A DNA stretch of 47,024 nucleotides from Thioalkalivibrio sp. GTDB taxonomy: Bacteria; Pseudomonadota; Gammaproteobacteria; Ectothiorhodospirales; Ectothiorhodospiraceae. The notes beneath the pieces were generated by a model. The model was not told where the DNA came from and ran no database searches. It worked only from the letters and a program-made list of their open reading frames with translations. The DNA lies in NCBI GenBank assembly GCA_011389655.1, contig JAABTX010000011.1, forward strand, positions 1 through 47,024, written 5' to 3'. Every line of letters begins with the position of its first letter. The first letter of the stretch is position 1. This document shows, in pieces, positions 1-47,024 of this stretch. A program made the position numbers and the translations under genes.

Positions 1-44
1 AGATTCACCACCCAGAGTACGGTGTCGAGGTTGATCGTCAGCAT
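1..44 (-). CDS. 5' end of a gene cut by the window edge
   Basis: Only the first 14-15 codons are present, reading leftwards from an ATG at 44 and beginning MLTINLDTVLWVVNL. A purine-rich ribosome binding site (AGGGGGAAAGCCC before the ATG) supports the start. It lies 11 bp after the stop of the DUF2288 gene, so the two are probably co-transcribed. The opening residues resemble the start of small DUF3775-type proteins, but 14 residues are too few to decide. Confidence 0.4.
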   Translation of the reverse strand, partial: MLTINLDTVLWVVN

Positions 45-55
45 GGGCTTTCCCC

Positions 56-370
56 CTAGTGGGTTGTGGCCAGTTCCTGTGCCAGCACCCAGGGCGCGAC
101 CACGATTGCCCGGAAGACGGGTTCGAGACGCGCCCAAAGTCGCGCATCTTCGTCGCTGGCCCTCGCGATCGCGCCACCCTGCATCCAGGCGCCAACGCGC
201 GCGGAGTCGTCGTCACGAAAGGCCTCGGCCACCGTGATCAGATCGAGTTCGGGGTCAACGCGCACGACAGCGCCGCGGGCGAAATGGGGTAGCAACTCGC
301 GCCAGGCCAGTTCATCGCACTCCGCCCCAAGGCCGGATGTCTTCGTGGCTGTCGCTGTCTCGCTGCTCAT
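56..370 (-). CDS. DUF2288 family protein
   Basis: A 104-residue soluble protein of unknown function. It matches the DUF2288 pattern: an N-terminal stretch around WRELLPHFARGAVVRVDP (residues 23-40), a middle part in which acidic and alanine residues precede ARVGAWMQGG, and a C-terminal VVAPWVLAQE block that is the hallmark of the family. The length is normal for the family. The ATG at 370 faces the PepSY/two-component cassette, so promoters for both directions must lie in 371-518. The cut-off gene at 1-44 follows at once on the same strand. The family has no known biochemical role and the sequence gives no catalytic motif. Confidence 0.8.
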   Translation of the reverse strand: MSSETATATKTSGLGAECDELAWRELLPHFARGAVVRVDPELDLITVAEAFRDDDSARVGAWMQGGAIARASDEDARLWARLEPVFRAIVVAPWVLAQELATTH

Positions 371-518
371 TGCGATCCGGGTGTCGTCTTCAGACGAGGT
401 TCAGGCTACGCTTTTAGTGTAATACGTGGCTGCGGGTGCTGCATGGCCGGTGCCCCTGCCCATGGATCGCGTGCGGCCTTGCCGCCCGCCGATGCCGAAG
501 GACCCGGAGATCGAAGAC

Positions 519-803
519 ATGCGCCAGGACCTGAACCGAATCCGACGTCCGGCCCGCCGCCGCGTCGTGCTGCTGGCCGCGCTGCTGCTCGTGCTGGCGA
601 CCGGTTTGCCGGTCACGGGCACGGCGGCTCCCGCCACGCTGGAAGAGGCGGTGGCACAGGTGGAGCGGACACATGGCGGGCGCATCCTGTCCGCCCGTTC
701 CGAACAGCGCAACGGGCAGGTGGTCTACGTGATCCGCCTGCTGACCGATGCGCAGCAGGTTCGCAATCTCGAGATTCGGGGTGCGGAGGACGCGCGGCCA
801 TGA
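519..803 (+). CDS. exported PepSY-domain protein
   Basis: A 94-residue protein with an Arg-rich N-terminus, a hydrophobic core (about residues 16-32) and a plausible signal peptidase site near residues 34-37 (TGTAAPA). The remaining 55-60 residues form one PepSY domain, with LEEAVAQVERTHGGRILSA followed by QVVYVIRLLTD. PepSY domains in the periplasm are often placed with PhoP/PhoQ-type regulators, where they are thought to modulate the sensor. Its stop overlaps the ATG of the response regulator by 4 bp (ATGA), so the two are translationally coupled. I chose the ATG at 519 because a GGAGA element precedes it. An ATG at 492 in the same frame is possible but would bury the signal peptide. Confidence 0.8.
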   Translation: MRQDLNRIRRPARRRVVLLAALLLVLATGLPVTGTAAPATLEEAVAQVERTHGGRILSARSEQRNGQVVYVIRLLTDAQQVRNLEIRGAEDARP

Positions 804-1504
804 ATCTTCGGGTCGCCCTGGTCGAGGACGACGACGATTTGCGGCAGAGCCTCGCCGACGCCCTCGCCGCCGGCGGCTGGCGGGTCGATCCCGCGGCGGA
901 AGGCAGGACCGGACTGTATCTGCTCGAGGAATACGCCTGCGACGTCGCGATCGTGGACCTCGGCCTCCCCGGTCTGGATGGCCTCGAACTCGTGCGCAAG
1001 GCGCGGGCGGTGAAGCCGCGTCTGCCGATCCTTATCCTGACCGCCCGCGACCGCTGGCAGGACAAGGTGGAGGGACTCGAGGCGGGGGCCGACGACTACC
1101 TGACCAAGCCCTTCCACGTGGAGGAGCTGCAGGCCCGGCTGCGCGCGCTGGTTCGGCGCAGCCTGCAGGAGGGCCACGAGCGACTGGACTTCGGGCCGCT
1201 GGTCATCGATACCGCGACCGACACCGTCAGGCTGCGCGGCCAGCCGATCGGCCTGACCACCTTCGAGTACCGCCTGCTGCTCCAGCTCGTGCGCCAGGCC
1301 GGGCGGCCGTTGAGCAAGGACGTGCTGTCCGACTACCTCTACGAGCACGATGCAGACCGCGAGAGCAACGTGATCGAGGTTCTGATCGGACGACTGCGGC
1401 GCAAGCTGGATCCGGACGGCAGCCTCGGTGTGATCGAGACGCTGCGCGGGCGCGGTTACCGCTTCACGCTGCAACCGGTCGGGAACCCAAGCGGCGCGAC
1501 ATGA
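800..1504 (+). CDS. OmpR/PhoP-family response regulator
   Basis: A 234-residue DNA-binding response regulator. The receiver domain (1-115) has the acidic pocket D10/D11, the phosphoacceptor D53 in VDLGLPG, T81 and K103 in TKPF. A winged-helix output domain (about 125-225) ends with the usual RGRGYRF. Together with the downstream kinase it forms a two-component system. The PhoP-like arrangement (short PepSY gene first, then regulator, then a PhoQ-like kinase) is common in GC-rich gammaproteobacteria such as Pseudomonas and Xanthomonas relatives. The gene overlaps its neighbours by 4 bp on both sides, which implies one operon. The stimulus cannot be read from the sequence, although Mg2+, pH or envelope stress would fit the PhoP analogy. 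Confidence 0.92.
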   Translation: MNLRVALVEDDDDLRQSLADALAAGGWRVDPAAEGRTGLYLLEEYACDVAIVDLGLPGLDGLELVRKARAVKPRLPILILTARDRWQDKVEGLEAGADDYLTKPFHVEELQARLRALVRRSLQEGHERLDFGPLVIDTATDTVRLRGQPIGLTTFEYRLLLQLVRQAGRPLSKDVLSDYLYEHDADRESNVIEVLIGRLRRKLDPDGSLGVIETLRGRGYRFTLQPVGNPSGAT

Positions 1505-2802
1505 ACGCGCCGGGGCTGAGCCTGCGGCTGCGCATCAGCCTGGTGGCGGCCGCGGTGATCGCCGTGTTCTTTGTGCTCACCGCGACGTTGCTGGAACGCG
1601 CCTTCCGGGAGAACGCGGAGGACGCCGTGACGACTCGTCTGGATGCGCAGCTGCTGTTGCTGATGGGCATCGTCGAGGTCTCCGGTGCGCGCGAGGTCCA
1701 GCTTCCGGAGATCCTGCCGGACCCGCGGCTCGCGCTGCCCGGGGGCGGGGTGTATGCCCGTATCCTGGATGCCGGCGGCGCCACGCTGTGGCGCTCCCCC
1801 TCGGCGCTCGGCACCCGGCTGGAGGACTGGGACGACGACGGGTTCTTCGAGCGCCGGATGACCGTTCAGTGGGAGCTCCCCGGACAGCTTGTGCCCCTGA
1901 CCTTCCAGGTGCTCGAGGAGCGTGATGCCTACGACGCGCAGATGGAACGCTACCGGCGAACCCTCTGGGGGGCGCTCGGCCTGCTCACGATCCTGCTGAT
2001 CTCGGGGCAGGCGCTTGCCCTCGGCCTGTGGGGGCTGCGGCCGCTGCGGCGCGTGCGTGCCGACCTCGACGCGTTGCGCCAGGGTGAGCACAGGCGGCTC
2101 GGGGGGCCGTACCCGCACGAGATCCAGACCCTGACCGACAGCATCAATGCGCTGCTGGAATTCGAGGGGGCCCGTCTGGAACGGCAGAAGCACGCGCTGG
2201 CGGACCTGGCGCACAGCCTCAAGACCCCCCTGTCCGCGTTGCGTCTCGGGATCGAGGGCCCGAGCGCCGAGCGCCGCGAGCTGCTGCTGCAGATCGAGCG
2301 CATGCAGGACATGATCCAGCACGAGCTGAACCAGGCGCAGCGCCTCGGTCCGTCCCCGTTCCAGCCGCCGGTGGCCGTGGCACCGGTGATCGAACGGACC
2401 GGCTCCGCGCTGCGCCGGATCGCGGACCAGCACGGGGTCGAACTGGCGATGTCGCTGCAGCCCGAGTGCACGCTGCGGATCGAGACCGGGGCGCTGTTCG
2501 AGCTGCTGGGCAACCTGCTGGACAACGCCATTCGCCACGCCCGCGCGCAGGTGCGGGTCGGCCTGACCTGTTCGGGCCGGCGCCTGGAGCTGACCGTGGA
2601 CGACGACGGTCCGGGCATCGACGGGGCCCACCGGGAGGCGGTGCTGCGCCGCGGCGCGCGGCGCGATACCCGGCCGGGTGGCCAGGGTCTCGGGCTGCAC
2701 ATCGTGCACACGCTGGTGCGCGATCACGGCGGCGAACTGCACATCGAGCAGGCCCCGGAGCTCGGCGGGGCGCGCATTCGGATGGTGTTTACGCAGTCTT
2801 GA
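1501..2802 (+). CDS. PhoQ-like sensor histidine kinase
   Basis: A 433-residue membrane kinase. TM1 is at about residues 12-33, a periplasmic sensor region of about 120 residues follows, and TM2 is at about 155-177, followed by a short HAMP-like linker. The H-box DLAHSLKTPLSAL carries the phosphorylated H238; the SLKTPL form is typical of PhoQ-type kinases. The ATPase domain shows the N-box (LLGNLLDNAIRHA), the G1 box (DDDGPGI) and the G2 box (GGQGLGLHIV). The start overlaps the regulator stop by 4 bp. The periplasmic domain has acidic clusters (LEDWDDDG) that could bind cations, but it is not clearly a PhoQ sensor fold. A palindrome at 2851-2878 lies past the stop, where it could act as a terminator. 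Confidence 0.9.
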   Translation: MNAPGLSLRLRISLVAAAVIAVFFVLTATLLERAFRENAEDAVTTRLDAQLLLLMGIVEVSGAREVQLPEILPDPRLALPGGGVYARILDAGGATLWRSPSALGTRLEDWDDDGFFERRMTVQWELPGQLVPLTFQVLEERDAYDAQMERYRRTLWGALGLLTILLISGQALALGLWGLRPLRRVRADLDALRQGEHRRLGGPYPHEIQTLTDSINALLEFEGARLERQKHALADLAHSLKTPLSALRLGIEGPSAERRELLLQIERMQDMIQHELNQAQRLGPSPFQPPVAVAPVIERTGSALRRIADQHGVELAMSLQPECTLRIETGALFELLGNLLDNAIRHARAQVRVGLTCSGRRLELTVDDDGPGIDGAHREAVLRRGARRDTRPGGQGLGLHIVHTLVRDHGGELHIEQAPELGGARIRMVFTQS

Positions 2803-2850
2803 TCGGCGTCGCGTCAGCCCGGCGGAGCGCATACAGCCGGAAACGTGGAA

Positions 2851-2878
2851 ACGGGGACAGGTTAAAATCTGTCCCCGT
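2851..2878. repeat. GGGGACAG/CTGTCCCC palindrome, copy 1
   Basis: An inverted repeat with 10-bp arms, ACGGGGACAG and CTGTCCCCGT, around an AT-rich centre. It sits between two convergent genes (histidine kinase and amine dehydrogenase), so the hairpin might also end transcription. The same core recurs at 4281-4305 and 13419-13444, and a degenerate half occurs near 46775. Confidence 0.85.
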
Positions 2879-2942
2879 CGGAGCGTGCGTCCGTCTGAAC
2901 GCATGGAAAGGTGCCCTCTCCCCGACGAGGGCCGCCCCGCTC

Positions 2943-4190
2943 TCAGGGCAGGAACGGCTCCAGCGGCAGCGCGGGCGTGCGGCCGAGGATGCTGTCGCGC
3001 ACCAGGCCTGCGGACCCGCAGGCGAAGGTCCAGCCCAGGTGGCCGGCGCCGGTGTTCAGGTACAGCCCGGGAACCGGGGTCGGGCCGAGGATCGGGGTGC
3101 CCCGCGCGCTCATCGGCCGCAGCCCGGCCCAGGGTTCCATGGTGTCGGGGTCGACGTGTTCCGGGAGCCATGGCAGGGTGCGGCGGCACTGCGCGAGCAC
3201 GTTCTCCGCCCGGGAGACATTCATGCGCAGGTCCGCCCCGGTGAACTCGGCCGTCCCGGCCAGCCGCAGGCGGCTGCCCAGCGGTGTCAGCACCACCTTG
3301 TTGGCATCGTCGATGATCGGCAGTCGCAGTCGCGAGGCGCCGTTGAGGTGCAGGGTCAGTGAGTAGCCCTTGACTGGCGCCACCGGGAGCCGGATGCCGA
3401 GCCTGCGCAGGAGTCCGGGCGCGGCAAAGCCGCTGGCGAGGACGACCGCATCGGCAGCCATCGGTCCGCGCGAGGTCTCGACCCCGTTGATCCGGCCCTG
3501 GAAACGCCTCCAGCCGGTAACCGTGGTGTTCGGCCGCCAGCGCACGCCGGCGCGTTCGGCGACGGCGGTCAGTTCGCGGGTGAACGTCGCGGCATTGCCG
3601 ATCGCGTCGCCCGGGAAAAACAGTGCCCCGCAAAGACGGTGCGCTATCGGCTCCAGCGCGGGTTCCTCGGCCGCGACCCGGGCCGCGTCCCAGTCCTCGA
3701 AGTGCACGCCGACGTCGGCCATCCGGCGGCTGGCATTGCGGTTCTTCTCGAGGCTCTGCGGATCCTGGAAGATCTTCAGGATGCCGGATTCGGCAAAGTC
3801 GAAATCGAGCGCCAGCTCCTGCTGCAGCGCCCGCAGTTCGCGCAGGGAGTACTCGGCGAGGCGCGCGTTCACCAGGGTGTTGCGCTCGAAGCGCCCGCCG
3901 CGGCTGTTCCACAGGAATTCGATGCCCCAGGGCACGAGGCCGGGCAGGGCGCGCGGGCGCAGCAGCAGCGGAGAGTCCGCGCGGCCGATATGGCGCAGCA
4001 GGTCCCAGCCGACGCCGGGGGCGTTCCAGGGTTCGGCATGGCTCGCATGCAGCATGCCGCCATTGGCGGCGCTCGCGCCCTGGGCAGGAAGATCGGCGGC
4101 GTCCAGCAGGGTCACCGACAGGCCGGCATCACGCAGAAACCAGGCGGTGGTGGTGCCCGTGACGCCGGCCCCGATCACGATTACGTGCAT
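2943..4190 (-). CDS. FAD-dependent D-amino acid dehydrogenase (DadA-like)
   Basis: A 415-residue flavoprotein of the DAO family. The N-terminus has the dinucleotide-binding signature IVIGAGVTGTTTAWFLRDAG (residues about 4-23), and an acidic residue (LLDAADLP) follows at the end of the second strand. Towards the C-terminus, MEPWAGLRPMSARGTPILG and the glycine-rich GAGHLGWTFACGSAGLV are characteristic of DadA small subunits. The expected reaction is oxidative deamination of a D-amino acid to the 2-oxo acid with electrons passed to the respiratory chain; glycine oxidase is the main alternative. The start at 4190 is preceded by GAGGA, 9 bp upstream. It lies downstream of hrpA on the same strand but is separated by about 100 bp and a palindrome, so it may have its own promoter. 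Confidence 0.85.
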   Translation of the reverse strand: MHVIVIGAGVTGTTTAWFLRDAGLSVTLLDAADLPAQGASAANGGMLHASHAEPWNAPGVGWDLLRHIGRADSPLLLRPRALPGLVPWGIEFLWNSRGGRFERNTLVNARLAEYSLRELRALQQELALDFDFAESGILKIFQDPQSLEKNRNASRRMADVGVHFEDWDAARVAAEEPALEPIAHRLCGALFFPGDAIGNAATFTRELTAVAERAGVRWRPNTTVTGWRRFQGRINGVETSRGPMAADAVVLASGFAAPGLLRRLGIRLPVAPVKGYSLTLHLNGASRLRLPIIDDANKVVLTPLGSRLRLAGTAEFTGADLRMNVSRAENVLAQCRRTLPWLPEHVDPDTMEPWAGLRPMSARGTPILGPTPVPGLYLNTGAGHLGWTFACGSAGLVRDSILGRTPALPLEPFLP

Positions 4191-4280
4191 TGCGGTCAGT
4201 CCTCGTTGGTTCGCGGTGGCGTGGGCGCACTGTAACCCACGTGGAGTGCCCCTGAGGCGGTGTTGTTCCTTGTGATGTTC

Positions 4281-4305
4281 GGGGACAGGTTTTAAATCTG
4301 TCCCC
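4281..4305. repeat. GGGGACAG/CTGTCCCC palindrome, copy 2
   Basis: Arms GGGGACAG and CTGTCCCC flank an AT-rich centre of 9 bp. The 3' end of hrpA runs into it: the last codons of hrpA (Gly-Gln-Ile) and its TAA stop at 4294-4292 are made from palindrome sequence. It also lies about 90 bp upstream of the start of the downstream dehydrogenase gene. Confidence 0.85.
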
Positions 4306-7300
4306 TTTTGCCATTGCCTTGGGAGAGGGGGAAGGGTTGGGGAGGGGGGCCGCGGCGCAATTCGTCCAGCTCGCGTGAGAGGCGCTGAATCGAGACCTTT
4401 TCCCGGGTCCCGAGTTCCTGGGCGAAGACCGAAACCCGCAGCTCCTCCACGCGGTAGCGGAAACGCGTGACTCGTGGGTCCCCCGGGTGCGCGGTCAGCA
4501 GGCGCTTGGCCTCGTCCCAAATCGGCTCGATGTCCACGCGCAGGCGGCGGTCCTTGTCCGGCGCCTGTTCGAGGCGCTGCAGGCGTCTTGCGATCGCCTG
4601 CAGGTAGCGCGGCAGTTCCGGCAATACACCGGGCGGGGTCGCGAGCAGGAAGTCGGCCGGTACCAGGTATTCCAGCTGATCCCGGATGTCGCGCGCCGCC
4701 TCGATCCAGGACAGCGGCAGGTCGCCGTCCAGCCGGCGGCGCAACTGGTGCCAGTCGGCGAGGATCCGCGCGGCGAGCCGGGACAGCTCCATCGCGACGG
4801 GCGTCAGTTCGGCCCGGCCGGCCTCCAGGCGCGCCTCGAAGGTCCGGGCATCGCGCGGCCACGGTGCCTCCGCGAGGAACACGCGTTCGGCCGCGGCGGC
4901 CAGGATCTGGTTCCGGAGTGCGTCGCAGCTACCCAGCGGTGCGTAGTGCAGGCAGGCGTGCTGGATGTCGGGAAGCTGTCGCCGCAGATCGCGCACGATG
5001 CGGTGGCAGCCGAGCAGGAAGAGGCGGCGCAGACCGCTCCGCTGCAGGTGCCGGGCGCTGTCCGGATCGGGCTCCAGCCGCAGGTCGACGCTGTCGCCGG
5101 CATCGGCCAGCGCCGGGTAGGCCCGAAGCCGTGCGCCCTGGTGATCGAACTCGACGAACTCCGGCAGCGAACCGAAATCCCAGCGCGTGATGCCGGCGCG
5201 CGTGATGTCGTCCGGACGCGTGCGGTCGAAGTGCGCACCCGCGGTGTCGCCGAGGCGTGCCTTCAGCGCGGGCAGGTCGCGCCCGGACGCGGCCTCGGCG
5301 CCGTCCGGGTCCAGTACCCGGAAGCGCATGATCAGGTGCGGCTCCAGGCTGTCCGGGCGCCAGGCCTCCGGCGGCACGCGCGTGCCCGTGATCGCCTCCA
5401 GCGCCTCGCCGAGTGCCGGCAGCAGCGGCCCCTCGCGGGACGGCATCCGCTCCAGCGCAGCCCGGGCGAAGTCGGGTGCCGGGACGAAGTGGCGGCGCAG
5501 GCCCTTGGGCAGACTGCGCAGCAGCCCCACCACGCGTTCCTCCAGCAGCCCGGGTACCAGCCAGTCGCCGAGCCAGTCGGGCAGTCCGTTCAGCGCGGCG
5601 ATCGGGACGGACACGGTGACCCCGTCGTCCGCCTGCCCGGGCTCGAAGCGGTAGGACAGCGGCAGGCGCAGCCCCCGGACCTCCAGCGCGTCCGGATAGG
5701 CGCCCTGCGGCAGGGCGGCCTCGGGCTCCTGCAGCAATGCGGCCCGGTCGATCTGCAGGATCTGCGGGTCGGTCTTCTCGGCCTTGCGGATCCACGCCTC
5801 GAATGTGGGTCCGTCCACCACGTCTCCGGGCAGGCGCTGATCGTAGAAGTCCCGCAGCCGGTCCTCCTCGGCCAGCAGGTCGCGGCGGCGGCCGCGGGCC
5901 TCCATCTCCGCGATCTCCGCGACGGTCGCGAGATTCGCGGCGAGGCCGCTCGAGCGCGAGCGCAGCTGGCCCTCGACCAGGCCCTGCTGGATGAACAGCC
6001 GGCGCGCCTGTGCCGGATCGTGTCGGGCGAAGTTCACCGGGGCCCGCGGCGCGACCACCAGGCCGTAGAGGGTGATCCGGTCCCGGGCGCCCACCCGGCC
6101 GGTGCGGGCCTGGAAGTGCGGCTCGTGGATGTCGTGCTTCAGCAGGTGCGGTGCCACCGCGAGGATCCAGTCCGGCTTGATCGCGGCCACCTCGCGTGCG
6201 TACACACGGGTGGTCTCGGCGATCTCCGCGCCGACGACCCATTCGGGACGGCGCTTGGCCTGGCCCGACGCCGGGTGGATCTGGAAGCGGCGGTTGCGTG
6301 TGCCCAGATAGTCGCCGCGCTCGGTCTTGCGGCCGACGTGGCTGACCAGACCCGCGAGCAGGGCCTTGTGCAGGTCCGTCGGGTCGGCGGGCAGCGTGTT
6401 CCGCTGCAGACCCCCGGAGCGGGCCAGGGTCAGCAGCTGTGCGCGCAGTTCCTGCCACTCGCGCATGCGCATGAAGGCGAGGAAGTGTTCCCGGCACCAG
6501 CGTTTGAGCGCACTGCTGCCCAGGTCTTCACGGGTCTGGTGCCAGGCCTCCCACAGGCGCAGGATGCCGAGAAAGTCCGAGCCCTCGACGTGAAATTCCC
6601 GGTGCGCCTCGTCCGCCGCCTGCCGGTGCTCGGCCGGCCGCTCCCTCGGGTCCTGCAGCGCGAGAAAGGCGGCGATGGTGACGGCTTCGGCCAGCACGGC
6701 GCGCTCGCCGCCAGCCGCGATCATCGCGGCGAGTCGGGGATCCACCGGGAAGTGGGCAAGGCGGCGCCCGGCGGGGGTGATCCGGCCCCGGGCGTCCACG
6801 GCGTGCAATTCCTCGAGCAGCCGGTAGCCGTCGCGGATCAGGCGCGTGTCCGGAGGCTCGACGAAGGGGAAGTGTTGCGGGTCCCCCAGGCCGAGCGCGG
6901 CCATCTGCAGGATCACCGCCGCGAGGTTGGAACGCAGGATCTCGGGGTCCGTGTATTCCGGCCGCAGTTCGAAGTCCTGCTCGTCGAACAGCCGGATGCA
7001 GATGCCGGGGCCCAGGCGCCCGCAGCGCCCGGCGCGCTGGGTGCAGGAGGCGCGCGACACCGGCTCCAGGGACAGGCGCTGCAGCCTGGAACGCCAGGAG
7101 TAGCGCGATATGCGGGCCAGTCCGCTGTCGATCACGAAGCGGATTCCCGGCACCGTGAGCGCGGTCTCGGCGACGTTGGTCGCGAGCACGATGCGCCGCC
7201 CGGGATGGGGCCGGAACACCCGGCTCTGCTCGGCCGCGGACAGGCGTGCGTAGAGCGGCAGGATCTCCGTGTGGGCCGGCTGTTCGCGGCGCAGGCGCTT

Positions 7301-8248
7301 CGCCGCGTCCCGGATCTCCCGCTCGCCCGGCAGGAAGACGAGGATGTCGCCGCTGCCGGCGCGGCAGCATTCGGCCACCGCATCCGCGACGCCGTCGAAG
7401 AGATCGCGCTCGGGTGCGGCCGCTGCCGCGCTCTCCGTCCCGGTGGCGTCCTGCAGCGGCCGGTAGCGCACCTCTACCGGCCAGGCGCGGCCCGGTACCT
7501 CGATGATCGGGGCGTCGTCGAAGAAGTGTGCCAGGCGCTCCGGGTCGAGGGTCGCGGAGGTGACGATCACGTGGAGATCGGGGCGCCGCGGCCGCAGCCG
7601 TTTCAGGTAGCCGAGCAGGAAGTCGATGTTGAGGCTGCGCTCGTGGGCCTCGTCGATGATCAGCGTGTCGTAGGCAAGCAGGTCGCGGTCCTGGCGCAGT
7701 TCCGCGAGCAGGATGCCGTCGGTCATCAGCTTGATGCGCGTGCCGGGACCGGTCTGGTCCACGAAGCGGACCTTGTGGCCGACGGTGGCGCCGGGCTCCG
7801 AGCCGAGTTCCTCGGCGACACGCGCGGCGACCGAGCGGGCGGCGATGCGGCGCGGCTGAGTGTGCCCGATCAGTCCGCGGCGTCCACGGCCGGCCTCGAG
7901 GCAGAGCTTGGGAAGCTGGGTGGTCTTGCCGGACCCGGTCTCGCCGCAGAGCACCAGCACCGGGTGTTCGCGGATGGCTGTGACGATCCGGTCCCGCTCG
8001 GCGTGGATGGGCAGGTCGCCGGCATAGCGGGGTTCGGGCAGGGTGGCCCGAAAGGATTCGGCGCGCAGGGCGCCGTCGTCGATCTGCCGGCGGGCCTGGT
8101 CGAGCAGGCGATCGGCGGGCTGGGCGCGATCCAGCCGGCGGGAGGCGCGCTGCAGCAGTTCGCGGACGGCCCGTTCGTCGTGCAGCAGCAGCGAGCCGAG
8201 CCGCGCTTCCAGCTCCCGGATCGGGGCAGGCGGGGGATTGCGGCCCAT
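4292..8248 (-). CDS. hrpA: ATP-dependent RNA helicase HrpA
   Basis: A 1318-residue DEAH-box helicase of superfamily 2, close to the usual length of about 1300. Walker A is GETGSGKTT (102-110), motif II is DEAH (199-202), motif III is SAT in VIVTSATLDPE, and motif VI is QRAGRCGR. The helicase-associated and OB-fold regions follow, and then the long C-terminal DUF3418-type region specific to proteobacterial HrpA. In E. coli, HrpA acts in mRNA processing and in rescuing stalled ribosomes. Its ATG overlaps the stop of the SPOR-domain gene by 1 bp. The final residues, including PQPFPLSQGNGKRGQI, look unlike the family end. The last few codons and the stop come from the repeat at 4281-4305, so the original C-terminus has probably been replaced. 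Confidence 0.96.
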   Translation of the reverse strand: MGRNPPPAPIRELEARLGSLLLHDERAVRELLQRASRRLDRAQPADRLLDQARRQIDDGALRAESFRATLPEPRYAGDLPIHAERDRIVTAIREHPVLVLCGETGSGKTTQLPKLCLEAGRGRRGLIGHTQPRRIAARSVAARVAEELGSEPGATVGHKVRFVDQTGPGTRIKLMTDGILLAELRQDRDLLAYDTLIIDEAHERSLNIDFLLGYLKRLRPRRPDLHVIVTSATLDPERLAHFFDDAPIIEVPGRAWPVEVRYRPLQDATGTESAAAAAPERDLFDGVADAVAECCRAGSGDILVFLPGEREIRDAAKRLRREQPAHTEILPLYARLSAAEQSRVFRPHPGRRIVLATNVAETALTVPGIRFVIDSGLARISRYSWRSRLQRLSLEPVSRASCTQRAGRCGRLGPGICIRLFDEQDFELRPEYTDPEILRSNLAAVILQMAALGLGDPQHFPFVEPPDTRLIRDGYRLLEELHAVDARGRITPAGRRLAHFPVDPRLAAMIAAGGERAVLAEAVTIAAFLALQDPRERPAEHRQAADEAHREFHVEGSDFLGILRLWEAWHQTREDLGSSALKRWCREHFLAFMRMREWQELRAQLLTLARSGGLQRNTLPADPTDLHKALLAGLVSHVGRKTERGDYLGTRNRRFQIHPASGQAKRRPEWVVGAEIAETTRVYAREVAAIKPDWILAVAPHLLKHDIHEPHFQARTGRVGARDRITLYGLVVAPRAPVNFARHDPAQARRLFIQQGLVEGQLRSRSSGLAANLATVAEIAEMEARGRRRDLLAEEDRLRDFYDQRLPGDVVDGPTFEAWIRKAEKTDPQILQIDRAALLQEPEAALPQGAYPDALEVRGLRLPLSYRFEPGQADDGVTVSVPIAALNGLPDWLGDWLVPGLLEERVVGLLRSLPKGLRRHFVPAPDFARAALERMPSREGPLLPALGEALEAITGTRVPPEAWRPDSLEPHLIMRFRVLDPDGAEAASGRDLPALKARLGDTAGAHFDRTRPDDITRAGITRWDFGSLPEFVEFDHQGARLRAYPALADAGDSVDLRLEPDPDSARHLQRSGLRRLFLLGCHRIVRDLRRQLPDIQHACLHYAPLGSCDALRNQILAAAAERVFLAEAPWPRDARTFEARLEAGRAELTPVAMELSRLAARILADWHQLRRRLDGDLPLSWIEAARDIRDQLEYLVPADFLLATPPGVLPELPRYLQAIARRLQRLEQAPDKDRRLRVDIEPIWDEAKRLLTAHPGDPRVTRFRYRVEELRVSVFAQELGTREKVSIQRLSRELDELRRGPPPQPFPLSQGNGKRGQI

Positions 8249-8880
8249 CAGAACGCGGGGAGCCGCAGCACCTCGAAGTCCTCGCGCTGCAGCCGTTCGG
8301 CCCAGCGATTGGCCACCGCCTCGTTGTCGAACGGACCCAGGTACACGCGATGGAAGGTCTGTCCGCCGACCTTGACCTCGCGGATGCTGGCCTGCAGACC
8401 CATCATCGCCAGCCGGGCCTTCATCTGGTCGGCCTGTTCGTGCCGCTGGAAGGATCCGGTCTGCAGCATCACGCGGGTCGCCGCGTCGGGCTGGGGCGCT
8501 GTCTCCGGCTCCGGTGTCGTCCGCGGCATCGGCTCCCGTGTCGGGGCCGGAGCGGGCGCGACGGTCTGGGAGGGCGGTGGCTCGGCCTCCGGGATGCGCA
8601 CCTCGTCCCGGGGGAGCAGCTCGTAGAACTGGAAACGCGAACCCTCGGACGGCGCGGCGGGCGCCTGCTCCAGCGGTTGCGGGACGGGCGCGGCGGCCGG
8701 TCCCTCGTCCCGCGTCAGCCAGCCGGGATCCTGGCCCATGCGGTCGGCCCCCTGCAGGTAGAGGGCGGCCGCCACGGCCAGGCCGACGATCACCCCCGCC
8801 AGCAGCCAGACCCAGCCCGGCGTCGGGCGCCGGCGGCGGCTGGGCGCGGGTTTGCGGCGAACCTTGCGTGCCTGCGCCAT
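8248..8880 (-). CDS. SPOR-domain membrane protein (FtsN-like)
   Basis: A 210-residue protein with a cytoplasmic Arg/Lys-rich N-terminus (RKVRRKPAPSRRRR), one TM helix at about 23-43, a Pro/Glu/Ala-rich periplasmic linker (about 50-130) and a C-terminal SPOR domain (about 133-208, with VMLQTGSFQRHEQADQMKA and FHRVYLGPFDNEAVANRW). SPOR domains bind denuded glycan strands of septal peptidoglycan, so a role in cell division or wall remodelling is likely. The placement directly downstream of argS (9 bp gap) matches the common argS-ftsN-like order in gammaproteobacteria. It overlaps hrpA by 1 bp, so the two genes are coupled. It is shorter than E. coli FtsN and the essential FtsN motif is not obvious, so I withhold the gene name. 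Confidence 0.88.
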   Translation of the reverse strand: MAQARKVRRKPAPSRRRRPTPGWVWLLAGVIVGLAVAAALYLQGADRMGQDPGWLTRDEGPAAAPVPQPLEQAPAAPSEGSRFQFYELLPRDEVRIPEAEPPPSQTVAPAPAPTREPMPRTTPEPETAPQPDAATRVMLQTGSFQRHEQADQMKARLAMMGLQASIREVKVGGQTFHRVYLGPFDNEAVANRWAERLQREDFEVLRLPAF

Positions 8881-8889
8881 CCCGGAATC

Positions 8890-10650
8890 CTACATGGTCT
8901 CGGGGGCGCTGACACCCAGCAGCCCCAGTCCGTTCGCCAGTACCTGCCGGATGCCCCCGACCAGTGCCAGGCGCGCCGCGACCAGTTCGGCGTCCTCCGC
9001 GTTCATGAAGGGCACCGCGTTGTAGTACGCGTGGAAGCCCGCGGCCAGGTCGCGCAGGTACTGGGCCAGCTGATGCGGTTCGCGCGCGAGGGCGGCTCCG
9101 GCGACCAGCTCCGGAAAGCGGTCCAGCTGCACCAGCAGGTCGGTCTCCGGGGGCAGCGTCAGCCGGGCGATCTCGGGCCCGTTGGCGGCCGCGGCGGTGG
9201 CCCCGCGCTCGGCAGCGGTACGCTGCACGCTGGCGATCCGTGCGTGCGCGTACTGGATGTAGTACATCGGGTTGTCGTTGGACTGGCTCTTGGCCAGCTC
9301 CAGGTCGAAGTCCAGGTGCTGGTCGCAGCGCCGCTGCACGTAGAAGAAGCGGGCGGCGTCGGAACCCACGTCCTCGCGCAATTCGCGCAGGCTCACGAAG
9401 CTGCCGGAACGGGTGGACATCTGCACCCGCTCGCTGCCGCGATAGAGGATCGCGAACTGCACCAGCAGCACGTCCAGACGGGTGTCGTCCAGCCCCAGCG
9501 CCTGCAGCGCCGCGCGCACCCGGGCAACGTAGCCGTGGTGGTCCGCGCCCCAGACGTTGATCATCCGGTCATAGCCGCGTTCGAACTTCTGGCGGTGATA
9601 GGCGATATCGGAGGCGAAGTAGGTGTATTCGCCGTTCTCGCGGCGCACCACGCGATCCTTGTCGTCGCCGTAGTCGGTGGAGCGGAACCACAGCGCGCCG
9701 TCCTTCTCGTACAGTGCGGCGCGCTCGTGCAGCCGCTCGATCGCCGCCTCGATGGCACCGGAATCGGCGAGGCTCCGCTCGGAGAACCAGCTCTGGTAGT
9801 GCACGCCGAAGGCGGCGAGGTCGTCGCGGATATCGTCGAGGATCGCGTTCAGCCCGTGGTCGAAGAACTGGCGGTACAGGGTCGGGCCCAGGAGCTCCCG
9901 GGCGCGCTCCACCAGGGCGTCGATGTAGGCCTCCTTGTCGCCGCCATCGGGTTCGTCGGGCGGCAGGCCCTCGAGCACGCGCCCGGCCGGATGGACGCCG
10001 GCGTCGCCGAGCAGCACCGCCAGATCGTCGGCAATGCCGTGCACGTATTCGCCGCGGTAGCCGTTTGCGGGAAACGGGATGTTCACGCCGCGCCGTTCGA
10101 GATAGCGCAGCCAGACGCTGGCCGCGAGGATGTTCATCTGCCGGCCGGCGTCGTTCACGTAGTATTCGCGCGTGACCTCGAAGCCACAGAAGGCCAGGAG
10201 GTCGGCCACCGTGGCGCCGTAGGCGGCACCCCGCCCGTGACCGACGTGCAGCGGTCCGGTGGGGTTCGCGGACACGAATTCCACCTGCACCTTCTGTCCG
10301 CGCCCGATCCCGGAGCGGCCGTAGTCGGCGCCTGCCTCGACGATCGTCTGCAGCACGCGGACCCGGGCGCTGTCGTCAAGCCGGAAGTTGATGAACCCGG
10401 GACCGGCGATCTCGACGGCGGCCAGCCCGGATACCGGGGGCAGCGCGGAGGTCAGCAGTTCGGCGATCTCCCGCGGCTTGCGCCGGGCGGGCCGGGCCAG
10501 CTGCATGGCCAGGTTGGCGGCGAAGTCGCCGTGCTCGCGTTCGCGGGTGCGCGTCACGCGCGCCTCCACCCCGTGGTCAGCCGGCAGGATGCCGTCGCGC
10601 ACGAGCCGGGAGAGCGCCGACTCCAGCGCCTGCTCGAGGGTCTCTTTCAA
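8890..10650 (-). CDS. argS: arginyl-tRNA synthetase
   Basis: A class I synthetase that charges tRNA-Arg, 586 residues when started at the TTG at 10650. The N-terminal Add-1 domain reads [15 protein letters not shown]. The HIGH-type motif is in [13 protein letters not shown], the KMSKS-like loop is VQMSTRSG, and the C-terminal anticodon-binding DALR domain ends the protein. I chose TTG 10650 because the first residues then align with the start of Pseudomonas ArgS (MKDTIRQLIQQAL). The open frame continues nine codons further to a TTG at 10677, which has no better ribosome site. A TAGAAT hexamer just upstream (about 10689-10694, minus strand) could be the -10 element. The SPOR gene follows after 9 bp. 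Confidence 0.95.
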
Positions 10651-10700
10651 GGTGGTGCAACCGGTTATAGAAGACAAGCCGGATATTCTAACCCAATGGG

Positions 10701-10840
10701 ACGCGGGGATCGCGGCTGGAAGCCGCTCCTACGCTGCCGCGGGGGATGGCTGTGGCGGTTGTGGGGGCGGCCTCTGGTCGCGATTGGGGTGGGGGATCGC
10801 GGCTGGAAGCCGCTCCTACGCTGCCGCGGGGATGGCTGCC
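10701..10840. repeat. REP/BIME-like array between priA and argS
   Basis: Two near-identical copies of a roughly 46-bp unit lie at about 10705-10749 and 10793-10838. Each contains the hairpin GCGGCTGGAAGCCGC followed by TCCTACGCTGCCGCGG. Between them is a unit of the other type (GGGGCGGCCTCTGGTCGCGAT). The mixture of two hairpin types is the layout of a bacterial interspersed mosaic element. It fills the 193-bp gap from the priA stop to the argS start, so it may trim or terminate the priA message. The same two units recur at 16523-16735. Confidence 0.8.
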
Positions 10841-10843
10841 GGG

Positions 10844-13027
10844 TCAGGCCAGGGTGGCCGGGTCGACGTCGACGCTGACCCGCAGGTTGCGGGGTGGCGG
10901 ATGTTGCTGCCAGCCGTCGCGGGCCACGGCGAGGGTTTGGTGCAGGGCCTTGCGGGTCGGGGAGGCGAGCAGGATCTGCTCGCGGTAGCGGCGGTTCACG
11001 CGGTGCCGCGGTGCCGGGGCCGGGCCAAGGACACGGACCCCCCGGGCGTGGCGGCGCAGCTGCCGGGCAATCTCCTCCGCCTGCCGGGCGCTGGACTCCG
11101 CGCTCGGTCCGTCGACCCGGACCAGGGCCAGGAACCCGAACGGCGGCATGCCGGCCGCGCGGCGTTCGGCGAGCAGCGGTGCCACCATCGATGCATAGTC
11201 GCCGCGCTGGAGCGCCTGCATCAGCGGGTGCTCGGGATGCCCCGTCTGTACCAGCACGATGCCGGGGTCCCCGGAGCGCCCCGCACGCCCCGCGGCCTGC
11301 TGCACCAGCTGCAGCGTCTGCTCCGCCGCACGCAGATCGACGCTGAACAGCCCCTGGTCCACGTCGATGACTCCGACCAGGCCGACGCGAGGAAAGTCGT
11401 GCCCCTTGGCGAGCATCTGGGTGCCGACGACGATGCCGGCGTCCATCTGCCGGATGGCCTCGAGGCAGCGCTCGAGCTCGCCCCGGCGACGGATGCTGTC
11501 GCGGTCGAGCCGCACCAGCGGGACTCCGGCGAAGTGGCGCGAAAGCGCGCGTTCCAGGCGCTGGGTGCCGAGTCCCTGGCGGCTGAGTAGCTGGCCGCAT
11601 TCCGGGCAGTGCTCGGCGAGCGGCTGGGTGAAGCCGCAGAGGTGGCAGATCGAGCGGTGCGCGGCTGCGTGCACGGTCAGCCGCGCGTCGCAGTGCGGGC
11701 AGTCGGCCACCCAGCCGCAATGCTCGCAGGCGAGCACACGCGCGAACCCGCGCCGGTTCAGCAGCACGAAGCACTGGCGGCCGCCGGCCAGTGTGGTGCG
11801 CATTGCATCCAGCAGCGGGGTGGTGAGTCCCTCGTCGGTGCGGTGCACGCGTGTGTCGACACAGCGCACCGGGGGTGGCAGGGAGCCGTCCGGCCGCGTG
11901 CCGAGGGGCAGATGCCGATAGTGTCCGTCGCGGGCCTTCGCGAGGCTCTCGAGCGTAGGGGTGGCCGAGCCGAGGACCACCGGAACCGATTCGATGTGGC
12001 CGCGCATGATCGCCAGGTCGCGGGCGTGATAGCGCAGTCCGTCCTGCTGCTTGTATGCCGGGTCGTGCTCCTCGTCGACGATCAGCAGCCCCAGCGCCGG
12101 CAGTGGCGTGAACAGCGCGGACCGGGTCCCGAGCAGCAGCGCCCGTGCGCCGCGGCGTGCGGCATCCCAGACGCGCAGGCGTTCACCCGCAGGAAGTCCG
12201 GAGTGCAGTGCGGCGACCTGGCCGGGGAAGCGCTGGCTGACGCGCCTGACCAGTTGCGGGGTCAGTGCGATCTCCGGGACCAGCACCAGCACCTGCAGCC
12301 CCCGCGCGATCGCCGTTGCCGCAGCCTCGAGATAGACCTCGGTCTTGCCGCTGCCGGTCACGCCGTCCAGGAGGAGGGCCGCCGGGGTGCCAAGTTCCGC
12401 CTCGATCGCGGTCACTGCCTGCCGCTGGTCCGGAGTCAGCGCTACGGGAGGGCTTGCGGATGGCGGCGCCGCGGGCTCGTGGGCAACGGCCTCCACGACG
12501 CGCAGATCGGCAAGCCGCTTGAGCTCCGCCCGGCGCAGCGCCAGCCCCGTGAGGTCGGCGAGGGCATGCAGCGCCAGGGCCGTGCCGGAGGTCTCCAGGC
12601 CCTGCACGATCGCGCGCTGCCGGGGACCTAGGCGCGGATGCGCCTGGGCGGGCCGGAGCCGCCACTGCGGTTCGGCCGCCGCCGGCGAGGGCAGGGGCGC
12701 ACCCTTGCGCAGGGCCGGGGGCAGGGCATTCAGCACCGTCTCGCCGATCGGGTGATGATAGTAGCGGGACGCGAAGCGCAGGAGTTCGAGGATGGGCCCG
12801 GAGAGGATCGGCCCGGGGTCGAGGATCCTCTCCAGCGGACGGATGCGCGCACGATCAACGGCAGGAGGCTGTCCGGTCTCCATCACCACGGCGGTCTGTT
12901 CGCTGCGGCCGAAGGTCACCCGGACACGCTGGCCCGGTTCAGGCAGCGGGCCGACCGGACAGGCGTAGTCGAACAGCTGGTCCAGCGGACGGTCCACGGC
13001 GACGCGGACGAGGGCTTGGTGGCGCAT
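10844..13027 (-). CDS. priA: primosomal protein N' (replication restart helicase PriA)
   Basis: A 727-residue superfamily 2 helicase that recognises abandoned replication forks and loads the replisome at them. An N-terminal DNA-binding domain (1-100, VRVAVDRPLDQLFDYACP) is followed by the helicase core, with Walker A in DGVTGSGKTEVY and motif II DEEH (IVDEEHDPAYKQQDG). A zinc-binding insertion has four CxxC pairs: CEHC, CPHC, CHLC and CPEC. The C-terminal helicase half has AGRAGR. The length equals the E. coli protein of about 730 residues. I set the start at the ATG at 13027 (MRHQALVRV); the open frame runs 40 codons further upstream without resemblance to PriA. The upstream region has DnaA-box-like sites. 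Confidence 0.96.
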   Translation of the reverse strand: MRHQALVRVAVDRPLDQLFDYACPVGPLPEPGQRVRVTFGRSEQTAVVMETGQPPAVDRARIRPLERILDPGPILSGPILELLRFASRYYHHPIGETVLNALPPALRKGAPLPSPAAAEPQWRLRPAQAHPRLGPRQRAIVQGLETSGTALALHALADLTGLALRRAELKRLADLRVVEAVAHEPAAPPSASPPVALTPDQRQAVTAIEAELGTPAALLLDGVTGSGKTEVYLEAAATAIARGLQVLVLVPEIALTPQLVRRVSQRFPGQVAALHSGLPAGERLRVWDAARRGARALLLGTRSALFTPLPALGLLIVDEEHDPAYKQQDGLRYHARDLAIMRGHIESVPVVLGSATPTLESLAKARDGHYRHLPLGTRPDGSLPPPVRCVDTRVHRTDEGLTTPLLDAMRTTLAGGRQCFVLLNRRGFARVLACEHCGWVADCPHCDARLTVHAAAHRSICHLCGFTQPLAEHCPECGQLLSRQGLGTQRLERALSRHFAGVPLVRLDRDSIRRRGELERCLEAIRQMDAGIVVGTQMLAKGHDFPRVGLVGVIDVDQGLFSVDLRAAEQTLQLVQQAAGRAGRSGDPGIVLVQTGHPEHPLMQALQRGDYASMVAPLLAERRAAGMPPFGFLALVRVDGPSAESSARQAEEIARQLRRHARGVRVLGPAPAPRHRVNRRYREQILLASPTRKALHQTLAVARDGWQQHPPPRNLRVSVDVDPATLA

Positions 13028-13077
13028 GGCGGGAGTGTACGCGATGGCGCCGTGAGCGACGCCTCGTCTACGCCGGG

Positions 13078-13100
13078 TTATCCACGGATCCTGTGGATAA
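13078..13100. promoter_or_regulatory. inverted pair of DnaA-box-like sites upstream of priA
   Basis: TTATCCACG (13078-13086) and TGTGGATAA (13092-13100) face each other across 5 bp. The second is a perfect TTATCCACA box on the minus strand; the first has one mismatch. The centre contains GATC. They lie about 50-75 bp upstream of the priA ATG. A third site, TGTGCATAA (13283-13291), matches the looser consensus TTATNCACA. DnaA binding is inferred from the motif only. Confidence 0.55.
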
Positions 13101-13418
13101 CTCTGTGGAAAGAGCCGGGGCAGAGACCGCAGAGGCTTGTCCCACAAGGACTTGTGTTAGCTTGGCTAAAAAATGTTCAATCTTTCTTTTTTCATTTTAT
13201 TCAATGGCTTGCAGCTACTTCATTCGGGTGACGCGAAGCTATCAGGGCTAAACCACATTTTTTTGCTGCCCTCGATGCCACTTGTGCATAACACCCCGAC
13301 AGGATGTGCCGCAAGTGACTGCTTCGCCGTTTGCCAGCAGTCCAGCCCCTGCCGGCTGTCAACGTGAAAGCCGCCCGTTTCTCCCCTCTCCCGCGGGGGG
13401 AGGAGGCCGCCAGGGGAC

Positions 13419-13444
13419 GGGGACAGATCTGCAGATCTGTCCCC
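13419..13444. repeat. GGGGACAG/CTGTCCCC palindrome, copy 3 (perfect)
   Basis: A perfect 26-bp palindrome: GGGGACAGATCTG followed by its exact complement. It shares the outer arms with copies 1 and 2 but has a GC-containing centre with two AGATCT sites. It lies about 120 bp beyond the pntB stop and could fold as an intrinsic hairpin. Confidence 0.85.
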
Positions 13445-13566
13445 GGGGGTGCCGGGGGCGGACTTCGAACCGCCGCAGGCGGGCCCGAAGGGCGGAGGGC
13501 AGGATGCCGGGCGTAGCGAGGCCGGGGGGAGGGGGCTTGTTCCTTGCGGGCCGCGCGACTTGAAGG

Positions 13567-14964
13567 TCAGCCGAGTTCCTTCACCGCGGCGATCAGGTCG
13601 GAGGCCGCCTTCTGGCCGTCGCCGTAGAGCATGCGCGTGTTGTCGGCGTAGAACAGGTGGTTTTCGATGCCGGAGAAGCCGGCGCCGCGGCCCCGCTTGA
13701 TCACGATCACGTTCTTCGCCTGATCGGCATTCAGGATCGGCATGCCGTAGATCGGGCTGTCCGGGTCCGTGCGCGCGATCGGGTTGACCACGTCGTTGGC
13801 GCCGATCACCACCGCGACGTCCGCGGTCTTGAATTCGTTGTTGATCTCGTCGAGGTCGTAGATGAGGTCGTAGGGGACGCCGGCCTCGGCGAGCAGCACG
13901 TTCATGTGCCCCGGCATGCGGCCAGCCACCGGGTGAATCGCGAACTTCACCGCGACGCCGCGATCAAGCAGCAGCTGCGTCAGTTCCCAGATCTTGTGCT
14001 GGGCCTGGGCCACCGCCATGCCGTAGCCCGGCACGATGATCACCTTGTTCGCGAAGGCCATCATGATGCCGGCGTCCGGCGCCTCGATCGGCTTCAGGCT
14101 GCCGGCCACCTCCTCGGTGGCGCCGCCCGTGCTGCCGCCGAACTGCTTGAACAGGACGTTGGACAGCTTGCGGTTCATCGCCTTGGCCATCAGCTGCGTC
14201 AGCAGCGTGCCCGCCGCCCCGACCACCACGCCGGCGATCATCAGCGCCGGGTTGTCCAGCACGAAGCCCTTGAAGCCGACGGCCAGTCCGGTCAGCGCGT
14301 TGTACAGCGAGATCACCACCGGCATGTCCGCACCGCCGATCGGGAGCGTCATCATGATCCCGAAGGCCAGTGCCAGCACGAAGAACAGCAGCAGCACCAG
14401 GCCGTTCACGTCGCCACCGCTGAGCGCGAGTGACAGGCCCAGCAGCAGGGTGACCACGAACACGCCGAGATTCGCCCATTGCTGCGCGGGGAAGTACACC
14501 GTCTTGTCCATCAGTCCCTGCAGCTTCGCGAAGGCCACCATCGAACCGGAGAAGGCCACGGAGCCGATCAGCGAGCCGAGCACCGCGATCGCGAGCACCA
14601 CGTTCGAGGCGGTTTCCGGATCGGCCTGCAGCAGGTAGATCGCGCCGATGCCGGCCGCGGCGCCTCCGCCCATGCCGTTGTACAGCGCGATCATCTGCGG
14701 CATATCGGTCACCGCGACCTTCTTGCCGCTCCACCATGCGAGACCGCCGCCGATCGCGATGCCAAGGATGATCAGCAGGTAATTGACGGCCCCTTCGATC
14801 TCCGGGTGGGCGAAGGTGACCACGGTCGCGAGCACCATGCCGACGCCCGCCCACAGGATGCCGCGCCGCGCAGTGGTCGGCGACGACATCTGCTTCAGGC
14901 CGACGATGAACAGGATCGCGGCAACGAAGTACGCGATATTGATGAGGGTCATGACCGCACCCAT
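13567..14964 (-). CDS. pntB: NAD(P) transhydrogenase, beta subunit
   Basis: A 465-residue inner-membrane subunit of the proton-translocating transhydrogenase, which uses the proton gradient to reduce NADP+ with NADH. The first 170-190 residues hold several TM helices (INIAYFVAAILFIVGL, VNYLLIILGIAIGGGLAWW and others). The C-terminal 180 residues form the NADP-binding domain III, with the fingerprint IIVPGYGMAVAQAQ and VVIGANDVVNPIAR. The ATG at 14964 overlaps the pntAB stop by 1 bp and has GGGGAG 7 bp upstream; a GTG at 14967 and an ATG at 14952 are alternatives. It is the last gene of a three-gene operon. Confidence 0.95.
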   Translation of the reverse strand: MGAVMTLINIAYFVAAILFIVGLKQMSSPTTARRGILWAGVGMVLATVVTFAHPEIEGAVNYLLIILGIAIGGGLAWWSGKKVAVTDMPQMIALYNGMGGGAAAGIGAIYLLQADPETASNVVLAIAVLGSLIGSVAFSGSMVAFAKLQGLMDKTVYFPAQQWANLGVFVVTLLLGLSLALSGGDVNGLVLLLFFVLALAFGIMMTLPIGGADMPVVISLYNALTGLAVGFKGFVLDNPALMIAGVVVGAAGTLLTQLMAKAMNRKLSNVLFKQFGGSTGGATEEVAGSLKPIEAPDAGIMMAFANKVIIVPGYGMAVAQAQHKIWELTQLLLDRGVAVKFAIHPVAGRMPGHMNVLLAEAGVPYDLIYDLDEINNEFKTADVAVVIGANDVVNPIARTDPDSPIYGMPILNADQAKNVIVIKRGRGAGFSGIENHLFYADNTRMLYGDGQKAASDLIAAVKELG

Positions 14965-15254
14965 CACTTGTCTCCCCGGCTGGTCTTGAACATCTCCAGC
15001 ATGCGTTCGGTCACCACGTAGCCGCCCACCGCATTGCCGGCGGCGAGGATCACCGCCACGAAGCCGACCAGCTGCTCGAGGGGGGTCGTCGCGTGGCCCA
15101 GCGCGACCATGGTGCCGACCAGCACGATGCCGTGGATGAAGTTGGAGCCGGACATCAGCGGGGTATGCAGGATCACCGGTACCTTGGAGATCACCTCATA
15201 GCCGGTGAAGGCCGCGAGCATGAAGATGTACAGCGCGACGAAACCCTCGATCAT
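14964..15254 (-). CDS. pntAB: NAD(P) transhydrogenase, alpha subunit part 2 (membrane)
   Basis: A 96-residue membrane protein equal to the C-terminal transmembrane part of the one-piece E. coli PntA. It has about three TM segments (FVALYIFMLAAFTGYEV, FIHGIVLVGTMVALG and VGFVAVILAAGNAVGGYVV), and the GYEVISKVPVILHTPLMSGSN stretch is a family signature. With PntB it builds the proton channel (domain II). The stop overlaps the pntB start by 1 bp, and its own start overlaps the pntAA stop by 4 bp. The split alpha arrangement is common in alphaproteobacteria and in some gammaproteobacteria. Confidence 0.93.
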   Translation of the reverse strand: MIEGFVALYIFMLAAFTGYEVISKVPVILHTPLMSGSNFIHGIVLVGTMVALGHATTPLEQLVGFVAVILAAGNAVGGYVVTERMLEMFKTSRGDK

Positions 15255-16381
15255 GACGCGTCTCCCTCGATCGCTTCGCGGGTGGGGCCGTGGACGATAC
15301 CGCCGTCGCGGGTCAGGCAGCTCTTCGCGATCACCTCGTCGTCCCAGTCGGGCGCGAACTCGCCGTCCTTCAGCGTCGGGGTCAGAAAATTCAGCAGGTT
15401 CTTCGCATACATCTCTGATGCATGCAGTGCAACCTGCGAAGGTATGTTCAGTGGACCGTGAACGATCACGCTGCCGTGCTCGACCGTCTCGCCGGGACGG
15501 GTCAGTTCGCAGTTACCGCCCCCCTCGGCGGCGAGATCGACGATTACCGCACCCGCCTTCATGCCCTCCACCATCGCGGCCGGGACCAGCTGTGGCGCCG
15601 GGCGTCCCGGAATCGCGGCGGTGGTGATCAGCACATCCGCCTTGGCGATGAATCCGGCCAGCGCCTCCTGCTGACGCCTTTTCTCGTCTTCGGTGAGCTC
15701 GCGGGCGTAACCGCCTTCGCCCTCGGCCTTCACGCCCAGGTCAAGGAACTTCGCGCCCAGGGACTCCACCTGCTCCTTGGTTGCCGAGCGCACGTCGTAG
15801 GCCTCGACCATCGCGCCGAGGCGGCGCGCGGTCGCGATCGCCTGCAGGCCGGCGACGCCGGCGCCGATCACGATCACCTTCGATGGGCGGATGGTGCCGG
15901 CGGCGGTGGTCAGCATCGGAAAGAATCGGCAGGACAGGTCGGCACCCATCAGCGCCGCCTTATAGCCCGCGACGGCCGCCTGCGAGGACAGCGCATCCAT
16001 GCTCTGGGCGCGGGAGATGCGCGGAATCAGTTCCATCGCGAAGGACAGGATCCGGCGTTCCTTCAGCGCCGCCACCACCTCCGGGGTGCGATGGGCGTGG
16101 AAGAAGCCCACCAGGGTCGCGCCCTCGGGCAGACTGCGGATCTCCTCGACCGTTGGCGGCGCAACCCGGACCATGATGTCGGTCTGGCGATAGAGTTCCG
16201 CGGTGTCCAGCAGTTGCGCATCGCCGTAGGCGCCGTCGGGGAACCGCGCCGCGTCGCCGGCACTCTTTTCGACCTGGACGGACACGCCCATCTGGCTGAA
16301 CCGCGAGACGGTCGAGGGGTCCAGTGCCACCCGGCGTTCGCCGCTCGCGCTCTCCCTCGGGACCGACAATCTGACTGGCAT
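15251..16381 (-). CDS. pntAA: NAD(P) transhydrogenase, alpha subunit part 1 (NAD-binding)
   Basis: A 376-residue soluble subunit that binds NAD(H) (domain I) and is related to alanine dehydrogenase. The N-terminus PVRLSVPRESASGERRVALDP is the alanine dehydrogenase/PNT N-terminal signature. The Rossmann motif VIVIGAGVAGLQAIATARRLGA is followed by VEAYDVRSATKEQVESLGAKF. The ATG at 16381 has GGGGAGAG about 7 bp upstream and gives the usual length. It is the first gene of pntAA-pntAB-pntB. The promoter should lie in 16382-16500, before the REP array. Confidence 0.94.
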   Translation of the reverse strand: MPVRLSVPRESASGERRVALDPSTVSRFSQMGVSVQVEKSAGDAARFPDGAYGDAQLLDTAELYRQTDIMVRVAPPTVEEIRSLPEGATLVGFFHAHRTPEVVAALKERRILSFAMELIPRISRAQSMDALSSQAAVAGYKAALMGADLSCRFFPMLTTAAGTIRPSKVIVIGAGVAGLQAIATARRLGAMVEAYDVRSATKEQVESLGAKFLDLGVKAEGEGGYARELTEDEKRRQQEALAGFIAKADVLITTAAIPGRPAPQLVPAAMVEGMKAGAVIVDLAAEGGGNCELTRPGETVEHGSVIVHGPLNIPSQVALHASEMYAKNLLNFLTPTLKDGEFAPDWDDEVIAKSCLTRDGGIVHGPTREAIEGDAS

Positions 16382-16800
16382 GCACTCTCTCCCCGGGCCC
16401 GGCGATCGTTGTCTGAAGCAGGGCCGCGTTGGCGGATCGATTCCATGGATGGCCGCCGCACAGGGCTGGCGCGACACGACCTGAAAGTGTAGCCGAATCG
16501 GTACAGGCCATAAACCCGAAAGCGGGGATCGCGGGTGGAGCCCGCTCCTTGTGGGAGCGGCCTCCGGCCGCGATGGGGTGTGGCTTTGGGAGATCGCGGC
16601 TGGAAGCCGCTCCCACTGGAAGCCGATCCTTGTGGGAGCGGCCTCTGGCCGCGATGGGGTGTGGCTTTGGGAGATCGCGGCTGGAAGCCGCTCCCACTGG
16701 AAGCCGCTCCCACTGGAAGCCGCTCCTACGCGGGGCGATTGCGTTCTCGACGCTCCCTGATTATTGTCCAGCGAGTTCGGGTTACACCGGGAGCCGCTCG
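16382..16800. other. divergent gap between pntAA and the HNH gene, mostly REP array
   Basis: About 120 bp next to pntAA are unique and should carry the pnt promoter. The rest, up to about 16735, is the repeat array described separately. The last 65 bp before the HNH gene contain its ribosome binding site (GGGAG). Confidence 0.7.
16523..16735. repeat. REP-like array with 81-bp tandem units
   Basis: Two copies of an 81-bp unit begin at 16551 and 16632. Each has a hairpin GAGCGGCCTCYGGCCGCGAT, a spacer GGGGTGTGGCTTTGGGA, and a second hairpin GATCGCGGCTGGAAGCCGCTCC. After the second copy, a 16-bp piece (CTCCCACTGGAAGCCG) is repeated in tandem about three times. A related half unit starts near 16523. 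The units share their hairpins with the array at 10701-10840. Confidence 0.85.
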
Positions 16801-17388
16801 ATGGTACCGCTGCAACAGCAGGTCCTGCGCACGGACGCCTCCGGAATGCCGCTGGAGTGGATCGATTACCAGCAGGCCGTGCGTCTGTATCACGGCGGAC
16901 AGGTGGCCTATACCTGCGGCACGCTGCTGTACCGGATTCGTGGCGGCGTCAGCGCCCGCACCGGCCGCCGGTCGCTGGTGGAGGTCAATTCGATCATCGC
17001 CACGCAGGGAACGAACCGGACGCTGCACAGGGGCTATGTCCCGCCGCTGAACAACGACACCCTGTTCCGCCGCGACGCGCACATGTGCCTGTACTGCGGC
17101 AAACGTTTCGAGGTTCGGGACCTGTCGCGCGATCATGTGACGCCGCTGAGCCAGCACGGCAGCGACACCTGGGTCAACGTCGTCACCGCGTGCAAGCGCT
17201 GCAACAACCACAAGGCCGGGCGCACCCCGGAGCAGGCAGGGATGCAGCTTCTGGCGATCCCGTTTCGTCCTACCCATGCGGAGTACGTCTACCTCAAGGG
17301 CCGGCGCGTGCTCGCGGACCAGATGGAGTTCCTCCAGGCCCATTTCCCGCGCAGCAGCCCGCTGCGGGATCGCCTGCTCCGCAGCTGA
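16801..17388 (+). CDS. HNH endonuclease family protein
   Basis: A 195-residue protein with a zinc-ribbon HNH nuclease domain. C96/C99 (CLYC) and C131/C134 (CKRC) form the zinc site. D111-H112 (RDHVTP), N126 (WVNVV) and H137 (NNHKAG) supply the HNH catalytic triad. The N-terminal half (MPLEWIDYQQAVRLYHGGQVAYTCG) is conserved in a widespread chromosomal HNH family of gammaproteobacteria whose role is not established. The ATG at 16801 follows GGGAG. A 104-bp gap with a stem-loop separates it from hemH, so I would not assume one operon. It lacks a methylase or other restriction partner here, so classic restriction is unlikely. Confidence 0.88.
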   Translation: MVPLQQQVLRTDASGMPLEWIDYQQAVRLYHGGQVAYTCGTLLYRIRGGVSARTGRRSLVEVNSIIATQGTNRTLHRGYVPPLNNDTLFRRDAHMCLYCGKRFEVRDLSRDHVTPLSQHGSDTWVNVVTACKRCNNHKAGRTPEQAGMQLLAIPFRPTHAEYVYLKGRRVLADQMEFLQAHFPRSSPLRDRLLRS

Positions 17389-17427
17389 GGGCAGGTGCGG
17401 GTCGCAGCCGTAGCGAACCGCCTCCAT

Positions 17428-17452
17428 CTGTCCGGGTCCACTTTCCGGACAG
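17428..17452. terminator. stem-loop between the HNH gene and hemH
   Basis: CTGTCCGG and CCGGACAG pair across a 9-nt loop, 40 bp after the HNH gene. There is no T-run, so it may be a transcript-end hairpin or a processing site rather than an intrinsic terminator. Confidence 0.4.
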
Positions 17453-17492
17453 CCCTCCAGAGACCCCCGACTCATCCGCGCGAGGAACCAGC

Positions 17493-18587
17493 GTGAAATA
17501 CCAAGGCGAACCCGATTACCAGCATGGCAGCCCCGAATACGTCGGAGTGCTGGTCACCAATCTGGGCACCCCGGATGCCCCGACGCCGCGGGCGCTGCGC
17601 CGCTACCTGAAGGAATTCCTCTGGGACCCGCGTGTGGTCGAGGTGCCGCGGCCGCTGTGGTGGCTGATCCTGAACGGCGTGATCCTGAACATCCGGCCTC
17701 GGCGGAGCGCGGCAAAATACGCAAGCGTCTGGACCAACGAGGGTTCGCCGCTGCTGGTGATCGCGCAGCGCCAGGCGGAGGGGATCCGCAAGCGCCTCGC
17801 GAGGCTGGCGAGTGGACCGATCCCGGTCGCGGTGGGAATGCGCTACGGCAACCCGTCCATTCCCGATGCACTGAACGAACTGCGCCAGCAGGGCGTGCGC
17901 AAGCTGGTGGTGCTTCCGCTCTATCCCCAGTTCTCCGCGAGCACGACCGCCTCCACCCTGGATGCGGTATCGGGGGAGCTGCGCGCCTGGCGCTGGACGC
18001 CGCATCTGCACTTCATCTCCGGCTACGAACGGGAGCCCGGCTACATCAACGCGCTGGCCGCCAGCGTGCAGGAGCACTGGGAACAGAACGGACGCGCGGA
18101 GCGGCTGATCATGTCCTTTCACGGCGTGCCGAAGCGCTATCTGCTGGCGGGGGATCCGTATCACTGCCTGTGCCACGCAACCGGCTTCCAGCTTGCCCAG
18201 ACCCTGGGGCTGGAGCAGGGGCAGTGGCAGGTCACCTTCCAGTCCCGGTTCGGGCGCGCGGAGTGGCTGCGGCCCTACACGGACGAGACCCTGAAGTCCC
18301 TGCCGGACCAGGGCGTGAAGAGCGTCGACGTGATCTGCCCGGGCTTCTCTGCCGACTGCCTGGAGACCATCGAGGAGATCGGGGACGAGAACCGCGAGAT
18401 CTTCCTCGAGGCCGGCGGCCAGCACTTCAGCTACATCCCGGCCCTGAACGACCGTCCGGACCACCTGGACTTCCTCACCGACCTGCTGCTCCGGCACGCA
18501 GGCGTCTGGCTCGAGCAGCTGGATAACGAGCCGGAACGGCGCTCGCGCGCGCGCGAGCGGGCTGTCGCGCTGGGTGCCGCGCAATAG
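17493..18587 (+). CDS. hemH: ferrochelatase
   Basis: A 364-residue enzyme that inserts Fe2+ into protoporphyrin IX, the last step of protoheme synthesis. The N-terminus GVLVTNLGTPDAPTPRALRRYL is the family signature. The metal-binding histidine is in MSFHGVPKRYL, and the second active-site region is CPGFSADCLETIEEI with conserved acidic residues. The start is a GTG at 17493 with GAGGA 6 bp upstream; there is no ATG at the right place. The CinA-like gene starts about 10 bp after the stop. Iron uptake by the feo operon further along the window feeds the same metal but is not linked genetically. Confidence 0.95.
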   Translation: MKYQGEPDYQHGSPEYVGVLVTNLGTPDAPTPRALRRYLKEFLWDPRVVEVPRPLWWLILNGVILNIRPRRSAAKYASVWTNEGSPLLVIAQRQAEGIRKRLARLASGPIPVAVGMRYGNPSIPDALNELRQQGVRKLVVLPLYPQFSASTTASTLDAVSGELRAWRWTPHLHFISGYEREPGYINALAASVQEHWEQNGRAERLIMSFHGVPKRYLLAGDPYHCLCHATGFQLAQTLGLEQGQWQVTFQSRFGRAEWLRPYTDETLKSLPDQGVKSVDVICPGFSADCLETIEEIGDENREIFLEAGGQHFSYIPALNDRPDHLDFLTDLLLRHAGVWLEQLDNEPERRSRARERAVALGAAQ

Positions 18588-18600
18588 ATCGGCAGGGATG

Positions 18601-19419
18601 ATGGGCCGGGTCGAGATCGGTGCGGTAATCATTGGCGACGAGATCCTGAGCGGCAAGCGCCGCGATCGGCACCAGGCCGCGCTGATCGATTCACTGGCGG
18701 CGCAGGGCCTGGAGCTGGCATGGCTGCGCATCGTCGGCGACGATGCGCAGCTGCTCACCGGCACCTTCCGCGAGACCCTGCAGCGGGACGCCTTCGTCTT
18801 CAGTTTCGGTGGCATCGGGGCGACCCCGGACGACCGGACCCGCGCCTGCATCGCCCGTGCGCTGGGGCGACCGCTGGTCCGGAATCCGGAGTTCGTCGCC
18901 CTGCTCGAGGCGCGCTTCGGCGAGGAGGCCTATCCCAACCGGGTGCGCATGGCCGAACTCCCCGAGGGCTCCACGCTGATTCCCAACCCGGTGAACGGCA
19001 TCCCCGGATTCGCCTGCGAGCGGCACTTCTGTGTACCGGGGTTCCCGGCGATGGCCGAGCCGATGGTGCGCTGGGTGCTGCACTCGCACCTGGCCGGCGT
19101 CGCCCCGGCGCAGCGGCCGGCGGAGATGAACCTGCGCCTGTCCGGGGTGCCCGAAAGCCGTTTGGTGCCGCTGCTCGAGATGATGGAGGCCCGCTATCCG
19201 GACCTGCGGATCTCGAGTCTGCCGGGGTTCCACGACGGAAGGCCGCGGGTGGAACTGGGCGTTCGGGGGGAGGCCAGTCGTGCCGCGACGGCCTTCCAGA
19301 TGCTGCAGCGCCACCTGCTGGAGGCCGGCCTCATCGCGCGGCCCGAGGATCTCGAGATCCTGCCCCCACGCGCCATGGCCGGCGCGACCAGGGTCTCCGG
19401 GACCGGGAACGCGGTATAG
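18601..19419 (+). CDS. CinA-like molybdopterin-binding domain protein
   Basis: A 272-residue protein with a MoaB/MogA-like MoCF_biosynth fold in its first 170 residues, shown by IGAVIIGDEILSGKR and FSFGGIGATPDDRTRACIARA. It lacks the C-terminal nicotinamide-nucleotide amidase (CinA_C) domain of full CinA, so deamidase function is not expected. In related proteins this stand-alone form is annotated as competence/damage-inducible protein A domain; a nucleotide pyrophosphatase activity is possible. ATGs at 18598 and 18601 are adjacent; I chose 18601 because the AGGG element is too close to the first. It is probably co-transcribed with hemH. Confidence 0.85.
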   Translation: MGRVEIGAVIIGDEILSGKRRDRHQAALIDSLAAQGLELAWLRIVGDDAQLLTGTFRETLQRDAFVFSFGGIGATPDDRTRACIARALGRPLVRNPEFVALLEARFGEEAYPNRVRMAELPEGSTLIPNPVNGIPGFACERHFCVPGFPAMAEPMVRWVLHSHLAGVAPAQRPAEMNLRLSGVPESRLVPLLEMMEARYPDLRISSLPGFHDGRPRVELGVRGEASRAATAFQMLQRHLLEAGLIARPEDLEILPPRAMAGATRVSGTGNAV

Positions 19420-19486
19420 TGGCGGCTGGACGACCGCCGAGCGCGGCTGATCCAGCCCGCTCCTTTCCCGTTCCGGAGAACCCCGC

Positions 19487-20146
19487 GTGGAAGCGTCCGC
19501 GTACCTCCCGGTGCCCAGTCATCTCGATGCCCTGGCCAGTTCCGGCCTGGCGGTCCTGCCGGATTACCTGGACGCGACGCTGGTCGACGCGCTGCGCAGG
19601 GAGCTTCACGCCGCGCGTACGGCGGCGGGACTGTACCGGGCGCGTGTCGGCCGGGGACACCGGCGCCGCCTGGCCGCTGCGGTTCGGGGTGACTGGATCC
19701 GCTGGCTGGACGGGTCGACCGAGGTCCAGCGACTCTTTCTTGCCCGGCTGGAGGAAATCCGGGAGCAGGTCAACCGTTCCCTGATGCTCGGCCTGTTCGA
19801 GGTCGAGGCCCACTTCGCGCTGTACCCGCCGGGTGCCGGCTATCACCGGCACGTGGACGCCTTCCAGCAGGACAACCCGCGGCGGCTGTCGGCGGTCCTG
19901 TACCTGAACCGCCACTGGCGCCGGGTCCAGGGCGGCGAGCTGGCGATCTACGACGCATCCGGTGGTGAGGTGCTGCGCATCCTTCCGGAGGCCGGCACGC
20001 TGGTGCTCTTTCTCAGCCAGGGCGTCCCCCACGCGGTGCTGCCGACCCGCCGCTGGCGTGCCAGCATCGCCGCCTGGTTCCGCGTCCGTCAGGCGGACAA
20101 TCCGCTGGCCGGCCTGGCACGGCTGCAACCGGATGACCTTGCCTGA
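19487..20146 (+). CDS. 2OG-Fe(II) dioxygenase (prolyl hydroxylase-like)
   Basis: A 219-residue double-stranded beta-helix dioxygenase. The Fe(II) ligands are H122 and D124 in HRHVDAF and H182 in VPHAVLP. R189 or R191 is placed to bind 2-oxoglutarate. The LSAVLYLNRHW and GGELAIYD stretches match the SM-20/EGL-9-related prolyl 4-hydroxylase family. Bacterial members hydroxylate proline in a protein target, for example EF-Tu in Pseudomonas, but the target here is unknown. The start is a GTG at 19487 with CGGAGA upstream. It follows the CinA-like gene by 67 bp and precedes the large helicase by 88 bp on the same strand. Confidence 0.88.
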   Translation: MEASAYLPVPSHLDALASSGLAVLPDYLDATLVDALRRELHAARTAAGLYRARVGRGHRRRLAAAVRGDWIRWLDGSTEVQRLFLARLEEIREQVNRSLMLGLFEVEAHFALYPPGAGYHRHVDAFQQDNPRRLSAVLYLNRHWRRVQGGELAIYDASGGEVLRILPEAGTLVLFLSQGVPHAVLPTRRWRASIAAWFRVRQADNPLAGLARLQPDDLA

Positions 20147-20234
20147 TCGCCGCGAACACCGGCTCGGGCGGTCTGGGTGAACAGGGCGGATTGTGAGAGG
20201 ATCGGGATAGCCGCGGGCGGGACGCCTGCGAGCC

Positions 20235-23200
20235 ATGATCGGCGGGGGGCACAGCTTGGTTGACGGGGCTGGTAAGGCAGTGAATGCCCATGAGCGCGAT
20301 CCGGTGGCACCGGCCGGCGTCGCGGCTGCCGATGGCATGCCCTGGCTGCCGCTCGTCCGGTATCACCGCGAGATCCTGAACCGGATCCAGGCCGCGGCCG
20401 CGACTCCCGATTCCGCCGATCCCGGCCGCGAAGCGGTCGAGGGGCTGCTCGAGGAGTACCGGCGGCTCGAATCCCTGCTCAGCGATAATCCCGCGGAGTG
20501 CGGCGGCCTGCGGCTGATGGCGGGTCCCGCGCGGCCGGGTGCCTCCGAAGCGGCCTTGTGCGGCGATGATGCCCCGCCGATGCTGTCGGCGGTGCCACTG
20601 GACGATTCGCAGCGGCGGGCGGTTCGCAGGGTCCTGGGAGGCGCCGGTCTGACCGTGATCGAGGGCGGCCCCGGATCCGGCAAGACCGAGGTTCTGCTGG
20701 CGGTACTGCTGACCGCCTGGTCGACGGGCCGCACGGCGCTGCTGGTCGGTGCCGGCGGGCGGTCGGCCGCCGTCGCCGCCGACCGGCTCCAGGACCTGCA
20801 CCTCCCGGTTCCCGTCGCTGCCACCGTCACGGCGGATCGCCACGAGGCCCTCCCCGCGATGCTGCGCGATCTGCTTCGGCTCGCGGGTGCCAAAGGCGGG
20901 GAAGTCTCCGGCCTGCCGGATGCCGATGCCCTCGCGACCGCACGAAGGTCGCTGCAGCGTGAACGTGCATCGCTGGCGACGGCGCTGCACTCGGACCTCT
21001 CCGATCGGTTGCTGGCCGCGGCCCGCTCGGTGCTTTCGGCCGGGACACAGGCGCGTGAGCGGCTCGCCGCGCTGGAAACGGAGGCGGCCGGTCTGCGGAC
21101 GGAACAGCGGCGGCTGGGGCTAGAAGCCCTGGATCCGGAGGCGGTCGAGCCGGCGCTGACCGCAACCCGCCGCTGGCTCGACCGGGTGGCCGATTACCAG
21201 CGGCTGGCGGGCGAGGACGCGGAGCGCCGTTCGCGGCTGGACGCAGCTATCCGGGGCCAGGAACAGCAGCGGGACCGGGTGCTGGAGGTGGCCGGTCTGG
21301 CCGCCGGCACTGAGGAAGACAGAGGCTGGCTGGTCGAGCCGGAATGGGCGGCGCTGATCGAGGACTGGGGCCGGCGGTTCGCACGGCTGCTCGGTCAGTC
21401 GCCGGAGGCGGCCCTGGCACCCATCGGCTGGCGCCCGGAGTACGGACGCTGGAGGTCCGGGGCCGAGGCGGAGTCGTGGGCCGAACGGGTCCGGGTACTG
21501 GCCGGATCGCTGCAACAGCTGGCGGGGGAGCTGGAGCAGGCGCTGGAGCGCAATGGGGACCGGCGGCAGGATATGGAGAAGCAGCGGGTGAAGATCCGCG
21601 GCCTCGGCCTCCCCGAGGACTTCGATCCAAAGGCCGAGGTGATTCCGGACTGGCTGGCGGCCTACCGCGAACTGCAGGGGCGCCGGCCCCGTGCGCTGGA
21701 TGTCTTGCCCTGGTCCGACTGTGCGCGGCTGCGGCGACGCATGCGGCGCCTGGAACGGCAGCTGCTGCCGCTGCTGCCACCTGCGATTCACGTCAGCGTG
21801 GGTGCGCTGGACCCGCGCGGACGGGCGCGCCTCGCCTCGGTGCTCGAGGCCGCGCATCGCTGGACCGCGATGCAGGCGGCGCAACGGCGGATCCGGGCGG
21901 AGACCGAGCCGCAGCGGGAGGCGCTGGAGCCTCTGCGCCGGGAGGCCGAAGGACTGGGCCTCGCGGCCCTGCCGTCAGGGGAAGACCCGCAGGCCCAGGC
22001 GCGCGCGGCCTCCCGCATGGAGGAGGAGGCGGTGCTCGGGATGCAGGCTTCGCAGGCGTGGCACAGGCGGGAGGCCAGGGAACGTGCGACCGAGGCGCTT
22101 CGGGAGATCGCCCGGGAATGGGCGTGGCTGACCCCCGGGGTCCCATTGCTGGAGGCATGGCGCCACGGACCTGGGCGGGACCTCGACCGTGCGGTGCGCA
22201 TACTCGCGGTGCAGGCGGATGCGCCCAGCATTGCCGTGGCCCGTGATGCGATCGCCGGAGGGCTGCTGTCCCGCCTTCAGCAGAGCTGGAGGAGTGCCTC
22301 GAATCACGAACACTCGGCCCGCCGCCTGCGGGCGGAGCGGGAAGCCGTTCCGGGGATCGCGACGCGCCGTACCGAATGGCTGAAGGAGCGTCCTGCGGAC
22401 AGCCTGCTGGACGCGACCGAGATCGGTGACGGCGCCTGGCCCGATGCCGATGAGGCACTCGCGCGGCTGGACGCGGTTGCGGACTGGTGTGTGCGCTGGC
22501 GATTCTTCCGGCAGGAGGACGAGCCGATCGCCCGGCAGGAGGTGACGGGCCGGCTCAACGACGCGACGGCATCGATGGAAGCCCTGATCCGGCAACTGCC
22601 GCCCGGTCCGGAGGTGAACCGGCTGTTTGGCCTGATGGCAGACGCTCGGGGCCGTCCTGGGGAGACGCTACCCGAGGCGGCGCTGCTGGAGGCCTGCTCC
22701 GCGTTCAGCCCCGACGGCCTGCGGGGGCGAATCGAGGCGATCGATCGGGAGCTGGAGCGGGGTCTGCTCCAGTCCGCCCAGGCACGGCATCTGCAGTGGC
22801 TGCGGGCCGATGCGGGGGTGCAGCGCGTGTTGGCATCCACGCTGGAACGTGCCGGGTCATCGGGAGCAGGCATGGCACGGGCGCCGCTCGAGGATTTTCG
22901 GGAACTGCTGCGCGCGCTTCCGGTGTGGATCACCGATGTCCGCGGTCTGGACAACCTGCCGATGGCGCCCGGTCTGTTCGATCTGGTGGTCATCGACGAT
23001 GCCCCGCGGGCAACCCTGACGGGTCTGTTGCCGGCCATATTTCGGGGTCGGTCGCTGGCCGTGACGGGTGATCCGCGGACCACTTCGGCGCACCCGGGCA
23101 TGCACGCGGCCGGGGCCTCGGTGCCGCGCGACCGTTTTGGTGTGGAGGGGTGTCCGCCGCGCCTGACATGCGCCGGGGGCGACCTGTTCCGCGCGACGCT

Positions 23201-24107
23201 GGAGTCCCTCGCACATCCACCGCAGGATCGGCTCGTGCTCGCACGCAGCTATCGTGGGCACCCCGCGATCCTTGCGCTGTGGAGCCGGCTGCTCTGCCCC
23301 TACCAGCCCGTGCGCCCTGTCCCGGGGGCGGGGAGCCGGCGCGACGATGGCGTGCGCATTGTCGACGTGCCGGCGACGGCCGAACCCGCGCCGCCCGGAA
23401 GCAACTGGTGCAACCTCGCCGAGATCGCGAAGGTGGTCGAGCAGGTCCGGGATCTTCGGCGGCGCTCCCCCGAGTCGAGCCTCGGTGTGATCACGCCGTT
23501 TCCCGCCCAGCGCGACCGCTTGCGGGCCGAGTTGCAGGATCTGCAACCGGACGGACGCTTGACCATCGACCTGCCCGCTGTCTTTCAGGGCGGGGAGTGG
23601 GATGTGATCGTGTTCAGTCCCGCGGTCGCCCGGGGTATGCCCGCCGATGCGAGACGCGAGGTGGATGCCTCGCCCGATCTGTTCGCCATCGCACTGACCC
23701 GCGCCAGGGAAGCGCTGCATCTGGTCGGAGACGTGGAGTTCTGTCTGGAGCAGGAATATCTGCTCCGGGAACTCGCGGTGCACTGCCAGGACCTGTGTCG
23801 ACTGCGACAGGACATCCCGGACGCGGAGGAGCTGTTCACCTCCATGATACTCGAGGGCTGGGTACCGAAGGTGCAACCCTGTATCGGCGACCTCCGTGTC
23901 GATCTGGCATTCGAAGGCGGGCCGGGCCGGCAGGTCGCGATCGAAATCGAGGTCGATGGCGGGGCGTCGCGTGGTGGCGCCGCCCGCGCCAGGGCGCGCG
24001 AGGCCTACCTCGAGTGCATGGACTTCCGGCTGCTGCGGCTGGCGGCAGCGCCGCTGCGGGAGGACCCGTCATCGGCCATCGACCGGATCCGGTCGGTGCT
24101 TGGCTGA
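20235..24107 (+). CDS. UPF1-like SF1 helicase with C-terminal nuclease-like domain
   Basis: A 1290-residue protein. A Q-motif (LDDSQRRAV, about 122-130) and Walker A GGPGSGKT (144-151) mark a superfamily 1 UPF1/Dna2-type helicase. A very long, largely helical insertion with coiled-coil stretches (about 250-880) follows. The second half of the motor then returns: motif II VVIDDA (918-923), motif III GDPRTTS, motif IV SYRGHP, motif V GVITPFPAQRDRL, VFQGGEWDVIVFS and motif VI ALTRAREALHLVGD. The last 80 residues look like a PD-(D/E)XK fold of the Vsr/MTES_1575 kind: D1223 in RVDLAFE and E1237-x-E1239 in IEIEVDGG. Motif II has Asp for the catalytic Glu (DDA, not DEA) and motif III lacks QLP. There is no partner gene. 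The role is unknown; DNA repair or phage defence are possibilities. A GTG at 20280 is an alternative start. Confidence 0.75.
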   Translation: MIGGGHSLVDGAGKAVNAHERDPVAPAGVAAADGMPWLPLVRYHREILNRIQAAAATPDSADPGREAVEGLLEEYRRLESLLSDNPAECGGLRLMAGPARPGASEAALCGDDAPPMLSAVPLDDSQRRAVRRVLGGAGLTVIEGGPGSGKTEVLLAVLLTAWSTGRTALLVGAGGRSAAVAADRLQDLHLPVPVAATVTADRHEALPAMLRDLLRLAGAKGGEVSGLPDADALATARRSLQRERASLATALHSDLSDRLLAAARSVLSAGTQARERLAALETEAAGLRTEQRRLGLEALDPEAVEPALTATRRWLDRVADYQRLAGEDAERRSRLDAAIRGQEQQRDRVLEVAGLAAGTEEDRGWLVEPEWAALIEDWGRRFARLLGQSPEAALAPIGWRPEYGRWRSGAEAESWAERVRVLAGSLQQLAGELEQALERNGDRRQDMEKQRVKIRGLGLPEDFDPKAEVIPDWLAAYRELQGRRPRALDVLPWSDCARLRRRMRRLERQLLPLLPPAIHVSVGALDPRGRARLASVLEAAHRWTAMQAAQRRIRAETEPQREALEPLRREAEGLGLAALPSGEDPQAQARAASRMEEEAVLGMQASQAWHRREARERATEALREIAREWAWLTPGVPLLEAWRHGPGRDLDRAVRILAVQADAPSIAVARDAIAGGLLSRLQQSWRSASNHEHSARRLRAEREAVPGIATRRTEWLKERPADSLLDATEIGDGAWPDADEALARLDAVADWCVRWRFFRQEDEPIARQEVTGRLNDATASMEALIRQLPPGPEVNRLFGLMADARGRPGETLPEAALLEACSAFSPDGLRGRIEAIDRELERGLLQSAQARHLQWLRADAGVQRVLASTLERAGSSGAGMARAPLEDFRELLRALPVWITDVRGLDNLPMAPGLFDLVVIDDAPRATLTGLLPAIFRGRSLAVTGDPRTTSAHPGMHAAGASVPRDRFGVEGCPPRLTCAGGDLFRATLESLAHPPQDRLVLARSYRGHPAILALWSRLLCPYQPVRPVPGAGSRRDDGVRIVDVPATAEPAPPGSNWCNLAEIAKVVEQVRDLRRRSPESSLGVITPFPAQRDRLRAELQDLQPDGRLTIDLPAVFQGGEWDVIVFSPAVARGMPADARREVDASPDLFAIALTRAREALHLVGDVEFCLEQEYLLRELAVHCQDLCRLRQDIPDAEELFTSMILEGWVPKVQPCIGDLRVDLAFEGGPGRQVAIEIEVDGGASRGGAARARAREAYLECMDFRLLRLAAAPLREDPSSAIDRIRSVLG

Positions 24108-24126
24108 GGGCATCCGTGGAGGGTAG

Positions 24127-24152
24127 GGTGGGCAAAACGAAGTGTGCCCACC
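24127..24152. terminator. hairpin between convergent genes
   Basis: GGTGGGCA and TGCCCACC pair across a 10-nt loop (AAACGAAGTG). The sequence belongs to a type of short dispersed repeat common in proteobacteria. It lies between the ends of the helicase and the P-type ATPase, where it could stop transcription from both sides. Confidence 0.5.
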
Positions 24153-24205
24153 AGAAGGGCCTGCCGTTCGGCCGACGATTGCGCGCGAATCCTCCCGGGC
24201 GGGGC

Positions 24206-26890
24206 CTAACGTCGGCCGAGCACGGCGAGCGCGAGCTGGCCGAGGACCAGGGGTACGAGGCTGCCGGCGAGGATCACGATCCACTCCGCCGGATTGGGCG
24301 GCGTCACCTGCAGCAGCGCCGCGAGCGGCGGTACGTAGACTGCCGCGGCGAGGAGCGCGGCGCAGAGCGCGATGGCACCCCATACCCAGAGGTTCATCAC
24401 CAGATCGTTGCGCAGCATCGGTGAGCCCGGGGCACGCATGTTGAAGACGTGCCACAGGCGCGCGAGGCCGTAGGTGAGGAAGGCCATGGTCACCGCCGTG
24501 CCGGTGTCCACCTTCATCACCAGCAGCGCCCAGGCGAACACCCCCAGCAGCGCTGCGGCCATGAGCAGCCCGAAGCCCCCTATGCCAAGCCAGTGGCCCC
24601 GGGTGAGGATGGGCTCGTCCGGGTCGCGGGGCGGCTGGCGCATGATGTCCGCGCTGCCCCGGCTCACCCCAATGGCGAGCGCCGGGAACACGTCCAGCAG
24701 CAGGTTGAGGAAGAGGATCTGCAGGGGCAGCAGGGGCAGGGGCGCATTCACCAGGGCCGCGGCGGAGACGCCCACGATCTGCCCCAGGTTGCCCGAGAGC
24801 AGGAACACGATGAAGCGGCGGATGTTTTCGAAGATCGCCCGGCCCTGGTCGATGGCCGTGACGATGGTTTCGAAGGCGTCGTCCTTGAGGACGATGTCGC
24901 TGGTCTCGCGCGCCACCTCGGTGCCGCGCCGGCCCATGGCGATGCCGATGTCCGCCTTCTTCAGCGCCGGGGCGTCGTTGACCCCGTCTCCGGTCATCCC
25001 GACCACCTCGCCGCGGTCCTGGTAGGCGCCAACAAGAGAGAGCTTCTGCTCGGGCGAGACCCGCGCGAACACGGCGGTCTCGTGCACCTTCTCCGCACGC
25101 TCCGGGTCGCCCTCGCCGAGGTCGCCCAGCTCATGCCCGCCCATCGGCGCTGACTCGTCATCCGCGCCCACGATGCCGATGGCGCGGGCGATGTTGGCCG
25201 CGGTGGCGGATTGATCGCCGGTAACCATCACCACCCGGATTCCGGCCTCCTGGCAGGTGCGGATGGCCTCTTTCACGCTTTCCCGCGGTGGATCGTAGAG
25301 TCCCACGAGCCCGAGCAGGGTGAGACCCGCGTAGGGTGCCTCGTCGGCGCGCGCCGCCCGTTTCTCGGCCACCGCCAGCACCCGCAGGCCGTCGCCTGCC
25401 AGGGCCTCGTTGCGCTTGACCCAGACTTCGCGCCCGGCATCGTCGAGCTCCGTTTCCTCGCCGTCTTCCAGCACCCGGGTGCACACGTCGAGTACCGCCT
25501 CAGGCGCACCCTTGACGGCCACCAAAAAGCCATCCTCTAGCCGATGGAAGGTGGCCATCTTGTTGGTCTCGGTGTCGAAGCTCTCCTCGCGTTCCTCAGG
25601 CAGTTCACGGAGCAGATCGGGACGGCGCAGACCGGCCCGCGCGCCCGCCTCCACCAGCGCCACCTCCGTCGGATCCCCCGAGGCACCGCCCCCGTCCTCG
25701 AGCTCCGCGTTGGAGCACAGCACGCCGACACGCAACGCGCGGCGCAGGTCGTCTTGCTTCTGCGGGTCGACGTCCTCGTCATCCAGCCGGAAGCGCGCGT
25801 CGCCATCCTCCCGGGAGACCTCCGTATCCCCGGCGGCGAGCGCGACGCGCCGGAGCACCATGCGGTTTTCGGTGAGGGTCCCGGTCTTGTCGGAGAAGAT
25901 GACCGTGGTGGCGCCCAGGGTCTCCACGGCAGCAAGCCGCTTGACCAGGGCATTGCGCCGTGCCATGCGCCACATTCCCCGTCCCAGGGCCACGGTGGCC
26001 ACGATCGGCAGCCCCTCGGGCACCGCAGCGATGGCGAGCACGATGGCGGTCTCCACCATGATCAGGAGATCCTTGCCCGCCACGATCCCGGAGGCCGCCA
26101 CCCCGATGCCGACCACAATCACGAGGTAGATGAGGCGCTTGCCAAGACCCTCCAGGCGCCGCTCCAGGGGCGTGGTCTCCTCCTCCGCCTCCTCGACCAT
26201 CGCCGAGATCCGGCCGATCTCGGTGTCCATGCCGGTGGCCACCACGACCCCCTCGGCACCCCCCCGGGACACCGCGGTGCCGCTGAAGACCATGTTCTCG
26301 CGCTCCGCGAGGGGAGTCTCCGGATCCTCAAGAGGATCGGTGGTCTTGGACACCGGCACCGACTCGCCCGTGAGGGCGGCCTCGTTGCACTGGAGGTTTT
26401 CGACTTCGACCAGGCGAAGATCCGCCGGCACCATTTCCCCCTCGCCCAGGAGCACGACGTCCCCCGGCACCAGTTCGCTGGACGGAACCTCCCGCTCCTC
26501 CCCGTCCCGGCGGACCCGGGCGGACATCTGCCCCATGCGCCTCAGGGCCTCCATGGACTGGAGCGCCTTCCACTCGGTCACGAAGCCGATGACCGCATTG
26601 ATGACCAGCGCCGCCGCGATGGCCACCGCTTCCACCAGTTGGCCGAACACGGCCGCGATGGCCGCGGCGACCAGCAGCAGGATCACCACCAGGCTCTTGA
26701 ACTGGTCGAGGGCGACCCGCCACCAGGGCTTCCGGCCGCTCTTGCGAAGGCGGTTGGGCCCGGTCTCCTCCAGCCGGCGGCTGGCCGTGCCCGCCGAGAG
26801 ACCCCGCTCCCGCGCCACCTCGAGAGAATCCAGGAGCTCGTCGACCGGACGCAGAAAGGGCGGGCGGGACGCGTCGTTATCAAGGCTCAC
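24206..26890 (-). CDS. P2-type cation-transporting ATPase
   Basis: An 894-residue P-type ATPase. The N-terminal cation ATPase domain (about 10-70) precedes TM1-2. The actuator has LTGESVPVS. TM4 carries VPEGLP, the metal-binding signature of Ca2+ and related pumps. The phosphorylated D334 is in DKTGTLT, and the hinge is TGDGVNDAPA. Six TM segments make up the last third. The VPEGLP form and the overall length fit the PMA1/SERCA-like bacterial subgroup, which exports Ca2+, Mn2+ or other divalent ions; the exact ion cannot be told. A substrate-binding NAVxxNDx motif in TM5-6 reads LLPLQILFLNLLLDVFPALA, the usual place for LNLxxD. The gene stands alone between convergent and divergent neighbours. 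Confidence 0.92.
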   Translation of the reverse strand: MSLDNDASRPPFLRPVDELLDSLEVARERGLSAGTASRRLEETGPNRLRKSGRKPWWRVALDQFKSLVVILLLVAAAIAAVFGQLVEAVAIAAALVINAVIGFVTEWKALQSMEALRRMGQMSARVRRDGEEREVPSSELVPGDVVLLGEGEMVPADLRLVEVENLQCNEAALTGESVPVSKTTDPLEDPETPLAERENMVFSGTAVSRGGAEGVVVATGMDTEIGRISAMVEEAEEETTPLERRLEGLGKRLIYLVIVVGIGVAASGIVAGKDLLIMVETAIVLAIAAVPEGLPIVATVALGRGMWRMARRNALVKRLAAVETLGATTVIFSDKTGTLTENRMVLRRVALAAGDTEVSREDGDARFRLDDEDVDPQKQDDLRRALRVGVLCSNAELEDGGGASGDPTEVALVEAGARAGLRRPDLLRELPEEREESFDTETNKMATFHRLEDGFLVAVKGAPEAVLDVCTRVLEDGEETELDDAGREVWVKRNEALAGDGLRVLAVAEKRAARADEAPYAGLTLLGLVGLYDPPRESVKEAIRTCQEAGIRVVMVTGDQSATAANIARAIGIVGADDESAPMGGHELGDLGEGDPERAEKVHETAVFARVSPEQKLSLVGAYQDRGEVVGMTGDGVNDAPALKKADIGIAMGRRGTEVARETSDIVLKDDAFETIVTAIDQGRAIFENIRRFIVFLLSGNLGQIVGVSAAALVNAPLPLLPLQILFLNLLLDVFPALAIGVSRGSADIMRQPPRDPDEPILTRGHWLGIGGFGLLMAAALLGVFAWALLVMKVDTGTAVTMAFLTYGLARLWHVFNMRAPGSPMLRNDLVMNLWVWGAIALCAALLAAAVYVPPLAALLQVTPPNPAEWIVILAGSLVPLVLGQLALAVLGRR

Positions 26891-27070
26891 GAGGGCGATC
26901 TCCCGGATGGATACTGGAAATCATGCCAATGCTGGGGCGAGAGCGCCCGGTACGGGCAGACGACGGGGATCAGCTTGCGCAGACCAGCACGGCCGGCCGC
27001 GCTGTCGAACCGCAAGGACAGCGCAGACACAAGTTACGCACTTCCCCGGGAAGACGGCAAGCATGGCCCA

Positions 27071-27973
27071 CTAGTCGCTGCCCCGGCCCTGTACGGGCAA
27101 TGGTGGGGTGGCGCGCGAGGAGACGCTGAGCGCGGTCACCGTGACGAGGATCAGGCCCATCCCGAGAATCTGAACCAGGGCCAGGCTTTCATGCAGGATC
27201 ATCACACCGAACAGCGTCGCGGTCACGGGTTCGATCATCGCCACGATGGAGGCGGCGGCCGGCGCGGTATGCCGGAGCCCGTTGATATAGAGGGCAAACG
27301 ACAGCCCCGCCCCGAACACGCCCAGTGCCGCAAACAGCGGCCAGTCCGTTGAGCTCAATACGGCCACCATCTGAGCGTTATCCCCGGGCAACATGAGGAG
27401 CAGGACCAGGACCCCGAAGGCAATCGAGAGAACCGCCTGCGGGCTGCCATGCGAGCCGGCGTACTTGAAGCCGAAGATGAACACCGCGTAGGACAGACCG
27501 GCGAGCAACCCCGCGCCGGCACCAATGAGCGTGACCCCGCCCGCGCCGATATCGTAGATCCGGGTGAGCAGCACGATGCCGACCATCACCACCGCGATCG
27601 CCACCAGCTTGAGCGGGGTGGGGCTTTCCAGCTTCAGGGTGAAGGAAACGAGGTAGACAAACACCGGCGCGCAGTACATCAGCGTGGCCGCCACCGCCAC
27701 GCTTCCGTGTGCGATGCTCACGAAGTAGAACGCGAAGTTGCCGGCGACGCCCAGGCCGGCCACGGCTGACCAGAACCACAGCCGACCGCTCGCAAGCCCG
27801 CTGCCGCGCGGCCGCAAGGCGAGCCAGGCGAGCACGAAGGCAAGACCAATGGCACCCCGGTAGAACGAGACCACGAAGGCGTCCCAGCCATCGGCCATCA
27901 GGATACCGCCGATCCCGCCCGACAAGCCCCAGAAGAAGGCCGCCAGCACCACAAGCCCCGCGCCCAGGCCCAT
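27071..27973 (-). CDS. EamA/DMT-family transporter
   Basis: A 300-residue membrane protein with ten hydrophobic segments arranged as two EamA repeats (about 5-140 and 150-285). Typical features are FFWGLSGGIGGILM and FVVSFYRGAIGLAFVLAWLAL in the first half and AALGVFGAGLSFALYINGLRHT, ASIVAMIEPVTATLFGVMIL in the second. The PVTA near the eighth helix is a family hallmark. Members export amino acids or metabolites, but the substrate cannot be inferred. The ATG at 27973 follows GGGGAGCG. It lies 180 bp upstream of the ATPase gene on the same strand, so co-transcription is possible but unproven. No regulator is adjacent. Confidence 0.9.
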   Translation of the reverse strand: MGLGAGLVVLAAFFWGLSGGIGGILMADGWDAFVVSFYRGAIGLAFVLAWLALRPRGSGLASGRLWFWSAVAGLGVAGNFAFYFVSIAHGSVAVAATLMYCAPVFVYLVSFTLKLESPTPLKLVAIAVVMVGIVLLTRIYDIGAGGVTLIGAGAGLLAGLSYAVFIFGFKYAGSHGSPQAVLSIAFGVLVLLLMLPGDNAQMVAVLSSTDWPLFAALGVFGAGLSFALYINGLRHTAPAAASIVAMIEPVTATLFGVMILHESLALVQILGMGLILVTVTALSVSSRATPPLPVQGRGSD

Positions 27974-28281
27974 CGATCGCTCCCCTTGTCGTTATCCGGA
28001 GCCTACTGCGACGTGTGAGGGAGCATCGCTCGCCGGCACCGCAGGAAGGCGGAGGTTACCGTCGGTTCGAGACCGGGCCGCAGATCATACATAGAGGTGG
28101 TCGAGCGAGCCAGACTGGAAAGCAGTCGCCTGCAGGGGCGACCCGGGCCCTGACCGGTCAGGCGTGCCGCCTCGCCGGCAGTGACAACCGGCGCGGTTTC
28201 CGGGGGACGGCAGCAATCGATTCCGCGTGTCCGGGTTGGCTTACAATTGCCCCGCAGGCACGGCTACTCCGGGAATGAGAC
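27974..28281. other. 308-bp divergent gap
   Basis: It separates the EamA transporter and the antiporter. A TACAAT hexamer at 28242-28247 could be the -10 element for the antiporter, but I find no good -35. A GGTTCGAGACC string near 28066 is not part of a tRNA. Nothing else is recognisable. Confidence 0.5.
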
Positions 28282-29859
28282 ATGGAAATCGCGTATATCC
28301 TCGCGGCGTTTGTGGGTGGAATGGGGGCGATGCTGCTGCGGCTCCCGCCACTGGTCGGGTTTCTGGTCGCGGGGTTCGCGCTGAACTTCCTGGGCTACTC
28401 GCTGACCCCCACCCTGGAGACGCTCGCGAACCTCGGGGTCACGCTGCTGCTGTTCACCATCGGCCTCAAACTCAACATACGGACGCTTTTGCGCGGCGAG
28501 GTCTGGGCCGGGGCGACGTTGCATATGGTCGCCTCCAGCGGGTTGCTGATCCTGTTGCTGTCGCTGTTCAAGTTCACCGGCATCGCCCTGCTGCAGGAGA
28601 GCGGTTGGCGGACCCTGCTGCTGCTGTCCTTTGCGCTCTCGTTTTCGAGCACGGTGTTCGCGGTCAAGATTCTCGAGGAGCGAAGCGAATCCCGGTCGTT
28701 CTATGGCCGGCTCGCGATCGGCGTGCTGATCATGCAGGACATCTTCGCGGTGCTTTTCCTGACTGCGTCGACCGGATCGATTCCCAGCCCCTGGGCGTTG
28801 CTGCTGTTTCTTCTGCTGCCGGCAGCTCCCCTGCTACGAAGCCTGCTGGACCGGGTCGGTCACGGCGAAATGCAGATCCTGTACGGAATCCTGCTGGCGC
28901 TGGTGCTCGGCTACGGCCTGTTCGATGCGCTCGGCGTGAAGGGTGATCTGGGGGCGCTGATCATCGGGATGCTGCTCGCGCCGCACGCGGCATCGCATCA
29001 CCTTGCGCGGTCGCTTTTCCACCTGAAGGAACTGTTTCTGGTCGGTTTCTTTCTCTCCATCGGGCTGCTGGCTCTCCCCACCTGGGAGCTGATGGGGCTC
29101 TCGCTGCTTCTTCTGTTCCTGGTGCCCGTCAAGAGCATCCTGTTCCTCCTGATCTTCAGCGGCTTTCGCCTGCGCAGCCGGACCTCGGCCCTCGCCACAC
29201 TGAGCCTCAGCAACTATTCGGAGTTTGGCTTGATCGTCGCCGCACTCGCGGTGGCCCAGGGTTGGTTTGCGCCCGAGTGGCTGGTAGTCCTGTCGCTGAC
29301 CGTGGCCATCAGTTTCGTGCTGGCATCGCCCCTGAACAGCGCCAGCGAGGCGGTCTATCACTGGCTGGACCGGTTTCTGCCGACCTGGCCGTCGGAGCGA
29401 CTGCATCCGGCCGACCGACCCATCGAGATCGGCGATGCCCAGGCCGTGGTGATGGGTATGGGCAAGATCGGTCGCGGTGCCTACCAGCGTCTTCAGGACG
29501 AATACGGCCTGCGCGTGCTGGGCATCGACAACGATGAGGCAAAGGTCGCTCGTCTCAGAGCGGATGGCTATGAAGTCATCGCCGGGGACGCCGTGGATTC
29601 CGACTTCTGGGAGAAGATGATCACCTGCGCCCAGGTGCGGACCATCCTGCTCGCCATGCCCAGCCATCACGGCAACCTGTATGCCCTGGAGCAACTCCGC
29701 CATCGCGCGTTTCCCGGCAAGATCGCGGCGATCGTGGAATACCCGGAAGAAATCCCGATTCTGCGGGAAAACGGTGCCGACGTGGTGTTCCACGTATACG
29801 AGGAGGCTGGTCTAGGTCTGGCCGACAGCGCCGCGGAGGTCGCGGGCCTCCGGGGCTAG
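28282..29859 (+). CDS. KefB-like cation:proton antiporter with TrkA-N domain
   Basis: A 525-residue CPA2 transporter. About twelve TM helices (1-380) form a Na+/H+ exchanger domain, including RLPPLVGFLVAGFALNFLGY, TIGLKLNIRTLL and GDLGALIIGMLLAP. A cytosolic TrkA-N (RCK) nucleotide-binding domain follows (about 387-515), with the Rossmann motif VVMGMGKIGRGAY and the acidic end LGIDNDE. It resembles the E. coli YbaL/KefB group, which moves K+ out in exchange for protons. The TrkA-C domain of KefB is missing, and the length of 525 matches YbaL-type proteins. The ATG at 28282 has a weak upstream site. No ancillary KefF/KefG gene is next to it. Confidence 0.9.
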   Translation: MEIAYILAAFVGGMGAMLLRLPPLVGFLVAGFALNFLGYSLTPTLETLANLGVTLLLFTIGLKLNIRTLLRGEVWAGATLHMVASSGLLILLLSLFKFTGIALLQESGWRTLLLLSFALSFSSTVFAVKILEERSESRSFYGRLAIGVLIMQDIFAVLFLTASTGSIPSPWALLLFLLLPAAPLLRSLLDRVGHGEMQILYGILLALVLGYGLFDALGVKGDLGALIIGMLLAPHAASHHLARSLFHLKELFLVGFFLSIGLLALPTWELMGLSLLLLFLVPVKSILFLLIFSGFRLRSRTSALATLSLSNYSEFGLIVAALAVAQGWFAPEWLVVLSLTVAISFVLASPLNSASEAVYHWLDRFLPTWPSERLHPADRPIEIGDAQAVVMGMGKIGRGAYQRLQDEYGLRVLGIDNDEAKVARLRADGYEVIAGDAVDSDFWEKMITCAQVRTILLAMPSHHGNLYALEQLRHRAFPGKIAAIVEYPEEIPILRENGADVVFHVYEEAGLGLADSAAEVAGLRG

Positions 29860-29997
29860 CGCGCGCGGCTACGGGGCCGCGCAGAAGAAACGTGGCCTGA
29901 CGCCGTTCACCGGGCGACGCCTGCAGGAGTGGCGCAGCAGAGGTTTCGCCGGCGACGCAGAACGCCCAGCCTCCTGCAGGTCGCCGCCATGGAGCTG

Positions 29998-30027
29998 TTG
30001 CGTCCCCGGACCGCGAAGGAATAGAAT
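29998..30027 (+). promoter_or_regulatory. sigma-70-type promoter of the feo operon
   Basis: TTGCGT at 29998-30003 and TAGAAT at 30022-30027 are spaced 18 bp apart, a near-consensus pair. Transcription would start near 30034, giving a leader of about 245 nt before feoA. Confidence 0.6.
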
Positions 30028-30040
30028 GAGAACCAGTCGC
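30022..30040. promoter_or_regulatory. Fur-box-like operator
   Basis: TAGAATGAGAACCAGTCGC agrees with the Fur consensus GATAATGAGAATCATTATC at about 13 of 19 positions, with the core AATGAGAA intact. It overlaps the -10 element of the proposed promoter, as expected for iron-dependent repression of ferrous-iron uptake. Confidence 0.55.
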
Positions 30041-30280
30041 GATAACGCGCGACAGCCAGCCAGGCCAGCGGATCGCCTACGCAGCAGTGATCGCTTCCCG
30101 AGCCAGCCGACAACCCCCTGTGATCACGCTACTGCGTGGGTGTTGGTGAATGCGGCATCTCTTCGGAACACTTCCCTACCTGTCGGATCCGCGGCCTGCA
30201 CGGGCCGGTGCGATCCCCGAGGGCCTCCCATACGTCCTGCGGCCTCGTCAGGCTGCCGCGGAACCGGTGCCGGATGTCTG

Positions 30281-30538
30281 ATGAACAACCCCTACACCCC
30301 CTACGCACCCTTTCCCCTGGCCACGGCACAGGAGGGCGAACCGCTGCGCATCCATCTGTTGCGCGGAGGCAAGAACCTGGAGATGCGCCTCACCGCGCTC
30401 GGTCTCAACGTGGGCAGCGAGTTGACCGTGAGCCAGCGCTCCGGGGGGAGCCTGGTGGTGCTGCGCGGCGAGACCCGCATCGCGCTTGGAGCAGGCATGG
30501 CGCACAAGATCATGGTGGTCCGTCAGCACCGGGAATGA
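30281..30538 (+). CDS. feoA: FeoA-domain protein 1
   Basis: An 85-residue SH3-like FeoA domain protein with a short N-terminal extension (MNNPYTPYAPFPLATAQEGE). The core reads RLTALGLNVGSELTVSQRSGGSLVVLRGETRIALGAGMAHKIMV. FeoA is a small cytosolic partner of the FeoB iron permease and is thought to tune its GTPase. The ATG at 30281 follows a weak ribosome site. The second feoA starts 19 bp after the stop. The operon has two FeoA proteins that are quite different in sequence, a known arrangement in some gammaproteobacteria. Confidence 0.9.
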   Translation: MNNPYTPYAPFPLATAQEGEPLRIHLLRGGKNLEMRLTALGLNVGSELTVSQRSGGSLVVLRGETRIALGAGMAHKIMVVRQHRE

Positions 30539-30557
30539 ATGCAAGGGAGCCAGAACA

Positions 30558-30797
30558 ATGTCACTCAGCCTTAGAGACATGGCGGTCGGCGACACCGGCC
30601 GCGTGATCGGATTCGGTGACGGCAGCTCGGCCTATCGTCGCAAGCTGCTATCGATGGGATTGACCCCGGGGGTCGAGTTCAGCGTGACGCGGCACGCCCC
30701 GATGGGTGATCCGGTCGAGATCCGGGTGCGCGGTTTCAGCCTCAGCCTGCGCAAGGGCGAGGCCGCGTCGCTGCTGGTCGAGAGGGCGATGCCATGA
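30558..30797 (+). CDS. feoA: FeoA-domain protein 2
   Basis: A 79-residue FeoA protein of the classical form: SLRDMAVGDTGRVIGFGDGSSAYRRKLLSMGLTPGVEFSVTRHAPMGDPVEIRVRGFSLSLRKGEA. The LLSMGLTPG and GDPVEI(R)VRGF motifs match E. coli FeoA closely. It is probably the one that serves FeoB directly, because its stop overlaps the feoB ATG by 4 bp (ATGA). The ATG at 30558 follows AAGGGAG. The paralogue at 30281 lacks GDPVEI, which suggests a separate role. Confidence 0.93.
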   Translation: MSLSLRDMAVGDTGRVIGFGDGSSAYRRKLLSMGLTPGVEFSVTRHAPMGDPVEIRVRGFSLSLRKGEAASLLVERAMP

Positions 30798-33139
30798 GCG
30801 AGAAGTTCACCATCGGTGTGGTCGGCAACCCGAACTGCGGCAAGACCACCCTGTTCAACGCCCTGACCGGCTCCAGGCAGCGGGTCGGCAACTGGCCCGG
30901 CGTCACCGTCGAGCGCAAGATCGGGCACTACGTCTTCGAGGGCGCCGAGTTCGAACTGGTCGACCTGCCCGGCACCTATTCGCTCGATGTCTCCGCCGGC
31001 GAGGTCTCGCTGGACGAGCAGATCGCCCGCGATTACGTCGCCGCGCGCGAGGCCGATCTCATCATCAACATCGTCGATGCCTCCAACCTGGAACGCAACC
31101 TCTACCTGACCGCGCAGCTGATCGAGATGCGCGTGCCGGTGGTGGTCGCGCTGAACATGATGGACGCCGCGCGTCAGCACGGTCTGGCCATCGACGTGGC
31201 CGGCCTCGCCCAACGCCTCGGCTGCCCGGTGATCCCGGTGGTGGCCACGTCCGGCGAGGGCATCGCCGAGCTGCGCTCGGCCGTTCTCGCGGGGGCGCGC
31301 GATCCCCGGCCAGCCTCCGCGGCCATCCGGTATGCATCCCCGATCGAGGCCGCGATCAGCGAACTGATGCCGCAGATCGCGGCCCAGGCGGCGGACACGC
31401 GGGTCGACCCTCACTGGCTTGGGCTCCGCCTGCTCGAGGGCGACGATCTGGCCGAGGACATGGCCGAAAGGGTTGCCAAACCCGCGCTGGACGCGCTGCG
31501 CGGCCGGACCGCCGAGAGGCTCGGCGACGACATCGACATCAGTATCGCCGACGCCCGCTACGGCTTCGTGAACCAGGTCACCTCGGCCACGGTGAAACGC
31601 AGGAATCAGGTCCGGCGCAGCACTTCGGACAGGATCGACCGGATCATACTCAACCGCGCGCTCGGTATCCCGATCTTCCTGCTTGCGATGTACCTGATGT
31701 TCCTGTTCACCATCAATATCGGTGGCGCGTTCATCGACTTCTTCGATCTCTTCACCGGCACCCTCCTGGTCGACGGGCTCGGCCGCTGGCTGGCCGGGCT
31801 CGGCACGCCGGACTGGCTGGTACTCGTGCTCGCCGATGGCCTCGGCGGCGGTGTGCAGGTGGTCGCGACCTTCATTCCGGTGATCGCCTTCCTGTACCTG
31901 TTCCTGTCGGCGCTGGAGGACTCCGGCTACATGGCCCGCGCCGCGTTTGTGATGGATCGCGCCATGCGTGCGATCGGTCTGCCGGGCAAGGCCTTCGTGC
32001 CCCTGATCGTCGGTTTCGGCTGCAATGTGCCCGCGATCATGGCGACGCGGACCCTGGAACAGCAGCGCGACCGGCTGATGACCATCGTCATGGCGCCGTT
32101 CATGTCCTGCGGTGCGCGCCTGCCGGTGTACGTGCTGTTCGCTGCCGCCTTCTTTCCGGTCGGGGGACAGAACGTCGTGTTCGGACTCTACCTGATCGGC
32201 ATCGCGGTCGCGGTCCTGACCGGGTTGATCATGAAGAACACGCTGCTGCGTGGCCAGACGGCCCCGTTCGTGATGGAGCTGCCGCCGTATCATCTGCCCA
32301 CCGTGCGGGGAATCCTGCTGCGCAGCTGGGAACGGACCCGCAGCTTCATGTTTCGCGCCGGCAAGATCATCGTGCCGATGGTGCTGGTACTGAACGTGCT
32401 CAACGCGGTCGGCACCGACGGCAGCTTCGGCAACGAGGACAGCGACCAGTCCGTGCTGAGCGAGATCGGGCGCGGCATCACGCCGGCCTTCGCGCCGATG
32501 GGCATGACCGAGGACAACTGGCCGGCCGCGGTCGGCCTGTTCACCGGCGTGCTCGCCAAGGAGGCGGTGGTCGGTACCCTGGACGCCCTGTACAGCGATC
32601 TCGCCGTTGCCGACGCTGCGGCGGCGGGCATCGAGACGCAAGAGGAGGGCGCGTTCAGCCTGGCCGGCGGCCTCGGCGCGGCCTTTGCCTCGATCCCGGC
32701 GAACCTGGCCGATGCGTTGGGCACCTGGACCGACCCGCTGGGTCTGGCAGTGGGCGACCTCAGCGACACCGGGGGCGTGGCCGAGCAGCAGGGCGTGGCC
32801 ACCGGCACCTTCGGCGCCATGGCCGCGCGCTTTGACGGGGCCGCCGGCGCCTTCGCCTATCTGTTGCTGATCCTGCTGTATTTCCCCTGCACCGCCGCGC
32901 TGGCCGCAGTGTACCGGGAGACCAACATGCGCTGGACCGTATTCGTCGCCGCCTGGACTACCGGCGTCGGCTACATCGCGGCCACGGTCTTCTATCAGGC
33001 CGCGATCTTCAGTCGCAGCCCGGCGACCTCCGCCGCCTGGATCGCGGCCATGCTGGGCATCTTCCTGGCGGTGACCCTGGTGCTGCGGGCCCACGGTGGA
33101 CCACGAGGCGCGGGAGCACCCGCCCGACAGCAGGCTTGA
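30794..33139 (+). CDS. feoB: ferrous iron permease FeoB
   Basis: A 781-residue inner-membrane Fe2+ importer, the usual length. The N-terminal GTPase domain has G1 GNPNCGKTTLFNALTG, G2 VTVE, G3 DLPGTYSLD, G4 NMMD and G5 ATSGEG. A guanine dissociation inhibitor-like helical part follows, and then the membrane domain with two Gate repeats (FVPLIVGFGCNVPAIMATRTLE and FTGVLAKEAVVGTLDALY). Conserved cysteines in GFGCNVPA and MSCGARLP lie along the iron path. It overlaps the second feoA at its start and is followed by feoC after 10 bp. Expression is probably repressed by Fur. Confidence 0.96.
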   Translation: MSEKFTIGVVGNPNCGKTTLFNALTGSRQRVGNWPGVTVERKIGHYVFEGAEFELVDLPGTYSLDVSAGEVSLDEQIARDYVAAREADLIINIVDASNLERNLYLTAQLIEMRVPVVVALNMMDAARQHGLAIDVAGLAQRLGCPVIPVVATSGEGIAELRSAVLAGARDPRPASAAIRYASPIEAAISELMPQIAAQAADTRVDPHWLGLRLLEGDDLAEDMAERVAKPALDALRGRTAERLGDDIDISIADARYGFVNQVTSATVKRRNQVRRSTSDRIDRIILNRALGIPIFLLAMYLMFLFTINIGGAFIDFFDLFTGTLLVDGLGRWLAGLGTPDWLVLVLADGLGGGVQVVATFIPVIAFLYLFLSALEDSGYMARAAFVMDRAMRAIGLPGKAFVPLIVGFGCNVPAIMATRTLEQQRDRLMTIVMAPFMSCGARLPVYVLFAAAFFPVGGQNVVFGLYLIGIAVAVLTGLIMKNTLLRGQTAPFVMELPPYHLPTVRGILLRSWERTRSFMFRAGKIIVPMVLVLNVLNAVGTDGSFGNEDSDQSVLSEIGRGITPAFAPMGMTEDNWPAAVGLFTGVLAKEAVVGTLDALYSDLAVADAAAAGIETQEEGAFSLAGGLGAAFASIPANLADALGTWTDPLGLAVGDLSDTGGVAEQQGVATGTFGAMAARFDGAAGAFAYLLLILLYFPCTAALAAVYRETNMRWTVFVAAWTTGVGYIAATVFYQAAIFSRSPATSAAWIAAMLGIFLAVTLVLRAHGGPRGAGAPARQQA

Positions 33140-33149
33140 GGATGGCGCG

Positions 33150-33368
33150 ATGATTCTGTCCAGCATCCGTGACTACCTGCAGGCAAACGGACCTGCCTCA
33201 CTGCGGGACATGTCCAACCGCTTCGACATCGACCCTGAGGCCCTGCGCGGCATGCTCGGCCAATGGGTTGCTCGCGGCCGCGTGGTGTGCGAGCCACCGG
33301 GCGGTCAATGCGACGGGTGTTGCAAGTGCGATTCAGCGGTACTGGAGGTCTATCGATGGCGCGGCTGA
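33150..33368 (+). CDS. feoC: FeoC-like winged-helix protein with Cys cluster
   Basis: A 72-residue protein of the FeoC transcriptional-regulator-like family. The N-terminal winged helix reads LSSIRDYLQANGPASLRDMSNRF and DPEALRGMLGQWVARGRVV. The wing holds five cysteines (C47, C54, C57, C58, C60) in CEPPGGQCDGCCKCD. In enterobacterial FeoC, four cysteines bind an oxygen-sensitive Fe-S cluster and the protein protects FeoB from FtsH. The ATG at 33150 lies 10 bp after feoB and completes the operon. The gene ends 69 bp from the convergent msrA. Confidence 0.85.
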   Translation: MILSSIRDYLQANGPASLRDMSNRFDIDPEALRGMLGQWVARGRVVCEPPGGQCDGCCKCDSAVLEVYRWRG

Positions 33369-33437
33369 TCGCGGACGGGGCGCCGCGGTGGCCAGGGGCT
33401 GAGACCGGCGACCGGCGGTTCCGGAAGGACGCACGGG

Positions 33438-34097
33438 TCAGCCGCCGGCTTCGTCGCCCCAGATTTCTTCGAGGCGATCGTCGCGACCGCAGCGCCAGCG
33501 ATAGTACTTGTAGCGCACCGGGTGTTTCCGGTAGTAGCCCTGATGGTATTCCTCGGCGGCATAGAAGTTCTCGAACTCGAGGATCGGCGTGACGATGGCT
33601 TGGTCGAAACGCCCGGACTGTTCGAAGCCTTCGAGCGACTTACGGGCCTTGTGCATCTGCTCATCGCCATGGGCGAAGATCGCGGTACGGTAGGCGTCGC
33701 CGCGGTCGCAGAACTGGCCGCCATCATCGAAAGGGTCGACGTTTCGCCAGAACACGTGAAGCAGCTCGGCGTAGTCGACGACCTCGGGGTCGAAGACCAC
33801 CTGCACGGCCTCCCGATGCCCGGTGCCGCCGCTGACCACGTCATTGTAGGCCGGGTTCGATGCATGCCCGCCGCTGAAGCCCGACAGGGTCTCGACCACG
33901 CCATCGAGGTCGTCGTAGGGCGGCTCCATACACCAGAAGCAGCCGCCGGCAAAGGTCGCCCGCGCCAGATCATCCTCGGCGTCGCCTGCGGCGGCGGCAG
34001 GAGACACTGCCAGGAGCAGTGAGCCGGCGAGGGCGGCCAGCACAATGGCTCGATGGCCGAAGCGAATGGTTGGGAGATGAAACGGTGTCGGCCTCAT
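33438..34097 (-). CDS. msrA: exported peptide methionine sulfoxide reductase A
   Basis: A 219-residue MsrA with an N-terminal signal peptide (hydrophobic at about 17-35, cleavage near AAAAG). The catalytic cysteine C53 is in GGCFWCMEPPYDD, and the conserved GTGHREAVQVVFDP and FENFYAAEEYHQGYY stretches bind methionine sulfoxide. A C-terminal cysteine (YRWRCGRDD) could resolve the disulfide. The export signal places it in the periplasm, unlike cytosolic MsrA of E. coli. The gene lies 78 bp downstream of msrB on the same strand, and the two reduce the S and R epimers respectively. The feo operon is convergent to it. Confidence 0.93.
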   Translation of the reverse strand: MRPTPFHLPTIRFGHRAIVLAALAGSLLLAVSPAAAAGDAEDDLARATFAGGCFWCMEPPYDDLDGVVETLSGFSGGHASNPAYNDVVSGGTGHREAVQVVFDPEVVDYAELLHVFWRNVDPFDDGGQFCDRGDAYRTAIFAHGDEQMHKARKSLEGFEQSGRFDQAIVTPILEFENFYAAEEYHQGYYRKHPVRYKYYRWRCGRDDRLEEIWGDEAGG

Positions 34098-34175
34098 TAC
34101 CAGTTCTCGACGCAGGTTGATGTCCGTTGCGGATGGGGCGGCAGGCGCCTTCCGGAGCGCGCGGCGCCAGCGTCC

Positions 34176-34721
34176 TCAGGCCTCGCGAAGCTCCGGCAGG
34201 GGCTGGCCCTCGGGAACGAAGCTCAGCGCCACGCCGTTGTTGCACCAGCGCTGCCCGGTCGGCTCGGGCCCGTCGCTGAAGACATGGCCCTGGTGACCGC
34301 CGCAACGCACGCAATGATACTCGGTGCGCGGAATGACCAGCTTGAAATCACGCTTGGTGCCAAGATGCCCGTCGTTGATCGGCTGCCAGAAACTCGGCCA
34401 GCCAGTGCCGGAATCATACTTGTGAGCGCTGGCGAACAGCGCCAGGTTGCAGCCGGCGCACACGTAGGTGCCGTCGCTCCACTCCCTGTCCAGCGGGCTG
34501 GAGAAGGCCGGTTCGGTGCCGTCGCGACGCAGTATGCGGTACTGCTCCGGGCCAAGGATCTCGCGCCATTGGCCTTCGCTCAGATCCAGCGGCTCGAAGA
34601 GTCCGTTGTCCTGCACGCCGGCCGACTCGCTTCGACAGCCGCCCAACCACAAGGCCGGCAGGGCCAGTGACAGGCCTGCCAGCAGGCGGCGACGCGACAA
34701 TACAGATTCAAGGTTTGCCAT
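34176..34721 (-). CDS. msrB: exported peptide methionine sulfoxide reductase B
   Basis: A 181-residue MsrB. Its N-terminus SRRRLLAGLSLALPALWLGGC looks like a twin-arginine signal followed by a lipobox with C29, so a membrane-tethered periplasmic lipoprotein is likely. The zinc cysteines are CAGC and CVRC, and the catalytic cysteine is in RWCNNGVALSF with GHVFSDGP before it. The classical RYCxN form is altered to RWCNN, but the key Cys remains. It is followed by msrA. Together they form a repair pair for oxidised periplasmic proteins. The start at 34721 keeps the signal peptide intact; upstream is a purine-poor region, so the ribosome site is weak. Confidence 0.92.
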   Translation of the reverse strand: MANLESVLSRRRLLAGLSLALPALWLGGCRSESAGVQDNGLFEPLDLSEGQWREILGPEQYRILRRDGTEPAFSSPLDREWSDGTYVCAGCNLALFASAHKYDSGTGWPSFWQPINDGHLGTKRDFKLVIPRTEYHCVRCGGHQGHVFSDGPEPTGQRWCNNGVALSFVPEGQPLPELREA

Positions 34722-35158
34722 ACCCCTGTTGGAGCGCCTTTCGCGCTATTGGTTCGCGAACGCAGACGCCAGGCCGGGCCCATCAGACCTCGATCTAGGG
34801 CAGGTTGCCTGGTTCCGGATGACGGAGGGAGGCCCCCTGTGGCCCGGATGAAACCCACGGAATCGAAATTTCGCTCCCATTCAAGTCGTGGATAAAAGGG
34901 GGAATTTCGACGGAGGCTCCAGAAAAACCCGAAAAGCACTATCAATTAGGAGCGGTTTGTGCGGATAATGCAGTGCAGGTAACGGTAACAGGCTCCAAAT
35001 AGCGCCAAGCGACACCCCGCAAGGGGCGTTCAGATTCGCAGTTCCGGCCCCCAGCGGGGCCGCCGAGAATCACGATCAAGTTCCACCGTCGTTCGGTTGC
35101 CCTCCAGTCTCCCGCCCTGGAAATCCCCATCTACTATGAAGAAGCAGAGGTAACCGTA
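34722..35158. other. 437-bp divergent gap with the cspA leader
   Basis: The left part should carry the msrB promoter, which I cannot pin down. GATAAT at 34964-34969 is a candidate -10 for cspA, giving a leader of about 180 nt to the ATG. A long 5' leader is the rule for cspA genes, where it acts as an RNA thermosensor. The region contains a GGTAACGGTAAC repeat near 34978. Confidence 0.5.
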
Positions 35159-35362
35159 ATGGCTACAGGTACAGTGAAGTGGTTCAGCGACGAAAAAGGC
35201 TTTGGCTTTATTACGCCGTCTGATGGTTCCAAGGACGTGTTCGTCCATCACAGCGCCATTCAGGGTAGCGGCTTCAAGTCGCTGGCCGAAGGCCAAAGCG
35301 TCTCGTTTGACGTGGAGCAGGGCCAGAAGGGCCCGGCCGCCGCGAACGTCGAAGCGCAGTAA
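35159..35362 (+). CDS. cold shock protein, CspA family
   Basis: A 67-residue single-domain RNA-binding protein. RNP1 is KGFGFI (13-18) and RNP2 is VFVHH (27-31); the start [18 protein letters not shown] is typical. It binds single-stranded RNA and melts structure at low temperature. The ATG at 35159 follows AGAGG. The long leader and the strong terminator at 35394-35421 mark a monocistronic gene. A long open frame on the other strand (35030-35590) covers it but is only a shadow. The paralogue letter cannot be assigned. Confidence 0.96.
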
Positions 35363-35393
35363 GACAGCCCCGGCGCACAAGTGCCAGGTTGAG

Positions 35394-35421
35394 GGGCCCC
35401 GCTTGCGGGGCCCTTTTTTTT
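35394..35421 (+). terminator. intrinsic terminator of cspA
   Basis: GGGCCCCGC and GCGGGGCCC form a 9-bp GC-only stem with a 2-nt apical gap (effectively a 4-nt loop), followed at once by nine T residues. It starts 32 bp after the cspA stop. Confidence 0.9.
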
Positions 35422-35541
35422 GGTGCGCCCAGCATGGGCGCACTCCTGCGGCCGGTTCTCCAGACACGAACGGCTTGTTTGGCTCTGAACCCGATTGCGG
35501 CGCGCGGTCGTTCTTGCTCCCGGGCCTGCGTAACACCGCCT

Positions 35542-36291
35542 TCAATCCGCGTAGATCATCCGCTTGGTCATGCCCCCATCGACCGTCCACGCCTGCCCGG
35601 TGATGAAGCCGGCCTGCGGACCGAGCAGGAATGCAGCAAGGGCAGCGATATCCGCTGGCTCGCCCACGCGGCCCGCCGGATGTTGCTGGTGGTCGAGCTC
35701 ACGCAATGGCTCGGCCTTCTTCGTCGACGCGGGGCGGGTATCGATCCAGCCGGGATTGATGCAGTTGACTCGGACCTCGGGGCCGACGCTGACCGAGAGC
35801 GCGTGCGTGAACGCCACCAGTCCGCCCTTGCTGGCTGCATAGGCCTCGGTGTCCGGTTCCGACTGCAGGGCCCGGGTGGAGCCGATATTGACGATGGCGC
35901 CGCGCTGCTTGCGCAGCAGCGGCAGGGCATGTTTGCACATCAGGAATGCTCCGGTCAGGTTGGTCGCGAGCCAGCGGTTCCAGTCCTCCAGGCCGAGCGA
36001 CTCGACCGGGCCGCAATGCGGGTCGCTGATTCCCGCGTTATTGATCAGTGCATCCAGACGCCCCTGGTGTTGGCGCACCTGCGCGAGCAGCGCGCGGATG
36101 CCGGACTCGTCACGGACATCCAGGATCGCCGCATCGGCGGCGGGCCCCAGATGATCGGTAGCCGAACGGACGCCCGCTGCATCGCGGTCGGCAAGGATCA
36201 CCCGCCAGCCGTCTAGAATCAGGCGTTGCGCAATACCGAAGCCGATGCCACGGGCCGCGCCGGTGACCAGGGCAACAGGGGTGTCAGTCAC
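35542..36291 (-). CDS. SDR-family oxidoreductase
   Basis: A 249-residue classical short-chain dehydrogenase. The cofactor motif is TGAARGIG (10-17), NNAG is at 84-87, and the catalytic residues are S138, Y151 and K155 (YAASK). The arginine-rich turn after strand 2 (LADRDAAG) has Asp rather than Arg, which favours NAD+ over NADP+. The C-terminal GQAWTVDGGMTKRMIYAD is typical of family members annotated as 3-oxoacyl-ACP reductase or as sugar/alcohol dehydrogenase. The substrate cannot be told. It converges with cspA, whose terminator lies between them, and has no operon partner. Confidence 0.88.
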   Translation of the reverse strand: MTDTPVALVTGAARGIGFGIAQRLILDGWRVILADRDAAGVRSATDHLGPAADAAILDVRDESGIRALLAQVRQHQGRLDALINNAGISDPHCGPVESLGLEDWNRWLATNLTGAFLMCKHALPLLRKQRGAIVNIGSTRALQSEPDTEAYAASKGGLVAFTHALSVSVGPEVRVNCINPGWIDTRPASTKKAEPLRELDHQQHPAGRVGEPADIAALAAFLLGPQAGFITGQAWTVDGGMTKRMIYAD

Positions 36292-36648
36292 GGGGCCTCC
36301 ACTGGGTTCAGATGCGATGGGCAGTGATCGGTATCTGCCGCGTCCCGCACTCTACGTCAACGCCGACCGGGCGGTACAGGGGCAGCTGGACCTGCGGGAA
36401 GACCGCCTTGCGGCCTCCCCGCGGATTCCTCGGCGGCGCCGCCCGTTTGCGGTTCAATCTGTGCGCTCGCTTCGCCATCGGTCGGTGCCGGAGATTCCGC
36501 GCCCGTCTTGCCTGAGCCGGTCGCTGGTGCCGCCGGCGTGCAATTACCCACTTGACGCATGATCGCAGAGCTGCGGTAGTGTGGAGGCTGTGGGCACCCT
36601 CAAGAATGCAGCGCCTGCAACTCCTGATCACGCCCGGGTCCGCCTTCG
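36292..36648. other. 357-bp gap before the HlyD gene
   Basis: Several short open frames exist on both strands, but none looks like a protein family. TTGACG at 36552-36557 and TAGTGT at 36577-36582 (19 bp apart) may be a promoter for the exporter operon. The Ala/Pro/Glu-rich minus frame at 36357-36560 could be a decayed gene tail, but this is weak. Confidence 0.45.
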
Positions 36649-37719
36649 ATGCCGTTGCGCCGTAGCCTTGTAGTTGCCCTCACCATCACCCTGCTGTTGC
36701 TGGCAGGCCTGGGTGCCGCCGTCTATTGGCTGGCGGAGGAAAGGCCCGCGAGTTTCCGGGCCTTGATTCAGGGCATCACCGGGGATCCCGTCCTTCCTGA
36801 GGGTTTCGCCAGCAGCAACGGCCGCGTCGAGGCGACCGAGGTGGACGTGGCCAGCAAACTGGCCGGCCGACTCACGGATGTGCTGGTGCGCGAGGGCGAC
36901 CAGGTCGAGGCCGGCAGCGTGGTCGCGCGGCTGGACACCGAGAGCCTCGACGCCCAGTTGCGCCAGGCGCGGGCCGAACTGGCCCGGGCCCAGGCGGAGC
37001 GCGATCATGCCGAGGCGCTGGTGGCCCAGCGCGAGAGCGAGCTCGAGTTCGCGCGCGACGAACTCGAACGGATGCAGCGGCTCGCCACCCAGGGCCAGTT
37101 CGTTTCCGAGGAGTCCGTCGACCAGGCGCGCACGTCGATGCGCAGCTCGGAGGCGGCGATGCGCGCGGCACGGGTCCGGGTCACCGCCACCGCCGCAGCG
37201 ATCGACGCGGCCGAGGCCGGCATTGAGCGGATACGGGTGGAGATCCGCGACACCGAACTGCGTGCCCCGCGCAGCGGCCGTGTGCTGTACCGCCTTGCCG
37301 AGCCCGGCGAGGTTGTCGGCGTCGGTGGCAAGGTGCTGACCCTGCTCGACCTCAATGACGTCTACATGGTGATCTACCTGCCGACCACTGTAGTCGGGCG
37401 GGTGCCGCTGAATGCCGAGGCCCGTATCGTATTCGACGCCGCGCCCGATTACGTGATTCCTGCCCATGTCTCCTTCGTCGCCGCACAGGCCCAGTTCACG
37501 CCCAAGCAGGTTGAGACCGAGAGTGCCCGTGAGCGCCTGTCCTTCCGGGTCAAGGTGCAGATCGACTCCGACCTGCTCGCCCGCTACCAGCCGCTGGTCA
37601 AGGCCGGGCTGCCCGGCGTGGCCTACGTGCGCCTCGATTCGGAGGCCGCCTGGCCGGAGTCCCTGCAAACCCGGCTGCCGCAATGGAACAGCGATCCCGC
37701 CCCGCCGTCATCGAACTGA
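36649..37719 (+). CDS. HlyD-family periplasmic adaptor (YhiI-like)
   Basis: A 356-residue membrane-fusion protein. One N-terminal TM anchor (about 6-28) is followed by the first lipoyl half (SSNGRVEATEVDVASKLAGR), a long alpha hairpin coiled coil (about 100-200), the second lipoyl half (ELRAPRSGRVLYRLAEPGEVV) and a beta-barrel domain. It links the inner-membrane ABC exporter to an outer-membrane channel. The 3' end overlaps the start of the ABC gene by 37 bp, so the genes form one operon. The organisation HlyD / double ABC-permease / permease matches E. coli yhiI-rbbA-yhhJ. The exported compound is unknown. Confidence 0.9.
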   Translation: MPLRRSLVVALTITLLLLAGLGAAVYWLAEERPASFRALIQGITGDPVLPEGFASSNGRVEATEVDVASKLAGRLTDVLVREGDQVEAGSVVARLDTESLDAQLRQARAELARAQAERDHAEALVAQRESELEFARDELERMQRLATQGQFVSEESVDQARTSMRSSEAAMRAARVRVTATAAAIDAAEAGIERIRVEIRDTELRAPRSGRVLYRLAEPGEVVGVGGKVLTLLDLNDVYMVIYLPTTVVGRVPLNAEARIVFDAAPDYVIPAHVSFVAAQAQFTPKQVETESARERLSFRVKVQIDSDLLARYQPLVKAGLPGVAYVRLDSEAAWPESLQTRLPQWNSDPAPPSSN

Positions 37720-40469
37720 GCGGGGTCTCTCACCGCTACGGTGATTCCCGGGCGCTGGACGACGTCACCCTGCGTCTCCCGGCCGGGCGCATCAGCGGGC
37801 TGGTCGGTGCGGACGGCGCTGGCAAGTCGACCCTGCTGGGCCTTGCGGCCGGCGTGCGCCGAGCGCAGCAGGGTCAGTTGCAGGTGCTCGGTGCGGACCT
37901 GCGCGAGCCGGGGCAGCGCAAGGGTGTCGGCTGGCGCATCGCCTACATGCCTCAAGGCCTCGGGCGCAACCTGTATGCCACCCTGTCGGTGCGCGAGAAC
38001 CTGGACTTTTTCGGCCGCCTGTTCGGGCAGGACCGGCAGACCCGGTCGGCACGCATCGCGGAACTGACCGAAGCCACGGGCCTGGCCGAGTTCGTCGAGC
38101 GGCCGGTGATGCAATTGTCCGGTGGCATGAAGCAGAAGCTGGGTCTGTGCTGCGCCCTGATCCATGACCCGGACCTCGTGATCCTGGACGAACCCACCAC
38201 CGGGGTCGACCCGCTCTCACGCAGACGCTTCTGGGATTTCATCGACCGCCTGCGCCAGCGCCGCCCGGGGATGAGCATCGTCATCGCGACCGCCTACATG
38301 GAGGAGGCAGACCGCTTCGACCATCTGGTCGCGATGGACGGCGGGCGCGTCCTCGCGGCCGACACCCCCGACGCGCTCAGGGAAAAGACCGGCGCAGACG
38401 CCATGGAGCAGGTCTTCATCCGCCTGCTGCCCGAGGGGCGCGGGTCCGAAGGGCGGCAACAGTCCGGACCGCCCGGCCAACCCGAAGAGGCCGGCTCGCC
38501 CGCCATCGAGGCGCGCGGCCTGACCCGCCGCTTCGGCGACTTCACGGCCGTTGATCGGGTCAGCCTGACGATCAGGAAAGGCGAGATCTTCGGCTTCGTC
38601 GGCTCCAACGGCAGCGGCAAGACCACCACCATGAGAATGCTGACCGGCCTCTTGCCGGCCTCGGCCGGAGAGGCCTTCGTGTTCGGCAAACCGGTGGACC
38701 AACGGGACAGCTCGCTGCGCCATCGGCTCGGCTTCATGTCGCAGTCTTTCTCCCTGTACGATGAACTGACGGTAGGCCAGAACCTCGACCTGCACGCGCG
38801 CCTGTACGGATTGAACTCGCCCCGGCGGTCTCAGCGCATCCAACGGCTTGCCGAGCGTTTCGACCTCGAGCCGTACATGAACCAGCGCGCCGAGCAGCTG
38901 CCGCTGGGTCTGCGGCAGCGCCTGTCGCTGGCCGTCGCCATGATCCACGAGCCCGAACTGCTGATCCTGGACGAGCCCACCTCGGGGGTCGGTCCGGATG
39001 CCCGCGACGATTTCTGGGCCCTGCTTACTGAGCTGTCACGCGACCACGGGGTCACGCTGTTCGTGTCGACCCACTTCATGAACGAAGCGGAGCGCTGCGA
39101 CCGGATCTCTCTGATGCATGCGGGCCGCGTGCTCGCGCAGGGTAGCCCGGCCGAGCTCTGTGCGGCGCAGGATACCGACTCGCTGGACGACGCCTTCATC
39201 ACCTACATCGAGCAGGAAACGGGCGAAGAGAAGTCGGCTGAACGGGAGACTGGCGGGTACACTTCGCGCAAGGCCAATTCGATGCCACCTGCGTCCGATG
39301 ATCGAGCCGGGGAGCGGCCCCGATCGGATCAGCAGACCGGAAAAGGCCTCTCGCCGGGCCGCCTGTGGGCCTACACCCGACGCGAGGCGGTGGAGTTGCG
39401 CCGGGAACCGATCCGGCTCGCCTTTGCCCTGCTCGGCCCGCTGCTGCTGATGATCGCGATGGGTTACGGGATCTCGTTCGACGTCGAGGACATCCGGTAC
39501 GCGGTGCTCGATTACGACCGCAGTCCGGCCAGCCGGCACTACCTGGACGGCTTCGCCGGCTCGACCTATTTCGAGCGGCAACCCGAGATCGGCGACCATG
39601 CCGAGCTGACCCGCAGGCTGGTCGCCGGCGATGTCACCCTGGCGATCGAGATACCGCCCGGCTTCGGCCGTGCCCTGGCCGGCGGTGACCCGACCGAGGT
39701 CGGCGTCTGGATCGACGGCTCCGTCCCGATGCGCGGCGACACGATTCGAGGCTATGTCGAGGGCGTGCACCGCCACTTCGTCGACTCCACGGACAACATC
39801 GGCCTCGCAGCGGCGACCCGGGCACCGGTAGAGATCGAGACCCGGTTCCGCTACAACCAGTCGTTCGAGAGCATCTACGCCATGGTGCCAGCGATCATGA
39901 TGCTGCTGTTGATCATGATCCCCGCGACCATGACCGCGGTCGGCGTGGTGCGCGAAAAGGAGCTGGGCTCAATCACCAACTACTACGCCACCCCGACCCG
40001 CGGCATCGAATTCCTGCTCGGCAAACAGCTGCCCTACGTTGGGCTGGCCCTGCTCGGTTTCGTGCTCCTGCTGCTGCAGGCGCTGCTGCTTTTCCGGCTG
40101 CCACTGCAAGGCAGCCTTGCCGCCCTGTCCTTGGGCGCCCTGCTGTTCGTGTTCGCCAGCACCGGCCTGGGGCTGTTGATGTCGACCTTCATGCGCAGCC
40201 AGATCGCGGCCATCTTCGCCACCGCCATTGTGAGCACCATCCCGACCATCCTGTTCTCCGGCATGCTGGTCCCCGTGTCATCGCTCACCGGCCCGGCGCA
40301 TTATATGGGTCTGGGTTTTCCCAGCGCCTGGTTCCACCACGTCAGCGTCGGCACCTTCACCAAAGGTCTCGGGCTCCACGAGTTGTGGCCCGATTTCCTC
40401 GTGCTGGCGGCCTTCGGGATCGGCTTCGTCGTGCTTGGGCGCCTGCTGCTGCGGGGCCAGGAGCGCTGA
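37683..40469 (+). CDS. double-ATPase ABC transporter with fused permease (RbbA-like)
   Basis: A 928-residue protein like E. coli RbbA (about 910). NBD1 (about 8-225) has Walker A GADGAGKST (42-50), signature LSGGMKQK and Walker B VILDEPTTGVDP. NBD2 (about 270-500) has Walker A GSNGSGKTT (307-315), a degenerate signature LPLGLRQR and LILDEPTSGVGP, in which G437 replaces the D-loop aspartate. The C-terminal 370 residues form an ABC-2 permease with one TM, a long periplasmic domain and five more TM helices. RbbA was first described as a ribosome-bound ATPase; the operon argues for export. The changes in NBD2 suggest one active and one altered ATP site. Confidence 0.9.
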   Translation: MEQRSRPAVIELSGVSHRYGDSRALDDVTLRLPAGRISGLVGADGAGKSTLLGLAAGVRRAQQGQLQVLGADLREPGQRKGVGWRIAYMPQGLGRNLYATLSVRENLDFFGRLFGQDRQTRSARIAELTEATGLAEFVERPVMQLSGGMKQKLGLCCALIHDPDLVILDEPTTGVDPLSRRRFWDFIDRLRQRRPGMSIVIATAYMEEADRFDHLVAMDGGRVLAADTPDALREKTGADAMEQVFIRLLPEGRGSEGRQQSGPPGQPEEAGSPAIEARGLTRRFGDFTAVDRVSLTIRKGEIFGFVGSNGSGKTTTMRMLTGLLPASAGEAFVFGKPVDQRDSSLRHRLGFMSQSFSLYDELTVGQNLDLHARLYGLNSPRRSQRIQRLAERFDLEPYMNQRAEQLPLGLRQRLSLAVAMIHEPELLILDEPTSGVGPDARDDFWALLTELSRDHGVTLFVSTHFMNEAERCDRISLMHAGRVLAQGSPAELCAAQDTDSLDDAFITYIEQETGEEKSAERETGGYTSRKANSMPPASDDRAGERPRSDQQTGKGLSPGRLWAYTRREAVELRREPIRLAFALLGPLLLMIAMGYGISFDVEDIRYAVLDYDRSPASRHYLDGFAGSTYFERQPEIGDHAELTRRLVAGDVTLAIEIPPGFGRALAGGDPTEVGVWIDGSVPMRGDTIRGYVEGVHRHFVDSTDNIGLAAATRAPVEIETRFRYNQSFESIYAMVPAIMMLLLIMIPATMTAVGVVREKELGSITNYYATPTRGIEFLLGKQLPYVGLALLGFVLLLLQALLLFRLPLQGSLAALSLGALLFVFASTGLGLLMSTFMRSQIAAIFATAIVSTIPTILFSGMLVPVSSLTGPAHYMGLGFPSAWFHHVSVGTFTKGLGLHELWPDFLVLAAFGIGFVVLGRLLLRGQER

Positions 40470-40470
40470 G

Positions 40471-41595
40471 ATGCGTTGGCGCAGCGTCTACCGGCTCGGC
40501 CTCAAGGAGATGATCAGCCTGCGCCACGACCCAGTGATGGTGTTGCTCATCCTGTACGCCTTCACTTTTGCGATTGTGGCCCCGGCCCGCGGGGTCAAGC
40601 TGGAGCTGGAAAACGCCTCCATCGCGGTGGTCGACCAGGACCGTTCATCACTCTCCCGGCAGATGGTCGAGGTGCTGCGGCCACCCTATTTCCAGCCACC
40701 GGCGGAGATCGACATGGACCAGGTGAATCCGGCCATGGACGCCGCCCGTTACACCTTTGTGCTGGACATCCCGGCCGGCCTCGAGTCGGATCTGATCGAG
40801 GGCAAGCATCCCGCGATCCAGCTCAATATCGACGCCACCGCGATGGCCCAGGCGGGGGCCGGCGCGCGCTACCTCGAGCAGGCATTGGTGCTGGAGGCCG
40901 AGAACTACCTCGCCGCAGGCGCGTCCCGCGAACCGGTTCCGGTGGAGGCGGTCACCCGGCTGGCGTTCAATCCGAACGGGAACTCGAGCTGGTTCATGTC
41001 GGTGATGCAGCTGGTCAACATGAGCACCCTGCTCGGGATCTTGCTGTCCGGTGCGGCGCTGATTCGCGAGCGCGAACACGGCACGCTCGAGCACCTGCTG
41101 ATCATGCCGCTCAACGCCGGCGAGATCATGCTGGCCAAGGTCTGGTCCAATGCCCTGGTGATCCTGGTGGCGGCGACGCTATCGCTACTGATCGTCATCC
41201 GCGGCTTTCTCGGTGTTCCGCTGGCCGGCTCCGTGGCCCTGTTCGTCTTCGGTTTGACGTGCTACCTCGCCGCGCTGACCGCGATCGGGATTCTGCTCGC
41301 CACGGTGGCGCGCACCATGCCGCAGTTCGGTCTGCTGTCGATCCCGGTGTTCCTGGTCATGTACATGCTGTCCGGCGCCAACACGCCGCTCGACGCCATG
41401 CCGGAGTTCCTGCAGCGCGTGATGCTGGTTTCACCGACCACTCACTTCGTCGCGTTCAGTCAGGCCGTGCTGTTCCGCGGCGCCGGATTCGCGGACGTCT
41501 GGCAACCGCTGCTGGCGACTGCAGCGATCGGGTCACTGGCGTTCGTCGCCGCGCTGGCCCGCTTCCGGCGCACTGTGACCTTGAGCCGGCTATAG
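40471..41595 (+). CDS. ABC-2 type permease (YhhJ-like)
   Basis: A 374-residue membrane protein with one N-terminal TM (about 22-40), a large periplasmic domain (about 45-175) and five C-terminal TM segments. The sequence REREHGTLEHLLIMPLNAGEIMLAKVW is the ABC-2 permease signature between the second and third helix. It starts 1 bp after the stop of the RbbA-like gene. It would pair with the permease half of that protein to form a heterodimeric pore. It ends at 41595, with a hairpin soon after. The same protein is called YhhJ in E. coli, where its substrate is unknown. Confidence 0.9.
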   Translation: MRWRSVYRLGLKEMISLRHDPVMVLLILYAFTFAIVAPARGVKLELENASIAVVDQDRSSLSRQMVEVLRPPYFQPPAEIDMDQVNPAMDAARYTFVLDIPAGLESDLIEGKHPAIQLNIDATAMAQAGAGARYLEQALVLEAENYLAAGASREPVPVEAVTRLAFNPNGNSSWFMSVMQLVNMSTLLGILLSGAALIREREHGTLEHLLIMPLNAGEIMLAKVWSNALVILVAATLSLLIVIRGFLGVPLAGSVALFVFGLTCYLAALTAIGILLATVARTMPQFGLLSIPVFLVMYMLSGANTPLDAMPEFLQRVMLVSPTTHFVAFSQAVLFRGAGFADVWQPLLATAAIGSLAFVAALARFRRTVTLSRL

Positions 41596-41638
41596 CGCCC
41601 CCGACCACCTCTCGCCACCACCAGTGAATAAGCGGTTG

Positions 41639-41667
41639 ACCCTTCCTGAAAAGGGTGTTTATCTTTC
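41639..41667 (+). terminator. hairpin at the end of the exporter operon
   Basis: ACCCTT and AAGGGT pair across a 6-nt loop and are followed by GTTTATCTTT. This is a weak intrinsic terminator. The same stretch also contains TTGACC (41637-41642) and TATCTT (41660-41665) 17 bp apart, so it could instead be a promoter facing the three-gene operon. Confidence 0.4.
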
Positions 41668-41700
41668 CTGTACCCGAATAATGAAGATTGTCAGCATTCA

Positions 41701-41749
41701 ACTTGCCACTTGCCACTTGCCACTTGCCACTTGCCACTTGCCACTTGCC
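41701..41749. repeat. 7-bp tandem repeat, seven copies
   Basis: ACTTGCC is repeated seven times without error, followed by a degenerate eighth unit (ACCTGG). A repeat unit of 7 bp is not a multiple of 3, and the stretch lies in no gene. Such CTTGCCA-type runs are found scattered in several proteobacterial genomes and tend to vary in copy number. Confidence 0.9.
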
Positions 41750-42144
41750 ACCTGGAACCCTTGGTGTTGCCGGTGGCGGAGGGAGAAGCTTTGATCTTGG
41801 CACCAGGGTGACCGACTCGTGGCCCGACTGTTCCGCGTACAGGACAACAACGGCACCGAGGTGCCCCGGCCGAGGTGGACGAGGCCTTCTATGGCGACTG
41901 ATCACGCATGCCAGTGTGCGAACCGGCGTGATTGTATGCTGATTCGCGACGCCGGGTGCTCGATTCTCTTTCACTGCTTGTCCCGTTATCGACGTAGCGC
42001 AGCATGCCGCTGGGATCTGTCGATCGCGGTCATCAAGCATCGACCGCTCCGAGCCAAAGGCCGATGCGAAGCGCTTTTGCAAGAAGGCGCCGCTATGATC
42101 CGATCCAAATACCCCACGGCATACGCCGTCTCCTGGAGGAACCC

Positions 42145-43332
42145 ATGAGCACCACCATCACTGCGGCGCCGATGCAGTATCTGGACAAGGCCATGAATAC
42201 GCTGCACGACTTGGGTCTGGCACCCACCGAGGCGAGCAGCGCCGAGGACCCGATGATCCCTTTGCTGAACCGGATCTCAGGGCTGGACGAGGCGCGGGTC
42301 ACGGCCATTGCCAGGACGCTGAGTCAGGCCAGCACGTTCAACGAGGTCGTGCGCGAACAGGTGCGGGCGATGGACGTCGGCACCCGCTACGAGGATATCA
42401 CCAATGCCTTCAACAGCATCCGCGATGACGCCAAGGCCATGGTCGATCAGCTGGAGGATGGCAAGCTCGATACCTTCGAGCGGATCTCGAACGTCTGGAT
42501 GAAGGCCACCCGTGGCGACATCGCCAGTCGCTTCGACAAGATCAAGGACACCTACCTCGACGTCACCGCGAGCACCCAGAACCAGGTCCAGCGCGAACAG
42601 CGCATCTTGGATGCCTACCAGGACTTCCGCGGCGCGATGAAGCAGTCGGAGGTGCTGGCCCTGGAGGTGCTGCAGAAGGCCGAGGGCGCGCTCGATGCGG
42701 CCCGCGGCGAGGTGGATAAGGCGATGAAGGCCGTCGATGCCTTCGCCGGCGAGGATGCCGCAGCGCGTGCCCGCCTGGAGATGAGCCGTGACGAACGAGT
42801 GCGCGAGCTGCAAGACGTCGAGAAGCGCTACCAGATCGCCAAGGACCTGTCCGACAACCTGACTGTCTCCTACAACACCTCCGAAGTGGTCATGGCGCGG
42901 TTGCTGCAAACCACGAACGCCAAGGAGCGCCTCTATCAGCAGGCCATCAGCTTCTTCTCCACGAACGAGACCGTGCTGACTGCCCTGACGGCCTCGTTCA
43001 CGGGTCTGTTCGGTCTGGCGGAGACCACCGAGACGGTCAATGCGATGAAGGAGGGGGTCAGCCAATCGCTGGAGGTGCTTGCCGATATCGGCGGCAAGGT
43101 GCAGGAGGCCGCGGTCGAGGCCGGCTATGGCCCCAGTATTCGGGCGGATTCGGTCAAGAAGCTGGTCGACTCCGTGGTGAGTTATCAGACCCATTCCCGG
43201 GAGATCATCGAGGAGATGCGCAAGGCCTCCACGCGAAATGCCGAGGAGATCCGTGACGCGGTCGAGGAGGGCAAGCAGCGCATGGCGCGGCTTGCCGAGC
43301 AGGGCAAGGAACTGGCCGCTGAGCAGCCCTGA
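42145..43332 (+). CDS. TelA-like helical protein, first gene of unknown operon
   Basis: A 395-residue protein, almost wholly helical, with no signal peptide. Coiled-coil stretches lie at about residues 140-240 and 340-390. A less polar helix pair (SFFSTNETVLTALTASFTGLFGLAETTETV, in two pieces) sits in between. The helix order and the VLTALTASF...NAMKEG pattern recall TelA, the toxic-anion-resistance family, but only loosely. The ribosome site GGAGGAACCC before the ATG at 42145 is the strongest in the window. The stop overlaps the next ATG by 1 bp (TGATG). I cannot name a function; an envelope-associated scaffold is a guess from its partners. Confidence 0.75.
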   Translation: MSTTITAAPMQYLDKAMNTLHDLGLAPTEASSAEDPMIPLLNRISGLDEARVTAIARTLSQASTFNEVVREQVRAMDVGTRYEDITNAFNSIRDDAKAMVDQLEDGKLDTFERISNVWMKATRGDIASRFDKIKDTYLDVTASTQNQVQREQRILDAYQDFRGAMKQSEVLALEVLQKAEGALDAARGEVDKAMKAVDAFAGEDAAARARLEMSRDERVRELQDVEKRYQIAKDLSDNLTVSYNTSEVVMARLLQTTNAKERLYQQAISFFSTNETVLTALTASFTGLFGLAETTETVNAMKEGVSQSLEVLADIGGKVQEAAVEAGYGPSIRADSVKKLVDSVVSYQTHSREIIEEMRKASTRNAEEIRDAVEEGKQRMARLAEQGKELAAEQP

Positions 43333-44249
43333 TGACCACGCCCGGCCCAGGCGGGGCAGGGGAGGCGACGAAGCCGCCACTCGATGACGTGATGCTGGCC
43401 ATGGATGTGGTCGACACCTTGCGGCGCAAAAGACGCTTGGTGGAGAAGGAGCTCGACGTGGCCGGACGTGAGCTGGACCTGAAGGACCGGCTGCGGCGGA
43501 TCTATACCGCCCAGGGCATCGAGGTCAGCGACGCGGTCCTCGAGGAGGGCGTGCAGGCCCTCAAACAGGACCGGTTCGTCTACAGGCCGCCTCCCGAGAG
43601 TCTCGGCGTGCGGCTGGCGCAGCTGTATGTGACGCGCGGCCTGTGGGGAAAGTGGGTCATGGGGGCCTTGGCGCTGGTGGCCGTCGGCGTCATCGCCTGG
43701 ATCCTGCTGGTGGTCGGGCCACGTGGCGACTTGCCCCAGACGCTGCAAAATGCTCACGCCGACGTCGTTGAGCTGGCCCGCGACGCTGCCGTCGATCAGC
43801 AGGCCGACCAATTGCTGGCATCGGCACGTAATGCGCTGCGCGCCGACGACATCAGGGCCGCGCGGGCGGCATTGGCCGATCTGCAGCAGCTGCGGGATCA
43901 GCTCGCGGCCGCCTACCGCGTGCAGGTAGTCAACCGGCCCGGAGAGCCGACTGGTGTCTGGCGGGTGCCCGATGTCAACCAGACCGCCCGCAACTATTAC
44001 ATCATCGTCGAGGCCGTCGGCCCCGGTGATCGCCCGCTGGAGGTGCTGATCACCAGCGAAGAGACGGGTCGAACCGAGCCTGTGCGTCAGTGGGGCCTGC
44101 GCGTCGACCGAAGCACGTTCGAGCGCATCGCCGCGGACAAGAGCGACGACGGCATCATCCAGAACGATGTCTTGGGCCGCAAACGACCGGGCCTGCTGGA
44201 GCCCGAGTATCAGGTTGAGACCAGCGGTGCGGCGATCACCGACTGGTGA
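43332..44249 (+). CDS. one-pass membrane protein (DUF6384-like), second gene of unknown operon
   Basis: A 305-residue protein. The first 100 residues are cytosolic, with a charged helix (MDVVDTLRRKRRLVEKELDVAGRELDLKDRLRRIY, broken near 45). One clear TM helix, WVMGALALVAVGVIAWILLVV, spans about 108-129. The rest is periplasmic: a helical part rich in Ala and Asp (135-200), then a beta-rich domain with GVWRVPDVNQTARNYYIIVEA and LLEPEYQVETSG. I believe it corresponds to the DUF6384 family, recalled rather than verified. It overlaps the first gene by 1 bp and ends beside the third gene, so the three are co-translated. There is no enzymatic motif. Confidence 0.75.
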   Translation: MTTPGPGGAGEATKPPLDDVMLAMDVVDTLRRKRRLVEKELDVAGRELDLKDRLRRIYTAQGIEVSDAVLEEGVQALKQDRFVYRPPPESLGVRLAQLYVTRGLWGKWVMGALALVAVGVIAWILLVVGPRGDLPQTLQNAHADVVELARDAAVDQQADQLLASARNALRADDIRAARAALADLQQLRDQLAAAYRVQVVNRPGEPTGVWRVPDVNQTARNYYIIVEAVGPGDRPLEVLITSEETGRTEPVRQWGLRVDRSTFERIAADKSDDGIIQNDVLGRKRPGLLEPEYQVETSGAAITDW

Positions 44250-44293
44250 TGCGCATCGCGGTTGCGGTTGACCAGCACCACCAGGGGACAGCG

Positions 44294-45718
44294 ATGATCA
44301 GTGGACGTGATGCACTAGGCCGGATCGTCGGCGCCCGACGCGACCAACAGGACGGGCTGGCTGGCATGGATCAGAAGCTTGATGAGCTTGGTCGTGCATT
44401 GGTCGATATTCAGCAGCGCCGCGCCGAGGATTTGAAGGCCTTGGCGCGGGTACGGGTCGACCTGGTCGATGACGGTGAGCTCACCGGCGCCCTCGATGCC
44501 GCGGAGCGCCAGGTGTCCGCCCTGCTGGCCCGGCGCGATGGCGAGCTCGATGCGCTCAAGCAGCAGATCAACGACGCTCAGGTTGCCCGCAATGCGCTCG
44601 ATGCCGAGCGCGAGGCGCAGGGTGACCGGCTGGAGGATGCCAATGAGGCGTTGGATACCGCCGAGGCTGCCACACAGGCACGGCTCGACGGCGATCCCGA
44701 CTACCAACTCCAGCGCGAGCGCGCCCGCGAGGCCGAGCGCATCGCGATGCACGCCAGCGAAAAGGCCGATGCCAGAGAGCAGGAGAAGGGCGACAAGGGC
44801 GTCAGCTACCGGACCGATCCGTTGTTCATGTACCTGTGGAAGCGGGGTTACGGCACCGACGAGTATCGCTCCCAGGGGCCGATACGCTGGCTCGATGGGA
44901 AGGTTGCAGGCCTGATTGGCTACCAGGATGCACGTGTCAATTTCGCGCGGCTATTAGAGATTCCGGCGCGGCTGCGGGAGCATGCCAATGCTGTCGCTGA
45001 GCAGGCCGAGGCCGAATTCGCCAAGCTGCGGGCACTCGATCAGGCTGCCCGCAAGGCGGACGGCATCCCTGCGCTGGAGCAGTCGCGGGACGCCGAGCAG
45101 CAGGCCCTGACCGCTATCGATGAACGTATCGTGGAGGCCGAAGCCGCGTTGGAGGCGTTGCTCACGCGCGAGGCCCGCTTCGCTGCCGGTGAGGACGATC
45201 ATACCCGCCAGGCCGTGGATTATCTGGCCGGCGAGCTGGCGCGCGAGGAGCTCATGGATCTGCGCCGGGAGGCCCTGAAGACGCCGTTTCCCGATGACGA
45301 CCAGATCGTCAATCGGATGCTGGAGTCTGAGCAGGAACAGCGGCGTCTGAACTTAACCCTCGACAATTTCAAGCAGACCCGCGCCAAGCAGCAGCAGAAG
45401 CTCGATGAGCTCGCGCGATTGGAGCACGACTTTCGTCGCCAGCGGATGGACCGCGGCGACTCCGGCTTCGCCGATGGGGCGATGCTCGCGATGATGCTGA
45501 CTAACTTCATCGACGGCATGCTCGACCGGGATGCGCTGATGCGGGTCTTGAAAGAGCAGCAACGTCGTCCGCAGCGCCGGGCCGATCCCACCTTCGGCTC
45601 GGGCGGCTTCGGCCGCGGGACGCCTTGGGGCGGCGGTGGGCTTGGAGGACTGGGCGGCGGCTTTGGACGGGGAGGCCGCCGCAGTGGGGGCGGTTTTCGT
45701 ACCGGCGGCGGTTTCTGA
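44294..45718 (+). CDS. coiled-coil protein with Gly-rich tail, third gene of unknown operon
   Basis: A 474-residue soluble protein. Coiled coils cover about 20-165 and 215-400. A conserved-looking core between them reads SYRTDPLFMYLWKRGYGTDEY and IRWLDGKVAGLIGYQDARVNF. The last 40 residues are Gly/Arg-rich with repeated GGG and GGF (GGGGLGGLGGGF, GGRRSGGGF), as in TPM-domain and other surface-linked proteins. I placed the start at ATG 44294 because CAGGGGACAG precedes it. An ATG at 44249 overlaps the previous stop but has no ribosome site. No known domain is evident. The codon use matches the two upstream genes. Confidence 0.72.
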   Translation: MISGRDALGRIVGARRDQQDGLAGMDQKLDELGRALVDIQQRRAEDLKALARVRVDLVDDGELTGALDAAERQVSALLARRDGELDALKQQINDAQVARNALDAEREAQGDRLEDANEALDTAEAATQARLDGDPDYQLQRERAREAERIAMHASEKADAREQEKGDKGVSYRTDPLFMYLWKRGYGTDEYRSQGPIRWLDGKVAGLIGYQDARVNFARLLEIPARLREHANAVAEQAEAEFAKLRALDQAARKADGIPALEQSRDAEQQALTAIDERIVEAEAALEALLTREARFAAGEDDHTRQAVDYLAGELAREELMDLRREALKTPFPDDDQIVNRMLESEQEQRRLNLTLDNFKQTRAKQQQKLDELARLEHDFRRQRMDRGDSGFADGAMLAMMLTNFIDGMLDRDALMRVLKEQQRRPQRRADPTFGSGGFGRGTPWGGGGLGGLGGGFGRGGRRSGGGFRTGGGF

Positions 45719-46140
45719 TCGGACCGGACCGCTGACGGGGTCTTGAAACCCTCCACAAAAAGGGGCCCCTCACTCAGGGACATATATGGACGCCTCCCTC
45801 TTTGAGAGGTGGTCGGGTTTGCCGATGCGGCCGGTTAGGACAAGAACGTGATTCTCCTTCCCTCAGAGTTCCCGATTCGACCAGGTGCGCGCACAGCGGT
45901 GGAGCCCACCGGTCGGTGGCCTGGTGGTCGCTGGCAGGGTGGCGGCCATCGGGCTGGGTTCCCGCGACGGAGACGTGAGTCGACCGTGAACGTCCATTCC
46001 GCGAGGATGACGCGAACTCCGGGACATCCACGTACCAAACCGGCTAAAGACGCTGGAGATCCAAGCTCTTCGCTTCGCTACGGCTGGGATAACGAAATGG
46101 GTCGGAGTACAATAAGCACACGTTGTGGCACCCTTCAGCC
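45719..46140. other. 422-bp gap with repeat debris
   Basis: No gene is supported. GGGGCCCC near 45762 is palindromic but lacks a T-run. At about 45955-46095 is a degenerate intergenic repeat: a GGGTTCCCGCGACGGAGACG part, a CCATTCCGCGAGGATGACG part and a AGCTCTTCGCTTCGCTACGG part, the last being a common dispersed sequence in proteobacteria. The toxin promoter must lie in the final 50 bp. Confidence 0.5.
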
Positions 46141-46419
46141 ATGAAACCGATTGCTTGGAAGCCCGAGAAGAACAAGCAACTTCAGCGCGAGAGGCAGGTT
46201 TCATTCGAGGACATCGTCTACCACATGATGGCCGGCGGAATCCTGGACACTTTGGAACACCCGAATCAGGAACGTTATCCGGGACAAAGAATCCATGTGG
46301 TCGATGTGGAGGGCTATGCCTATCTCGTACCGTTCGTGGAGTCGGAAGAGGAGGTGTTTCTGAAGACGATTATTCCGAGTCGCAAGGCTACCAAGACCTA
46401 TCTGGGAGGTGCCGAATGA
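46141..46419 (+). CDS. BrnT-like toxin
   Basis: A 92-residue protein. It has the pattern of BrnT/DUF4258-type RNase toxins: an early WKPEKNKQLQRERQVSFEDIV (the usual place of xKNxxxxxxxHGVSFE), a central GQRIHVVDVEGYAYLVPFV strand pair and a C-terminal IIPSRKATKTYL, matching the ISARKAT motif. The catalytic residues of this family are not strictly fixed, so activity is inferred. The stop overlaps the ATG of the antitoxin by 4 bp. The ATG at 46141 was chosen over one 6 codons upstream because it starts the family match. The BrnT gene is normally first and the BrnA-like antitoxin second, as here. Confidence 0.75.
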   Translation: MKPIAWKPEKNKQLQRERQVSFEDIVYHMMAGGILDTLEHPNQERYPGQRIHVVDVEGYAYLVPFVESEEEVFLKTIIPSRKATKTYLGGAE

Positions 46420-46688
46420 GTAGACTGGACAAAGACGAGCAGGAGATTCTTGAGGCGTTCGAGGCCGGAAAGCTGGAGCGCTCGCCGGATCGTGCGGATT
46501 TGCAGAAGCGGCACCAGGATTACGCGGAAGCGATGTTCCGCAAGGATGCGCGGATCAATATCCGCCTGTCTTCGCGGGACCTCCGGGGGTTGCAGAAGAA
46601 GGCGCTGGCCGAAGGAATCCCCTACCAGACACTGGTATCCAGCATCCTCCACAAGTATGTGGAAGGGCGCCTGCGCGAGGAGCCATGA
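46416..46688 (+). CDS. ribbon-helix-helix antitoxin (BrnA/CopG-like)
   Basis: A 90-residue protein. The C-terminal part (INIRLSSRDLRGLQKKALAEGIPYQTLVSSILHKYVEGRL) is a ribbon-helix-helix DNA-binding domain: one short strand with alternating polar residues, then two helices with GIPYQTLVSSILHKY. The acidic N-terminus (DKDEQEILEAFEAGKL) would bind and mask the toxin. It follows the BrnT-like gene with a 4-bp overlap and a good ribosome site (GGGAGGTG). Such complexes usually repress their own promoter, so an operator should lie just upstream of 46141; I see no clear palindrome there. Confidence 0.82.
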   Translation: MSRLDKDEQEILEAFEAGKLERSPDRADLQKRHQDYAEAMFRKDARINIRLSSRDLRGLQKKALAEGIPYQTLVSSILHKYVEGRLREEP

Positions 46689-47024
46689 CCGGCGTTCCAG
46701 GCAAAGGGTTGGTGTGCCATCAAACGCCGATCACACGTTCCTCCACGACATACCCGCCTTCCGTAGATCGGTAAACAGGGACAGATTCATTTCTGGGTTG
46801 GTGGGAGGCCAGCCCCCGGGGCGACACATTATCCGGCGCCGGATCACCGAGAGGGCTCGCCCCCCCACGTGAAAGCCCCTCGCGACAACTCTGGGCCGGA
46901 ACGCCGTGCGCCTGTAGGCGCGCGGCTGGGATAGTCCGCCGAGGTCCAGCGCGACCGAAGGGAGTGGTGGGCCCGGCAGGGTGGAGGCCGGTCGCGGAGC
47001 GACGCGAAGCATGGCTTCGCGAGG
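46689..47024. other. 336-bp terminal stretch without a supported gene
   Basis: Contains a degenerate half (ACAGGGACAGATTCATTTCTG, about 46774-46794) of the GGGGACAG palindrome family. A GCGCCTGTAGGCGC hairpin lies near 46908-46921 and a CGCGAAGC/GCTTCGCG hairpin at 47003-47021. A minus-strand frame of 93 codons (46731-47012) has no family resemblance. The right end may belong to an element that continues outside. Confidence 0.5.

Follow-up and report, generated by a model that had tools for sequence, protein, structure and literature searches.

A UPF1-like helicase-nuclease fusion of Thioalkalivibrio with altered motifs II and III, a candidate functionally shifted derivative of a defence-type protein

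Bacterial immunity systems repeatedly make use of helicase-nuclease fusions. CnuH of the Type III-B CoCoNuTs is described as a UPF1-like SF1 helicase that carries a wHTH at its N-terminus together with a predicted OB fold, in systems that have McrB- and McrC-type partners, CnuA and CnuD (PMC11090510). In a comparison of domain layouts across the literature searched, CnuH is the closest published architecture to the protein analyzed here: both are UPF1-like SF1 helicases to which a Vsr-like PD-(D/E)xK nuclease is fused directly, and both have a large insertion after Walker A, that of CnuH being helical (PMC11090510). The copy in the window (the whole stretch of 47,024 nucleotides analyzed, contig JAABTX010000011.1 of Thioalkalivibrio sp.) differs from CnuH in its altered motor and in lacking the domain that its own relatives carry at the N-terminus. 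In the giant proteins of MTES_1575 type, too, a Vsr-family nuclease domain is joined to an SF-I helicase (PMC3710099).

Membership in the Type III-B CoCoNuTs was rejected. PF10117 (McrC) had no match in the genome carrying the window (0/1; control positive, 1/14), and the protein is therefore not filed under CoCoNuT. No McrB- or McrC-type gene was present among the 30 neighbour frames scanned, to which the McrB search was limited. The Hhe model NF042953 (cut-off 2000) scores 22.9 bits, with its match in the P-loop region, and HEPN, transglutaminase and wHTH domains were absent from the window protein in Pfam searches at E up to 1. The best two NCBIfam matches, both to the second motor half, fall far under their cut-offs: the IGHMBP2-family helicase TIGR00376 (60.5 bits, cut-off 348.9) and the PLuB helicase NF040671 (53.7 bits, cut-off 999). 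The same half is matched by PDC-S37 and, as the best PADLOC match, by Mokosh MkoA (1.9e-21, residues 909-1172). Mokosh needs a kinase or PLD domain; neither was found in the window protein or the neighbour frames, apart from a histidine-kinase-type protein at 748-2802. The literature on DUF559 with helicases yielded no title concerning the window protein, and that on pseudohelicases yielded nothing.

The region is occupied by one open reading frame with coding-type codon-position G+C along its whole length (Table 1). Pfam domains AAA_12 (6.8e-15) and AAA_11 (8.8e-8) were detected in the window protein, and a profile built from 28 relatives matched SEN1, UPF1, SMUBP-2 and related structures with a best E of 1.2e-55. 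The SF1 landmarks claimed in a sequence-only reading of this DNA were all located, namely the P-loop, SYRGHP, FQGGEWD and LTRAR, and the helicase-nuclease fusion it proposed is supported by sequence profiles over both the motor and the nuclease. Together with AAA_11 and AAA_12, motifs I, IV, V and VI place the protein among UPF1-like SF1 helicases, whereas the catalytic Glu of motif II and the Gln of motif III are replaced (D922 and T949).

Table 1. Features of the locus, in window coordinates.
Feature	Position	Strand	Basis
Frame with ferrochelatase domain (hemH), conserved neighbour	16764..18587	+	conserved synteny
MoCF-type molybdopterin-binding protein, conserved neighbour	18574..19419	+	conserved synteny
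2OG-Fe(II) oxygenase; immediate upstream neighbour of the helicase in the window and 6 orthologous loci	19487..20146	+	conserved synteny
Fusion protein of 1290 aa: UPF1-like SF1 helicase with Vsr/DUF559-like nuclease	20235..24107	+	ORF, Pfam, structure-profile matches
N-terminal remnant, residues 1-117; keeps PWL..VR.H and LLEEYRRLESLL without the ~175-aa domain between them	20235..20585	+	alignment
Motif I / P-loop GGPGSGKTE, residues 144-152, kept	20664..20690	+	sequence
Long insertion, motif Ia to motif II, ~residues 201-884; common to close subfamily	20835..22886	+	alignment
Motif II, altered to IDDA (residues 920-923); wider rows have E where 922 is D	22992..23003	+	alignment
Motif III, altered to GDPRTTS (residues 945-951); wider rows have Q where 949 is T	23067..23087	+	alignment
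Motif IV SYRGHP, residues 1005-1010, Arg kept	23247..23264	+	alignment
Motif V FQGGEWD, residues 1117-1123, kept	23583..23603	+	alignment
Motif VI LTRAR, residues 1154-1158, kept	23694..23708	+	alignment
Vsr/DUF559/MTES_1575-type nuclease domain, residues 1200-1288	23832..24098	+	Pfam, alignment, structure-profile matches
D1223, first metal-site acid	23901..23903	+	D in 65/74 wider, 8/8 close rows
I1236-E-I-E-V-D1241, 6-bp tandem duplication in catalytic strand	23940..23957	+	codons, alignment
P-type cation ATPase, downstream neighbour	24206..26890	-	no match in orthologous contigs

The alterations in motifs II and III, IDDA and GDPRTTS in the sequence-only reading, are real. The relatives set comprised the best 80 of 157, and the motif table was compiled with 82 rows, leaving out duplicate contig records, fragments and rows starting or ending too soon (L029, L033, L034, L052 and others); L029, L033 and L052 were read separately. 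Position 922 is Glu and position 949 is Gln in 74 of 74 aligned wider rows, so that the change is a local departure beyond chance. Motif II reads DEA in all 74 wider rows and in four of the eight close rows. Within Thioalkalivibrio the motif III Gln is lost in all six aligned rows, four of which also have the motif II Glu changed to Asp. D922 and T949 are common to four species, represented by the window, L025, L026 and L028, the latter three taken from their matches as the copies of G036, G028 and G038, respectively. In the phylogenetic tree, where the bootstrap had not fully settled, the close subfamily forms one clade (100/100) with the nesting L032, L030, (L027, L031), (L026, (L025, (window, L028))), and the losses of the motif III Gln and the motif II Glu are stepwise on it. 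Family-invariant columns are kept at 75/83 in L030, 68/79 in L032, 60/83 in L027, 52/83 in L026, 49/83 in L025 and 49/83 in the window.

A long coiled-coil insertion had been proposed within the motor. The insertion stands: P-loop and motif II lie 772 residues apart (766-781 in the five full close rows). For the coiled coil, heptad signal at p<0.05 was found in 6 of 93 insert windows, about chance level. The profile of the relatives matched SMC3 across the insertion region; the helical reading of the insertion is based on this match and on composition. In 73 wider rows the same spacing has a median of 296 residues (165-682) and reaches at least 500 in 12, which rules out the long insertion as a trait unique to the close subfamily.

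The C-terminal domain is supported as a nuclease fold by profile matches. MTES_1575 was matched over nearly the whole model (1.1e-4) with 22.6 bits against a curated cut-off of 38.2, and DUF559 reached 14.5 bits against 20.6; DUF559 is above cut-off in the relatives L027 and L030. Over the nuclease, the profile of the relatives found the solved structure 3HRL with E 5.8e-13, or 1.2e-8 when six close rows were used, and the domain aligns over nearly full length with the DUF559/Vsr-like nucleases 3HRL and 3R3P, from which it differs by a two-residue insertion in the catalytic strand and by having no His soon after E-x-D-G. Codons 1236-1239 (ATC GAA ATC GAG) form a near-perfect 6-bp tandem duplication, and the two extra residues were found only in the window and L028 among 19 aligned rows. 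Thus E1239-V1240-D1241-G matches the family E-x-D-G, and of the metal site proposed earlier as D1223...E1237-x-E1239, the fold and D1223 are upheld but the E-x-E is better read as E1239-x-D1241-G. The D...E-x-D-G site is then composed of D1223, E1239 (or E1237), D1241 and G1242, with R1255 and R1268. Most relatives have a His after E-x-D-G; the window protein reads DGGASRGG there, without it, so its nuclease could be weak as well. At the aligned position the His is changed in the window, L025, L026, L027, L028 and L031, of which L025 and L026 carry a His one residue later.

The four-member group with the motif II Asp also lacks an N-terminal domain of about 175 residues that is present in its nearest relatives, a loss missed in the sequence-only reading. 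This domain had no Pfam match (6 members searched) and no sequence match in the PDB; its profile matched the N-terminal region of five wider relatives weakly (6.9% probability).

Selection was measured by dN/dS along the gene. Between the window and G036 (95% bootstrap), values were 0.25 (0.17-0.35) for the second motor half, 0.25 (0.13-0.42) for the nuclease, 0.34 (0.28-0.43) for the insert and 0.42 (0.21-0.79) for the P-loop part; against G028 they were 0.26, 0.18, 0.40 and 0.36, respectively. Across comparisons the second motor half ranges from about 0.25 to 0.30, the 95% intervals reaching up to 0.35, 0.35 and 0.44 in three comparisons, and the nuclease from 0.18 to 0.32. Values near 1 were found only in the N-terminal remnant (1.00, 0.57 and 1.32 against G036, G028 and G038); an N-terminal piece compared with G038 gave 0.63 (0.44-0.89). 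Over the whole protein dN/dS is 0.35, near the value for MoCF (0.27-0.31) but more than double the one for the 2OG neighbour (0.13-0.17). No internal stop was reported in any orthologous frame. The fusion thus appears to be still kept by natural selection.

The order hemH-MoCF-2OG-helicase is found in the window and six orthologous loci. A close helicase occurs in seven of 47 genomes of the family (nine have matches, those in G039 and G043 being distant relatives). The 2OG gene occurs in 25 of the 47, 18 of them without close helicase, and it is also found without the helicase elsewhere in the genus. For the downstream P-type cation ATPase, the four orthologous contigs reaching beyond the helicase (L027, L019, L020 and L008) gave no match. 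Among the 30 neighbour frames, 24 matched housekeeping, transport, signalling or unknown-function families in Pfam; of the six without match, three are alternative frames over hemH/MoCF. No defence gene was recognised by Pfam in these frames, in agreement with the earlier remark that the gene stands without accessory genes.

Elsewhere, a HEC-01B match (E 8.9e-106) adjoins L030 and a DUF1016/YhcG nuclease adjoins L032. Among wider relatives, L081 has McrC and an AAA_5 (McrB-type) gene alongside, an Eco57I-type methylase adjoins L051, and a TOTE conflict-system gene adjoins L035. The 57 neighbour proteins of 18 loci matched 39 PADLOC families at 1e-10; among the matches listed, each family, including Type II methyltransferases, restriction enzymes, PDC-S11, HEC-01 and HEC-07, occurs in one or two of the 57. 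Some neighbours are plainly non-defence, e.g. a NosL match. The wider family leans towards a conflict setting, in a 57-protein scan with no background control. Relatives are patchily spread in an archaeon and distant bacteria, and a pattern scan placed at least two distant relatives on viral contigs. The 45 matching plasmid records include none covering more than 80% of the query (27% among the matches listed). No match was present in 50,697 phage records, a null that says little about a host defence gene.

We give roughly even chances to the reading that the fusion was inherited vertically from a defence-type UPF1-like helicase-nuclease and has shifted in function to an ATP-gated clamp. The ancestors would have resembled L030 (and L032, to the extent of its contig), with complete SF1 motifs, the long insertion, a C-terminal Vsr-like nuclease and the N-terminal domain seen in L030; their motor probably moved along foreign or aberrant nucleic acid, which the nuclease cut. 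In the Thioalkalivibrio lineage the gene would have become fixed behind the 2OG oxygenase gene. The motif III Gln would have gone before the N-terminal domain and the motif II catalytic Glu, the latter changed to Asp. Because the P-loop and motifs IV-VI are kept, we infer that the window protein binds ATP, which is likely, and nucleic acid, and hydrolyses ATP slowly or not at all. It would no longer translocate but hold the nuclease, presumably active, or simply the bound strand in place. Several points count against this reading: Asp replacing Glu can leave some ATPase activity, dN/dS over the whole protein exceeds that of the 2OG neighbour, the nuclease lacks the His after E-x-D-G, L033 and L052 are truncated, and some neighbours of relatives are plainly non-defence. 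The lost N-terminal domain and altered residues, together with the apparent selection on the gene, suggest that the protein of the four-member group now works differently from its enzyme relatives; a defence ancestry is presumed from the relatives, and a role in defence or repair is likewise presumptive. Sequenced genomes contain this fusion in intact, half-altered and strongly altered forms, and it is therefore directly testable whether such a protein can dispense with its motor ATPase and remain of use to the cell.

A fully active one-protein anti-phage helicase-nuclease is a possible but doubtful alternative, in which Asp922 would be adequate for Glu and the motif III Gln dispensable. In its favour are the retained P-loop, motifs IV-VI and nuclease acids, the purifying selection, the conflict-type neighbours of relatives and the family's patchy spread. 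However, the invariance of Glu922 and Gln949 in wider rows, the lost N-terminal domain, the fixed locus, the lack of Pfam-recognised defence genes nearby and, with little weight, the phage null argue against it. The same alterations could mark a gene heading for loss, with relaxed selection eroding motor, N-terminal domain and nuclease residues, as the stepwise loss of invariant residues, the dN/dS of the N-terminal remnant, the insertion in the nuclease strand and the truncated L033 and L052 would have it. We consider this quite unlikely given the constraint on the second motor half, the frames without reported stops and the altered residues common to four species. The sequence-only reading had allowed that a motif II of DEA in nearly all relatives would make this copy merely decayed; DEA does prevail outside the group, but purifying selection in the second motor half and nuclease, together with D922/T949 in four species, leaves decay not well supported. 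It had likewise weighed homologues in housekeeping settings without a nuclease fold: the Thioalkalivibrio copies do sit in a housekeeping setting, but the fold is supported by profile. A housekeeping factor of nucleic-acid repair or RNA quality control tied to the 2OG oxygenase would account for the fixed place behind that gene, yet it is highly improbable, as most genomes with the 2OG gene have no close helicase, the genes after 2OG differ between groups of helicase-less genomes, and some single-contig genomes of the genus, e.g. G013 and G014, lack the helicase.

In L033 and L052, close relatives outside the genus, the protein ends before motif IV and the same catalytic Glu is lost, to Gln or Asp. 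Taken with a former helicase-nuclease turned non-hydrolysing ATP-binding clamp under selection, this lineage without Glu, second motor half and nuclease might represent a repeated pseudo-helicase conversion, which we regard as unlikely. The truncation of the two proteins fits decay too.

The window protein, encoded by one uninterrupted ORF whose codon-position G+C is of coding type along its full length, is a genuine helicase-nuclease fusion, as the sequence-only reading had claimed. The window is one of 367 contigs of a 3.46-Mb genome. Besides the Pfam matches to both motor halves (see table), a profile of 28 relatives matched the motor to SEN1, UPF1, SMUBP-2 and related structures (E 1.2e-55 for the best match). 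The nuclease region matched 3HRL (E 5.8e-13) and 3R3P (6.3e-7) with a 19-row alignment profile, and likewise with six close rows alone (E 1.2e-8 and 7.2e-4); a nuclease fold at the C-terminus is therefore supported by sequence.

Coordinates of the features discussed
Feature	Location	Position	Remark
Helicase-nuclease ORF	Window	20235-24107 (+)	1290 aa
AAA_11	Window protein	residues 122-161	Pfam
AAA_12	Window protein	residues 996-1167	Pfam
MTES_1575	Window protein	residues 1200-1288	Pfam, score under curated cut-off
Ferrochelatase frame	Window	16764-18587	Long N-terminal extension
DUF6384 protein	Window, near end	43332-44249	E 6.9e-120
Frames flanking DUF6384 protein	Window	42004-43332; 44246-45718	No Pfam match
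HEC-01B-matching frame	L030, 5' side, directly upstream	526-1995	PADLOC, E 8.9e-106
Close-subfamily relatives, gammaproteobacterial	L033; L052	9323-12787; 9314-12613	No second motor half or nuclease
Wider relative, Vsr-like C-terminus, beside McrC and AAA_5 genes	L081	8861-15593	
Wider-family helicase, 1532 aa	L150, IMG/VR contig	191-4789	Canonical motif II IDEASQ; E-x-D-G nuclease-like stretch at C-terminus

A genome scan found 157 relatives, of which the best 80 were used; among these, the closest orthologues are from Thioalkalivibrio MAGs. In an 82-row tree of the second motor half, with bootstrap not fully settled, the window protein falls within an eight-row clade (support 100/100) branching in the order L032 (Methanoregula), L030 (bacterium DOLZORAL124_64_63), [L027, L031], [L026, [L025, [window, L028]]]. 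All 74 wider rows carry Asp921, Glu922, Gln949, Arg1007 and Arg1156; within the close clade, L030 and L032 have the canonical residues at all five. L027 and L031 keep DEA and have lost Gln949, which is gone in L029 too; motif II is EDA in L026, and DDA with R at 925 in L025, L028 and the window. Near-invariant columns, up to 83 defined from 16 wider rows, are kept at 75/83 in L030, 68/79 in L032, 60/83 in L027, 52/83 in L026 and 49/83 in both L025 and the window. The altered motifs II and III noticed earlier are thus borne out, with DEA standard in the wider rows, and represent a lineage-specific shift in a motor otherwise invariant at these positions. Motif II reads IDQATQ in L033 and IDDATR in L052, both of which end ahead of motif IV; the evidence from L052 is weaker because it is frameshifted and partly masked. 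As a mechanism, the protein may work as an ATP-gated clamp in which ATP hydrolysis would be weak or absent.

The long insertion splitting the motor is real, though such length is not confined to this group: P-loop and motif II lie 772 residues apart in the window and 766-781 in five other sufficiently long close rows, against a median of 296 (165-682) in 73 wider rows, 12 of which also reach at least 500. Further upstream, a PW element at the N-terminus is separated by some 200 residues from a second element, of PW(V/I)LF type, in L027, L029, L022, L030, L033 and L052, and about 175 of these residues are missing from the window, L025, L026 and L021. Pfam and PDB sequence searches gave no match for this domain of the relatives.

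The nuclease was previously read as D1223...E1237-x-E1239; the Vsr-type fold is supported by sequence profile, and the motif is revised. Codons 1236-1241 are ATC GAA ATC GAG GTC GAT, and the two extra residues in this strand occur only in the window and L028 (taken as the G038 copy), whereas L030 and other close Thioalkalivibrio copies have IEV or IEI followed at once by DG (DD in L031). The natural reading of these sequences is a 6-bp duplication leaving E1239-V-D1241-G as the family E-x-D-G. E1237, D1241, G1242, R1255 and R1268 are constant across 19 rows. Most relatives have a His after E-x-D-G; the window lacks it, and L025 and L026 have a His one residue later.

dN/dS against G036 was 0.35 (0.30-0.41) for the whole protein, 0.42 (0.21-0.79) for the P-loop part, 0.34 for the insert and 0.25 for both the second motor half and the nuclease; against G028 the values were 0.35, 0.36, 0.40, 0.26 and 0.18, respectively. 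The pieces of G038 gave 0.30 (0.22-0.41) C-terminally and 0.63 (0.44-0.89) N-terminally. Compared with the neighbouring 2OG oxygenase (0.13-0.17) and MoCF (0.27-0.31) genes, the helicase gene is therefore still maintained by selection, under looser constraint than the 2OG gene. Residues 1-117, the remnant of the N-terminal region in the window, are weakly constrained, as their dN/dS is 1.00 (0.65-1.72), 0.57 (0.37-0.86) and 1.32 (0.74-2.88) against G036, G028 and G038.

The close helicase is rare: of 47 genomes of the order, 7 carry it, and these belong to a single genus. A 369-genome class sample gave, besides the window's own genome, three matches spanning barely beyond the second motor half, one of which also spans most of the nuclease. 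The order ferrochelatase frame, MoCF, 2OG oxygenase and helicase is common to the window and six orthologous loci, and the helicase and 2OG identities rank the species in broadly the same way, consistent with vertical descent. Of 47 family genomes, 25 have the 2OG gene, 7 of them with the close helicase. Among eight helicase-less loci, in one of which the contig stops just past the 2OG gene, the hemH-MoCF pair precedes that gene in five, and the downstream genes vary by group (one set in L131 and L132, another in L135 and L136). The counterpart of the ferrochelatase extension in L131 is a separate 216-aa ORF, so the single frame in the window may run through two genes.

The nearest published architecture that we found is Type III-B CnuH. 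PMC11090510 describes CnuH as a UPF1-like helicase whose Walker A motif is followed by a helical insertion and which, in Type III-B CoCoNuTs, is fused to a Vsr-like nuclease; the window protein shares the UPF1-like motor, a large insertion and the Vsr-like nuclease. The same paper describes McrB and McrC homologues in CoCoNuT systems, whereas the McrC family PF10117 had no match in the window's genome (control positive in 1 of 14 genomes), and CoCoNuT membership was rejected on this absence. By its architecture, the protein would act like CnuH or descend from something similar. SF-I helicase-Vsr fusions are also described in PMC3710099, there within giant proteins that also carry HEPN, transglutaminase and wHTH domains, all of which are absent from the window protein by Pfam.

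No accessory genes had been seen around the helicase, and this agrees with Pfam: none of 30 neighbour frames matches a known defence family (24 have Pfam matches, 6 have none). At hand-chosen loci of relatives, which are not a sample and have no background control, neighbours include, outside the genus, the HEC-01B-matching frame at L030, apparently frameshifted after residue ~305, a DUF1016/YhcG nuclease on the 3' side of L032 and a DUF6036 nucleotidyltransferase at L033, and, among wider relatives, McrC (PF10117) and AAA_5 genes on the opposite strand at L081, an Eco57I-type methylase at L051 and a TOTE conflict-system gene at L035. The motor sequence is the same in the relatives L079 and L082, whose MAGs bear the labels Rhodospirillales and Gammaproteobacteria; this reflects either recent transfer or a binning error.
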